A DNA stretch of 64,000 nt from Zygnema cylindricum (taxonomy: Eukaryota > Streptophyta > Zygnematophyceae > Zygnematales > Zygnemataceae). Position numbers and translations under genes: made by a program. The stretch covers positions 51,478 through 115,477 of the forward strand of contig JBBHKE010001206.1 in the NCBI GenBank assembly GCA_037447655.1. Reading direction: 5' to 3'. Shown here piece by piece: positions 1 to 64,000 of this stretch; the stretch's first letter is position 1, and each line of letters begins with the position of its first letter. The notes below the pieces were generated by a model. That model saw only the letters and a list, made by a program, of their open reading frames with translations. It did no database searches and was not told where the DNA came from.

Positions 1-1150
1 TCTCTCTTATCCAATTCTTATTCTCCTCTCTACTCTCCCTCTATCCCTATGTTTCTCCCGACTAACCTCTTATAAGTATGAGTTCTTGTTGAGCATTTGT
101 TAAACCACCTCTTAAATATGCATTGTCACCAAAGAGATTTTTTCTCCCTGCCTTCCTCTTCCCTTTGTCTCCCTCTTCTCTATGTTTTTCTCTTCTCTCT
201 CTTCTTATACTGCCCCAGTTTCTCTCTTTCTCTCCCTCTCTTTCTCCTCCCTATCTCCCTCCTCTCTCTCCTCTTACACTCCCCCAATTTGTCTCTTTCT
301 CTACCTCTTTTTTCCACTCTGTCTCCATGTCTTCCTGTCTCTCTCCTTTTATTCTCGCCCGATTTCTCGTTTTCTCTCCCACTCTCAGCCCTCTTTGTAT
401 CCCTATCTCCCTCTCATCTCTCCTCTTATTCTTAACCTATTCTCTCTCTCTCTCCCTCGTCTTCCTCTCTATCTCCCTTTTCTCTCTCCTCTTATTCTCC
501 TCCAATTCCTCTCCTTCTCTCCCTCTCTCTCTCCTATTTGTCTCCCTCTTTTCCTATCTCCTCTTATATTCCCCCAAATTTGTTCTCTCTCTCTCTTGCC
601 TCTTTGTCTCCTTGTCGTCCTTCTCTCTCTCTTCTCCTCCCCAATTTTTTCTCTTTTCCTCTATCACTCCCTCCACTTTATCTCCATGTATCCTTCTTCT
701 CTGTCCTTTTATTCACCCCCAATTTCTCTTTTCTCTCCCTCTCTCCCTTCTCTTGTGTCTCCATGTCCCCCTCTTCGTTCTCATCTTATTTTCCCCAATT
801 TCTCTCTCTCTTTCCCTCCCTTTGTTCTTAGTCTTCCTCTTCTCTCTGCTCTTATTCTCCCCCGATTTCTCCTTTTCTTTCCATCTCTCCCTCCTCTCTG
901 TCTCCCTATCTCCCTCTTCTCTCTCTTTTGATTCCCCATCGATTTCTCTCTTTCTCTCCCTCTCTGTTTCCGTTTCTCCCTTCTCTCTCCTCTTATTCTC
1001 CCCTTATTTTTATCTTTCTCTCCCTCATTTGTGTCATTGTCTCACTCTTCTCCTCTTATTCTCTCCCTTCTCGCCCTCCTCTCTATCTTTCTATGTCTTT
1101 CTCTATCCTCTCCCTCCATCTCTCCCTCTCCTTTCCTCTCTTCCTATGTC
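1..1150. repeat. Pyrimidine-rich (CT) minisatellite tract
   Basis: Almost pure C/T on the plus strand. A loose unit of roughly 70-90 bases recurs, alternating runs such as ctcctcttattctccccc with tctctctttctctccctc. Long open frames run through it in several phases only because the composition avoids stop codons. The predicted peptides are Ser/Leu/Pro/Phe low complexity, so I do not call a gene. Confidence 0.85.
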
Positions 1151-1153
1151 GCT

Positions 1154-1197
1154 ATTAGTTTGGGACAATCACCGTATTAGTTTGGGACAATCACCGT
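1154..1197. repeat. 22-bp direct repeat, two copies
   Basis: A 22-base unit beginning attagtttgggacaatcacc occurs twice head to tail and marks the edge of the CT-rich tract. Confidence 0.9.
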
Positions 1198-1842
1198 AGC
1201 CCGTGGCCTCAGGCTAAAGTAGTTGCGTCCCAAACATACACCGCTAGGGTGGACCTTAGAGAATCACATTGGTTAGATTAGAGAAGAGAGAAGGCATAGA
1301 TAGGTAGATTAAAGAGAGGCAGGTTTAGACAACTTGGATTTGGTTAATAAAATAGGACAACAGAGTACAATTGTTTCATGAACTTTTTACTCTAATAAAG
1401 TTGAATTATCCTCCTAATTCTAATGCTATCTATCTCTATGCAGAGAAAGACTCAGAATAAATGTCATGTCTGAATTAATTGAATTTTATGAATTGTAATG
1501 TCTGTGTGAGATGTTTGTCTCTAATGCCTGCATGCATTTTATATCTCTGTGTGCTTCACCATGTGTGCTTCACCATGTGTGCTTCACCATGCTGTAAAAT
1601 GTGTTCTATGAGTGGTCTTATCACATGATGCCACGTGTCACTATTCAACCACAAACGGTCGTTTTTCTATTGTCGTGTTTTTTGTACTTTTTGTCATGGA
1701 ATCGTCCGTCAGACTCCGCACGTTTGAGTCCGTGACGTCACATAAATAAATCGGGTAGGTTCATTTAAACCGAAATGTATCGATAGGTATCGCCCGAGAT
1801 CGCACAAATCCAACAGTCGCCACGTGTCTCTGCTTTGAATAT
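1198..1842. other. No gene recognised; contains a 14-bp triplet repeat
   Basis: Mixed-composition sequence without a credible ORF. At about 1551-1592 the unit gtgcttcaccatgt is repeated three times. A gccacgtgtc G-box-like core is present near 1630 and again near 1818. Nothing else is recognisable. Confidence 0.6.
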
Positions 1843-2062
1843 CCTCTCTCCCCTCCTATCCTCTCTCCCCTCCTATCCTCTCTCCCCTCCTATCCTCTCT
1901 CTCCTCTTATCCTCTCTCCCCTCCTATCATCTCTCCCTTCTTATCCTCTCTTTCTTCCTATCCTCTCTCCCCTCCTATCCACTATCCCCTCCTATCATCT
2001 ATCCCCTCCTATCCTCTCTCCCCTCTTATCCTCTCTCTCCTCCTATCCTCTCTCCCCTCCTA
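1843..2062. repeat. 17-18-bp CT minisatellite
   Basis: More than ten copies of the unit cctctctcccctcctat with small substitutions. The 83-residue Ser/Pro/Leu open frame over it is a composition artefact. Confidence 0.9.
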
Positions 2063-2089
2063 GACCAGCCACACATGATTTCGTGAAAT

Positions 2090-2386
2090 AGGAAGGAAAA
2101 CGAGAGGAAATGGGGGGGGGGAGTGTTGAAGTACAATTTCATTTATGTAAATAGTGTATTGTACTTTTCAAATGTATAATTGTGCGTACGCTATTTTGAA
2201 TATGGTAGTGTCGTTTCACGTCCCTTTACGTCGTTTCATGTAACCTTCGTGTATGGATACCTTTTGACTATCCAAACACACTTTGTGATCATTCTACTCA
2301 TTCTGTCTTTTAGCTTAGTGTAACATTTTTATTATTAATTACATCCGTCGCACTTGTTCACCCGTACGTCAAAATGTACCTTCACA
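2090..2386 (+). mobile_element. LTR remnant with preceding polypurine tract
   Basis: A purine tract (2090-2123, ending ggggggggggag) is followed directly by TGTTGAAGTACA at 2124. The block closes with TGTACCTTCACA at 2386, which is an imperfect inverted match of its start. Polypurine tract followed by TGTTG is the same arrangement seen at the other copia 3' LTRs in this window. The LTR would be 263 bp. I find no target-site duplication and no matching 5' LTR upstream, so this is the 3' end of a decayed or non-autonomous element. Confidence 0.5.
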
Positions 2387-3237
2387 ATATTTATTGTAGA
2401 TTAATGATTCTTTCATCCTAGATTCCTTTTACTAAATATTCTTTTTGTCCTTTACTCTGCCGTCCACTGACTTTGTCATTGGCCGTCACTATTTATACCT
2501 TTTTGTACTTTGCGGCTTCGATTCTTTTGTGGACGTCGTGTAGTTAGTCCGTTCTATATCTAGAGTTAGGTTTTCGTCTTCATCTTTTGCTTCCACATTC
2601 TCCTTTGCCATGATTATATTCTCTTTCATCTTTGATGTCTTTCTCAGAGTTCTCTCTCTTTTGCCCACCATGCCTTTACCTTCTACAGGGAGGAAGAGGA
2701 AATAAAGGGGGAAAGTGAGAGGAAATAAGATGGAAAGGGAGAGGTTAAAAGGGGATAAGGAGATGAAATTGGGGGGAAAGGGAGAGGATATTGGGAAGAA
2801 GGGAGATAAAATAGAGAGGTAGTGAGATGGAATAGGAGGGGAAAGGAGAAGAAACAAGGGAGAAGGGAGAGAAATAGGGAGGAATAATTAGGGGGAAACG
2901 ATGAAGATAGGAAAAAAAAAAAAAAAGGAAAAAATTCCAAAAATTAGAGCAATTCAATGCAAAAATCAAAAGAAAAAAAATGCATATTTTTACAACTTCG
3001 TTACTTCAATTGTTCGTTATATTTTTTATTCTATTCATTTGATTTTTTTCGTTTTACCTTTTTTTGGTTCCCATCTGTTACGGATAAAAAATAAACTTAA
3101 TTATATTTAAATAAAAAAACCGAAAAAAAAACAAATAAATAAAAAGAATGAAAACAAAAATATTACGAAGAAAATGTAAAATAAGATAAAAATAGGAAAA
3201 GAGAAAAAAAAGGTGGCATTGAGAAAGTGGAAAGCGG
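2387..3237. other. A/T-rich and purine-rich DNA, no gene
   Basis: The stretch 2690-2900 is a G/A-rich tract (repeated ggaaagggagagg-like words). About 2900-3230 is A-rich with long poly-A runs. The minus-strand Phe/Pro/Ser-rich ORFs over it are shadows of composition. Confidence 0.6.
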
Positions 3238-3472
3238 CCATCCTCCCCTCCCTTCTACTCTTTGCCCCCCCTTTCCCCCCCTCCTTCTCCCCTCCCTCCT
3301 CCTCCCTGCATGCCTCTTCCCTCCCCCCCCTCCCCCCCTCTTACCCCCCCTCTTGCCCCTCTTTCCTCCACCCTCTTCCCTCCACCTTCCCCTCCCCCCT
3401 CTCTGCCCCACTTTTCCCCCTCTTTCCTCCACCCTCTTCCCTCCCACCTTCTCCCCTCCCTCCTCCCTGTTA
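3238..3472. repeat. Polypyrimidine C-rich tract
   Basis: Dense ccctccctcc-type sequence, with a partial repeat of a word like tttcctccaccctcttccct. Several overlapping Pro/Ser-rich frames are artefacts. A similar but shorter tract lies at 4280-4640. Confidence 0.8.
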
Positions 3473-3747
3473 CGATTCAATTTGGAGAATCGTTGAATAT
3501 TGGACGCGCGCGATATTGTGGTTCGCGGCGACGTCACTTACTGGAATCGTACGCTTGGAATTTTCGTGCACGTACGGCGCACGAAAGTATTTGTTTGAAG
3601 TTTAGTGGTACACTGCGCACGAAACGTTCTCCTTCCCTTCTCTTCACTTCTCGAAGGAAAGCGCATCAGTCACTTTTCAGCGTAATTTCTCCTTCCTTTG
3701 AGTCTTCCTCCGAGAGGCGCCACCTTAGCTGTTGTATGTCCTGCACT
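3473..3747. other. CG-rich unique stretch, no gene
   Basis: Contains repeated cgtac/gcgcacgaa words like those in the copia LTRs elsewhere in the window. It could be a worn LTR piece, but I cannot define ends. Confidence 0.35.
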
Positions 3748-4080
3748 GCACGTGCTGCTACTTAAGTTAGTTTGTGCAGCTGCACATTTCTAGGCTGCTA
3801 CTTAAGTTAGTTTGTGCAGCTCCACGTTTCTAGGCTGCTACTTAAGTTAGTTTGTGCAGCTGAACGTTTCTAGGCTGCTACTTAAGTTAGTTTGTGCAGC
3901 TGCACGTTTCTAGGCTGCTACTTAAGTTAGTTTGTGCAGCTGCACGTTTCTAGGCTGCTACTTAAGTTAGTTTGTCCGCACGTTTTCTAGGCTGCTACTT
4001 AAGTTCACAGTATAGACGCTTCTAAGAACGCACTTAAGTTAGTTTGTGCGATTGCTGAGCTTAGGCGCTGCTTAAGTTAC
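3748..4080. repeat. 40-bp satellite, about six good copies plus decayed ones
   Basis: The unit (core gctgctacttaagttagttt followed by gtgcagctgcacgtttctag) recurs at exact 40-base steps from about 3757 to 3990. Copies after 3975 are shortened and diverged. Each unit contains the short palindromes cttaag and gcagctgc. No spacers of constant length separate the copies, so it is a satellite and not a CRISPR-like array. Confidence 0.9.
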
Positions 4081-5047
4081 CTTATCGTTGAATAGAAACT
4101 GATAGCTGCAGAAGGAATAACAAATACGGGAAGAGATGATAGCCTTGCTCTCGCCTTCTCTCTTAACCCTCTTGCGGTGGAGAATGAAATCAGCGATGTG
4201 ACCAGTATCATGGACCTGCACAATTTGCACGGGAAAATGTAGGGAAGAGTCGTTTAGCTCAAAGGGGAAACTAGAGGAAAAACCCTCTTTCTCCCTCCTT
4301 CTCCCTCCCTCCCCCCCTCCTTCTCCCCTCCTCCTCCTCCCGCATGCCTCTTCCCCCCCTCCCCCTGCCCCTTTCAAAAATGTCGAAAAAATAAACGAAA
4401 AAATTTAACTATTTGAATTTAGAGAAAGAACCAGAATTGAATTTAAAAATGATTTTTTTCGATTTGAGCGTCTTCTGCTGATCTTTTCAGATTTGGGTTT
4501 CTTTCCTTCATCCTTTCCCTCCCCCTGTTCTCCTCCCTTCCTCCCATGTTCTCCTCCCTCCCTCCCCCCCTCTCCCCCCCTCCCCTCTCCTCCCCTCTCC
4601 TCCCCTCTCCTTCACTCTCCTTCCCTCTCCTCCCACCTCTCCCGAGGGAAAATGTAGGGAGGAGTCGTTTTGCTCAAAGGGAAAATTAGAGGGCCACCGA
4701 CATCAGAGGACTATCCACATCGCGACTATCCAACTCGAGAATACCAAACACAAAATAAACTATTATTGTATATAATAATATTATAACTAGTATAAATTAT
4801 AAAATATATTAATATTATAAACCATCAAGGACTTCAATGGGACACAAGCTGGACAAGGGAAGGAAATCACCGAATCTATAGATTGGAGTAGTAGGGGGGT
4901 ATACATTTTTGGTTTTGGTGCGATCTTCTGCAATTTATTTGTACAGGCAAAGATTTACTTGTACCGGCAGACTTTTACAGATTCACATTTTGTGACGTGA
5001 CGTGATGCAACAAATCGAAGTGTACAAAATCTGATAACAATTCTGTA
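4081..5047. other. Mixed and pyrimidine-rich DNA, no gene
   Basis: Holds a second CT-rich tract (4280-4640) and an AT-rich patch (4760-4830) of tata/atat words. The sequence gggaaaatgtagggaggagtcg near 4650 repeats a phrase near 4230, suggesting a local duplication around the CT tract. No credible coding region. Confidence 0.5.
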
Positions 5048-5223
5048 GAAATTGATGGTTCTTTTAGTATTTTCAAGGTCTAAAATAAAAGTGCAGAAAG
5101 AGAAGCCAAGGCAGTCTGACTCTAACTTCTCTCTCTAATTCTCACACTTGTTCCAGTCATTGAGAAGTTGGAGAGGAAGCAAGTGTCATGGATGCCTATG
5201 CTATTCAGAGATTTACGAGGTAT
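5048..5223 (+). mobile_element. Left part of a plus-strand copia LTR, split by element A
   Basis: Matches, base order preserved, the start of the B-type LTRs seen at 63139 and 63645: a ttgat start, then a tattttc..aggtct word, the gcagtctg..tct motif, the cacacttg..c.agtca motif and catgg.tgcct. It stops at 5223, where element A begins. The missing remainder resumes at 12653. The split shows that A inserted into an older LTR. Confidence 0.75.
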
Positions 5224-6080
5224 TGCAATTCTGTGGTCTCCATTGACCCAGAGAATGAGCAGCCTATCTAAAGCCTCTAGGATAATATTTGCCCCTTCTA
5301 CTTTCCCGCTGAATAAGCGCCGCCCTGGCACACAAATATTTTGACCACACTCACCCTTGTGAGGACAAGACTCCCCTGAGTCAAACGCAAAAAGAATCAC
5401 TAAATTTGCTCCCCTGAGCAGTAAGTTATGGTTGGTCAAAGATGACCTTTATAGTTACAAGCTCTCTTAGAGAGAGGTACCTAAATTTCACTAAGTCCTG
5501 GTTTTCCTACTTACGACTGCCTACTACTAAACCGTAGTCCAATAGAAACACTATATAGTACAAGAAGGTACATTAGGCGAGGTACTTATTGTACGGCTAT
5601 TGTACGACATGGCTTTCAAAGTGACACCTGTCAAAACGCGAGCCATGGTTCCTCCTCCCATCTTCTTCAGTATCCAATAGTATGGTGCCACGTGGCGTCG
5701 CGTGACGCTATCCCCAAAGGCTGCCGAAAAGTTTATTGCGGGTGGCGTCTGCAATTGTGGCCGTCTGATCATTTGTATTTATGCGGCTTCGATTCGCTTC
5801 CATGCATGAATTGATTAATGCGTGTTTTCGTTAGTTGCTGCAAATTAGCGCGTTTAACAAATACATAAATATGCGTGAAACGAAATATGTATATCGTTTC
5901 ATTAGTGCCTTAATGGATAAGGCTAAGGGCAGTATTTTGCTACAAATAGTAAAATACCTTTTATTTCAATTTCTCTCCTAAATGACGCGGCAGCCATGGC
6001 GTGCCTTTGGTTCTCTCTTTCTCTCTTTTTACATTCTAACTTAACTATAGAGGTGAACTATTAATTACCTTTTTTCAACA
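5224..6080 (-). repeat. 3' LTR of copia A
   Basis: On the minus strand it starts TGTTGAAAAAAGG and ends AATTGCA, giving TG...CA termini. It aligns end to end with 11698-12652 but lacks a 43-base stretch (holding a tRNA-like T-arm) after 5923, and also lacks the internal duplication near 11735-11805. Conserved inner blocks (cctctaggataa, gctcccctgagcag) are shared with the B-type LTR family. Confidence 0.9.
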
Positions 6081-6092
6081 CTCCCCTTAATT
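6081..6092 (-). other. Polypurine tract of copia A
   Basis: The minus strand reads taaggggag immediately before the LTR TGTTG start. This is the plus-strand DNA priming site used in LTR-retrotransposon replication. Confidence 0.8.
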
Positions 6093-8165
6093 CTTAGTCA
6101 ATTTTTAATTTTAATCCACGGTTTTCTTTATGATAAATCAACTTAGGGGAAGGTATTGGTTTTGTCATCATGTCTGCAATCATTTCTTTATCAGTTTTAT
6201 GAACCAGTTTAATGATTTTATTTTCAACCTTCTCTTTGACAAAGCTTAGTCTAATATCATATGCTTAGCTTTGAAGTGATGTTTCGGATTAGCTACAATA
6301 GAGATAGCAGCTTGATTATCACAAAAAACATTCTGAGTTCATGTCTTCATGAACCCAAGTTCTTCAAGAAGAGATTTCACCCACATTAATTCTTTGGTGG
6401 CATCACATGAAGCCATATATTCAGCCTCCATAGTGGACAGAGCAATTACTTTTTGTTGCTTGCAACTCCAACAGCATGCACCAGATCCAATTTGCAACAC
6501 ATATCCAGTCGTACACCGCCTTAAAGGCACATCTCCATTAGTGGCATCACTCCTGGTTGTGATGTCAGTGTACTCCCCTCCCAAATGCAACCACAAATCC
6601 CTTGTCCCCACCAAATACCTCATCACCCTTTTGGCAGCCTCATTGTCTCTCTTTCTTGGTTCATTTAGACTCTTGTTGAGGACTCCTACCGCTCCAGCTA
6701 TATCCGGTCGGGTACATTTTATAAAATATATTAAACTGCCTACAATCTGTCGATAAGGGATATTTTTCCATAAATCTTATTTCTATCTCATCTATCTCAT
6801 CATTAATGATCAATATTCCTCCCTGTTCACTCCCCTCACACACTTTCTTCAAATCTATGGGAGTAGTACATCCGTTTGCTTTCTCCATTTCAAATTTTTC
6901 TAGCATATTACCAATTGTTTCTTTTTGGGTGAGTCTTATAATCCTATTACCTCTATCTCTTTCCATTTGAATTCCCAAAATGTACTTTGTTTCGCCGAGA
7001 TCTTTCATGTCAAAGCGACTTCTAAGATCCCGTTTAAGTTGGTTAATTTTATCTAAGGACTTACTTAAGACCAACAAATCATCCACATAAATAGCAATAA
7101 ATATCACATTATCTTCATCCTGAAATAAATATATGGAGTGATCTGAACTAATTTTGATATACCCAAAACCGGTCAGAAATTCGTCAAGCTTTATATTCCA
7201 TTGTCGCGGGGCTTGCTTAAGCCCATAGAGTGATTTTATCAATTTGCAAACTTTGTTTTCTTCCCCACTTTCCACGAATCCTTCCGGTTGCCTTATATTA
7301 ATTTCTTCTTCCAACTCTCCGTGCAAAAAGGTCGTTTTAATATCCATCTTGTGTATTTCCATATCCTCCGCTGCAGAAGGAAATCAAACTACAGATGCAA
7401 AGGTTTCTTCGTAGACTATCCCCTCTTTCTGAGTATATCTTTTTGCAACTAACCTAGCTTTGTGCCTCTCAATGGTATTATCCAGGTTTAATTTAAGTTT
7501 AAAAATCCACTTACATCCGATCGTCTTTCGGTCCGGTGGACAATCTACCAACTCCCATGTGTTGGCTTCCATGATAGAGTCCATTTTTTCATTTATAGCT
7601 GTGATCCACCGGCTACTTTCTAGAGTGTTTATGGCCTCTAAGTATGTCTGAGGTTCATCAGGGTGAGACATCTTTGTGAGTTGGTTATTTACTTGTCTTT
7701 TTTTAAGTCTTTTACTACTTCTTTTTCCCCCTTCAAAATGAGACGCCGGTATGGAAGGCATCCTTGGGTTTCGTTTAGAGGGATTTTCAGCTCCCCTATC
7801 TTCCAATTCCGATGTCTCATCAAGTTCCTCATCGGTTTTCACTTCGTATTGTGGCGTTGCCTCGGATGTTGTCCTTTCTTCCTTCTCCTTTGGTAAATCT
7901 GCAGATTTTTGTTTTTCTCCCTCTTCTTTCTCTTCATTTTCAAAGTCAAAGTCAGAAAACTGATCTGTTTCAAATCTGATTTTGACTTCCTTATTATATT
8001 TGAATGGATCAATGGACTTCTCTTCATTCATCACCACTATGTGTTTTACCAAAATTATATCTCTTTTTTTCAAGTCATACACTCGATATCCTTTTGTGCT
8101 CTCATCATATCCTACAAGTGAAATTCTATAGGCTCCATTGCCACACAGAATTCGCAGGTCCAAAG
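6093..8165 (-). pseudogene. Copia A pol remnant: end of integrase, reverse transcriptase, RNase H
   Basis: Reading leftwards from 8163, the integrase C-terminal linker appears (GYDESTKGYRVYD) with an acidic Lys/Glu-rich spacer. The reverse transcriptase follows: W(I)..I..K...I..N.TWELV, KWIFKLKLN, HKARLVAKRYTQKEG, MDIKTTFLHGELEE and the catalytic IAIYVDDLLVLSKS near 7090. RNase H comes last, with GYVLQIGSGACCWSC and STMEAEYMA (6340-6626), then a decayed VFCDNQAAISIV block to about 6150. A stop and phase change near 7380, another frameshift near 6800-6660 and further breaks make it non-functional. Copia order IN-RT-RH is clear. Most of the integrase and the protease are missing because B sits immediately upstream. 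Confidence 0.9.
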
Positions 8166-8189
8166 GAAGCTAATCTAGATAGTGCCGAC

Positions 8190-9426
8190 TCCAACTTGAT
8201 ATAAACCCAAATGATTGACCCCTTGACAATCATAACCCCATTAAAGCTTCACCCCTGTGAAGTAAGACTTTCTGTGTGCTCAGTTCCACCACAGAATGCA
8301 ATGTTAGAATATCATATTTGGACACATTCCCCCACTTTGACTTTTCCTTGGAAATGCAGCCACCCAGGCAGGCAAAATCTCTGACCGACTACACCCCTAT
8401 ATAGCTTGGACTCCCCTGAGTCCGCAGCAACAAAAATCACTGAAATTGGTCAACTGAGTTGATAGTTATGGCTGGCCAAAGTTTGCCATTTATACAAGGT
8501 GCTCTCTGGGAGAGTCAGCTACCTACCCGAAATATTCTAAGTCCTAAACCCCTCTCTAAACCCTCTAGTACTGAGGTACGGACCAATCACATTACTGTAT
8601 AGTACATAAAGGTACAAATGCCGGTGTACCTTTTGTACGGACATCGTACGACATGGCTAATAAGTTAACAAATGTCCTATCCAGATTCGCTCTTGTATTC
8701 TCCGGAATTCCTGCCTCCAAATCTTATCTCTCCACGTGGCGCCAGGTCATGCCGCGTCAGAAAACGGTACCGTACAATAAAGTACAAGTGCCGGAGTACT
8801 TTCTGTACGTACATTGTACGATGTCGCCATAGTGCGACATTTGTCACTCCCGAATTTGTTTTCTGCCGTTCCGGAAATTCCGTAATCCCGTACGATGTTG
8901 CCACGTGTCATCCGGGTGGCGGCGTCTGCACACTGCCAAATTTTCCTTTCCGCGATGTCGGCGCTTACCACAGCCGTCTGATTTACATCGTAACTAAAAC
9001 GGACCGTCGAAATAAATGTCCGTACTATTTATTTCGTCCGATGCTAAAAGTACAACTGTTTCTATGCCCTGAATACCGTAATCCAGTTAAATGGAATTCC
9101 CTACCTGTAACTATATAAATATCTATCAAACCCTATATGTACTAGCACTAGTCCTAGACTAAATGGACAAAGCTAACGTCTACGGGACGGTTCACCGACG
9201 GTAGGTACCAGGATCAATTCCTGGGTCTGTCAAATACCATTTTGGTAAACATACCTATATTATCTATTCCTGTCTCTTTGGAGAGCTTAGGCAGCCATGG
9301 CTCTAGCTCCCTCTCCAGCCTTTAGTGACTACGACAAGTGTGGGGGCTTGGAGAAGGGAGTCAGGGGCAGACTGCCTCCACTCTTTTCTATCTAATAAAG
9401 ACCTAGAAAATACCCAAATATCAACA
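8190..9426 (-). repeat. 3' LTR of copia B
   Basis: On the minus strand it begins TGTTGATATTTGGG at 9426. The same start is found on the plus strand at 63139 and 63645. It shares blocks in the same order with the split LTR 5048-5223/12653-13473, and more distantly with the A LTRs. It contains gccacgtg G-box cores and many gtacg words. ORFs on both strands over it (8672-9118 and reverse) are not supported as genes. Confidence 0.75.
9154..9229 (+). other. tRNA-like segment inside the B LTR
   Basis: A perfect 5-bp T-arm is present: CCAGG, loop ATCAATT, CCTGG (9208-9224), matching a pol III B-box core (GGATCAATTCC). About 50 bases upstream is an A-box-like ctagactaaatggac. The same pair recurs in the split LTR (12690-12780, minus) and at the window end (63951-63968, minus). 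It lies antisense to the element. No full cloverleaf forms, so it is tRNA-derived rather than a tRNA gene. Confidence 0.5.
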
Positions 9427-9429
9427 CTA

Positions 9430-10735
9430 CCCTTATTTTCTAGTCTACTTCCTTTCAACTATTACAAACAAAATAAACAAAACACTCCCTCCCCTTTTTC
9501 CTTTTTCTTTTCTTTTTCCTTTTATATAACTTATGAAATATGCTCTCGTATTTAAAACAATGCATTAGATGAAATGAAATAATAATTGCATCACACATTT
9601 CATTTAGCATCCCACTTATCATAAATCCGAGTGAAGATTTTATCAACCTCATCTCTTTTCCATCCACACTAAATCTGATTTCCCTCTTGCAATTCAAACA
9701 GCCAGCCCCATCTCCAATCTGCAACACACATCTTGAGGCTAACCCTTTTACAGGCACACCTTCATAAATGTCATCACTCCCTTTAGTGATGTCAAACCTA
9801 TTACCCCCAAAACATGAACTTTCCTCACTCTCTCCCATGGATTTCTTTCCACTCTCACTTTCTAAATTTATTCCCAATAAATATTTATCCTCCCCTAAAC
9901 CTTTCATTAAATATTCCTCTTCTTCCTTATCCTTTAAAACCCCTTCTAGTTTCACTTCTCCCCTTTCCTCGGAATCCATTGAAGTTTCCCTTTCCGACCA
10001 GTTTTCTAATTCCAAAATACCTATAAAATTATCCTCATTAATTTTATTTTTCCCGTTTTCACTTAGGGATCCTAGTTCTGACTTTATCATTTCTAAGTCA
10101 TACACTTTACACTCCTCACCATCCTCAAGTACCTCCTCTCTCTTTACTTCCCTTATACCTCCAAAAGCACACTGTTGCCTTCGTGGAATTTCTGTGTACT
10201 TTTCTCTCTTCTCCATTCTACCGATGTGAAGAAGCTCCAAGATTTTTTCATCCTCTTTCTCCTCTTCCCCTTCTTCCTCCTCATTCACACTCCAACTTCT
10301 GAGTTCTTCCAAACGAGGACACTCGTCCATATAGTGACCCAGTTTCCTACAAGCGAAGCAAACCCCTTGTTTCAAAGCTCCCCTTTCTTTTCCTCTCCCT
10401 CTCTTTCCACCAAAGTTCCATAAGGTTTACCTTTGTCTTTCTTCCTCTCATCACGCTTCTGCTCGTCACCGCTGTTCCTCACATCACGCTTCCGCCAATC
10501 ACCACCAGCTGTAAATGCAGTCACCCTCTCACTTCCCCTACGAAGCTCCAAGGTGCTTTCCCTCACAAGAATTATCCCCATGGTAATGCATCCAAGTCCA
10601 TGAGGAGACATCCATTCCCTGCATACGGTAAATGATGTCTTCGTACTCATATGGGAGCTTCATGATTAGTGTATTAATCTTTCTCTCCTCAGATTCTACA
10701 TATCCCGCACTAGCAAGTTCAACATAATCCTCCTA
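9430..10735 (-). pseudogene. Copia B interior: gag tail, zinc knuckle, RNase H fragment
   Basis: From 10735 leftwards the sequence repeats the C-terminal half of a copia gag (the INTLIMKLPYEYEDII motif, then RESTLELRRGSERV). It then has a CCHC zinc knuckle (CFACRKLGHYMDECP, 10360-10319), a nucleic-acid binding motif of the mature nucleocapsid. A long Glu/Lys-rich tail follows and passes straight into an RNase H fragment (CVLQIGDGAGCLNCK, about 9757-9700). Protease, integrase and reverse transcriptase are deleted. The 306-residue frame from 10375 to 9455 is therefore a deletion fusion, not a designed gene. Confidence 0.75.
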
Positions 10736-11693
10736 GGGATATTGGGATATAGGGATTTGCAATGACATAATCCTCCTCGAGAAGTTCCTCTCTCCTGTCT
10801 ATCAAATCTGCCACCTCCTTATCCTCTTCCTCCAAAGTTTTGATAAGGATCTTTCTCTCTCTCCTCATCGGGCTTCCGCCAATCAGCTCCTGTAGACAAT
10901 GCTTGAACACTTGGACTCCTTCTCCTAAGCTCTGTAGTGCTTTCTTTTACTAGAATCATTCCCACTGTGTCATCCCAATTCCAATTGTTATCTCCTATGT
11001 CCTGCAATCGATTAATGATATTCTCATACTCTCCAGGTAGTTTCATCATTAATGTGTTCACTCTTTGTCTCTCAGACCATGAGTTACCTGCACTCTCTAG
11101 CTCTCTAAATAATGCTCCTAAATCATTGCAATAATTATTCATGCTTCCTCCCTTATAAGTATAAGTTGCAATCTTGTTTTCTACCAACTGTTGCTGCTGC
11201 AATGATCCACTCTTATATTTGTTAACTAGTGATATCCAAATCTGAGATGAAGATTTGACGTGCATAAGGGAAATGGCAATGCACTTTGCTACACTTTTAA
11301 GAATTAAGAGCTTAGCAACCTTGTCCTTGAAGTTCCACTTTTCATACTCTGATCTTTCAATATGAACCCTTGTCGCCGTTGCTAGTGGTGCTGCTGCCGG
11401 TATCGCCCTCGGCAATGGTGTCACTTGAGTTGCAACTCCTCCCATTTCTCCTTCCATGAGAATCTCCTCTCCTTCCCCGTCTTCATCCTCAATGATGGTG
11501 GCAGCTGTTCTACCTACTGTAGAGGCGGAGGCGCCAAAAAAACGCGTTCCTCCAAACCCAAGTGGAGGTGGGCATCGAACTTGTCCGCACACTATGCCCC
11601 ATGGGTGTTTCTCAAATAGTTCTCCCTCCATCATCATTTCCCAATAAAGAAAGTCTAATCCATCAAATATGGTACCCTAGAGGGTGGGCCCAT
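10719..11693 (-). pseudogene. Copia A gag
   Basis: Copia-type gag (UBN2-like) that would coat element RNA. The frame starts at the ATG within the primer-binding site (11693-11691), reading MGPPSR. One lost base near 11668 shifts it, then it continues as MMMEGELFEKHPWGIV from 11637. Recognisable blocks are SYEKWNFKDKVAK-like core, AISLMHVKSSSQIWISLVNK, IATYTYKGGSMNNY and VNTLMMKLPGEYENIINRL. After 10819 the frame breaks and the zinc knuckle expected next is absent because of the B junction. A Pro/Ala/Thr-rich stretch near the N-terminus looks like an internal expansion. Confidence 0.85.
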
Positions 11694-11696
11694 AAC
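11683..11696 (-). other. Primer-binding site of copia A (half initiator tRNA-Met)
   Basis: The minus strand reads GTTATGGGCCCACC directly after the 5' LTR. It is complementary to the anticodon arm of plant initiator tRNA-Met (GTGGGCCCATAACC), the half-tRNA priming mode known from Drosophila copia and yeast Ty5. The ATG in it is also the first gag codon. Confidence 0.8.
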
Positions 11697-11697
11697 A

Positions 11698-12652
11698 TGC
11701 AATTATGTGGTCTCCATTGACCCAGAGAATGAGCAGCCTGTGTAAAGCCTCTAGGATAATATTTGCCCCTTATACTTTCCCGCTGAATAAGCGCTGCCCA
11801 AAGCCTCTAGGATAATATTTGCCCCTTATAATTTCCCGCTGAATAAGCGCCGCCCAGGCACACAATATTCTGATCACTCTCACCCTTGTGAGGAGAAGAC
11901 TCCCCTGAGTCAAACGCAAAAAGAATCACTGAATTTGCTCCCCTGAGCAGTAAGTTATGGTTGGTCAAAGATGACCTTTATAGTTACAAGCTCTCTTAGA
12001 GAGAGGTACCTACATTTCACTAAGTCCTGGTCTGCCTACTTACGACTGCCTACTAATAAACCCTAGTCCAATAGAAACACTATATAGTAAAAGAAGTTAC
12101 ATTAGGCGAGTTACTTATTGTACGGCCATTGTACGACATGGCTTTCAAAGTGACACCTGTCAAAACGGGAGCCATGGTTCCTCCTCCCATCTTCTTCGGT
12201 ATCCAATAGTATGGTGCCACGTGGCATCGCGTGACGCTATCCCCAAAGGCCGCCGAAAATTTATTGCGGGTGGCGGCTGCAATTGTGGTTGTTCGATCAT
12301 TTGTATTTGTGCGGCTTCGATTCGCTTCCATGCATGAATTGATTAATGCGTGTTTTCGTAAGTCAGCAACAAATTAGCCCTTTTAACAAATAAATAAATA
12401 TGCGTGAAACGAAATATGTATATCGTTTTGCTAGTGCCTTAATGGATAAGGCTAAGGTCTAAGTAATATTCCGTAGACACCGGTTCAAATCCGGCTAGAG
12501 GCAGTATTTTGCTACAAATAGTAAAATACCTTCTATTTCATTCTCCCTCCTAAATGACGCGGTAGCCATGGCGTGCCTTTGGTTATCTCTTTCTCTCTCT
12601 TTACATTCTAACTTAACTATAGAAGTGAACTATTAATTACCTCTTTTCAACA
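11698..12652 (-). repeat. 5' LTR of copia A
   Basis: 955 bp, minus-strand start TGTTGAAAAGAGG at 12652 and end AATTGCA at 11698. It is longer than its partner because of a roughly 70-bp internal direct duplication (aaagcctctaggataatatt at 11735 and again at 11802) and because it keeps the 43 bases of the tRNA-like segment. Confidence 0.9.
12431..12505 (+). other. tRNA-like segment inside the A 5' LTR
   Basis: The segment has a D-arm with a 6-bp stem (12436-12452, gccttaatggataaggc), typical in wording of tRNA-Arg D-arms. It also has a T-arm with a 4-bp core stem, CCGG TTCAAAT CCGG (12480-12494), giving a near-consensus B box GGTTCAAATCC. Acceptor and anticodon stems pair poorly. In the 3' LTR the D-arm survives at 5907-5923 but the rest is deleted. 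Confidence 0.55.
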
Positions 12653-13473
12653 GTTAAGTTGTTAATTTACTAAAAGGTAGTTGTCGCTTAGAGGATTTGA
12701 TCTTGGTACCTACGGATGGAAAATGGCGCCGGTGGCCGGTAACCTCATCCATTTAGTCTAGGATTAGTGGTAAGAAAAAGTGTATTACGTATTTAAACGT
12801 TAACATGTAGACAAATTCATTTAACAACAACTATGTACGGGATACATAAAGTCAGTTATAAAAGTATAGATTACGAGTACGAAGAATAAAAAAGTACCGC
12901 GCATGTGTTTCGATAGCGAACAAATACATCACAACTATTTATGACGGCTACGATTGAAATCGGCATTCAATCAGACGGTCGGAAAGCATGCCGAGATCAC
13001 GGAAGAAGATTTCAGCGGATTATGGTCGCCACCACATCGGATGACACATGGCACCACGATATTAGATTTCGGCATCTCCAAGGATTACGGAAATGAATCC
13101 AGAAAAGACACGTGTCGACATTTTTGTCATGTTGTACAATGTTCGTACATAAAGTACACCGGCAAGTGTACCTTTCTGTATGGTACAGCAATATGATTGG
13201 TGCCGTACGTCAGTAGATAGAGTTTTACAAAGAGATAGGACTTAGAAAAAATTGGTAGATAGGACCCTCTCTCCCAAAGAGCTTCTATACAAAAGGTCAA
13301 ACTTTGACCCTCCATAACTTACTGCTCAGGGGAGCAAATTCAGTGATGTTTTTTGCTATAGACTGAAGGAGTCTTGCCTTAATAGGGGTGAAAGTGATCA
13401 GAGTTTTTGTTTCCCAAGGTGGAGGTTATTCGTGCTGAAAGACAAAGGGGTCAGGGTTATCCTAGAGGCTTCA
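12653..13473 (+). mobile_element. Right part of the plus-strand copia LTR split by element A
   Basis: Continuation of 5048-5223. The reverse complement of this block follows the B LTR from its tRNA-like segment to its far end (tRNA-like at about 12690-12780, the gtacg-rich middle, gctcccctgagcag near 13325, cctagaggcttca end). Together the two parts make about 1 kb. It ends around 13473, where gypsy gag coding sequence starts, so it is either a solo LTR in gypsy 1 or the event that truncated gypsy 1. Confidence 0.7.
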
Positions 13474-16400
13474 TGTGAGCAACTTACTCTGAGGTCCTAT
13501 GGAGGTCTCAAGGTTGTAGAAATGAAAAAAGTATGGGAACATGAACTGCGGCTGATAAGGGACGCACGGCTTAGGTCCGAAGGACTTCTTAGGGAGCAGG
13601 TCTATACTTCTCCAATACTTAATCCTTACATCCAAGAGCCGACAATGGAAGCCGCTCAAGTTCCCAAGTCTCACCCTAAGAAGACTCCATATGGGAATCC
13701 ACAAGAACTTCCTATTTAGCGGGGAGGGGGAGGAACAACAGGACCTAATGAAAAGGGCTTGGGTGCAGATCTTCCTTCGAAGTTCGCTTCTATCTCTCGG
13801 GAGCTTCCTACCTTTGTATCTGTGGTGATCTCCTCCGCCGTGGAGGCTTTGGTGGAATTACGGCTAGACGAAAGGATCCACATCCCTTTGAGACTAGCTA
13901 CTCCTCCTCCGCCACCTTCCCGACAAAATCGTGATCCTACCTCCTCTCCTCCTCCGCTCACTTCACCTCTAGCACCTCCCCAAGATATTCCTATAGGGCC
14001 CCCAGGGTTGACAGTTGAATCACTTGCTATTGGCGCGCGGCCAGAAACTTCCATTCGCGCCAATTCTCCACCTCACCGGCGATCTCAATCATCCAGTTTT
14101 GAACCACTCCCTTCTCCTCTTTCTAGGCGCACTGCCAGGGGGCAAACACCATATCCCAAGCAAGATCCTTCGCCATCTGCGTCTTCTTCGTCATCCAAAG
14201 GAACACCTCCAAACAGACCGGATCTTAAAATCCCACTAGAAAGGAGAAGTCGGCGATCGCGAAGACCTTTCGCACCTCGAGGAACAAGAGTGTTACCTGG
14301 GTGAGACATTTACCCCCCAACCATCTTTTCAAAACCAGGCACTTCCTCAATGGGAGGGAGAGTAGCCATTTCACGAGCTGCTACTTTTGTTGGAGAAGTA
14401 GGCAATACCGGATCTGAAAACGAAGAGCAAGGGGTGATTTCACCGACGTAGGGTTTTTTAGGGTTTTTTAGGGTTTTTAAGGGTTTGTCAGTCCCACTAG
14501 ACCTCCCTCTCCCCAATTCACTAACCTTGCGGAGGAAGAGAAAGAGATGGGGGACAAACGAATATTTACGAGGGATAATTCCGGGATCGCATTCTCAGAT
14601 TTTCGAACTATTGTGGAAATCTTTCACCCGGTTCGAAATCAACAAATATCGGGGAGGGGTTATTCCGGATGACTTCGAGACTACCCTCTTCCCCATGATA
14701 GTCAACTATCTCTACAGGGGTGCTTTGACAGCATACAAGGAGCGGCAACATCTCCTGATGGCTATTAGCATCAAAATCTTCGACCCGACTCTCGATACCG
14801 CAGTTTTTCAAGCGGAAGCCGGCTTGGCTTCAGTGGCAGCGGCTCCTGTCTCTCCCGCCTTTACCGAGGACATGAAGCTGCAGTCTCAAGGTCTAGACAA
14901 CGTTAATCAATTGCAAGTTATTTAGGCAGCTCGAGCTGCCACTCGAATGATCGCCAACCCCACCCCCTACACCACACTCCTCGACGCCTAGAGACTTTTG
15001 TATACCGAGAGAAATGAGCCATCAAGGAATTCACGGACTTCCGATGCTTGAAAAATAAGACGCCTCAGATCCTTTTTAATAGGCTCTCCAGTCTCTGCCA
15101 GAAAACAAAGATGTAAACTATTGATCTTCTTGCAATGGCGACCAAGTACTTTATCGCTGTCCGAATTCGTTCGGACCCACCGGGTAGGCTGCACGGATAA
15201 CTGGATCGCAGGGCAGGCAATCCAAGACATTAATCCCTCGGCTAAAGAAATCTCCTTGGCATCCATGAAACTGTACGACAACTTCGTCAACAGTGAGGCT
15301 CGAGAAAAGGCTGTCACCGGCAAAGCCCTAGCAAATTTCGTCGGGTTTGCCGGAGAAACCTTTTTGAGCAGTGAAGAGCGAGATGAACTCCAAGCGTTGC
15401 GGAAGCTTAAAGGAAAAAAAATGGCTGATAGCAGATCAAAGCCCGCAATGGGGGCAGATGACAGAATGATTCTGTATAATTGTCTGAACAGTCAACGGCC
15501 ACGGGTGGAAACGGTGCACCCGAAAACTCAAACCGAAACTCGCTCTGAAATAGAAGGAATGGGAAAAAGAAAGGGCTGAAATAACCCAAAAGCAAAACGA
15601 AAGGAAATAGGGAGGGGGATCGGAGGACAAAACACCCGTAACAAATGACAATTACCGCCCAACGCCCTGATCAAAAACGTCGAAAATGTCTCAAGCTCAG
15701 TTGAGATTAATAAAACTTCCAAAATTTGATGACGCTAAAATTTCTAATGAGTTACGTAGCAAATACACTACCGAGGGTTCAAAATGTGATGCATGAGAAT
15801 TTATCGGACACAAGGAGGGGCAATGTTTCCGAAAGAATGGGGTGCCAAAGGAGATGATGCAATACGATCTGTTTACCGGTGAAGGGGAAGCTGCCGTGAA
15901 TCCTCTCACTCTTCAGCTCCTTTACCTATGTAGACGCCGCACAATGGAGGAACCCGAACGAACACCGGCAGATCAAGCACCACGTACACCGAAAGAGATA
16001 ATTCAACATCAACACCAGCAATTGGCCGCGATGGCTTCTTAAATTCTCCCACCCGGCTGGCTGCTATGACGGTTGCTTTGAAACTCCAACGGAGAAAACA
16101 AGAGCTATTACAAAAGCTAGCAGAGCTTGAAAAAAAAGCCACAGCGGCTGGGGATAATGGCGATATTATAGGATGGGATATGACGCCTCCAAGAGTTAAC
16201 CATGCCCACACTTTTCAGTCAGAAGCCTGGAATGTGGGAGTGGGGGATAATCGCAGAACACTCCGCAACACCATATCGAAGCAAAGGAGGGAGAGACAAG
16301 AACTGGCCCCGAGAGAGCATAACAGAAAGATCACAGGACCATTCTCATTCACCCCCCGGGCAGTTATCGTGAATAACGACACCGGCCTAGTAATAAAACC

Positions 16401-16500
16401 TACAAATCCTCCCCCACTAGGTGTGAAAAAACTGCAGCCCGGATTCGAAAAATACAAGACAAACAAAAAAATGGAGACAGAGAAATAACCAAAGAGGAAG
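13474..16500 (+). pseudogene. Gypsy 1 gag
   Basis: A long gag-like region in several phases. It opens with a charged N-terminus (EHELRLIRDARLRSEG near 13550), then a Pro/Ser-rich part (13759-14304, opening MGADLPSKFASISRELPT) that is shared with gypsy 2 and with the fragment at 32660-33350. A capsid-like core follows (QIFELLWKSFTRFEINKY near 14600; IPDDFETTLFPMIVNYL), then a helical part at 15121-15579. A CCHC knuckle sits near 15785 and charged tails run to 16488. Stops at 14304 and 14923 and frameshifts break it. The TAG at 14923 is also present at the homologous spot in gypsy 2. The phrase tttttttagggtttttt around 14448-14480 resembles telomere repeat by chance. Confidence 0.75.
15785..15825 (+). 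other. Gypsy 1 gag zinc knuckle with second Cys codon replaced by TGA
   Basis: Codons tgt gat gca tga then EFIGH and KEGQC give the CX2-C-X4-H-X4-C spacing of a retroviral nucleocapsid knuckle, but the second Cys position (15794-15796) is TGA, one base from TGC or TGT. Confidence 0.7.
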
Positions 16501-16535
16501 AGAAGCGGAAAACCTAAGACTGGTTCGAACAGTAC

Positions 16536-17246
16536 ATGGCAGAACGCACGGAGGATGATACACCAGCGACACCTCCCACGCCAGGTTCGGATGCCGAAGA
16601 AGAGGAAGCAAGGGGGGGGGGGCAGGAGAAAACGGAGGAGCCGAGTACCCCCATTTCACCGCCTAATGTTGCGCCTCCATCCTCCAAACTAGCTGATATG
16701 TTAGTCCGGCACCTAATGCCCTACGCCCTCACACATGTAAAAACTCTGGCCTCATCCCACAATATGCCAGAAGATATCATTATTCAGGCATTGGGAGAGG
16801 AAATCCACTTGGGAAAGTAGAAAGTAGGGTTGGCAGATCGATCCAGTTCCAACTTTTTATCCGCCGAACCCAAGACCCCTATGATGGATAGGGATTACAA
16901 GGCCTTATCGGTGGCTCTCATCCTCAACCGGACCGGAAATTTCAAGCTCAACGGATACAGAGGCTATCAGGATGCAGTGGTCGATACCGGTGCGCTTTCA
17001 AATTTAATAACAACTTCTGCTTTACAACAGATGCCTGAGGAATCACAGCCAGAAATCTTACCAAGCGACATCTACCTGAGTACAGTTAGCAGCGGAAGTC
17101 AACCGGTCCATGGAATCATAAAAGCTATGGAAATTGAATTCTCAGATGATGCGGGTCAACGAGTCCGGATCCAAACTCCCCTTCCTAGTGGTGGAAGTGA
17201 AGCAGTAAGAGATTCTATTGGGGATGGCAACTTGGACCCAAATTAA
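16536..17246 (+). pseudogene. Gypsy 1 aspartic protease
   Basis: An acidic linker (MAERTEDDTPATPPTPGSDA) ends in TAG near 16818. The retropepsin domain follows in the next frame: QDAVVDTGALSNLI carries the catalytic Asp-Thr-Gly (Asp codon 16983-16985), and a later hydrophobic strand GIIKAMEIEFSD follows. Retropepsin would cut the gag-pol polyprotein. The flanking sequence runs on to about 17640 (NRGKINALVSGCYLLYA) without a recognised function. Gypsy 2 has lost this whole part by deletion. Confidence 0.75.
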
Positions 17247-17639
17247 TATGAAGTTGAGTGTGTGGAAGGAGCAGTTCACGGTGAGGGACACCGAGGACCC
17301 CGAGGGGACCCAGGTGGTGGTTCCCATGGGATTATGGAATAGAGGAAAGATAAATGCGCTTGTGTCCGGCTGTTACCTCTTATATGCCACATCCTCTCCG
17401 ACAGAACTTTTTGCTTGTTCACCAGATATTGCCGACGAGATATAGCAATTCCCTATTTCCAAGCGGTGGGAAGAGGAATACCAAGACCGATTATTTCAAA
17501 TGGCAGCACTTCGGCGGGAAGTGGAACAGGCTTTTACAGCTATAACACCAAATAAGCTAATTTCAATTCTTCGCTAAGAATCTTCGGAAATCCTGTCCCT
17601 AGATGGGAAGTTCAACCGACAGGTGGTGTCGCTGACAAT

Positions 17640-18640
17640 CCCAGGTTCCGAACTCCGAATTGTATCATTATTTTCGGGAATCGCCACTGATTAGGAAGTG
17701 GTTTTGAAAGCAGTATACAAAGTGGAGGCGTATACGCCTGTGAAAATATCACTCGAAGCTCGAGCCGTCAGTGAGCATCTCCTACACCAACTTCACCAAT
17801 TATATCCTCAACAGCTCCCTGTGTCGGCAATCTCCCAAGCTCACCGAAGCCTACCTCAGAATGTGGAAAATATCATGACCCCACACATAGCAAGTCTAGG
17901 AAGGGTAGATTTGGTGGTAGTATGATGGCGTTGTCAAGCAACCTCCCTAGCAGGACAAGGAAAAGGACATGGAAACCAAACAAGCAAGACTTTCTTTCAG
18001 ATGATACAAGTAATATCATGGATAAAACAGCTCCAAGACACACCCGTGGGGTATGTTTTGGAGAATTTCCACCCGGGGGGTGACTGGCGACAACATGTAG
18101 CAGACAGTTGAAAACATGTCATCCAGATTTTAGGAATCCCGTTGATTTTTGATGCGGCACAGATGGGATCGCTGGCCCGCCGAGTAAGGGCTTATTGGAC
18201 CAATTTGATCCAAATTCCCCTTCTCCAGCAGCTCCTAAACATGCATATTCCAGACCCAAACAATACGGTACAACAAATCCTGGAAAAGGGGCGAATGGCC
18301 ACCCAGTGACAAAAACTGACCGTTCTCCCTTCTTCAAATGCAACAAACCAGGATTTCCACGCAGAGCCCTTCCAACCTCGGCCTCCTTCCCCAACAACCA
18401 CGCGTATCGGAAAAGGGCAGCCTGAATGATATTCGACACTACCGCAGGAAAATGGACAACACCAACTATTGCAGAAAGGAACAAGCCATGGGATTCTACC
18501 TCGAAACTACAGCTGCACCAGGTATTTCGGAACCCCAAAGATGCAGCCTCATCGGACAGAGCATGGACTTGAACACAATCACATAGGTTATCAAACATGC
18601 TCTTGCCTTTTCAAATCTCCACTCTCCAGAGAAGAAAAAT
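17640..18640 (+). pseudogene. Dnmt3-like cytosine-5 DNA methyltransferase domain in gypsy 1 pol
   Basis: A C5-methyltransferase would transfer methyl groups from S-adenosylmethionine to cytosine. Motif I is IVSLFSGIATD (17659-17691), the cofactor-binding loop. An acidic residue follows in KISLEARAV (motif II-like). Motif IV region is VDLVVV, a TGA (17923), then WRCQATS, keeping the catalytic Cys (17932-17934). Motif VI is YVLENF (Glu at 18061). Motif VIII is DAAQMGSLARRVRAYWTNL (18151-18207). The C-terminal target-recognition and motif IX/X part is EQAMGF, then RCSLIGQSMDLNTIT near 18480-18590. Motif order is the unpermuted I-IV-VI-VIII-X order, as in Dnmt3, not the permuted order of land-plant DRM. 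In-frame TAG at 17692, TGA at 17923 and 18109, and two frameshifts kill this copy. It lies between protease and reverse transcriptase. Confidence 0.85.
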
Positions 18641-19009
18641 AGTTACCTTCAAGCTCCTAAATTGTTAGCAATGCAAGCAGCTTTGCAGCTTGAGGGGGGA
18701 GAGAGAGAAGAAAAAATCAATTCTCCCATCTGAGGGTCCCTCCAGTGGGGGGGGGCGGCTGCTCTAAAGGGAACAACTTAGCGGAAGTTGTCAACTATAG
18801 GGTCCTGGCCGGAAGGGAAAAAGTAGACCCACAGGTAGGATCCAAATTGGATATTACTAGATGGGGCCGACCCCCGGAAGCATGGGCAGCGGTGGAGCCA
18901 GGGAAAATGGATTGGACACTGGGGGAGTAGTTGGATCCTCAACAAAGGCCGTTATCCGGATCATTGTAAAGAAAACAAACAGGTATTCTCCTGGTCAGAA
19001 ACAGATGTC

Positions 19010-20345
19010 GGCATTTACAAAGGAACTCCTTTCCGAATTGACTTGATAGATGAGACACCAACTATTTGGCAGAAGCAGTATCCCATCAGTTTTAGGGAAA
19101 AAGAGTTTATCACCGCCAAAGTTCAGACCAAGGTGGAAGCAAGGTTGGTTCAAGAAAGCACCGGACTCCATGGGTTTGCTTCCCGAACCGTTTTCCCTCC
19201 AAAGAAGGATGCCTCAAGGAAAACAGTAGATTTTTGGATGTGTGGGGATTACCACATGCTCAACACGGCTACTATTCCAGACTGGATCCGATGCCAACCC
19301 CGGAAAAGATTTTCGACTCTCTTTCGGGGGCCACCATCTTCTCTACCCTTGATATGAAGAACGGGTTTCACCAAATTGCCATGGAACCGAAACACCGGGA
19401 GAGAACGACATTTTGGGCAGGTTCCCGGTTATACGAGTGGATATACATGCCCTTTGGGTTGAAAAAGGCGGCGGCAAAATTTCAAAGGGCGATGGACGAA
19501 GCCCTCCAAGGAATTGATTGTGCCAGGTGCTATATTGATGAAGTAATTATTTTCTCCAAGACTTTTGAAGAACACGTGGAGCATATTCAGATTGTCCTCC
19601 GGGCCCTTCAAGCAGCGGGTTTGAAATGCCACCATGGTAAAGGTATTTTCGGTGTTCATAAAATTATTAACCTTGGACATGAAGTAACCCCTGGGACAGC
19701 GGGTCCCCATATGGTCAAGGTTGCCGCTCTCGACGCTCTTCCCCCACCTCAATATATATCAGCTGTACGCAGTTTTTTTGCCCTGGCTTATTATTACCGG
19801 AGGTTCATTCCCAAGTTATGTAGTCACGCCCTACCTCTAAATGAGTTGTTGCGGAAAGACCAAGAATGGCAGTGGGCCATCAAGAAGGAGATCGCCTTCC
19901 AATTTTTGAAAGACACACTCAAGTAGCACCCCGTGCTCCGAATGCTCAATCACCAAAGACCTTTCCTCCTTTACACTGATTGGAGCAGGTTTGGATTGGG
20001 GGCTGTTTTAGCACAGGTGGATGATGCCCTAGCATATAAGTAGTGGCTTACGCTAGTCGGAGCAATAACCAAGCCGAAGGAAATTACAGCAGCTACCACG
20101 GGGAAATCCTTGCTGCAGTTTGGGTGATTCAGCATTTTTCGGCCATATTTATACAGGATCCATTTCACTTTAATTATAGACCATCAACCTCTGAAATGGA
20201 TCATGGAAAATAGCAAATTAACCAGCAAACTCGCCAGATGGGTTCTTATCTTGCAGGAATACGATTTCAGTATTATCCACCGGGTAGGAGAAATCCATGG
20301 GAATGCCGACGGACTCAGCCGAAACCCCGACCCCTCCACATAAGA
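19010..20345 (+). pseudogene. Gypsy 1 reverse transcriptase and RNase H
   Basis: The fingers start near 19043 (IDETPTIWQKQYPISFREKE; VEARLVQESTGLHGFAS). A frameshift near 19268 follows. Then come LDPMPTPEKIFDSL, the STLDMKNGFHQIAM Asp block, FGLKKAAAKFQRAMDE and the catalytic motif mutated to YIDE (19531-19542, normally YIDD). The connection GLKCHHGKGIFG and LNELLRKDQEWQW continues to a stop at 19926. RNase H follows in broken frames, with FLLYTDWSRFG, SYHGEILAAVWVIQHF-like sequence and IIHRVGEIHGNADGLSR at about 20275-20325. Two independent lesions in the catalytic core make it inactive. Confidence 0.9.
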
Positions 20346-20574
20346 TTCTACCAGAGCCAGACACGATGAGGATCCAGAGATCAGTTTGGGATTAATCCAG
20401 GCCTCCTCGGCTTTTATTTGGCTTCCGCCATCTGGGGGGGAACAGTCCACATTTTCAGCCGACGTGGAAGGACAAGCACCCATAGGAGCCGGGCGGAAGG
20501 ATATCTCGAATGACCCCGATTCCCTGCAATCCATACAGCCAGGATCTCTTCTTCCAAACTTGTCTCGAGTTTAA

Positions 20575-21733
20575 TTGTCCCGAGTTCAAATCCGTATGGC
20601 GGCGTATGACTGGGACAGATGTATTCTTCTCCAGGAATGGGCGGACGAGACAAAGAAAGTGGTTCATCCTCCCTTCAATCGAGAAACTGTGATTACCCGT
20701 CTCCATCACCAATGTGGACATTTTGAGCAAAAACGGACCACTTCTCTAGTCATTGGATCTTATTGGTGGCAAGGGTTTTCCTCTCAGGTCAACCAAATTG
20801 TAAAGACTTAATCTTCTTGCGACCGGGTAAAAGCAGCTTTCCACAAAAAGGGTGGAACCGAGTTGCATTCTTTGCCCATCCGAGGAATGTTTTATCGATG
20901 GTCTCTAGATCTCTTGGGGCCTCTGCCGACCAGCCGACGGGGCAATCGCTTCGTGCTCGTAATGATCGAACATTTTTCCAAATGGATAGAATTGGTGGTT
21001 TTGCCCCGGAAGGAATCAAAGTCTATTGCAGATGCCTTTTTCTAAAAAGTGTTGTCTCAATTCGGAGCGCCCACGGAGGTTTGGACCAACCAAGGCTCTG
21101 AATTTGCTGGAGAATTTTCCGATCTCTTGGAGAAATGCCAAATGGACCATCGGCTAACCGGTCGGGACCACCCACAAGCCGACGGATTGGCCAAAAGGTG
21201 CGTCCAAACAGTGAAGCGGTCACTACGGAAATATGCGGTCGAAGAAGATCTGGGGGAGTGCGACCGAAGGGTTCCTTAGATTTCCATGGGATACAGGTTC
21301 AACCGACAACCTTCCCTCCACTCCTAAAAACCTTACTTCATCCTATTTGGACGACATCCCATCCTCCCCGAAGCCGCCTCGGCCTAGGCGGTGGTTCTTC
21401 CAGAAATGGATGACCAGAGGACTGTCAAAAAACTGATCTCTGAAAGAGCTAAAGTTTTCCACCATGAGATACCTCTTGCCATGGGAAATTTACAGTCGGC
21501 TCAACACCAGGATCAGTTGTGGTATTCCCAACGACGGAGCAAATATTATCTGCCCAGACAACGATGATTTATGCCCAGGATTTTGTAAACAGGATGCAAC
21601 AAAAAAAGGACACGTTAGATATTTCTGCCGGTCGGCTAATCTTAAAATTGGTTGATTTTTTCTAACAAGGGGGTTCTTACTTTGGGGGGGAAAGATGGTC
21701 GAAGAATTAAAGAGAACCAAATCAATGTGGCTA
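20575..21733 (+). pseudogene. Gypsy 1 integrase (split by copia E)
   Basis: The zinc-binding HHCC part reads RLHHQCGHFEQKRTT with YWWQGFSSQVNQIVKT. The core begins SLPIRGMFYRWSLDLLG, with the first catalytic Asp. The second block reads WTNQGSEF, where the usual Asp is Asn. The third reads ADGLAKRCVQTVK, where the usual Glu is Lys. Gypsy 2 keeps Asp and Glu at both places. The C-terminal tail (DTLDISAGRLILKLVDFF, then KDGRRIKENQINVA) stops at 21733 where copia E starts. It resumes at 26311 with GLADEPTFHLTYFANPP. Confidence 0.85.
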
Positions 21734-22695
21734 CGTTGTTTTGAAAAATCAGTTTCGTGCGTAAGTGCTAATTGGATTTGATATGGAGGTTTGAATAGAT
21801 TCACCGATGGGGGGAGCGAACGGATTGATAATGAAAGTTACGTAAAAGACTCATTGAGTGGTGTGAACAAGCAATGACAAATGGACGGCGGATGGCGAAG
21901 CGATCCGATGTAAAATAAACGGAATGTTGAAATAGGTGCCGCCGCTACGGAGCAGCTGCGACGCAGTTAAGTCAACGCAGTTGCGGTTATTTTTATTATC
22001 CGTACGGAAAGCGCAGCCAGCGCAGCCAGCGCAACTACAGATAATATGAATAGGATAGATTTCAAGTAATGATGATTAAACGATAGTGGTAGCTTAGTGG
22101 TTGCTTAGTGGTAGCTTAGTTTCTAACATACGAAGAGTACGGTGTAAATATTCTGTACAACAGAGGTTTGTCCTTTTGACTAGTAAGTTCATTAGAGTAG
22201 ATACAGTACGGCTGGTATGCCTCCGTACTCTGAGTATAACTTGCACGACTTATATTATTTTATGTATCGCAGTCAAGTTAATCAAAGTAATGGCAAACTG
22301 TTTTCTGCATCTTTGACCTGTTGGTGTGATCACTCTGATTGGTGCTTTCATGTGAAACTTTGTGGAGTTATTCTATGATATAGAATCTATATGTGTGTGA
22401 AGTTTCATTGTATTCCAGTATCTCTGTAAGATTCTGCGAACAGTCTAAGTGGTTAGTTTGTGAAGCTGTCAGCAATTTTTGGGAAACTCTGGAGCTTATA
22501 TCTTCTAGATGCCGTGGTGGATTTGGCTGTAACTTTGGGAGTTTACAGTGTATATAGTATACTGCATATTGGTGCAATTTGAGATCATTTTGTTTATTGT
22601 GGAGTAATCTGTGTTGTCTAAAACCCAGCTGTTTTTGAGGTAGTGTGTGGGTGTTTCCGTGAGTTATCCATGGATGAAATAAGCTATTGACAACA
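21734..22695 (+). repeat. 5' LTR of copia E
   Basis: Aligns along its full length with 25349-26310 with scattered substitutions. The first base is C where the partner has T (cgttgttttg against tgttgttttg). It ends gacaaca directly before the primer-binding site. The U3 contains cgtgcgt, aagcgcagccagcgcagcca and a tandem gtggtagcttagtggttgct. Confidence 0.9.
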
Positions 22696-22708
22696 GGTTA
22701 TGGGCCCA
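22696..22708 (+). other. Primer-binding site of copia E, containing the gag start codon
   Basis: ggttatgggccca follows the LTR end without a gap. It is an exact complement of the anticodon arm of plant initiator tRNA-Met. Its ATG (22700-22702) is the first in-frame Met of gag. Confidence 0.85.
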
Positions 22709-23668
22709 CACCCATGGCTACCTATATTTGATGGATCAAAATATCACTACTGGAAGTGTGCGCTCGAGAGCTACTTCGAGATGATGGAGCTAATGGATGT
22801 GGTGGATGGTACCTTGGCCAAAACATCAAATGAATGGAAAAGGAAAAATCATGAGTGTCTAAGAGTTATCAAGAACTCCTTGACTGAGGATTTGGTAATG
22901 TCATACCTAAGTTTTAAAAAGGCACCTGAATTATGGAAGAGCTTAGAATGTATGTATGCAAAGACGTCTTTATATCATTGGCTTAGTAGTGTTACCAAAA
23001 TAGTTGAACACAAGTATGTAGGAGGTAGTATGGAGAAACACTGTATTGATTTACAAGTATTATTTGTAGAAAATGATTTGGCAGGGGGAAACTTTACAGA
23101 TGCTCAACAAGCTATCTTGTTAATGAGAAGTCTACCCAAAGAATATAAGAGTGCACTAGATTGATTGACTTTAATTGATAAAAACGATTGGAGCGTAACT
23201 GTAGCTAGACGAGTTATTCTAGATGAAGAGGCTAATAGAAAGTTCTTATCAAGTGAAAGGAATATAAAGGAATCTAAGTCTCAGTTTGAGAAAGTTAAAG
23301 GTAATAGTGAGTTCGGAGATCGGCCAAAGAATTGTTTTTACTGTAATGATTTAGGACATACCTTCAGGGTATGTCCATCATATAAAAGTGCATGTGTTAC
23401 AGGGAAGTTTAGAGATGGATGGGACAACACCCTAGTTCGAACCCCAACAAGAAAGGAATCCAGTGCTTTCGTGAGTGAGAGACAAGACTCGACAAATGAC
23501 AAAAGGTATATACCATGTGTTGACGAATTTATGTATTTACCAACCTTCTGTGGTGTTTGGAATGGAGTAAAGGAGGAGGTGACAGAAAAGGATTTGGTGA
23601 CTGTCCTTTTTTCAGACGTTAGATTGGTGAGTAACAAAGAGTTACAGGAGGAAAATTGTTTGAAGTAA
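22700..23668 (+). pseudogene. Copia E gag
   Basis: Copia gag starting MGPHPWLPIFDGSKYHYW in the primer-binding site. Family blocks follow: ALESYFEMMELMDVVDGTL, SYLSFKKAPELWKSL, VEHKYVGGSMEKHCIDL and AILLMRSLPKEYKSALD. One in-frame TGA at 23162 separates it from the C-terminal part (VARRVILDEEANRKF). A good CCHC knuckle follows, CFYCNDLGHTFRVC (about 23332-23373), then WDNTLVRTPTRKESSAF. It would form the virus-like particle and package RNA. Apart from the stop, this is the best-preserved gag in the window. Confidence 0.85.
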
Positions 23669-24420
23669 GAAAAATTAGAGGAAGTGAAGGTCACTTGGAA
23701 GTGGAAGCCGAAAAATACTTAAACATAAAGACTAATAAACTAAACCCAATTTATCTAGAAGGACAAGGCGAAGATATGAAGAAAACTGGAATTAGGAATG
23801 AGGTGTATAATGTGGAAACTGGTGGAAGGAGTTATGTCACCGAAGATAGTGTGGTGAAGGACGAAAGAGAGAAGGACATGATTTCTGTGACCTTATCAGA
23901 TGACAAAATCTGTGAGTGAAAATTGCCTACAAGAAAGTTTGTTAACTGAAGCAAGAGGAGTTGAAGGAAGATATGGACACTTAGAAGCAGAAACTAGAAA
24001 TAAGGTGGCAGTAAAAATTGGTGAACTAGGAGAAGAATAAAGAAAAACTGTTCAGAAAATCGGAGTGAGAAAAGAAGTTTGTGGGAGTGAAAAATATAAT
24101 AGAAATGCAAAAGTTAGAAATATAGCAAAGGAAAATAGCAAAGAAAAAGTACAACTGAAAAGAAGAAGAATCAAAATTAAAATTTATCAGATAAATGAAG
24201 TTGATGGAAGTAGAAAATCTATGAAAAAAAACATAAAGGTGAAACAGAAAACTAGTATTTGTGACATTAAACTAGTAGAAAATTGTGACAGAAATGTAAA
24301 CTTTCAAACAAGACAAAAGATCATGAAGAAAACAAAAAGAAGATGTAATATTCAAAGAATCAGGGGTAAGAGAAAACATGCTCAAAAATTGATCAAGAAA
24401 AGAGAGCGGGAGAAATGATT
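23656..24420 (+). CDS. Lys/Glu-rich open frames downstream of gag in copia E
   Basis: Two open stretches (23656-23919 and 24065-24418) encode peptides rich in Lys, Arg, Glu and Asn, such as KRRRIKIKIYQINEVD. No family is recognised. The A-rich composition on the plus strand makes such frames likely by chance, but the strong basic charge (117-residue frame) could suit RNA binding. I treat this as a degraded gag extension or spacer. Confidence 0.3.
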
Positions 24421-25348
24421 TTCTGGAGGATATTTTTGACATTCGATTTGTTTTTGGTTGGACTTTAGATTTGTATTCTTCCTTGTTGAGTTAGTTGAAA
24501 AGAAACAAAAAGATTTATTTATGTATTCTTGAAGACAAAGGAGGTGGTGGAAGCAATGACTTGTTCAGGAAGGAAAATTTCGGGAGACATGGTAGAGAGC
24601 AGCGAAGGAAGGAAAATTTTGGGAGACATGGCAGAGCGCAGCGAAAGCAGTGGAGAATCATCAGAAGAATTTCGCGTCGCAAATAGCGACGCAACTTAGC
24701 GGCGCAGCGAAAGGAGTGGTGATATATGACACTTACATGGTGATTATTTTATTCCAGGTGCAGGCAACTAAATATTCAAGGGTTATGCATTTATGGCGTA
24801 AGAAGAGCTATTACAGGACACTTTTTGAAAGAAGGCAGCAAGCAACTGGGAATTGGCAGAGGGCAGCAGGAGCGATGGCGACGTCGGCAAAACACTGGTG
24901 ATGTGTAGTTTTTGCTAAATTTAATGTATGATGAACAGTGGAGGTTGATACAGAATTTTAAATATTTAAATATTTTTTTTATTTCTTAGTTTATCCATTA
25001 GAGTGGAAACATTTGCGTACAACATGGACTAATGCGTCTAAAGCTTTAGGGGAGTGTAGATTTTGAAAGCTTTAGTCTCAGTAGATGAGGCTATGAGGAG
25101 GAAGTTAAAGGTGAAAAAAAGAGCAGCAATTAGGACTGCGATGTCAAACTAGCGCAGCATAGCAGTACACGCTGCACTTTGTATTCATACTGCGTTGCCA
25201 TGTCAAACTAGCGCAGCGTAGCAACATAGCAGTACACGCTGCACTTTGAATTCATACTGCACTGCGATGTCAAACTAGCGCAGCGTAGCGACATAGTATT
25301 ACACGCTGCATATTTTTCTGAGTGCACGAAACTAAATTTTCGGGGGAG
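24421..25348 (+). other. Copia E 3' internal region with short tandem repeats and polypurine tract
   Basis: No coding domain. At about 24565-24645 a 40-base phrase (ggaaggaaaattt.gggagac) is repeated twice. At about 25133-25310 a unit of roughly 60 bases (gatgtcaaactagcgcagc followed by agtacacgctgcactttg) occurs three times. The region ends aaattttcgggggag (25334-25348), the polypurine tract before the 3' LTR. Confidence 0.75.
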
Positions 25349-26310
25349 TGTTGTTTTGAAAAATCAGTTTCGTGCGTAACTGCTAATTGGATTTGATATG
25401 GAGGTATGAATAGATTCACGGATTGGGGGAGCGAACGGATTGATAATTAAAGTTACGTAAAAGACTCATTGAGTGGTGTGAACAAGCAATGACAAATGGA
25501 CGGCGGATCGCGAAGCGATCCGATGTAAAATAAACGGAATGTTGAAATAGGCGTCGCCGGTACTGAGCAGCTGCGACGCAGTTAAGTCAACGCACTTGCG
25601 GTTATTTTTATGATCCGTACGGAAAGCGCAGCCAGCGCAGCCAGCGCAACTACGGATAATATGAATAGGATAGATTTCAAGTAATGATGATTAAACAATA
25701 GTGGTAGCTTAGTGGTTGCTTAGTGGTAGCTTAGTTTTCTGACATACGAAGAGTACGGTGTAAATATTCTGTACAACAAAGGTTTGTCCTTTTGACTAGT
25801 TAGGCTATTAGAGTAGATACATTACGGCTGGTATGCCTCCGTACTCTGAGTATAACTTGCAGGACTTGTATTATTTTATGTATCGCAGTCAAGTTAATCA
25901 AAGTAATGGCAAACTGTTTTCTGCATCTTTGACCTGTTGGTGTGATCACTCTGATTAGTGCTTTCATGTGAAACTTTGTGGAGTTATTTTATGATATAGA
26001 ATCTATATGTGTGTGAAGTTTCATTGTATTCCAGTATATCTATAAGATTCTGCGAACAGTCTAAGTGGTTAGTTTGTGAAGCTATCAGCAATTTTTGGGA
26101 AACTCTGGAGCTTATATCTTCTAGATGCCGTGGTGGATTTGGCTGTAACTTTGGGAGTTTACAGTGTATATAGTATACTGCATATTGGTGCAGTTTGAGA
26201 TCATTTTGTTTATTGTGGAGTAATCTGTGTTGTCTGAAACACAGCTGTTTTTGAGGTAGTCTGTGGGTGTTTCCGCGAGTAATCCATGGCTGAAATAAGC
26301 TATGGACAAT
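25349..26310 (+). repeat. 3' LTR of copia E
   Basis: Starts TGTTGTTTTGAAAAATC right after the polypurine tract and ends gctatggacaa. It is the full partner of 21734-22695. Antisense ORFs inside both LTRs (about 60-100 residues, HQYAVYYIHCKLPKLQPNP) are conserved only because the LTRs are duplicates. Confidence 0.9.
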
Positions 26311-26438
26311 CATCTTGTCATCTTTGAGGACTGGCGGACGAACCCACTTTCCATTTGACTTATTTCGCCAACCCTCCTTCCAGCTCCACCTCCTGTGATC
26401 TATCCTCCCCGCTTGACCACGTTTTGGTATGCAACAAC
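26311..26438 (+). pseudogene. Gypsy 1 integrase tail between copia E and copia C
   Basis: Reads GLADEPTFHLTYFANPP and then HVLVCNN, matching the gypsy 2 integrase end (GLEDKPTFHLTYFADPP, SVLVCD). A TGA precedes Gly. It proves that E and C both sit in gypsy 1. Confidence 0.85.
26434..26438. repeat. Target-site duplication of copia C (left copy)
   Basis: acaac here equals 32202-32206 on the other side of the element. Confidence 0.9.
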
Positions 26439-27283
26439 TGTTTTCCTAAGACAACTGCTGGTACTGAAGATGAAGAAGAAGCAGAAGGAGTAGTCATTGT
26501 AGAAAAAAATAAGAGAGGAAGCTTCCAAATATACCAATGGCAAAACAGCAACTTTGACAGACAATAACTTTCAACACAAGGACATAATAGTCCTACAAAT
26601 CTACCACAATGTAGATATCATACAAAGAAACATACACATAAAATTTCACTTAATTCTGCTGACAGATCTGTGAGATTTTCATAGGTGAATTTGCATAAAA
26701 CTGAGTGTACAGTTTTTCTTATCATTTGTTCCTAATGAATCAAAATTTACTAAGTCTTACTTCTATACACTGAAACTACACTAAGCTGTACGGAGGCATT
26801 CCAGCCGTACATCTAACATTCTAACACAACAAATACTGTGAGTATGCCTGTATACTGAAGGTATGTCATAAACCACATTCTCAACACTAAACAACTAATT
26901 CACTACAAACAAAATTATGTTCTACCAAATATTTATACCGACGTTCCGATAACGTAAAGTGATAGTGATCTAGTCATGCCCCGTCAGTATTTGTTGGCGG
27001 CGGCTATCAGCCGTCCGATTAGAGGATTTGGCACCATAGATGTGACTTCACTAAGTACTATGGTCCGGCCAAATTTTCGTACGTCCACGGAGGACATACT
27101 CACGCATTTCTCTCAAGTGACGACGCGTGTCCCAAGTGTGAATGAACCGTGAACTCCCAACTTCACTGTCACACTAATTTTGGTAAGTACTTAACCAAAC
27201 TCAACCAAAAATAACTTAAGTCCTGAACAGCTCTCTCTCCCTCACAGCTGAGGTATAGAGAGGACTACAGTTTTTTAAAAACA
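26439..27283 (-). repeat. 3' LTR of copia C
   Basis: Minus-strand start TGTTTTTAAAAAACTG at 27283, end CA at 26439. Same length as the 5' LTR. The polypurine tract (aggggagggt, 27284-27293) precedes it. Confidence 0.95.
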
Positions 27284-27309
27284 ACCCTCCCCTAAAGCTT
27301 TAGACTTTG

Positions 27310-28913
27310 CTAGTCACTCAGTCCACATGCGTCTCTACATAACTTCAATTTGGGTGCAAATAAGGGTTTCGTCATCATATCAGCCACCATTTGCTCATCC
27401 GGTAAATAACTCAACTTCATGACTTTTCCCATCACCTTTTCTCTTACAAAATGTAACTTGATATCAATGTGCTTACTCTTAAAGTGATGACTGGGATTAG
27501 ATGCTATAGCGATTGCTGCCTGATTGTCACACCATACTATCTGTGGTCCAGATTTCATAAAGAGAAGCTCTTGGAGAAGAGACTTTACCCAAAGTAACTC
27601 CTTAACTGCCGAGCTGGCAGCCATGTACTCAGCCTCCATGGTAGACTGAGTTGTTACCTTATAAAGTTTGCTGCTCCAGCAGCAAGTTCCACTTCCGATC
27701 TTCAGAATGTATCCGTTGGTGGAGCGTGGGCTCGGCATATCTCCGTAGCTCGCATCGCTCCATGTATGAATTTTGACTTCCTCTCCACCGAGAGAGAGTC
27801 TAAGATTTCAAGTTCCTACAAGATAGCGAATAACTCTCTTTGCTGCCTCATAGTCCGACTTCCTCGGATTTTGCAGGCTTCGGCTCAAGGCTCCAACTGC
27901 GGCTGCGATGTCCGGACGAGTACAATTCATGACATAGATGAGTCTTTTGACAATCTGCCTGTAAGGAATGGAGGAAATAGAATCTGCCTCCCCAGGATCC
28001 AAAAAATCATCAACCAAAACACCACCATCCGTTTTCGTATCCTCTAACTTCTGCCTGAATTCCATAGGGGTGGCACTCCCCTTTGCTTCTGAAATACCAA
28101 ACTTTTCTAGCATGTTCCAGATTGCTTCTTTTTGAGTTAGATAAATAATTCTCTGTTTCCTATCTCTTTCTACATGGATTCCTAGAATATACTTAGCCTC
28201 ACCCAAGTCCTTCATTTCAAACTGAGAATTCAGATCTGATTTTATTTTATTGATTTCTTGATAGATTTTCTAATCAACACCAAATCATCTACATATACAG
28301 CCACATAAATCACTCCATCCTCACCTTGCATTACATAGGCTGAGTGATCTGAACTGATCCTGGTAAAGCCAAGATTGGTTAAAAACTCATCTAACTTCAG
28401 GTTCTATTGTCTCGCAGCCTGTTTCAGACCATACAAGGACTTCAACAGTTTACAGACTAGATTTTCTTTCCCTTTTTCTGCATACAACTCTGGCTGCTTC
28501 ATATAAATTACTTCTTCCAAATCACCATGCAAGAAAGCCGTCTTAACGTCCATCTGATGCGATTCCATATCCTTTATTGCAGCAAGAGACAACAAAACTC
28601 TCACAGTAGGAAAACGAACCACAAGAGAGAATGTCTCTTTATAATCACTTCCCTCCTTCTGACTAAATCCTTTATCAACCAGTCTAGCTTTATATCTTTC
28701 AATTGTATTATCAGGATTCAATTTTAATTTGAATACCCAGTTACAACTGATAGCTTTCCTGTTCGCTGGGAGCTCCACAAGTTCCCTAGTTTGGGCTTCC
28801 ATAATTGACTTTATCTCATCATTTGCAGCCGAGATCCAATGATCCTCTTCAAGAGCGGAAAAGGCTTCCTGGATAGTAAGCGGCTCCCCTGTGCTTGCAG
28901 ATGCTTTTTCCAC
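27310..28913 (-). pseudogene. Copia C reverse transcriptase and RNase H
   Basis: From 28913 leftwards: [53 protein letters not shown] and [14 protein letters not shown] with a stop near 28404. The catalytic VAVYVDDLVLI follows near 28290, then a stop near 28258 and MKDLGEAKYILGIHVERD (28215). RNase H comes after another stop: GYILKIGSGTCCWSS, STMEAEYMAASSAVKELL and IVWCDNQAAIAIASNPSHH. The C-terminus KPLFAPKLKLCRDACGLSD ends at 27310. The domain set is complete with an intact YVDD, but at least three stops or shifts disable it. Confidence 0.92.
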
Positions 28914-30325
28914 TCGGTCGCCTCGAAAGCGGTTGCTTTGTCTTCTTCCCCCCAGAAAAACTGATGCAAGAACTGTTGGTCCCCTAATGTTCAGCGAGGG
29001 CGTGTAGTGGTAAGAGCGGCTCCAAAAGTAGGATCTAACGGCCCAGAGACATTCGGAAGAGAGGTAGAGGAAGTAGAAGGAGATGGAGTAAAAGGTACCT
29101 GCTCAAAAATGATATACTCTTGTATTTTCTCATTCCTTTCAGCTGCATCCATACTAAAAACATCCACAAATTGACTCTATTCTTTAATCTAAATATTCCT
29201 GGCTGCCAGAAGGCATCCTCTCTGAGGGTTATACACCCTATAGCCTGCAGATTCATCATCATAGCCTAAGAAAACACCAGGTACAGATTTTGGACTAAGC
29301 TTCCAATTAGGAAGATTATCCAAGATAAAGCATTTGCTACCGAAGACTCTAAAATGACCAACATTTGGTTTTCTGCCTGTCCATACTTCATAAGGTGTTT
29401 TACCCTTAACAACTCGGGTTTCTACTCTACTTCTGATGTAAGAAGCACAATGAAAAGCTTCCCCCCAAAACTTTAGATCCACACCTTTATCGGCCATCAT
29501 AGAGCGAGCACATTCAGTCAAAGTTTGATTAAGTCTCTCAGCCACACCATTTTGTTCCAGTGTGTACGAAGGCGTAAATTCACGAGAGATGCCCTTTTCT
29601 TTCAAGAAATCAGCAAAGGCATGGGATACATACTCTCCACCATTATTTGTCGGCAAAGCAAGAATAGATTTGCCGTGAAGTTTCTCCGCCCAAATTTTGT
29701 AGTGTTTAAAGTGAGTGAAGACTTCGCTATTCTCCTTCATGAAGTATAAGCGCCTGTACCGAGAGTAGTCGTCTGTAAAGGTGACAAAATAGCGGCTGCC
29801 ACGAAGAGAGAGAACTTTGGAAGGGCCGAAGACATCAGAGTGAATAATACCAAGGAGATCTGTGGCTGATGATCAGAAACTTGTGGGAGGGGAAGCTTGT
29901 GAAGCTTTCTGAGAGCACAACCATCACAAACATGAGACTTTTTGACCGAGCTTGACTCTCTCTATCATGTCATTATTTATCATCTTAGTAAGTCTCTCAT
30001 GATGCACATGACCAAGTCTTTTATGCCACAAAACATTATCACATACGACACTAGAGTAAGCAAAATCAATTTTATTAGACAGGTCCATGCGGTACAAAAA
30101 GTTTGGGCCTCTAGTTCCTCCTAGAGCTACTCTTCCATCCTTGCTCTCTATTTTTTAGCCATTTTTATGGAGAACCTCAAAGCCTTTGTTTTCAGCTACA
30201 GACGTAGAAAACAAATTTTTCTTAAACTTTAAAACATACAAGACATCGTATAGAGTTCTCTTAACAACCTTTCCATCTATCACACAATCCAGATCTATAT
30301 TTCCTTTGGCATTTGATTCAACAAT
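28914..30325 (-). pseudogene. Copia C integrase and linker
   Basis: The zinc-binding pre-integrase part is in broken frames (GHVHHERLTKMINNDMI near 30000). The core has the first Asp in LGIIHSDVFGP (about 29860). The second block reads LPTNNGGEYVS, where Asn replaces the usual Asp. The Glu block reads NGVAERLNQTLTECARSM. Then come KTPYEVWTGRKPNVGHFRVF and the GKG-type tail VPGVFLGYDDESAGYRVYNP. A Ser/Thr/Pro-rich linker to reverse transcriptase fills 28914-29188. The Asp-to-Asn change alone should abolish strand transfer. Confidence 0.88.
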
Positions 30326-30652
30326 TTAGCCATAAGCATAAAAGATCTGACGTAAAGGAATAAAAGATATCTCCTTAAACCAAGACTTGTTCCAGCACAT
30401 GTGTGAAGAGCTGCAAGAATCCATTATCCATCCGAGGTCTTTTTCTCCTTCCATCATGTCGAGTTTGGCAAGAGCAACGAACTCTTTGTCATCAGTTTTC
30501 AGAAAACTGGTCAGCTCACGTTTTTCTTCCTCGATCTTCTTCTTCTCCAATTTTGTATCCTCCGCTGAAAACGCAACAGATTTATTTCGGGGTTCTTTGA
30601 GGAATAGAAGGTCCGCGATGTCTCCATCCTTTCCGGAAGATACCTTTTTCAA
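30326..30652 (-). pseudogene. Copia C protease
   Basis: A charged Lys/Glu linker precedes LGWIMDSCSSSHMC. This is the copia protease active-site block WxxDSGASxH, with Cys in place of Gly after Asp-Ser. The normal product would process the polyprotein. The frame ends in a stop at 30326. Confidence 0.75.
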
Positions 30653-31352
30653 GAGCTTTTATATACAAAGGACAAGCTTTGAAAGAGTGACCATCAGTAT
30701 AGCAATAAACACATTTCTCAAACTGGGGATTAAACTGATTCCCTTGATATCTACTTTCTCTCTGAAATTGAGCCGTGAAGGCTACAGCTGGTTTCCCAGA
30801 TCCTAAAACTGTTTGAGTGGCTTCTTCTGGCAAGATAAACTCTGTAGCTGTTTGCAAATTCCAAAGAGGTTTGGACAATTTTTTCATTTCATCCGAGGCT
30901 CCTTTATATTCACTAGGTAGCCCCTTTAAGAGAATCATGGCCTGAAGATAAGAGGAGAAAGTCCCCCCAGAACATGCATTTTCTGACAATAACATTCGAA
31001 ACCGATTACTGTATTCCACCATGCTACCGCATGTGTACTTATACTCATAGATCTGACCAGCAGTTATAATCTCATGCTAGTCACTAGCTCTAACATAAGA
31101 AGATTTCAAAGCATCCCAAAAATCTGATGCCTTTGTAACATTAATATATGTCATATGCAATTCTTTTGATATCATAAGCTTCGCTAAATGTAAATCTTGG
31201 TCATTGTTCTGATCAAAGCTGGCATCAGATTTTGCCAGGGATCCATTTAAAACATCAATAAGTTTCACTTGGTAGAAGTAAGACTTAACCAAATATGCCC
31301 AATACAGATATTCACGTCCATCAAAGAATAGAATTCGTGAAGGCGGGCCGGT
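30582..31352 (-). pseudogene. Copia C gag
   Basis: The first codon, expected as ATG in the primer-binding site, is ACC (31352-31350), followed by GPPSRILFFDGREYLYW in frame. Then KSYFYQVKLIDVLNGSLAKS, LMISKELHMTYINVTKASDF, a stop near 31077, and MVEYSNRFRMLLSENACSGG with ILLKGLPSEYKGASDEM. The CCHC knuckle is CVYCYTDGHSFKAC (about 30708-30667). It has lost its start codon and carries stops. Confidence 0.85.
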
Positions 31353-31356
31353 GACC
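31340..31356 (-). other. Degenerate primer-binding site of copia C
   Basis: Minus strand GGTCACCGGCCCGCC next to the 5' LTR. It matches the GGTTATGGGCCCAC site of the sister elements with four changes, including loss of the ATG. Confidence 0.7.
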
Positions 31357-32201
31357 TGTTGTTCTGAGACAACTGCTGGTACTGAAGATGAAGAAGAAGC
31401 AGCAGTAGTAGTTATTGTAGAACAAAATAATAGAGGAAGCTTTCACAAATACCAATGGCAAAATAGCAACTTTGACAGGCAATAACTTTCAACACAGGGA
31501 CACAATAGTCCAAAAAATCTACCACAATGTAGATATCATACAAAAAAACATACACATAAAATTTCACTTAATTCTGCTCACAGATTCGTGAGATATTTAG
31601 AGGTGAATTTGCATAAAACTGAGTGTACAGTTTTTCATATCATTTGTTCCTAATGAATCAAAATTTACTAAGTCCCACTTCTATACACTGAAACTACACT
31701 AAGCTGTACGGAGGCATTCCAGCCGTACATCTAACATTCTAACACAACAAATATTGTGGGTATACCTGTATACTGAAGGTATGTCATAAACCACATTCTC
31801 AACACTAAACAACTAATTCACTACAAACAAAATTATGTTCTACCAAATATTTACACCAAAGTTCCGATAACGTAAAGTGATAGTGATCTAGTCATGCCCC
31901 ATCAGTATTTTTTGGCGGCGGCTGTCAGCCGTCCGATTAGAGGATTTGGCACCATAGATGTGACTTCACGAAGTACTGTGGTCCCGCCGAATTTTCGTAC
32001 GTCCACGGAGGACATACTCACGCATTTCTCTTAAATGACGACGCGTGTCCCAAATGTGAATGAACCGTGAACTCCCAACTTCAATTTCACACTAATTTTG
32101 GTAAGTACTGAACCAAACTCAACCAAAAATAACTTAAGTCATGAACAACTCTCTCTCCCTCACAGCTGAGGCATAGAGAGGACTAAAGCTTTCTAAAAAC
32201 A
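31357..32201 (-). repeat. 5' LTR of copia C
   Basis: 845 bp, minus-strand start TGTTTTTAGAAAGC at 32201 and end ACAACA at 31357. It aligns gaplessly by eye with the left LTR, with scattered substitutions. Confidence 0.95.
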
Positions 32202-32206
32202 ACAAC

Positions 32207-32352
32207 AACTGCAGCTAGTGCTGGCATCCTCCATGACTTCCCTCCTTCGAGAGCCAAGCCCTCAGCCCTCAATCACCTGGTTGTGCGGAAGCTGCTAATT
32301 GAGCCGATAACAATTTAGTTCTTAGTCACGATTGACTAAGAGGGGGGGAAAA
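32207..32352 (+). pseudogene. Gypsy 1 3' tail and polypurine tract
   Basis: Resumes gypsy 1 after copia C. It ends gactaagagggggggaaaa (32332-32352). The reverse complement of 33622-33640 in gypsy 2 carries the same polypurine word (gactaagacggggggaaa). Confidence 0.7.
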
Positions 32353-32652
32353 TGTGGCCTTATCGGCCCGATTACCTCCACGGCCACCCTTTTTCCGGTC
32401 AAAGGGGAAAAGGGAGGGGAGGTGGGGTATCTTTTTTTCTTCCCAACCTTGCATTTCTCAGCTTGCCCCATTCTCTGCAATGCCTTGCAGGCATGTCTTC
32501 GGTAGGTATGGGAGGGCAAAAATGGGCATTATCACTGTTATGGGAAGCACCCGCATTTTGGGGTTATTGGCAAGACTCCAATGCCGACCATTTAAGCTAC
32601 CAACTTCATTTTTTATAATGCACCAGGCACGCTCGATAGTTAGGATCCCCCC
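32353..32652 (+). repeat. 3' LTR (or its first 300 bp) of gypsy 1
   Basis: Starts TGTGGCCTTATCGG after the polypurine tract. Its second half (gggcattatcactgttatgg, then cacgctcgatagttaggatcc) is an inverted, diverged copy of 33352-33621. Whether about 300 bp is the entire LTR is not settled, since no 5' LTR is available. Confidence 0.55.
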
Positions 32653-32659
32653 CCCAACT

Positions 32660-33350
32660 AAAGATGGTCTTGTTGAAAAAGGAGGTGTGGAATTTCTGGC
32701 TCCTCAATATCTAGCAGAGTATTGTTCTTCTCTTGGGACAGTCGCCACAAAAGGGATGTGAAGGCGAGGTCTGTCAGAGATCTTTGTGGGATGGGCCGTG
32801 GCGGGGACGAAGACGACTGGGGTTTTTGGGGAAAGGTGTTTGTCTTCTGGACAGCCATCTGGAGGTTTCGGGAGGGGGAGTTGCGTAGCTAGAAGATGGG
32901 GATCGTTTGTAAGGAGGTGAGTAGGAGGGGACGTCGTATTTTTGGGGTAAAGCAGGCGGTCCCGGGGACCCACGGACAGCCAGAGTGGGAGAAATGGAGG
33001 GCGAATGAGAAGAGGCGTAAGGTGGAGATGGCGGAGGAGTAGACAGTCCGAGAGAAATGAGTAATCTTTGGTCAGGTTGTAGTTGCACCACAGACTCAAC
33101 AGTGGAAATTCGCGCCACCGAGACCAAGGTAGGATGCTCAGTGGAAACAGCTGCCAAATTACCCAGTAGATCTGCACCCATCCCCTCTTTGTTAGGCCTT
33201 GTTGTCCCCTCCCGTTCCCGTTGAAGGGGAGATTCCGGTCTAAGTTCCGAGAAAGTCCTCGTAGCCTGTGTTACACGAGGAGATGCTTGGCCCGGGGGTT
33301 GTCCTCCTGCAGATGAACCTGTTCTACAAGGGGAATCGACCTGTCCACCA
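32660..33350 (-). pseudogene. Gypsy gag N-terminal fragment between two convergent LTRs
   Basis: Minus-strand Pro/Ser-rich gag: PESPLQREREGTTRPNKEG and MGADLLGNLAAVSTEHPTLV, then a string like SLGLSTPPPSPP and YDVPSYSPPYKRSPSS. It is closely parallel to gypsy 2 at 38593-39114. It abuts the gypsy 2 LTR on one side and the gypsy 1 LTR on the other, so it is a third, truncated family copy (or part of a tandem arrangement sharing the gypsy 2 LTR). Confidence 0.75.
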
Positions 33351-33351
33351 A

Positions 33352-33640
33352 GGATCCTGTCGAGCGTGCCGGAAATCACCAGAGGAGGGCCCACTGCCCG
33401 GGTAACTGGCATTAAAGTTCTGCAATCAACCTTCCCCCGAATGCGAATGCCCCCCACAACAATGCCGATGCCCAATGCTGCCCGCCTTGTTCCCGTGAGC
33501 ATGCATGCAAAGGTGTGGATGAGTGCTTTAGGGAGGGCAAAAAGATATCCCCTCCCCCTATCCTTCCCCCCCCTTGGCCGAGTGAAGGAGGGAATCCTTA
33601 GAGGAGGAGTCTGGTCCTTGATTTCCCCCCGTCTTAGTCA
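33352..33640 (-). repeat. Gypsy 2 3' LTR and polypurine tract
   Basis: Polypurine tract gactaagacggggggaaa (minus strand, 33640-33622), then an LTR start TCAAGGACCAG. It ends near the ggatcc at 33352, the same end point as the gypsy 1 LTR. Confidence 0.55.
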
Positions 33641-33679
33641 ATTGTGACTAAGACTTTGGAATAATTACCCCCCCAATTC

Positions 33680-35115
33680 GCAGTTCCCACAGAACAGAGT
33701 GCCGAGGGTTTAGGACGAGGGTCCCAAGAGGAGGGGAGACAAGACTGATGCCAACACTCGTCGCATCAATCACAGACCAGTACAGAATTCTGTGATGAGG
33801 ACGAGAGGCATTCGAAGGAACACAAAGGGGGATCAGCAAAATAGGTAAGGTGAAAAGTAGGTTTGTCTTCCAATCCCCGGATGTGACAGGGAGCCACATT
33901 GATCTGATTTTCCTTGATCCTCCGCCCATCCTTCCCTTGGAGTGTCAAGACGCCCTTATTGGAGACTTCCACTACTTTCAAAATCACCCTTCCCGCTGAA
34001 ATGTCCAGAGTGTCCCTTTTCTCTTGCATACGGTACACGAAATCCCCGGAAAAAATTGACGTTACCGTGGGACAAAATTCCTGCTACGGCGTTGCGAGAC
34101 CAGAGTTGATCTCGGTGCTGGGCTGCTTGTAAATTTCCCATGGCCAGAGGCATTTCCCGGTGAAACACCTTGGCCCTATCGGCAATCAGTTTCTCGACCG
34201 TCCCCATATTGTCCATTTCCGGAAGGACCACAGCTTGGGCGGAGGCTGCGCCGGGTATGATTAGGTGTCGTCCAAACAAAATGAAATATGGACTGTAGGT
34301 GTAGAGGGATGCTTGCCTGCTTAACCGGTAACCCATGGCAATCCAAGAAACCTTTCTATCCTATTCTCCCAAATCCTCTTCCACAGCATATTTGCGCAGT
34401 GACCGCTTCACTGTCTGTACGCACCTTTCGGCCAAACCGTCGGCCTGGGGGTGGTCTCAGCTGGTCAGCCGGTGGTCGATGAGACATAATTCCAACAAGT
34501 TGGAGAACTCTCCCGCAAATTCGGAGCCCTGGTCGGTCAACACTTCTGCAGGGGCCCCAAATTGGGACAGCACTCTCTGCAATAATGCGTCCGCAATCGC
34601 CTTAGACTCCTTACAGGGTAAGACCACCAATTCGATCCACTTCGAAAAATGCTCAATCATTACCAAGACAAAGCGGTTTCCTCGTCTGCTAGTGGGGAAA
34701 AGGCCTAGCAGATCCAAAGACCACCGATAAAACATTCCCCGGATTGGAAGTGAATGAAGCTGGGCACCACCTTTTTTGTCGAAGGCCGCTTTGACTCGGT
34801 CACATGAGAAACGTGTCTGCACAATCCGGTTGACTTGGGTCCGCAACCCGTGCCACCAGTACGATCCGGTGACCGGGAGGTAGTCCGTTTCTGCCCAAAA
34901 TGGCCACATTGCTGGTGAAGACGAAAAATCAGAGTCTCCCGGTCAGCCGGGGGAGGAACCACTTTCCTTGTCCCGTCTGCCCACTTGCGGATTAAAATAC
35001 CCCTTTCCCATTCATATGTCGTCATTCGAGTCAAAACCTGTGATAACTTCACTCCAGACAAGAGGGGAAGAGGGGATCCTTGTTGGATTAATTGAAAGTG
35101 CATCGGGATCGTTCC
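33680..35115 (-). pseudogene. Gypsy 2 integrase
   Basis: Zinc-binding part LIFRLHQQCGHFGQKRTTS (35103-34900) with a phase change. Core: LPIRGMFYRWSLDLLG (first Asp), AEVLTDQGSEFAGEFSNLL (second Asp kept) and, after a stop near 34457, ADGLAERCVQTVK (Glu kept). The tail has KRDTLDISAGRVILKVVEVS, KDGRRIKENQINVAPCHIR and GLEDKPTFHLTYFADPP. It inserts element DNA into the host. The catalytic triad is intact on paper, but frame breaks interrupt it. Confidence 0.88.
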
Positions 35116-35337
35116 AAATGTCTTTTCGCCTGGCCCCTATAGGCGCCTGCCCCTCCACGTCTGCAGAGAAAGTTGACATTTCCCCCCCAGATTGAGGAAG
35201 CCAAATAAAGGCAGAGGAAGCTCAAATGAGACCCAAACTGATTTCAGGATCCTCATCATGGCGGGCCCCGGTCGAATCTCTTGTGGAAGGGTCAGGATTT
35301 CTGCTAAGTCTGTCGGCATTCCCATGAATCTCTCCGC

Positions 35338-36640
35338 CTAGTGGATTATGTCAAATTCATATTCCTGCAATATTAACACCCATCTGGCGAGCTTGCCAGT
35401 GAGCTTGCTGTTCTCCATAATCCACTTAAGAGGTTGGTGATCCGTAATCAGAGTGAAACGGACTTTGTATAGGTATGGTCTGAAGTGTTGGATGGCCCAT
35501 ACCGCCGCCTGTAATTCCCCGTGATAGTTGCTGTAATTCCCCTCCGCTCGGTTATTACTCTTACTGGCGTAAGCTACCACATATTCGGCCCTAGCATCAT
35601 CGAGTTGGGCTAAAACAACTCCGAATCCAAACCGGCTCCAATCAGTGTACAGGAGGAAGGGTTTGTGGTGATGAGGCATTCGGAGCACTGGATGTTGCTT
35701 CATGGAATCCTTTAGGAACTGGAAGGCAATCTGTTGCTTCTCCGTCCACTGCCATTCTTGGTCCTTCCGCAGCAAGTGGTTTATAGGCTAAGCGTGGCTG
35801 CTAAATTCAGGGATGAATCTCCGATAATAGTTAGCCAAGCCTAAAAATGTGCGGAGTGCAGAGACGTCTTGAGGAGGGGGGAGGGCATCAAGGGCTCCCA
35901 CTTTGACCATATGTCCCAGTGTCCCGCGTGTAACTTCGTGTCCTAGGTAAATAATTTTCTGCACCCCAAAAATTCCCTTACCCGGGTGACATTTCAAGCT
36001 CGTTGCTTAAAGAGCTCGGAGTACAATCTGTATGTGCTTCAAGTGTTTCTCGAAGGTCTTCGAGAAGATAATAACATCGTCAATATAGCACCGTGCACAG
36101 TCAATCCCCCGGAGCGCCTCGTCCATGGCACGTTGGAATTTGGCTGGGGCATTCTTCAGCCCGAATCGCATGTAGAGCCATTCATACAACCTGGACCCTG
36201 CCCAAAAAGTTGTCCTTTCTCGGTGCTTTGGCTCCATCGCGATCTGGTGGAACCCATTTTTCATGTCTAGGGTGGAGTGAATGGTGGCCCCGGCCAACGA
36301 GTCAAAAATCTCTTCCGAGGTAGGCATTGGGTATCAGTCGGGTACAGTTGCCGTGTTAAACATCCAGTAGTCTCCACACATCCGAAAGTCTACCGTTTTC
36401 CTAGAAGAGTCCTTCTTGGGTGGGAGAACGGTTGGAGACGCAAATCCATGGAGTCCAGTACTTTCCTGCACCAATCGTGCTTCTACCAGAGTTTGTACCT
36501 TTGCCGTGTGAACTCTTTTTCCTTCAAACTTAGAGGGTACTGTTTCTGCCAAACAGTAGACATCTCGTCTATTAAATCGATTCGAAAAGGGGTTCCTTTG
36601 TAGATGCCTACTTCCGTATCTGACCAATAGAACACCTGTT
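35338..36640 (-). pseudogene. Gypsy 2 reverse transcriptase and RNase H
   Basis: From 36627 leftwards: VEARLVQESTGLHGFASPTV, RKTVDFRMCGDYWMFNTATV, a stop, then PMPTSEEIFDSLAGATIHST, GFHQIAMEPKHRERTTFWAG and the catalytic CYIDDVIIFSKTFE (36105-36064). Next are KCHPGKGIFGVQKIIYLGHE, RTFLGLANYYRRFIPEF and a stop. RNase H (35775-35338) has PFLLYTDWSRFGFGVVLAQL, GNYSNYHGELQAAVWAIQHF and TLITDHQPLKWIMENSKLTG. Four stops separate otherwise well-kept blocks. Confidence 0.92.
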
Positions 36641-37019
36641 TGTTCTTCTCCAACAGGTCGGAGAGCGGGGCCTTTTGCTGAGGGTCAAACTGCTCCCCTA
36701 ATGTCCAATCCATCTTTCCGGGTTCAACCGCTGCCCATGCCTCCGAGGGTCTACCCCAGCTGGAGATATCGAATTCCAACCCTACCTGCGAGTCTACCTC
36801 TTCTCCTCCCGTCAAAATGCTGTTGCTAACAACTTCCGCTAAGCTGTCCCCTTCCGAGCCTACGCTCCCCCCCACTAAGAAATCCTTTAATTTCGGTACA
36901 ATGCTAGGACTGGAAAATTTTGATGATAAAAATTGTTTTCTTGCCTCCCTCCCTCCCTCAAGCTGCAAATGGGCCTGCACCGCTAACAACTTTGGAGCTT
37001 GAAGGTAGCCAGCCCTCGA
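36641..37019 (-). pseudogene. Gypsy 2 spacer between methyltransferase and reverse transcriptase
   Basis: Open frame continuing from the methyltransferase (APKLLAVQAHLQLEGGREAR; WGRPSEAWAAVEPGKMDWTL; FDPQQKAPLSDLLEKNKQVF) into the reverse transcriptase N-terminus (GTPFRIDLIDEMSTVWQKQY). It corresponds to 18640-19040 in gypsy 1. No domain recognised before RT. Confidence 0.6.
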
Positions 37020-37748
37020 TTTCCGAGACTGTAGGCTGGAGAAGGCCAGAGAATGTTTTATCACCCATGTTATTGCATTTAGATCCATGCTCTGTCCGAG
37101 TAGGGTGCACCGCTGGAGGTCTGAAATACCTGGTGCCGCCGTGTTGGCAGGCTCGAATCCCATGGCTTGTTCTCGTTCTTCCACCGTTGGCGTTGTCCAC
37201 ACCCCACTTCCGCTGTCAAATATCATTTCTGCCGCTCCCTTTCGATACGCATGTCTATTTGGGAAGGAAACCAATGTTGGCTGTGCTCGCCGTGGTGCTC
37301 CTGGTTGGTTGCACTGGAAGAACGGAGGACGATCAGCCTTAGTTACTAGAATGGCCATTCGCCCTGGCCCTAAAATTATTGCACGGTAATCTGGGGATCT
37401 GTTTTGTTGTTCTGTAAGAGCTTGTTCAGGACTGACATAGGTATTAAATTGGTCCGATACGCCCCAACTCTGTGAGCCCTGGATCCCAGTTGCGGTGCAT
37501 CGAAAACAAGTGGAGCTCCTAGAATCTGTTTGACTTTATTCCAACTATTGGCGACTTGTTTTCTTTTATCATCTTCCGGGTAGACATTCTCCAAAACGTA
37601 CCCCGCTGGTGTGTTTTGGGACTGCTGCAGCCAGGAAATTAATTTGATCATCTAGAAGAAGGTTTGACTTCTACGGTCTTGATGTCCCTCGCTTTTCCCT
37701 TCTAGAGAGTATCCTTCACATGGCCATCCTGCAATCACCAAATCTACT
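37020..37748 (-). pseudogene. Dnmt3-like cytosine-5 DNA methyltransferase domain in gypsy 2
   Basis: Motif IV is VDLVIAGWPCEGYSLEG (37748-37700), with the catalytic Pro-Cys intact (Cys codon 37720-37718). Next GHQDRRSQTFF meets a TAG (37654-37652); the same codon is CAG in gypsy 1. Motif VI is AGYVLENVYPEDD (Glu-Asn-Val, 37591-37583). Motif VIII is DAPQLGSRAHRVGAYRTNL (37506-37447). After a frameshift near 37390-37340, the target-recognition and motif IX/X part reads VWTTPTVEEREQAMGF, then RCTLLGQSMDLNAITWVI (about 37205-37040). Motif I is absent: upstream the sequence is gag, joined by a deletion next to the VDL codons. The N-terminal cofactor loop is thus gone, so this copy cannot be active even apart from the stop. 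Confidence 0.87.
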
Positions 37749-40260
37749 CGCTCCGTAAATTCCTTGATAGCAGATTGATTCCTTTCGGTGTAAATGAGTC
37801 TTCGGCATTCAAAAGGGTTGTACAGGGGGTTGGGTCTGAAACCATCCGAGTGACTGCTCTGGCACCCTAGATGGCGTGAAGCTGAGCGACATAGGCTCGT
37901 CCTTGTGCCTGTAGTTTCATGTCCTCTCAGAAGAGAGCGGTGACAGGAGCGGCTGCAGCGGCAGCCAAGTCTGCTTCTACCTGCAAGAGTGCCTCATCAA
38001 GGACAAGGTCTGAAACTTTAATGCTAGGAGCCATCGAAGAGGTTCTCGCTCCTTGTAATCCGCTAAAGCGCCACCAGCCAGATAATTTACCATCATGGGG
38101 AAAAGCGTGGTTTTGAAGTCATCCGGAATGGCTCCGCCCCTATATTTGTTGATTTCGGATTGAGTGAACGACTTCCATAGCAATTTAAAATCCGAGAAAG
38201 CGATTCTCGAACTATCTCTTGTAAAGATCCTTGCATCCCCCATTTCTTTCTCCTTCTCTGCAAGGTTGGTGAACAAGGAAGAGGATGGTCCGGTGGGGCT
38301 AACAAGCTGAACCGGTGATATGACCCTTGGATCCGCGTCGGGTGGCTCGGAGCTGCCTCCTTCTTCGGTAGAAGGAGCTGCCTGACGAGAGCTGGCACCC
38401 CCCTTACTGAGGAAGTTCCGGTTACTGGTGATTTAGCGAGAGGACCTGTATCTCCCTTAGGTTGGCCTCTGCGAAAAGATGAGACTTTCAGCTTGGGAAA
38501 AGATGTCCGAAATTTTGCTCCTGGATAACCAGGAGAGGCCCTTTCCTCCCTAATGGTTGTTTCAACTGATGGGATGTGGAGGAGTGGTTTAATCACCGGT
38601 GGTCCTTGAGGGATTGGTGGAGACATGGATGGAGATGAATGAGGGCAATGAGGGAAAGGTGTATGTTTCCGGGTACGCCTTCTGGAGGTCTTTGGTGGAG
38701 GAGTTCCTTCGTTGGAAGCAAAGAACGCCAGTGAGGAGGGGAGTAGGCAGGAACGTCGTATTTGTATGGTAAAACAGGTGGGCTTGGTGACCCACGAACT
38801 GCAGCAGCAGGAGAAACAGATGGCGAAGGAAAAGATGCCTGAGGTGGTGATGGAGGAGGAGTGGAAAGTTCGAGGGAGATGTGTTGTCTCCGACCGGGTT
38901 GTAATAACACCACGGCCTCCGCAGTTGAAGACCCAGCCACAGAGAAAAAAGTAGAGCGCTCAGTGGTGGCGGCCGCAACGTTATCCGGTAGATCTGCACC
39001 CATCCCCAGTTTGTTAGGTCCTCTTGTTCCCCCCCCTTCCCGCTGAAGAGGGGACTCCGGTCTACGTTCCGAGGAAGTCTCGGGAGCTTGCGTCCCAGTA
39101 GGGGCAGTCTGCAAGGTAGGTTGTCTATCAATACAGGGGCCTGTCTCTCTAGGAGGAGATACCTATCCACTAAGGATTCCCCCTGATATCCGTCTAGCCT
39201 CCCTCATGAGGAACAATTCCAGTTCTAGGGCCCTCTTCCGTTCTTCTTCTAGGGCCTCCCAATCTATGGTGACAGGTCCAGCCCTCGCCGTAGCCTGACT
39301 CTAGGATCGTAGGATATCCACCAGTTTTTGCGTGTTGCTCACCACCCCTAAGAGATCAGCCATCCCCAAACCAGGTACCTCGGGATCGGTGGGTCTAGAA
39401 CGCCACAACCCCTCAGATGGTTGAACCACTGGGACAGAAGGAGAATGGGCTCTCGGAGAGGTGGAGTCGGAAGGAAAGAACGTCTTCACTATAGGTCGGG
39501 GAGCGAACCTGCCCTTGCGGTCTCGATGGTCAAACCGGTACCCCTTCTTTGGCTCGGGTAACCCTCGCTTGCTGTCGCGGTGTCCTGAGATTGGGGGTGC
39601 TGTTGGTATGAAGTTGCTTGTCCCCCCGGTTGCTCCTGTACAGAGGTTGGGGAGTCGCTCTCCGACGAACTACTCACTATCTCCACCACACCTCCCACTG
39701 GGCGTACCACCCTGGCTCGGTCTATCCTGGCGACCCGCTGCACCAACTCCTTCTTAACCTTCAACTCATGGAGATTATGAAAGGCTAAGATTTCTTTGCG
39801 ACCTAGCCGGTTAGGATCAGCCAGGATCTCTGGATCCCTGTACATCTTTGCTATTGGTGCCTTAGACGTGGTTTAGCGACCGATCTCAGGAAGGTGACCA
39901 AGGACCGCTTCCTTGTGGGCCAACCCCTTTCTACGGGCTTTAGGAGATAAGGGCGGCCTTTCGGTCTTCTCCGCAGCCCAAGCTCTGGCTGACTCGAACA
40001 AAGTTGGATAATTCACGGGGGAAAAGACACGTGGAGGTGGCGGAGAGGGTCGCCTCTCTGGCTGTGTTAGAGGAGTGTCGACTGCATCTTCCGAGGGCAT
40101 CTCTCCCTTAAGAAACCGCTCTATGTGTAAAGGTGAGCCAAAGGGGGGTGCTTCCTCGGGCACATGTGACTCTTCCTCCTGACCACCGCTTCCTGCCTCT
40201 CTTGCTCTTCCGATCTGACACCTGGAAGATCCTTATCCTGAACTTCTCCTCCCCCCATAA
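37749..40260 (-). pseudogene. Gypsy 2 gag
   Basis: Long Pro/Ser/Thr/Arg-rich gag in several open stretches: 40163-39873 (PEEAPPFGSPLHIERFLKGE), 39845-39489 (RDPEILADPNRLGRKEI; VKKELVQRVARIDRARVVRP), 39489-39301, 39114-38593 (MGADLPDNVAAATTERST) and 38626-38093. The capsid-like core has NKYRGGAIPDDFKTTLFPMM and DYKEREPLRWLLALKF. Near 37869-37867 a TAG sits exactly where gypsy 1 has one. The last codons RRLIYTERN fuse to the methyltransferase by deletion. It extends further upstream than gypsy 1 gag, which is truncated. Confidence 0.75.
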
Positions 40261-41290
40261 CTGACTGGAGAAGAAGATCTAAATCTCCTTCTAAAAGTAC
40301 TCCGCCCTGAAAACCTATCCTCTTTAACCTAAAAAGACAGGTGGTTGTTTCAGTACTGTGACGGTCTGTTGAAAGTCTAACAAGAATCCTCTCAAAATCC
40401 ACTATTATGGTACAAAAGATTCTTGTAATCGACCCCAGAAAGGACCCAACCGAAGCCTCAAAAAGGACTACCAAAGAGAGAACCAAGATACTCCAACTCA
40501 GAATAATGAAAGGATAGAAATATATAAATGTTGTCTTAGATTTAACAATATCACCTTGCCCTTAGAAAAATAGAGAATAAAGATAAAATATGGAAGAATA
40601 GCAAGCGAGCTCACCTACCCCCAAAACGTAACGCGGACAACAAAAGGAGACGAAATCTCCCCCCGAAAACCCTGGAACAAGTAAGGCCTCCTTAACTCCT
40701 CGGTTTCCGCGACCTGGAATCGGCAAGACCCTTCTTGGTTTCCAACAACCACCAGTCCACAAATCGCCCAAACAGGAAAGACAGTGCCAGCCACCAAACC
40801 GGACTACGATTTCCACAAAGGACGGATAAAAACCAAGATGGCAATAGGGTCACAATCACATACAAAACAAAAGTTCTTCACAAGAAAGTTTGCTGGAATT
40901 TATAGGGTTTTTCTCAGGAGACAATACTGAAACAGCCACCTGTCTCCTTCGGCCCCAAATGCCTTGTAAAAGCAAAGTTTGTCCTACCGACAGTACCAAA
41001 GTCAAAACAATACCAAGAGCCAATCAACGGTCGGGAATGGTTATCGTTCGGACATAAGACAAAACAGGTTGTACTACACTCAGGGCAAAAAGTTAGGCGA
41101 CTATCTCCGGCTAGATTAGAAGCCACGTGTGTTTCTATAACACAATTCTGAGCACCAAAGTTCTAAATTGATGTGAAACGCCTAACTTTGACTCTCATTA
41201 ATAAATGCTCTACCCGGCTGGTGGACCTGAAGTAACGTCCTACTAATAGCCAACATAAAAATCTAATATACTATCCCAAAAGTTACGTGG
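40261..41290. other. Possible gypsy 2 leader or 5' LTR region, not resolved
   Basis: Contains a weak minus-strand ORF (40486-40121, FEASVGSFLGSITRIFCTII) flowing into gag, and otherwise no recognised coding sequence. It does not visibly match the 300-bp LTR at 33352-33621, so I cannot name it the 5' LTR. Confidence 0.35.
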
Positions 41291-41881
41291 TATTCCACAA
41301 TGTAGGCCCCAAAGGGACAAGTGGAAACTGGTCGCATGTAACAGGATGATAATCTTTGGAACGGAATAACTTCGTTGTCAGGCCTCCGTTAGGCGCGAAA
41401 TAAAGTGTGTTCCGCTCAGTTAAGAAAATAAAAGAATCTGGTCCGGTTGGGTGCGCTCCTTTACCCGTACTTAAAAGGCCGCATAGAGGAAGAAGGTCCA
41501 GAAATCCTTGATAAGATAAAAGGGGTGCCTGTGAAGCACACGAGCTTGACATGGAGGAGTAATCGTTACGTACAAGGCGTCAATCGCATGCGTCATGTAC
41601 TTTGGAGAAGGAATGATGCCGGATATTTTGACGACCGTTTTGGACAACGTCATGTATCGGCAGGCGAGGAGGAGTTATTATTAGTTGACGGCCAAGCAAT
41701 CTTTTGATACCTTTTTGGTACGATTGATTTGGTGTTCGTCTTTTGATACCTTTTTGGTACGATTGATTTGGGGTTCGTCTTTGAGTTTGGATTTATTTTT
41801 TTCCAATTGTTATTTTGCCGGGTATTTTGGCGGCTACAGTAATGTACTTTTCGTCGTCGTCATATTTTTGGTGGTCGTGGA
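41291..41881. other. Unassigned DNA with a 39-bp tandem pair
   Basis: The unit cttttgatacctttttggta followed by cgattgatttgg occurs at 41701 and 41740. No gene seen. The right edge is the sharp start of the F palindrome. Confidence 0.6.
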
Positions 41882-42728
41882 TGTTGTCCATAGCTATTTT
41901 CAGCCATGGATTTACCCTCGGAAGCACCACAGACTACCCAAAAACAGCCTACTTTGAATCAACACAGAATTCTACAGAAATATCAAAAAAATCTGAAACT
42001 ACAAACACAGGTAGTTTCTTGGCTACAAAATAACCTCACAAAGTTTCAGACAAAAAACATAACTAGAGTGATCACATCATCTGGTCAAAGTTGCAGAAAA
42101 ACAGTCTGCCATAACTTTGTTATAACTGGCCAACTTCACAATGAAGTAAAACACATACCAGGCACACGATAGGCCTGCAAATCTTTAGAAATGTAAAAAA
42201 TACAGGGTGGAACACACATGAAAAATTTCAGACAATTCTGCCGGCAGATATGAGAGAATTACTCAGATAAAATTACCAAAAAATGATCATAAACAGTTTT
42301 TGGTACAGAAAGTTCCTCCTTGTATTGTTTTTTGGTAATTTTATCTGAGTAATGCTCTCAGATCTATCGGCAGAATTATCTGAAATTTTGCATGTGAGTT
42401 CCTCCCTGTATATTTTACATTTATAAAGATTTGAAGGCCTATCGTGTGGCTGCTCTGTGTTTTACTTCATTGTGAAGTTGGCCGGTTTTATCAAAGTTCT
42501 GGCAAACTGTTTTTCTGCAAATTTGACCAGATGATGTGATCACTCTGTTTATTATTTTTGTCTGAAACTTTGTGAAGTTATTTTTTAGCCTAGAAAATAT
42601 CTTTTTTTGTAGTTTGAGCTTGTTTTGATATTTCTGTAGAATTCTGTGTTTATTCAAAGTAGGTTGTTTTTAGGTAGTCTGTGGTGCTTCCGAGGGTAAA
42701 TCCATGGCTGAAATGGCTATGGACAACA
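41882..42728. repeat. Giant inverted repeat made of copia U5 sequence
   Basis: Left arm 41882-42283, spacer 42284-42327 (44 bases), right arm 42328-42728. The right arm is a normal LTR end (ctatggacaaca) that runs into the primer-binding site. The left arm is its inverted copy and starts exactly at the mirrored LTR terminus (tgttgtccatagc). Both arms carry the same antisense ORF remnant (CRKTVC, TGQLHNEVKH). Arms differ at scattered positions. Confidence 0.95.
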
Positions 42729-42742
42729 GGTTATGGGCCCAC
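42729..42742 (+). other. Primer-binding site of element F
   Basis: ggttatgggcccac directly after the LTR end, complementary to the initiator tRNA-Met anticodon arm. Translation from its ATG gives MGPTPRLSYF before drifting, so a gag start is still visible. Confidence 0.75.
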
Positions 42743-43797
42743 ACCCCGTCTATCATACTTTAGGTTGAGTCGAGATAGGTTTATGTCACACGCATTGTAG
42801 CGGGTTAATTTTGTTCTTGCTGGTTGTATTGCAGTAATGGTGTCTATGTACTCATGAGATCGGCCTTATCATAGTGTTGGTATGTGCCGATTTAATCTTG
42901 CATCGCCCCAAGGGTGAGATCGGCCTTATGATAGTGTTGATATGTGCCGAGTTTAATCTTGCATCGCCCCAAGGGTTAACTTAGTGACAGTGCCGAAATG
43001 TATACCCTCAATGAAAATGATAAATTTTGAGAAAGGATATTTTATTTTTGGAAAATACATATTTGTTTTTGGTGGAGAGATTCGGAAGTTAAGTTTTAAC
43101 ATTTGGTGGAGATTTGACGTTTGGTGGAAAGATGTGGAAGGTGGGGTTTCGACATTTGGGGGAGAGAGATACAGAAGGTGGAGTTGTGACAGGTGGTGGA
43201 GAGATCCAAATTTTGTGGATCGATGATTGTTGAAAATTGGATTTGTAATTTAAATTTTGAGTTGTTGAAAATTTTTGGGAAATGTAACATTATTGGAGTT
43301 TTTAGAAAAATGTGGGAAAAGAAAAAAAAATGGGATAAAAGTTGTGGTAGTTAAAAGAATATGTGGGATCTTTGTCGAGATTTTGTTTGTTTATTTCGAT
43401 ATAATTTTTGGGAAAATACTTTTGTTTACTGCATTTTTTTTTATGGGTAATTTTGGGATTTGATAATTAAATAAAATAAAAAATGAAATGTAGATTTGTT
43501 ATAATGAGGTAGGAATCATTTAAGTTGGGATATATTATTAGTGTGATCTTTTAGTTTTCATTTTTAGTTGATTTGTGATAGAATTGTGGGAAGTAGATTC
43601 GGATTTAGATATTGGTAGGAATAATTTGTTGTAATTATGGAGGCAGCGGAAGCAGTGGTGCAGCAAGAGAGGTTTCATTTGTTGGAGGCAGTTAGCGGAT
43701 TCCGTTCGAGGAGGCAATTGGAGGAGACATGGCAGGGGCATATATGACAGCTGATGACGTGGCTTCATGGATGCACGAAACTAAATGTTCGGGGGAG
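42743..43797 (+). other. Non-coding interior of element F with tandem repeats
   Basis: A unit of about 66 bases (gagatcggccttat.atagtg then tcttgcatcgccccaagggt) is repeated twice at 42858-42978. At 43070-43210 a loose repeat of tttggtggagagat-like words appears. Near 43630-43720 gcagcggaagcagtgg-type words recall copia E. Ends in tgttcgggggag. Confidence 0.6.
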
Positions 43798-44200
43798 TGT
43801 TGTTTTTGAAAAGTTAGTTTCGTGCGTACGCGAAGTTTCATGCGTACGCGACGTTTCGTGAGTACTTGGCGCGATTTTAATGCGCAGATACTGACTAGCT
43901 TACTGTGGAGGTTCGAATGGATTTGCGGATTGGTGGAGTAATGGTACGAATTGTTTTTGTGACGTACGGAATCATATTGAGTGACGCGAACCAGCGCACG
44001 TAATTTATGGAATGCGTTGGAGAAATGAACGGCGGATCGCAAAGCCATTCGATGTGAAATGTACGTCTTATTTCAGTATGTACGCCGGCCGTACGGAACA
44101 TAATGGGACAGGCAACATTTATTAAAAGGGACGCCGCCGGTACGGTTTGTCTTATTTGACAGTTGTACTCTAATTTCGGCAGACGACATTTATGACGAAG
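43798..44200 (+). repeat. 3' LTR (U3 part) of element F
   Basis: Starts TGTTGTTTTTGAAAAG. It follows copia E U3 through ggaggttcgaatgg, gaacggcggatcgc and the gccggccgtacgg area. It then diverges and the expected gacaaca end is not found. Confidence 0.6.
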
Positions 44201-45263
44201 TACGTGATTGTGGTACGAAAATATTTGGATGGTTTGACGTTGTTCATCAAGTGGACTTTGGGACCACGTGGCACGACATCAAGGGTGCCGAATAATAGAT
44301 ATGGACGGCGAACAAAGGCCGCGGATATTTTCAACTAGTGGGGACGCAAAATCGCTTTCTTCACAAGATGTATAATTTGGACGTCTTGGATTGTTTGACG
44401 AAATTCGAGGAGTTACGTTGAATGACTCAGCATACGATTTTGTGAGATTGTGTGTACTTGTAAATATTTGGAACAACAATGTTTTGTCTTTTGCGTATTA
44501 ATAAATTAGTGTTGATTGCGACTGATTTTATTTACGTGATCATTTAGGGTTTAGACACTTTAAATTGTGTGTGTTTATGTGTCGTACTTATAGACAAGTG
44601 TACGCTTACGATTGCTTGACTCTCGGGTGTACGCTTACGATTAGTTTATTATTAGTAGCAGTTTATTATGCTTAAATAGGACTTAATGACAGTTAAGTAA
44701 TTTACGTTGGATATTTTGACAGTTAGTGATTTGTTGACAGCTCACAAGTGTATCTATAGCTATGAGCTTTGTTAGCGAATATCATCAATGCTTAGCAAGA
44801 AAAAGTAGGGACCGAAGATGTAGACTTTTAAAGTTGTCGATTAGGTCATGCATTTAAGTGATACAATTATTTGATTATACTTTTGTTTCTGTGTGATGCA
44901 TTCATTTATTATTATTTATATGTGTTAATTTTATGTTTGTTTGATATGCATTATTTATGCATTTGTCCTAGGGTTTCTTGTGATTTTCATGTAACCCTAA
45001 ATGTTATTCATACATCTGTATCTGCATGCTTGCTCCGTCTGTGTACAGATGATTGCTCCGCCTGTGTGCGGATGAATGATTGCATCTCTGTATGCATGTA
45101 GGTTAAATGGAGGATGCATTTCAAATGTTTGTTCATTGGCCTAGCTTCGCTTAGCTTTTTGCATGATAGTTTGGGTGGTTTCTGCGGTCTATTTTAGACC
45201 AAATAACAACAGTGGAATTATTCAAATTATGTTTACGCAAATTTTCTGGTACCTTATCAATAC
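44201..45263. other. No gene recognised
   Basis: AT-rich mixed DNA. Duplicated words include ggtgtacgcttacgatt (44590 and 44630), and gctccgtctgtgtacagatg is close to gctccgcctgtgtgcggatg near 45030. No domain found in the short ORFs. Confidence 0.5.
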
Positions 45264-45396
45264 CATGTGTAAGGGAACTTTGTTTTATAGTCAGCAAAGA
45301 TTTTAATTATGATGGAGGTGGTTGACGCGCATGTGTAAGAGGGCTTTGTTTTGTAGTCAGCAAATATTTTAATTATAATGGAGGTGGTTGACGCGG
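45264..45396. repeat. 66-bp tandem duplication
   Basis: catgtgtaag...gctttgtttt and ggaggtggttgacgcg occur twice with a 66-base offset. Confidence 0.85.
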
Positions 45397-45861
45397 AGTT
45401 ATTTTATTTGACATGGATTTTCGGCATGGACTTATCATTTATTTTGATTCCAAAATCTCACCGTCCGGTTACGTTTTTGTTAAGAGCGGTTGTTTTGTTT
45501 TCTTTTGAGATTAAAAGGACAAATGGAGAAGCGCCATGTGGTGTATGCGTGAATTTTGACACGCGAAGTTAAAGATGAATTTTGAGTGGTGATTGAAGAA
45601 AAAATACGCAATGGAGTTGTAAAGTTGGAGAGGGGGCTATGACTTTTGGAGTTCATTGAAGTTTGCGATGATTCTGTTTGAGGATTATTCAATTTGGCAT
45701 TTTTGGCAAAATCGAGTGGAGATATTGTCGTTTAGTACATCTGATATTTGCTATTTTGATTCGTACGTTAATTTGTCGTTGGTAGTATGTCTCATGATGT
45801 TTTACAGACGGGAAGTCTTACGTTGTGATTGGTGTAATGGTTACAAGTTTGAGAGGGGGAT
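45397..45861. other. No gene recognised
   Basis: Non-repetitive stretch leading to the copia-like polypurine tract. The plus-strand 139-residue frame starting in it (45656-46075) has no recognised domain and spans two LTR starts, so it is not called. Confidence 0.45.
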
Positions 45862-46030
45862 TGTTAGATTCAAATTTGTAATCGGTCGTCGCGTGTCTGT
45901 CGAGCGGCCGTCCAGTTTGCCTTTTGTTGCTTTGTGTAAGTTCGTTTATGTTGTTTTGGAGTTGAGATGGCGGTTTGTCAATTCCCACATTGAGAGGGGG
46001 ATTGTTAGGTATTACATTGTGGGATTTCTG
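45851..46030 (+). mobile_element. Two candidate copia polypurine tract/LTR starts in tandem
   Basis: gagagggggattgttag occurs at 45851 and 45992, each fitting a plant copia polypurine tract followed by a TGTTAG LTR start (45862 and 46003). The sequences after the two differ. No LTR end or partner is found. Confidence 0.35.
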
Positions 46031-48065
46031 TTAGCGTCGATTGTCAGTTTTGCAATCATGTTACGCTTGGTTTAAATTTTGATTTTATGTCGGTGTTATT
46101 TGTGTCTTGTCTTATTGAAGTGTCGGTACGGCGAGTTTAGGTCAATCTACGGTTATGTGTCGTAGTGATCGTAGTGGTTTTTGTATCGAGGTATTTACGT
46201 GGTGTCGTACTTCGCCGGCGCGCGTTTCGCGCGCCGCGGCTGATTGGTTGATTTGTACCTGTACGGTACTTGTTGGTTCATTTGAGGATTGTGGTACTAT
46301 GACGTTTCATTTGAATGAATCGGACGACCGCGAAGATTGACGATGTTTCACTTCGCGACGCACGATTCTATCTCGGTTCGATGTGGAGCTTTGTTCTTTG
46401 GGTTGCGGCGTACACTTGTACGGCCGATATCATTTTACTTTGTCGTGGAGTTTTGGTTGACATTCGCTTACGTACCTTTTGATCGTGTACGGAGAGCATT
46501 GACGTTTCGAAGATATTACGTATGATGATTTGTACAATTGTTGTTTGACCGGTGCGCATTTTGCGCACGTGATACTTTTGGAGATTGCGCTTGGTGGTCC
46601 TGTACGATTGGTAAATTATTTAGTGTGTAGGACCGTGGTACGATCTTAGGTCCAGCTCACGTTTAGAAGTTCGGCGCACTAATGTTTTGTTAGGCGCTTA
46701 CGTCCGAGTCAGCGTCTAAGTGTCAAATTTGCCTAAGTGGAGTTTGAGTGGAATTTGTGACGTGATGAGAAAGAAGTTGTGTAGTTTTGTTTTCTAATAT
46801 GTTGGGAGAGTATTTGAAGAGTGTAATATAGTTTGATAAATACATCTGAAAAGAAGTGAAGAAAAAAATGTAAAAAGTTTGATTGAATATACTTTCTATT
46901 TGGTCGATTTTGTTCCCTATTTATGATTCTGGAATTATTCTGATGTCTGGCAAGTTTTGAATGCTTCCACTGGTGTGTAGTTGAATTAAATGATCCTTTT
47001 TATAACAGTATATGTCGACTATGCCCGTGACGACTGTCGACATGTACAATCTGTGATGACACACGTTATTTTTTGTAACAACTTGTGACGTCGCATGACT
47101 TTTCGTGACATTGTAGACGTACCGCCATCTAGCCTGCGCCGTTTCATGGTTGAAGAATATGCAATTTGCCTTTGCGTCTCCTGTCCGCTCGACGTGAAAT
47201 GGCATTGGATCTTGAGACCCCTGGCAAAATAAAATCCGTACCAGGCGCAAACGGACAAAACCAAACAAATTGTGTACTTTGCTTTGTCTTACCTGAAGTC
47301 AAACGGACAAAACATAGCGGATCGTGCACTTTTCGTCGTCGCTTAAATTCTTTTGAAATTTCTTGAAAAAATTGTACACGTGTGACTACGTGTTTCTATT
47401 TGTTTTTCGAAAATTCTTTGTTTTAAAACACATCTTCCATGTGTTTTAAAGAAAAGTTTGAAGATGACGTTTTTTGGCGTGGCCGTGGGTCGAATAACAC
47501 AAAACGACAACATGTAGTACATCTTAAATTCGATGATGACGCAAAATGTACTTTTCATTTTCTCTATTTTTTTGTACGGTTGAAACTTACGCGGTACGAC
47601 TCTATGTTTTACTAGAAAACGACAGAAACAAACCCTTACTTAGGCACATGGAGACGCACCCTTACTTATTAGCCGTAACTGAGGACTCTCTGTTACAGTG
47701 GCCCCTAAATCGCCAGGCTGTCAGGGGGTCCCTCCAGAATCTAAACCCTATTTTTCTTCAGTTTTTTAAAAACCCTAAAAAAATATGTGGGATTCGGGAT
47801 TCCGGTCCCTCCAAGTCCCAAACAAATCGTACGTTTCGAAAGGCTGCTTGTAAGGTGGCAAAAGCAGAACAAGTGTACGGTACCGTAGATTTGTGTACGG
47901 AATGAACTTTCCCTATTATTCAACGGAATTCATGGAAACATTTGTGATTTCCGGTGATGTACTGTTTCCGTACCCTTCCACTTGATCCAGCTTCCAATAT
48001 GGACCAAAGACTGAACAGCACACCGCTTATCGCTATAATTATGTGTTAATGTTTTTTTTGCCACT
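46031..48065. other. No gene recognised
   Basis: CG-containing sequence (46200-46700) that could be a decayed LTR. A short hairpin at 47419-47449 (tttaaaacacat, cttcc, atgtgttttaaa). A phrase ccctatttttcttcag near 47745. Small ORFs have no recognised similarity. Confidence 0.4.
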
Positions 48066-48200
48066 TAAAACATCTTTTCTCCGTACACACTTTTTGAATT
48101 ATCGATCTGACGATTGCGATTGAAAGCCAAGATTCTCACCTTCCAATTGGCGGTCTCGATGTGAAAATCGGACATGTGTGTACGGAGAAAACATGTTTTA
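48066..48200. mobile_element. 135-bp foldback with 25-bp terminal inverted repeats
   Basis: taaaacatcttttctccgta at 48066 is mirrored by tacggagaaaacatgtttta ending at 48200, extending to 25 bases each with one mismatch. The size suits a tiny MITE. Flanks do not show a clear duplication. Confidence 0.6.
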
Positions 48201-48442
48201 AAATGACGAAGAATTTGTTAACCCTAATAAGTAATAACGATGCACGGTGTCCCGTACTGTACCTTCGTTGATTCCACGTCGTACACCTTTTCGAGCTATT
48301 TCTGTCTATCCTTTTTACGGAAAAGTACGGTTAGCGTCAAAATATTACATTTGGTCACAAAGAATGTTCAGTAACTTCGTATTTATTGGAGACATTCTTA
48401 TCGAGCCACTAGACTCTTCGAAATTGACCCGAATCTGAACTA

Positions 48443-49057
48443 CACCGCGAATCGTAATTAGAGTAAATTACTCTAATTCGGTCGCTCGAAATTTCGACTC
48501 TATGACATCAAATAGAGTAAACGATTCTAATTTTTTCATTATTCTAATTTGGGTAAGTTTAATTAGCGTAAAAAATTGTAATATTGGTTCGTTTTAAATA
48601 GTGTGGAGTATGGACGACGCTCGACCGTGCAAAACTGTACTTTTTAAGTAAAAAGGTACAAATAATGATTTAATAGAATCGCGCTCGCACGCGAAATCGC
48701 ACTAAACAAAAAATCAATCACATCGAAAAAAAGTCGTTCGCATAACTCTCGTCCGTCGACAGCATCGTCATCAGTGTGAACTTTAACTGACATTCAGCGC
48801 GACAAATAATACTAGCGTCATAATGACGTCAAAACTATACGGACTAACATATTTTGTACGTCCACGTAATTTAGAGTTCATAATTTCAGCGCGGATATTT
48901 ATTGCCGGCTTAACCCAATATAGAGTGCTTAAATAAATTAGAGTAAATTTCCTCTGTGAAAAAGTTATATCACATAAACTAGAGTTCATTACTCTAATTG
49001 TTTTTTTTTGGGTTTTTTACTCTAATTTTTTCATTACTCTAATTACGATTCGCGGTG
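48443..49057. mobile_element. MITE copy 1, TA target duplication
   Basis: Begins CACCGCGAATCGTAATTAGA and ends with the inverted match TCTAATTACGATTCGCGGTG, flanked by TA on both sides, as expected of Tc1/mariner-type elements. The interior repeats tagagtaa/ttactcta words and has no transposase. 615 bp. Same family as 61483-61975. Confidence 0.8.
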
Positions 49058-49443
49058 TACAGTACGCGACAACGAACTACGCGACAACGAGGTTAGTAAA
49101 GGACGATTGTGACAAAGTCTCAAGTACTGTACAATTTCTAGGCGAAAGGTACAAAAAGCGAAACGGCTCGTTCCCTTCGCCGAAAAACTGTACGGTATCG
49201 GAGGGCTTTCAAAATTGTCCTGAAGCTCCGGTCCGTTGTCCCGTAGCTCCTGACCTCCTATTTAGAGCTGGGTCCGATAACGACGATTCTAGCGGGTCAT
49301 ATACATGTCCTCTATTTGTTATCACGACAGTAAAGACAGAAATAATGATTGATACAGTTTTTAGTTTGTACCACGATTTCTCTAAACTCAAAAACATCAT
49401 CGCTACAAGGACCGTCTCTCCAAGAAACGACGATTGTACGCTA
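49058..49443. other. No gene recognised
   Basis: Short spacer between MITE-type ends, including an imperfect repeat of gaactacgcgacaacga. Confidence 0.5.
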
Positions 49444-49874
49444 CACCGTGAATCGTTATTAGCGTATAGAAATTATTAGTGTATATAATGATTTAGTGTC
49501 ATTTACGCTAATTTGTGTATCAATACCATTTTTTAAAAAATGTTTTATTGTAATTTCTCCATAACGCTGATTTGGGTATACAGGATCCGTCGTCGTACCA
49601 TATACGGTAAAAAAGGTAGAAGTACAAAATTTGACAATCCGTACGACGTGGCGTCCTTCCACTGTAAAAATCCATAATTCTATTTTGGGTTTGCGAATAC
49701 ACATTCATTACACCGTGCATAATTATACACTAAAATAGGTACCAAACTATATACACATGACTTCAATGACCTCTATGTCTTTATTTGCCGCTTTAAAGGT
49801 GACATGGTTTAGGAACATGGGAATTGTTTAGTAAAATAAAGGTCGATATGGTTTAGCGAAATTAACCATTGTTT
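49444..49874. other. Single TIR-like end and AT-rich DNA
   Basis: CACCGTGAATCGTTATTAG preceded by TA is the mirror of 61391-61409. No matching inverted end is found nearby. The phrase cattacaccgtgcataattat at 49700 recurs at 52155, so related repeats are scattered here. Confidence 0.45.
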
Positions 49875-50308
49875 TGTTGAAATTTAAAATCTTTAGTTTA
49901 GTAAACAAGGCTATGAAGGGAAATTAAGGACTTAGATTACTTTTATCTAAGTCAGATTCAATACTTATCCTTGATAGTGTGGTAGTAGCAGATATACAGT
50001 AGAGTGTACTGTACGTCTGGGACACGTGTGGACACGTGTCGACATTTGACGATGTACGTCTGGGACACGTGTGGACACATGTCGACATTTCAAGATGATG
50101 CAAGTATTCTGAAGAGGGCCCATAACCTGTTGTTCTACAACCACCGTTTCAGGAGGAGGACCTAGTACTGGAAGTAGACATTGAAACAGTAGAAACTATC
50201 AAAATACCTACTCAACAGCCAGCTTTGAGATGACACAAAATATTACTCAAATGGCCAATATGCCTCAAATTTGCCACAGTGATACACAACAGAGTAAACT
50301 GACAATTC
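49875..50308 (+). mobile_element. LTR G copy 1: U3 followed by inverted primer site and inverted U5
   Basis: TGTTGAAATTTAAAATC start, duplicated almost exactly at 50690. Near 50020-50090 the unit gtctgggacacgtgtgga is doubled, giving several cacgtg G-box cores. At 50116-50127 gggcccataacc is an inverted primer-binding site, followed at 50128 by an inverted U5 (tgttgttctacaaccacc) that breaks off near 50308. Confidence 0.65.
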
Positions 50309-50309
50309 C

Positions 50310-50613
50310 CAGATTTTTCCAGCCACCAAGAACTACTCCTGAACATTCGCTTTCTCAAAATCGGATTTCAGTGATGTCCAAATCTCGCTCGCCTTCTTCA
50401 TTTTCAGTCGAGACATGACCAGATTTTCTGAAATACAAAGGATTAGATTGTTCCTTGCCGTTGAATTCTTTTACGCCCAACTTGGATCTGTTTCATCAAA
50501 GGAGCCATCCAAGACTCCCAATAGTCAGCAGTTTCAAGATACGATTCAACCATCGCCGCCTAATACGCATACTTTTGGCCATTGAAGATAGGAATTCCTG
50601 ACGAAAGGCCCAT
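50310..50613 (-). pseudogene. Copia H gag start fragment
   Basis: From the ATG at 50613-50611, inside a primer-binding site (50617-50606), the minus strand reads MGLSSGIPIFNGQKYAY, a stop, then AAMVESYLETADYWESW. This matches copia gag N-termini. It fades by about 50400 and has no continuation. Confidence 0.7.
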
Positions 50614-50689
50614 AACCTGTTCCTAAGTTGCAGTTTTATAGAGAGGCTATTGGTTTGAGTGAGTAACTAAGTCTAAAGATTTAGGGGAG
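50614..50689. other. Junction of H U5 and polypurine tract
   Basis: Right of the H primer site the plus strand reads tgttcctaagttgc, the mirrored end of its LTR. It then changes to aaagatttaggggag, a plus-strand polypurine tract directly in front of G copy 2. Confidence 0.5.
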
Positions 50690-51475
50690 TGTTGAAATTT
50701 AAAATCTTTAGTTTAGTAAACAAGGCTATGAAGGGAAATTAAGGACTTAGATTATTTTTATCTAAGTCAAGTTCAATACTTACCATTCATAGTGTGGCAG
50801 ATTCAATACTTACCATTCATAGTGTGGCAGTAGCAGATATACAGTAGAGTGTACAGTGTACTGTACATCTGGGACACGTGTCGACACTTGAAGATGATGC
50901 AGGTATTCCGGAGTGGGCCCATAACCTGTTGTTCTACAACCACTGTTGCAGGAGGAGAACCAGCAGCAGTAGTGGAAGTAGACATTAAAACAATAGAAAC
51001 TATCAAAATACCTACTCAACAGCCAACTTTGAGCTGACACAAAATGTTACTCAAATGGCCAATATGCCTCAAATTTTCCACAGTGATACACAACTGAGTA
51101 AACTGACAATTCCCAAAATTGCAGCCCAAATAATCTAGTTTTGGGAATATAACTTTCTAAGGGTAGTTTTTGGGAAAACTCTAGACATCATATCTTATGG
51201 TTTACTGGGTCATTTGGGCTGCAATTTTGGGAATTGTCAGTTTACTTTGTTGTGTATCACTTTGGCAAATTTGAAGTATATTGGCCATTTGAGTAATATT
51301 TTGTGTCATCTCAAAGTACTTTGGCAAATTTGAAGTATATTGGCCATTTGAGTAATATTTTGTGTCATCTCAAAGTTGGTTGTTGAGTAGGTATTTTGAT
51401 AGTTTCTGATGTTTGAATGTCTACTTCCACTACTACTGCTGGTTCTCCTCTTGCAACGTTGGTTGTAGAAAAACA
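50690..51475 (+). mobile_element. LTR G copy 2 with palindromic U5
   Basis: U3 50690-50912, inverted primer-binding site 50913-50926 (gtgggcccataacc), inverted U5 50927-51131, spacer 51132-51210, then U5 in normal orientation 51211-51475, ending gttgtagaaaaaca. The right arm has an internal 59-bp tandem duplication (51259-51376). Both arms carry the same word order (tactactgctggttctcctc in one, its complement in the other). Confidence 0.85.
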
Positions 51476-53193
51476 TGTTTCCCACGTTTGTTTCACGTTC
51501 GCACACGTGTCTACTCGCATAAATAAATTATATACATATGACCACAACGATATCTATGTGTTTGTTTGCCCCTTTAAGACTGACATGGTTTACGAACATG
51601 GTAGTGTCTGTGAGAACTTCAAAAATATTGTGTCCGAGCGAGGGTATATACTCAACGCCACATATAATAGTTGATTCCTTTGCCTCGAGAGGCTGTTTCG
51701 CATAATACTACGGCAGGTTTGATCCGGTGAACCTCGCCTTTACTTCAATATTTTCGAGCATATTGTTTAGAGGAAGATTGGATTGGGCGTTTAAAAGCCT
51801 TGGAGTGACAGTGTGGAGCGTCATCATGACCGTCGAGAAGTAAAGACAATTTTTAACCGATGGCGGTCAAGTTGTGTGGTTGTTTGGTTGTTGTTTTGCA
51901 AAAGATCCTGTGTACTTGACCTTGTCGACTAGAGAGCCCTCAATATTTTATTTGAAGAAACTTTTATCATCATCGTTTCTCTATGTTTTTACAACTCGTT
52001 TAGTCTTTTATCCTTCTTTAATGTAGAATCGCAATTATTAATCGGTACTATGTTCTAAACCAGTAGAAGTACAAAATTTGACAATCCGTACAACGTGGCG
52101 TCCTTCCACTGTACAAAATCCATAATTTTATTTTCGGTTTGCGAATATACAATCATTACACCGTGCATAATTATACACTAAAATAGGTACGAGTAAAAAC
52201 CGTCGAAATGTACGGGTATGTGTACTTTCACTTAAGTTCATTCGTGACTCTAATAAGCGTTTGTTTCGGGCGCGGTGAATATGATTACAGTAAAATAGGT
52301 GCGAGGACAACATAGGATGAAACGTACATTGTCGCGTCATACAGGCGATTCTATGCTTCGGGGTTGTAAAACGCAGTTATCTCATAACGCTATGTAACCG
52401 TACAACTAAAATACGTTCATTCATTTCAATTTGTTATTGTGTATAGAACGCAACTATAGCAACAAGCATTCCATGTTTATGTTTCGTTTCATATAACTTA
52501 CAGTGAACCCAGCGATTGATTTTAATATCGTTGTCGTACGCGGTGAGAACAAGCGTTGTATGACGTTAAATATGGACCCTTAACCTTAATAAGGTGCCCG
52601 GCGGCGTGCTTTATTATAATTAATGTATTGTAATATTGGGACATAAGTGTATTAACGATACGTTTACTTAGATCAGACGTCGAACAAGCCTCTTATTAGT
52701 ATCACTGTTAATTCTAATTGAATGTAAAACGAAGAAAAACCACTTTTTAGGATACATGTTAATTCTAATTGGCGATAATACGCCGACGAAAGATGATCAG
52801 TCGTCGTTGGAAGATTATCATTGGCTGTTGCCGAAAACACGTGGCATGTTTACTATCCACGCATTCCTAAAGTTGGTCAGTTTTCGTACGTGACGTTAGA
52901 ACAACCGTTTTTCGGGGTTACGACGCCGCATTTTTTCCCATCATCTTTTTGCCGTACGCACTGTAAGCTGGAGGTCTTTCCATGGCGCTGACAACATTTC
53001 ATCGACGACGTCAGTTTTGAAATATTTTGCCAAATCGAAACATTTTTAGCGTAATCCCGCTTCTATTCCCGCGTTTTTAAATATTTAAAAATTGAAATCC
53101 ATAATAAAGTTCAAAATTTGAATTTTTAACGAAATTTTTAAAATGGCAAATCCCTCCATTTTTACCCCGAAAAGTCACTTTCGGTAGCATCTC
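51476..53193. other. No gene recognised
   Basis: Includes a near-copy (52060-52190) of 49610-49740 (gtagaagtacaaaatttgac, then ccataattttattttcggtt). Otherwise unique-looking DNA with only short ORFs. Confidence 0.5.
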
Positions 53194-53330
53194 TTGTACT
53201 ATATGAATGTATTTGTGAGGATGAAGACGACACTATCACCACTGCTTCCTCATTTGCTGGGGTCGCCATTTTCTTCCTTTGCAGCAGCTCTTATTTCATA
53301 TTTTTTAGGTGATATTAAGGTTTTGAAATT

Positions 53331-53717
53331 ATGTGGACCCTTAATAGAATTTGGGGTGCCAACCCTGCCAATAACATCAACAATCCACACAACGCTCAGT
53401 CTAAACAAGATGAAGAAATGGAAAGGGTCGACGAGGAAATCGCATTTCCGAACGAGGAAGGGAGTGAGGCGGAAGTCGAAACCTCGGTTGACCCGGCGGC
53501 CATTGTGGAAGGGTTTTTTCCGTCCTCGGCCAATTCGAGAGGACGTGTTCCTCATAGGAAAGTTCAACATGTGTTGACTAAGGTAACACGGCTGCGAGTT
53601 ATAAACTGGATGTTGAGGGATTGCGAAAATAACGGGTCCAAAGAACTCATTCCCAGGACCATGAGGAAGTTTCTCGAGCATTTTACCGGAGTGTACAGTA
53701 TAAGTAAGCCATTTTGA
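53331..53717 (+). CDS. Hypothetical exon, charged protein
   Basis: A 128-residue frame (opening MWTLNRIWGANPANNINNPH) with an acidic middle and a basic second half (TKVTRLRVINWMLRDCENNG; IPRTMRKFLEHFTGVYS). A gtaagc donor-like sequence follows the Tyr-Ser codons at about 53702. I recognise no family. It lies 0.9-4.6 kb upstream of the acidic ORF and transposase on the same strand and may be an upstream exon of the same mobile element. Confidence 0.4.
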   Translation: MWTLNRIWGANPANNINNPHNAQSKQDEEMERVDEEIAFPNEEGSEAEVETSVDPAAIVEGFFPSSANSRGRVPHRKVQHVLTKVTRLRVINWMLRDCENNGSKELIPRTMRKFLEHFTGVYSISKPF

Positions 53718-54584
53718 ACATACCTCATCCCATTTATTAAATGGTTTCGTCGCATCCTTCCTATTTTTTTATTACTTCCATTCAGAATGCGTTGTTTAAT
53801 TTTATTTTTGTTGTGTTTCTAAAGGATTTGTACATTATTATGTTGGACCGCCGCCTATCCCTCTCAATCTACATCCTTACTTGTCATTTCCTCGCCATTA
53901 GTGCGTGTTTTTTTTTGTTGTCGGTTGGTATGCATTGCCTTATTATGTTTTCGTATTATTTTTATCGTGTCTTGTGATTTCTTTGTGTGGAGAACGTATT
54001 AGCGACGAAGGGACTTTGTCGCGGTGTATGCGACGACATCGTGTCGTCGCTTTAATGATGGGTTCGACAAATTCATTGAATGTATGAGGACGCCTCGTTT
54101 GGTCGAAAGTTTGAATGACGGACGACAGTGGTTCGTCGTTTCGACTAAACCACCGACGACATCAGTTCAGTGAACCCAACGCTGGTATACTTGAATATAA
54201 TTCGCGGGCGTCGACCTTGTTTTGTCGATTCACTCTTAAGAAACGCGAATATATTTCAACGCTCGACGACATTGTGTCGTCGCTTGGATGTCGGTTCTAT
54301 AAGTTCGCAGGGCCAACGGTTAAATTTTCCGTCGGTGAATAGTTGTCTACGTTATTACAGCACCAAGATCTAAGTAAAGATCTAACCAAAAGTGCCTCTT
54401 TTAGGTTTTTTTTTTCTCCCTTAACTGTGTAACTACTTTGTTTCCCGAGAAGCAATTGTTTTTCTTCTCCATGGAGGGCGGCCGACGACCATTCAAACGA
54501 CTTCGCTATGCCATTCAGTGACAATATTGTCCACGACCAAATGAAACCGAGGTAGGGGGTCATATACCTAGAGGGGAGAACTTA
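53718..54584. other. Non-coding stretch with GC-rich hairpins
   Basis: Short hairpins of the cgacga...tcgtcg type at 54028-54048 (cgacgacatcgtgtcgtcg), near 54121 and 54265-54285 (cgacgacattgtgtcgtcg). No coding domain. Confidence 0.6.
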
Positions 54585-55996
54585 GTGAGAGAAAGGGAGG
54601 CGGTTATAGAACAATTTAGGGAAGAAAGGGAGATAGCGGTAGGGGAGGATATTGAAAGGGAACATGAGGAAGGGGCGGAAATGGTTAGGGAGAGGGAAAT
54701 AGAGGGGGCGGAAGAAAGGCAGAGTTTGGATGAGGTGGCGGTTGGGCATGAGATACCGGGAGCGGAGGTGGTAGTTCGAGAGAGGGGGGCAACCAGAGGA
54801 GTATTAGGGAATAGGGTGAAACCAAAGGAGGGTGGTGGAGAAAGGGTTGGAATGGAGTAAGTTTGGAGGGAGGGGGAGGAATCCGGTGCCGAAATAGAGA
54901 TCGAGGAATCGGAGGGGGTGGGGAGGGAAGGGACGGGGACAGAGAGGGTAGTAAGGAGAAGTGTGCCGGAGGGGGATGTTCCGGATGAAGGGGTTGGAGC
55001 CAAGGAAGAATGTGTCCGCGAAGTAGAAGGGGGTAAGGAAGAAGACCAAGAATACGACCCCTCGGGAACCGCGTCGGACGAGCCTATAGAGGACGGGGAA
55101 GAGCCCACGGAAGAGGAGGAAGTGCCGGAAGAAACCGAATCGTCGGACATTCCGGTGACGAAATACGAGGACGATCCCACAACCTCCGACGAGCAATCTT
55201 CGGAGAGCTCGGAGAGGCGCATGGAGGAAGAATATGGAGACGAAGACGAGGTCGTTGCTTTTCCTCCTTCACCGAACCGCGAAAGAGTTATCGTGGCGGT
55301 ACAACCACCTCAAATTCTGGCCGACCGTGATGTTCCCGTTCGAGAGGAAGAACCCGATTGGTTTTTTCCGCCTCCCGTCGGAGATGAGGCCATGGATGGC
55401 TTCCGACCATCGGCGGCCCACTACATCCCGGTCGAGGAGTGGCCGGACTATTGGCGTTATGGGGAGGCTCGACCTCTCGACCGGAATTTGAACCCCGTCC
55501 CGGAAATTCTCGACATCCCTCCGGATGTCCCCGCCCACCCAACATGGTTGTACATCGCATCGTACAACCATGTTTCAAATTTCCCTTACATCAGGCATTT
55601 TCAGCCTAATGATGAACGTTTTACATGGATCGTACGTCGACCGATCGGATTCGAAATCGATGTGCCGGAATTAATGCGGCATTATCACCCTTGGGATCCA
55701 CGGTTATTCACCATTCTACGTCGTGCAACTCGTACTCCAGGCTAAACGAATTTTTAGAGGCTCGAAGTGCGGTTTTACAACGCTTCCGAAATGTGCAAGT
55801 GAGGCGTACGTTCTTTTGGGAAATTTCGAGGGTCCCACATGACGATGAACCCCCTCCACCGCCGGAAGTGGAGCAATTGAGGAATGAAGTTGAAAATCTC
55901 AATCGGCGAGTGGAGGCTCAAAAATTAGCGATGAGAGAGGTTCATCGCTTAATTAATAATCTCACTCGAGAGCTTGCAAGAATTAGGCGTCGTTGA
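54585..55996 (+). CDS. Acidic protein with C-terminal coiled coil (unknown)
   Basis: Two open stretches nearly in line: 54585-54860 (Glu/Arg-rich, MREREAVIEQFREEREIAVG) and 54918-55745 (acidic, with DEPIEDGEEPTEEEEVPEET, then Pro-rich, then IPVEEWPDYWRYGEARPLDR and HYHPWDPRLFTILRRATRTP). A phase change near 55740 leads to LNEFLEARSAVLQRFRNVQV and a heptad-like stretch EVEQLRNEVENLNRRVEAQK ending at the stop at 55996. A TAA at 54858 and the phase change suggest either introns or decay. No domain recognised. It is followed by a same-strand transposase, so an accessory protein of that transposon is one possibility. A worn host gene is another. Confidence 0.45.
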
Positions 55997-56509
55997 TGCG
56001 AGATGATGAAGGTCAATTGCATGTTCTTCATTCGACATAGAGGTATCCTAATTTCTCCTTACCCTACATTGCATGTCCCAATGTTTTGTTTGTTTATTAT
56101 TTTTTCCATACGTGTATAAATTTAATATATCTCTTCCATTTCCTAGCCTTGTGAATGTAAATTTAACTTTAACTCTTACATTTGGATTTGCTGATGTCGA
56201 CATTATGTTAGATAGTTCTCATTCACGGTTTAACGACGAGACAGGGTCGTCGGTAAACTGTCGAATTTTCACTGGTGGTCAGCAAACGACTACCTATCAA
56301 CGCTGTTTACAAAAAAAAAAGGTCGATTCGTTGATCCAACGACGACATTATGTCGTCGGTGAATCAGCGAGAGTAAAACTTAGTTGCTGAATATTCCCGT
56401 ATCTCTTTACTGTCACTTTAAATTGCTATAATGCTTACCATTGTGACTAATGAAGTGATACACACAATGAAACTCATTTTATCTTTTACATTGTGTATTG
56501 TGTACAGAG
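55997..56509. other. Intron-like spacer with hairpins
   Basis: AT-rich, with hairpins aacgacgagacagggtcgtcggt near 56233 and cgacgacattatgtcgtcgg at 56337-56357. Possible intron between the acidic ORF and the transposase exons. Confidence 0.4.
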
Positions 56510-58358
56510 TATCAAAAGGCCAAGCGATGGTGGATAGAGAGGAGGAATACGCTTGACAGAATACGAGAGACAACCCAGACATTCTCTTCTTCTAGTTTCG
56601 GGACGAGATTGATGGCGATTACCAAGGCTTTGCCAGCACGAGGAAGGAAAGTAGCCGCTTGGGTGACAGTTATACACGAAGAGTTACTTTTGGATTTTGA
56701 ACGTTTTAAGAAAGCGGGAATGAAGATGTCCACCACAATTCTCGGGGACATCGCTAGGGACATTATAAGAGAAAGGAGGAAAGAGTACGGACCGGAATGG
56801 TTCAACAAAGACGGGTCCGAAATACATCCGGTAATAAATAAAAGGTGGGTGCAAAGGTGACAAGAGAAGCACAACATCGTTGTGCGTGCACAAAAGGGGA
56901 AATTACAATGCTCACCCGAGAAAGATGAATACATTGAGCGTACCGTAGCCTTCCACATGGGCGTGCTGAAGCGAGGGTTTGAATCCGGTGAGTCGGTCTA
57001 CATTATGAAAATGTTATAATGATGTTTCATTTTTTTGAATTGTGTTTTGTTTTCGTTGTATTCCCTACTTAACGACATATACTAAAAAAGTATGAATTCT
57101 GTTTGTTTTGGCTTGCCGTTGCATGGATACTTGATTTTCAACGAGACTAGTGGAAAACATAGATGAAACGCGTGATCGTCAACCGACAATGGAAGGCTTT
57201 GGGATTTTGATGGCGAGGTGAAATACGCCGACGTCGGGAAATGAATCCATGACTCTCATGGTGCGAATAACTGGAGGGGTGAACGCTCGTATCGAAAACG
57301 CGATGATAATTTTTGCAAATCGTGGGAGGAGTTACCTGATACAAGGTTTACCGGACACCGTCTCGGGTGAGTTTGTTCTCTCAAATCTAATGTTTTCATT
57401 TTTTTTGATGTATGTTTGTCTTTGATGAAGGTCTCTTTATTTCTCTCCATCTTCATATTTGTGTCTAATCTTATACGTATATCTCTTTACCTCACCCTCT
57501 CTCTCTCACTACAACTTTACGTTATTTTCGTTCATTAACTCTTTAGCTTCTCTTATCTCAAACAATGACTCCTATTACAAGCTACTTATGGTACACGTAG
57601 ATTACTCCCCATAAGGCAAGTTTATGCAAGCAAATAAAGTGTTAATTTTTTCTTATTTTTGTCTATTTTTTATCTTTTCGGGTGTTTGTTACCGGACCGG
57701 TCCAAAGGGTTGGAACGATAAAATGGTGTTCCCACAATGGTTCGAAGAGACAAGGTCTTATCAAGGAGATTGGGAAAGACGAAAAAAAATCATGTTTTTG
57801 GATAACCGTCGAGGTCATAATACGTCTGATGAGTTGGAGCGAGTCCTAGAGGCCAAAAACACCGTTTTACACTGTTTTCCACCTAATGCTACGCATCTTG
57901 TTCAACTAACAGACTCTTTTGCCATTTCTAAAATCAAGGACGTGTGGAGCCGTATATGGGACAGCTGAAAGGCGAAAGGAATTGAAACCGGACAATGGGC
58001 TAAACCTTCGAGTTGTGGATGGTCCTGAAAATTGGTGGGACCCGGTAAGGCTTTTTTTCTAAAATTGGCAAGGGATTCTATCCGAGAGGTTAACGCGATG
58101 CGAGATAAAAACGGGATGAGTTATACGAGAAAAACAATGATTCAATGTGGCTTGTCTTTACGTGACGGACGGTGGGAAGAAGACATGCTCACACATCAAT
58201 TGCAAGACATAATCACCAAGTATCGCAACCACTTCGAAGGAGAGGTTGTGGAACCTCCTTGCCCAAGGGCAAGAGAATTCCTCCGAAATATTGAAGATGC
58301 CAACAGTCAGCAAGATAGCATTTTCAGCGAGGGAGGGATGAGCGGCAACGAGTTTTAA
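56510..58358 (+). pseudogene. CENP-B/pogo-type DDE transposase, intron-split
   Basis: Exon 1 (56510-56987) has a helix-turn-helix of CENP-B type (VAAWVTVIHEELLLDFERFK; MKMSTTILGDIARDI) and KLQCSPEKDEYIERTVAFHM, then a gtgagt-type donor. Exon 2 (57151-57365, after an ag) opens VENIDETRDRQPTMEGFG with the first catalytic Asp (57162-57164), then MTLMVRITGGVNARIENAMI. A gtgagt donor follows. Exon 3 (from about 57682) reads RTGPKGWNDKMVFPQWFEE, then IMFLDNRRGHNTSDELERVL (second Asp 57801) and HCFPPNATHLVQLTDSF (third Asp 57912). It continues to GKAFFLKLARDSIREVNAM and SLRDGRWEEDMLTHQLQDII. In-frame TGA at 56859, 57966 and 58026 and a missing ag acceptor before exon 3 make it a pseudogene. Confidence 0.75.
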
Positions 58359-58884
58359 AGATATAATATAACTACGTATTGTTTTTTTTTATTTTAAATG
58401 TTAGTTTAGGAATGGTGGTTCAATTATAGCGGGAGTAGTAGTCATACTCGTGGCCGATTAATGTAGACGGTCCATGAAGTTTAGTATTAATTCACTTCAT
58501 AGGAAAAACCAGATTTCATAGGTATGTATGGTTTTATTATGGGATAATACAATTTCGGTATTTCTGAAGTTTACATGTTTGGCTTAATGTGGAATTGGAT
58601 GTATTTATAAAATTTATTATGTATTTACCTTGAGATTATGTTAATGTGGTGTTCGAAATTTGAGTGTGCGTGTAGTATGGAATTTTATATATATTGTTGC
58701 ATTGTATATCCTAAACTATTCAGCGACGAGTATGCTTCGTCGCTGATTCATCATCCATCGAGGAAGTTCATAATTTTTACAGCATATTCACCTACATAAG
58801 TAATGATTGCCCTTTCAGCGGCGATAATTTTTCGTCGCTGGGTGGCAATCCAGCTTTGAAACTGCTTCAGCATGATCTTTGACG
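58359..58884. other. AT-rich 3' flank with hairpins
   Basis: Hairpin tcagcgacgagtatgcttcg/tcgctga at 58721-58747 with a perfect 10-bp stem, and cagcggcga...tcgtcgctg at 58818-58842. No coding region. Confidence 0.7.
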
Positions 58885-59260
58885 ATGCAAAAACTGTCTC
58901 GTCGCTGGATGGAAATCCAGCGGCGAAACTGCTTCTGCATCATCTTCGACAAAGCAGAGGCTGTCTCGTCGCTGGATGGAAATCCAGCGGCGAAACATCA
59001 TCCTCGACAAAGCAGAGGCTGTCTCGTCGCTGGATGGAAATCCAGCGGCGAAACTGCTTCTGCATCATCTTCGACAAAGCAGAGGCTGTCTCGTCGCTGA
59101 ATGCAAATCATGGAATACACTGTAACGTTGTTTTCGACAAAGCAGAGGCTGTCTCGTTGCTGGATGGAAATCCAGCGGCGAAACTGCTTTTACATCATCT
59201 TCGACAAACCAGAGGCTGTCTCGTCGCTGAATGCAAATCATGGAATACATTGTAATGTTG
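58885..59260. repeat. Tandem array of about 67-bp units, each with a hairpin
   Basis: Units read gtctcgtcgctggatggaaa, tccagcggcgaaactgcttc, tgcatcatcttcgacaaagc, agaggct. Five or so full or partial copies, one variant form using gctgaatgcaaatcatggaa. The piece cgctggat gga aatccagcg is a hairpin. Open frames over it (for example SLDGNPAAKLLLHHLRQ repeated) arise from the repeat. Confidence 0.9.
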
Positions 59261-59869
59261 TTTGTTTGATCGCATGGCCTTACAGCGGCGAGGTTGGTTC
59301 GTCGTTGGTCCGTGAACCGTCAGTTTACATATTAGGTAGATATTATTAAAGCTCTGAACAAGTAAGAGGGTTTTAACTATGGCAAAAAAACCCATTTTGA
59401 TTAGGCTAAAACCATAAAAACTGGATTGAATAACGAAAGAAAAATCTTCCATGTAGGAAAAGCACAGTTCGAGTAATATACGCGGTGATAAGAAAGATAA
59501 ATACATATTTTCAGCATATACAAAAGATACACAAACGAAAAGACGCTGATAACATTGAATGTATTTCATTGGGAAAAAGTCATCGGTACAACATGAAAGC
59601 AATTAAAAAAACATACAATACATAAAAATTTAAATAATAAGTTGACACTAATAAAATCATTAATGAACAATAATGGGGAAAAAAATACAGAATTTGTATA
59701 TTTCACGATGATATCTTTTTACAACGTTAAACTAAAACAAAAATGTAGGCCTATTAATCTACAATATTCAACAAAGCTCTATGTAGTACATAATTTTTAA
59801 CGTTTCTACCTCTAGCTCGGAAATCCCCTTAAAGAAAATTTAACAACTTGGTAATATTACACACACTAA
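59261..59869. other. No gene recognised
   Basis: One more hairpin at 59284 (cagcggcgaggttggttcgtcgttgg), then AT-rich sequence. The minus-strand ORF 59602-59195 is not similar to anything I know. Confidence 0.5.
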
Positions 59870-60075
59870 CTAATTAGCAGCGATCGGTGACGTTAAATAC
59901 AGATCCATGCAAAGCTCCTCAAGGTTTACTCCAGAAGCTTTCATCCTGTCCAATATCTTCAAAATGATGCTTTCTTCTTCCCTACAATCACATGTTGTCG
60001 TAGGGTGCTCCCCAATACAACGGCCGTCGGATAGAAACTGTTCAAAGATGACAGTTTTACATACAAAAGAGAGAG
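59870..60075 (-). CDS. Possible short exon (unknown)
   Basis: The C-terminal part of a longer minus-strand frame has unbiased composition and a balanced peptide (FEQFLSDGRCIGEHPTTTCD; ESIILKILDRMKASGVNLEE) ending with a stop at 59870. The upstream part of that frame is low-complexity Phe/Leu/Ser from a purine tract. It could be a real last exon or chance. Confidence 0.25.
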
Positions 60076-60420
60076 GAAGATTACGGATTAGTAGGGGGTA
60101 TATGGGCTCAACAAATAAAACGAGAAAAAGGACGAAACGTGTGAGACGGAACTGTGAGAAGAAGGGAATGACAGACAAGATTAGAGAAAGGGTATGGGAC
60201 AAAATGAATGAGAGAGAGAGAGGGGAGAAGAGAGGGAGACAGAAAAGTAAACAAAGGAAATGGGAAGGAATGTGAGAGATGGACGATGCGAAAAGGAAGA
60301 GGTAAAGGCATAAAAAAGGAGAGAGAATAAAAAAGGAGGAAGAATAAGAAAGAACAGGGAGCGAGAGATATGAACAAACACGATGAACTGCGCACTTACC
60401 CAAAAACCCTTCAAAAACCC
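60076..60420. repeat. Purine-rich (GA) tract
   Basis: gagagaaagag and ggaaaagga-like words dominate the plus strand. The minus-strand hydrophobic ORFs are composition artefacts. Confidence 0.7.
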
Positions 60421-61482
60421 TATAAATTATAGCGACGGTAATGGCGCAATTCCTCTTGTTGTTTCGGCATATTGTTGTGTACCCTAATACTACTGTAAAC
60501 CCTCAAAAAAGGTATGGAGTCGATGCATGTCGCGAGACTCAACGGAGGCGGCGGGGAGACGATCCGTATCTTGCCGAAAAAATGGCGGCGTCATGTGAAA
60601 ATGGCTCTGCGAGATTTTGAATTCACCCATCAGAGGACGAAGATGTGGTTGGGATTAGTCTAAACACAAAATCTAATTTTTGTGTTCTCTCCGCATTTGC
60701 CGTTGGTTTGGTATCAACTCTCAGTTTCTAGGCGCCGCGTTTTTCAATCTTAAATTTTGTAACTTTACTCTATTATTTTTACGATGTGACCGTAATTTGT
60801 TATCGTTTTGTGAAACATAACCCATTTTAGGGTCAAACTTAACTCTAATAAGCGTCTCTTTCGTTTAAAGGTCAAGTATTACCGTTATGTTTCTTTTTGA
60901 CCCTGTAATAGTGTAAATATATACTCTATTAATTTCGCAATATCTCAAATAGAGTTAAAACGGCAACGTATTAGACTTAACTCTAACGTGACCATGAACA
61001 TGTGTAAGTACGCAACATTACGCTTACGTTACATAGACAGTTTTTACCATGTGCACGTGTTATCCGTTCACACTATAACACACAAAAACGAACGTCTGAA
61101 TGTATCCGAACGTTTATTTTGCAAACTCGACTCCACAATTTTTGTAAGCGCAGCTATATATGCGACCAACATAAGATAACCACAATTTCAGTACGGATAT
61201 CAGTAAACAAGTACATTGTTGTACGAACAAACTACTTTCGTACACCACACTATTAATGAATCCAGTACGGTAATACCATTGACGCTAATTTACAAATACC
61301 GTATTTAATGTCAAAGATAAATTAGATTCAATCACTCTATTTCGTGTATCAATGTCAAAATTTCAGGGTGCCGAAATAGCGTACAGTACACTAATAACGA
61401 TTCACGGTGTACATTTTGAACATACATTTTGAACGATGTTCTCTCGCGCAGAGTCTATAATCCACGTGTTCAGAAATGAGTA
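60421..61482. other. No gene; one TIR-like end
   Basis: At 61391-61409 aataacgattcacggtg followed by ta is the inverted match of the end at 49444. Upstream words cgtgtatcaatgtcaaaatt resemble 49510. The other end is not identified. Confidence 0.45.
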
Positions 61483-61975
61483 CACCGCAAATCGTAATTA
61501 GAGTAAATTACTCTAATTCGGTCGCTCGAAATTTCGACTCTATCACATCAAATAGAGTAATGATTCTAATTTTTTCATTATACTATTTAAGGTAAGGTTT
61601 AATTAGCGTTTTTAATTCTAATATATGTTCTTTTTAAATAGTGTGGAGTACGGACGACGTCCGACCGTGCCAAATTGTATTTTAAAAAAAAAGTACAAAT
61701 AATGATTTAATACAGGTCATTATCATGTAACTGCGTTTTAACAAAATGCCGAGTGCAAACGTCATAGTGACGATAAATTGTACGTTTTGTCAGATTCTGT
61801 ACGAATACCTTATTTTCAGTAGAGGATATTAACTTGCCAAATTAGAGTACATCGCATAAATTAGAGTAAATTCCTTTTTGAAACAGTTCAATCACATAAA
61901 TTAGAGTAAATTACTCTAATTTTTTTTTCTTTTTTTAATCTAATTTTTTCATTACTCTAATTACGATGCGCGGTG
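61483..61975. mobile_element. MITE copy 2, TA target duplication
   Basis: Begins CACCGCAAATCGTAATTAGA and ends TCTAATTACGATGCGCGGTG, flanked by TA. 493 bp; parallels 48443-49057 over most of its length (gtcgctcgaaatttcgactc shared) but has a shorter middle. Confidence 0.8.
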
Positions 61976-62073
61976 TAGTACCACATAAGATAAGATCGTA
62001 TATTGAAAATCCTCAAATATTTATTACACCGACCAACTTCAACTCGAAATCGTCATTTGTAGTGTTCTGTATT

Positions 62074-62860
62074 AGTAAAAATTTTATCGCGATAACACCG
62101 ATATCGATAGTTATCAGTTATCGAATGGTCAGAGGTCCCGATATATCGGTCCGAGACCAACAAATTCCATATCGGCGATAACTTAAAAAAATATAGTATG
62201 CATACAATATTACTTTATAACATACTGTATTATATAATTTACTTTATATAACGTGGCATGCCACGTATACGAATATGTTCCGTCTCTGTTTAAGTGCGAT
62301 TTATTACGAACAGCGCAGCACATAAAAGTTGGTCGGTTAACATAGCTGGAATTTTATGGCAACTTACGGAATTGTATCGACAAACTGGTGAACATGGAAC
62401 GGTAAAAGTACAACGGACGCAAAATAACATTCTGCACGGTGTTGGAATCGAACGGACAACTTGGAATGATAAAATACGAGCAGACGGCCAACGTGAGTGC
62501 CGCCATCCCGGAATGGCTCTTTTGGCAGCTTATGCCAAAATGCCAACAGATTGACACGTGGCAGGTCCCCAGTGGATCCTAAGGAAAAAAGGGACAAAGC
62601 CATGGCGTCGGATGTGAAAGGTACATCGTTTTTACTGGATCTGTACCAAAACCGTATAGATTTCATGGCGGCTACTGTACTTTTTGTGTACTTTTTGTGC
62701 GATCTGACTGGTACACCTCAATAGACCATGGTTGTTATAAGGGCGCGTCCTTGTAATAACACGTACAGTTGAGTGTACTAGCCGTACATTTATCTTTACG
62801 GCCCGTACAATTATCGCCGATAGTTATCGATATCAGTGTTATCGCCGATAAAATCGATAA
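62074..62860. mobile_element. Candidate TIR element with cgat-rich ends
   Basis: attttatcgcgataacaccg (62074) and the continuation atatcgatagttatc are mirrored by the reverse complement of 62817-62860 (attttatcggcgataacact). Arms are about 35-43 bases. The interior contains two small overlapping ORFs with no recognised domain. Confidence 0.45.
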
Positions 62861-63788
62861 ATATCAGGTATTTATCGGCGATAATACTGATAGCGATATA
62901 TCGTACCAATATATCGATTATTGGGTACCCGAAAAAAGGTCTATATCGATTATCGACAAATCCTTACCGTACACAACACTTCTCATTTGCATACCATGTA
63001 CGTGCTGACCAGCCGACCAGGGCATTGTACAACAAAAAATATGTACTCTTTGCAAAGTGCAAACGCTTATTAGATGCCAACTCACTATTTTTAGGGTTTT
63101 TGCCTTTTCGCGTGACGAATGGGAGCTTCCACAAATAGTGTTGATATTTGGGTATTTTCTAGGTCTTTATTAGATAGAAAAGGGTAGAGGCAGTCTGCCT
63201 CTGACTCCCTTCTCCAAGCCCCCACACTTGTCGTAGTCACTGAAGGCTGGAGAGGGAGCTAGAGCCATGGCTGCCTAAGCTCTTCAGAGAGACAAGAGTA
63301 GATAAATATGTTTAAATTATCGCCGATAGTTATCCATATCGGTGTTATCGCCGATAAAACCGATAAATATCAGGTATTTATCGACGATAATACTAATAGC
63401 GATATATCGTACCATTATATCGATTATTGGGTACCCGAAAAAAGGTCTATATCGATTATCGACAAATCCTTACCGTACACAACACTTCTCATTTGCATAC
63501 CATGTAGGTGCTGACCAGCCGACCAGGGCATTGTACAACAAAAAATATGTACTCTTTGCAAAGTGCAAACGCTTGTTAGATGCAAACTCACTATTTTTAG
63601 GGTATTTGCCTTTTCGCGTGACGAATGGGAGCTTCCACAAATAGTGTTGATATTTGGGTATTTTCTAGGTCTTTATTAGATAGAAAAGGGTAGAGGCAGT
63701 CTGCCTCTGACTCCCTTCTCCAAGCCCCCACACTTGTCGTAGTCACTGAAGGCTGGAGAGGGAGCTAGAGCCATGGCTGCCTAAGCTA
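62809..63788. repeat. 506-bp tandem duplication
   Basis: 62809-63314 is repeated from 63315 with few differences, each copy ending in a B-type LTR start (63139 and 63645). Inside the second copy a 110-bp piece is again duplicated (63678-63787 and 63788-63897). Confidence 0.9.
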
Positions 63789-64000
63789 GATAGAAAAGGG
63801 TAGAGGCAGTCTGCCTCTGACTCCCTTCTCCAAGCCCCCACACTTATCGTAGTCACTGAAGGCTGGAGAGGGAGCTAGAGCCATGGCTGCCTAAGCTCTT
63901 CAGAGAGACAGGAGTAGATAAATATGTTTACTAAAAAGATGTTTCACGGACCCAGGAATTGATCCCGGTACCTACCGGCCGTCAATCATCCCGCAGTAGT
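63645..64000 (+). mobile_element. B-type copia LTR, running off the window
   Basis: TGTTGATATTTGGGTATT start, then the same blocks as 9426-9150 read backwards, including the tRNA-like T-arm at 63951-63968 (minus strand). The truncated first copy is 63139-63314. What follows the LTR lies outside the window. Confidence 0.8.

Follow-up and report, generated by a model that had tools for sequence, protein, structure and literature searches.

Cytosine methyltransferases (MTases) of the Dnmt3 type have been described within the coding regions of several retrotransposons. KnitGypsy-Dnmt3 of Klebsormidium nitens is an LTR gypsy element whose Pol ORF includes the Dnmt3 domain, with a Ka/Ks below 0.2 (de Mendoza et al., 2018, PMC5890265), the accessible text of that paper describing the repeat layout as DIRS-like and the copies as "fewer" than those in Symbiodinium. 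The K. nitens enzyme gave no methylation in yeast, a result termed inconclusive, and SymbioDIRS-Dnmt3 gave CG methylation in yeast (PMC5890265). A further report, as far as its available portion goes, places DNMT3 in elements of both the LTR and the DIRS kind from streptophytes and dinoflagellates, terming the LTR ones Copia (PMC12344493), and possible roles have been discussed (PMC6338049).

The closest published parallel to the elements described here, from Zygnema, is KnitGypsy-Dnmt3, of a green alga, and because it was published in 2018 a Dnmt3-bearing gypsy element was already known as a kind; the initial annotation of this DNA was right in stating that published cases existed. Compared by published description in its available part, the two share an unpermuted Dnmt3-type MTase, its location within the Pol ORF of an LTR element of the gypsy type and purifying selection, but the Zygnema elements, unlike KnitGypsy-Dnmt3 as described, number at least 246 loci and fall into three clades, of which one has ECQ at motif IV. 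SymbioDIRS-Dnmt3 of dinoflagellates likewise joins a Dnmt3 domain and a reverse transcriptase (RT) in one Pol ORF, yet by the same partial account it is a DIRS element with a tyrosine recombinase, whereas the Zygnema elements carry an rve integrase (IN) and a retroviral-type aspartic protease (PR). DIRS elements with Dam-like MTases also include an MTase in a retroelement coding region, those enzymes being adenine MTases that are, according to the accessible text of PMC5890265, structurally unrelated. In the open-licence literature, mostly at the level of titles and the opening lines of abstracts, no report of such a copy number, clade structure or ECQ motif IV was found.

Two degraded copies in a 64-kb window

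The window, the whole 64-kb stretch of DNA that was analysed, codes at 17640-18640 for a degraded, unpermuted C5-cytosine MTase flanked by protease and RT domains within a Ty3/gypsy element (copy A, plus strand). The initial annotation had proposed a Dnmt3-like MTase built into a gypsy polyprotein, and translation of this interval recovered all the motifs that it named, in unpermuted order. Motif I reads LFSGI, motif VI LENF and motif VIII SLARRVRAYWTNL, while the catalytic-Cys region is a stop followed by WRCQATS, the Cys being kept and preceded by Arg. In the frame from 17401, motif I, the catalytic-Cys region, motif VI and motif VIII follow one another within 17650-18309, interrupted by stops, and this part of the domain (motifs I-VIII) was delimited at 17626-18309. 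The frame-shifted C-terminal part (18310-18640), with the target recognition domain (TRD), motifs IX-X and GQSMDLN, aligns to positions 37379-36990 of a second copy (copy B), the GQSMDLN block near 18554-18575 being reached after frame changes, with it and the TRD in other frames up to 18640. In-frame stops and frame changes thus bear out the earlier view that this copy is dead.

The proposed position between protease and RT also stands. Upstream of the MTase lies a degraded gag region with approximate boundaries (13676-16820), delimited by blastn matches to copy B, and a single open ORF for an aspartic protease with a DTG motif (16821-17246; Pfam PF13650 E = 0.041, below cut-off). The gag matches are of 14485-15037 to 38305-37752 (70%), 13676-13918 to 33264-33019 (65%) and 13711-13916 to 39051-38846 (66%). 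Downstream are a linker and RT (18641-19926), 74% identical to copy B in DNA with an RVT_1 match at 19096-19926 (E = 5e-20), an RNase H fragment (20128-20343; RT_RNaseH E = 2.2e-11) and an integrase (20575-21732) recognised by Integrase_H2C2 (E = 3.2e-10) and, below cut-off, by rve (E = 0.0055). Similarity to copy B stops at 21732, where another element starts. Self-comparison of the window revealed no flanking repeat pair for copy A, and no tRNA or Rfam match was found in the 64 kb.

The same self-comparison revealed copy B on the minus strand, with pol at 37747-33892 and 72.5% identity between this and copy A 17905-21732. Its MTase (36990-37756) begins at motif IV, AGWPCEGYS, and extends through motif X, the N-terminal half being absent, and a 350-aa open ORF (36483-37535; from the ORF list and its translation) joins the TRD and motifs IX-X to the linker and the N-terminus of RT in a single frame. 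The RT, RNase H and integrase (33892-36876; 74% to copy A) include matches to RT_RNaseH (E = 1.2e-33) and rve (E = 3.5e-11, 43.7 bits, above cut-off). Copy B does not have the stretch between gag and mid-MTase, its gag region (37752-39177) abutting the MTase through an internal deletion such that 38305-37752 corresponds to copy A 14485-15037 and the sequence from 37747 to copy A from 17905. Downstream of the integrase, blastn identified a minus-strand repeat (32673-33355) of 39177-38493 at 68%, which may be an LTR or part of another copy, with mismatches between the pair that are codon-like in places. Both window copies are dead and belong to the clade designated i below. The polyprotein order is Gag-PR-MTase-RT-RNase H-IN.

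Other repeats surround the two copies. The element starting where the A/B similarity stops (21735-26309) has 960-bp direct repeats (96.1% identical) and gag-like ORFs, and between copies A and B lie copia-like minus-strand ORFs inside 848-bp direct repeats (26438-32203; 93.9%). Minus-strand copia-like RT ORFs are also enclosed by direct repeats at 5270-5928 and 11800-12457 (93.9%), and an 850-bp stretch at 41882-42728 aligns with its reverse complement at 88%.

Class of the enzyme and spread of the family

The expectation of a significant C5-MTase profile match failed for copy A alone, which reached E = 0.03 and 14.2 bits against Pfam PF00145 (cut-off 22), but held for copy B (E = 5.1e-9, 36.4 bits) and for the open-frame relatives L014 (53.4 bits) and L023 (49 bits). 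When copy A was compared with the PDB using phmmer the best match was 8tci, DNMT3C (E = 1.7e-5), and DNMT3A, DNMT3B or DNMT3C made up 29 of the 30 matches at E <= 10, in agreement with the Dnmt3 affinity first suggested. For an open domain from each of the three clades the best match was DNMT3A (L014, clade i, 2.2e-14; L038, clade ii, 3.3e-11; L023, clade iii, 1.1e-10), and as for copy A the top 29 matches were all Dnmt3 in each of these searches (56 matches for L014, 69 for L038 and 44 for L023). HhaI, HaeIII and DNMT2 scored weaker than Dnmt3 for all three open domains, as did DNMT1 in one search (L038) and DRM2 in the L014 search, where it matched one half only (query 18-143). A second weak match stretch in L038 also spans motifs IX-X. 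By these searches, Dnmt3 is the nearest family of solved structure for copy A, as it is for an open copy from each clade. The truncated MTase of copy B alone had M.HhaI as its best PDB match (2e-4), ahead of Dnmt3, a profile of copies A and B likewise matched M.HhaI better than Dnmt3, and the C-terminal MTase piece of copy B found no MTase in the PDB.

The catalytic domain type is one shared with the host Dnmt3/DRM de novo methyltransferases, DNMT3A being the best solved match. DRM enzymes are permuted, whereas an alignment of 16 single-frame open domains has the unpermuted motif order I-X, and this together with the one-half match of DRM2 led to rejection of a DRM origin. The elements read WPCQ or WECQ at motif IV, as against SPCN in DNMT3A alignments.

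The host genome comprises 352.8 Mb in 2689 contigs. A PF00145 profile search gave at least 123 matches in 122 distinct places (the best 123 of 782 candidates), all above cut-off, while MTase queries from clades i and iii gave at least 119 and at least 127 distinct places (the best 119 of 1875 and the best 127 of 1836 candidates), all at 65% identity or more. The two clade lists have no place in common and thus amount to at least 246 element-type MTase loci, the union of all three lists covering at least 304 places including at least one host gene. The best 40 PF00145 places (of at least 122) were fetched, each with 3 kb either side, and 39 of them matched the window MTase and are of the same element type. 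Identity to the window pieces divided these into clades i (18 loci), ii (8 loci) and iii (13 loci). The exception, L015, has at 3001-3249 a PF00145 exon for which PDB entry 4fsx and a further two similar chains score 99.3-99.4 bits and the next chain 48.7. The entry 4fsx is the maize chromomethylase ZMET2, and L015 is probably an exon of a host chromomethylase-like gene.

Retention of the domain between protease and RT in other family members, on which the initial annotation had depended, was found from both directions. In 32 of the 39 loci an RT match followed the MTase on its own strand. Among the others, L035 had RNase H and IN and no RT match, L026 had its sole RT match on the opposite strand, and L009, L011, L025, L034 and L047 had no RT, RNase H or IN match on the MTase strand of the fetched stretch. 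With the window protease as query, a match upstream of the MTase (50-82% identity) was found in 24 of the 26 clade i and ii loci and in none of the 13 clade iii loci. From the RT side, 69 of the best 150 RTs found with a clade i query had a listed MTase upstream and 81 did not, copy A being one of the latter. Ten of the remaining unlisted ones, most of them high-ranking, were checked over 0.9 kb, and nine had an MTase match (partial only at L063, L064, L065 and L067), with none within the 0.9 kb examined at L069. In the clade iii RT search, 44 of the best 80 RTs (of 150) had a listed MTase and 36 did not, and the one unlisted RT examined, L071, had an MTase too, bringing the sampled RTs with an MTase to 10 of 11. 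With the generic RVT_1 profile, just one of the best 50 of 150 places had a listed MTase within 5 kb, on the opposite strand, which among the matches listed hints that other RT families are without the MTase. One clade i RT (G000:C961:71635-72270) falls within an open frame reported at 5743 aa, which is unusually long.

The suggested genome search for intact copies yielded some loci with open Gag-PR-MTase-RT-RH-IN frames. MTase and RT share an open ORF in 7 of the 39 loci (L014, L023, L024, L030, L032, L033 and L046), and one clade iii element has an open frame of 2395 aa. The single open frame of L023 runs from a zf-CCHC zinc knuckle scoring at cut-off, through a protease that falls below its cut-off, to the MTase, RT and RNase H; then comes H2C2, and last the beginning of rve, below cut-off in a domain cut by the end of the fetched stretch. 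In L014 rve reached 43.5 bits, above cut-off. The order gag-PR-RT-RH-IN with an rve integrase is that of the Pfam matches (zf-CCHC, Asp protease below cut-off, RVT_1, RT_RNaseH, Integrase_H2C2 and rve). L023 lies on a different contig from L024, and the two are 99.9% identical across 5.49 kb, whereas stretches of 600 bp sampled some 5-6 kb farther out have no similarity to each other; this near-identity with unlike flanks makes recent activity of elements of this type likely. No relatives were found in a set of 5.8 billion proteins (148, 55 and 3403 candidates) or among the viral contigs scanned.

Clades, selection and the motif IV variant

Trees of the MTase (16 whole domains plus copies A and B) and of the RT (26 RTs plus copies A and B) are congruent, both reading ((i,ii),iii). 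A star marks clade iii in the two trees and clade ii in the MTase tree only (84/81 in the RT tree), clade i has none (90/90 and 85/85), and copies A and B group with clade i, on long branches in the MTase tree. Across 28 shared, non-independent pairs, dN in MTase and RT correlates at 0.96 with a slope of 1.45, the MTase evolving faster than the RT.

Between copies A and B the MTase dN/dS is 0.169 over 226 shared codons (bootstrap 0.09-0.28), the two wrong frames giving 1.0 and 2.0. It is 0.12 in each of two C-terminal MTase segments, and dN/dS is 0.054 over 944 codons of linker, RT, RNase H and IN. The MTase domain was thus kept under purifying selection after the A and B lineages parted. Since both copies are dead and dS between them is high (1.5 in the MTase), part of the dN accumulated after death. 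Within clades, median MTase dN/dS for pairs with dS above 0.05 was 0.25 in clade i (26 of 28 pairs), 0.14 in clade ii (2 of 3) and 0.16 in clade iii (3 of 10), the maximum being 0.37 among pairs that are non-independent, and dS between clades is saturated. As read from the trees and these ratios, the MTase has been maintained through the division of the family into at least three clades.

The catalytic Cys is present in all 39 fetched loci, as is LEN[VI], in loci that were picked by PF00145 score, a choice favouring intact motifs. At motif IV all 26 fetched loci of clades i and ii have PCQ or PCH, copy B has WPC and copy A WRC, and ECQ replaces PCQ in 13 of 13 fetched clade iii loci (for example L023, near 3260) and in L071, a later clade iii sample. 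To our knowledge the Pro before the catalytic Cys is near-invariant in C5-MTases, which makes clade iii the most unexpected branch of the family, though its ECQ may be a variant within a known kind. It is conceivable, if doubtful, that clade iii represents a selectively maintained C5-MTase variant with Glu for the motif IV Pro, in which chemistry or substrate has shifted or which binds DNA without catalysis.

Possible roles of the enzyme

We consider it probable that a Ty3/gypsy family captured a Dnmt3-type MTase into a Gag-PR-MTase-RT-RNase H-IN polyprotein, where it has been kept by selection and likely methylates the element's own cDNA or new copy. The MTase would be produced as part of Pol and packaged into the particle, where protease cleavage would free it or leave it joined to RT, and it would then methylate cytosines in the cDNA or the freshly integrated copy. 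Such methylation could hide a new copy from sensing of unmethylated DNA or set a tolerated silent state. Self-methylation of cDNA, the likeliest role by analogy, is suggested by the result for SymbioDIRS-Dnmt3 in yeast (PMC5890265, from its accessible text). Against the overall reading stand the lack of yeast methylation, termed inconclusive, by KnitGypsy-Dnmt3, the closest known enzyme, the faster change of the MTase relative to RT, the ECQ of clade iii and the better match to M.HhaI than to Dnmt3 of the copy B piece and the A+B profile. The CpG content, too, lends self-methylation no clear support. Observed-to-expected CpG is 0.71 in copy A (0.60 in its MTase) and 0.67 in copy B, with medians for fetched stretches of 0.65 in clade i (9 loci), 0.70 in clade ii (5) and 0.90 in clade iii (9). 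Two copia-like elements in the window give 0.55 and 0.80, positions 1-13000 give 0.64 and positions 40000-64000 give 1.16, so that the MTase elements, although below the last of these, lie within the copia-like range and have no CpG loss special to them.

This same lack of a special CpG depletion would fit a domain retained for binding, for methylation of RNA or RNA:DNA hybrids or for a structural role in Pol rather than for DNA methylation, as would the clade iii enzymes, which keep the Cys without its preceding Pro throughout the fetched loci and still have a dN/dS of 0.16 from three pairs. Such a role is unlikely for the family, given that PC in every clade i and ii locus and LEN[VI] in every locus, among loci picked by PF00145 score, point the other way and the nearest solved family is a DNA enzyme. 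Rather improbable, too, is an enzyme that works on the host by methylating neighbouring or genomic DNA and so damping other elements or its own element's harm, since benefit to the element is the simplest explanation for selection acting on an enzyme that a transposon carries; even so, hundreds of copies could provide the enzyme in trans, and host-wide effects have been discussed for Symbiodinium (PMC5890265, in its accessible text). That copy A alone falls under the Pfam cut-off would be expected of a neutral, passenger fragment of a host gene caught by chance in one dead copy. This reading, now exceedingly improbable, was rejected as refuted by the family data, copy B passing the Pfam cut-off, 39 of the 40 fetched loci being of the element type and dN/dS lying well below 1.

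Elements that bear their hosts' own silencing enzyme have rarely been reported. With hundreds of copies, young open ones among them, and three diverged clades, the benefit to a retrotransposon of having its own Dnmt3 would become testable in the Zygnema family, where comparisons are possible between clades, between the methylation of new and old copies and between PC and EC enzymes. Were the tentative reading of clade iii true, its enzyme might act by altered chemistry or on another substrate, such as RNA, a hybrid or single-stranded cDNA, or might bind DNA without catalysis, in either case from inside a retrotransposon polyprotein.
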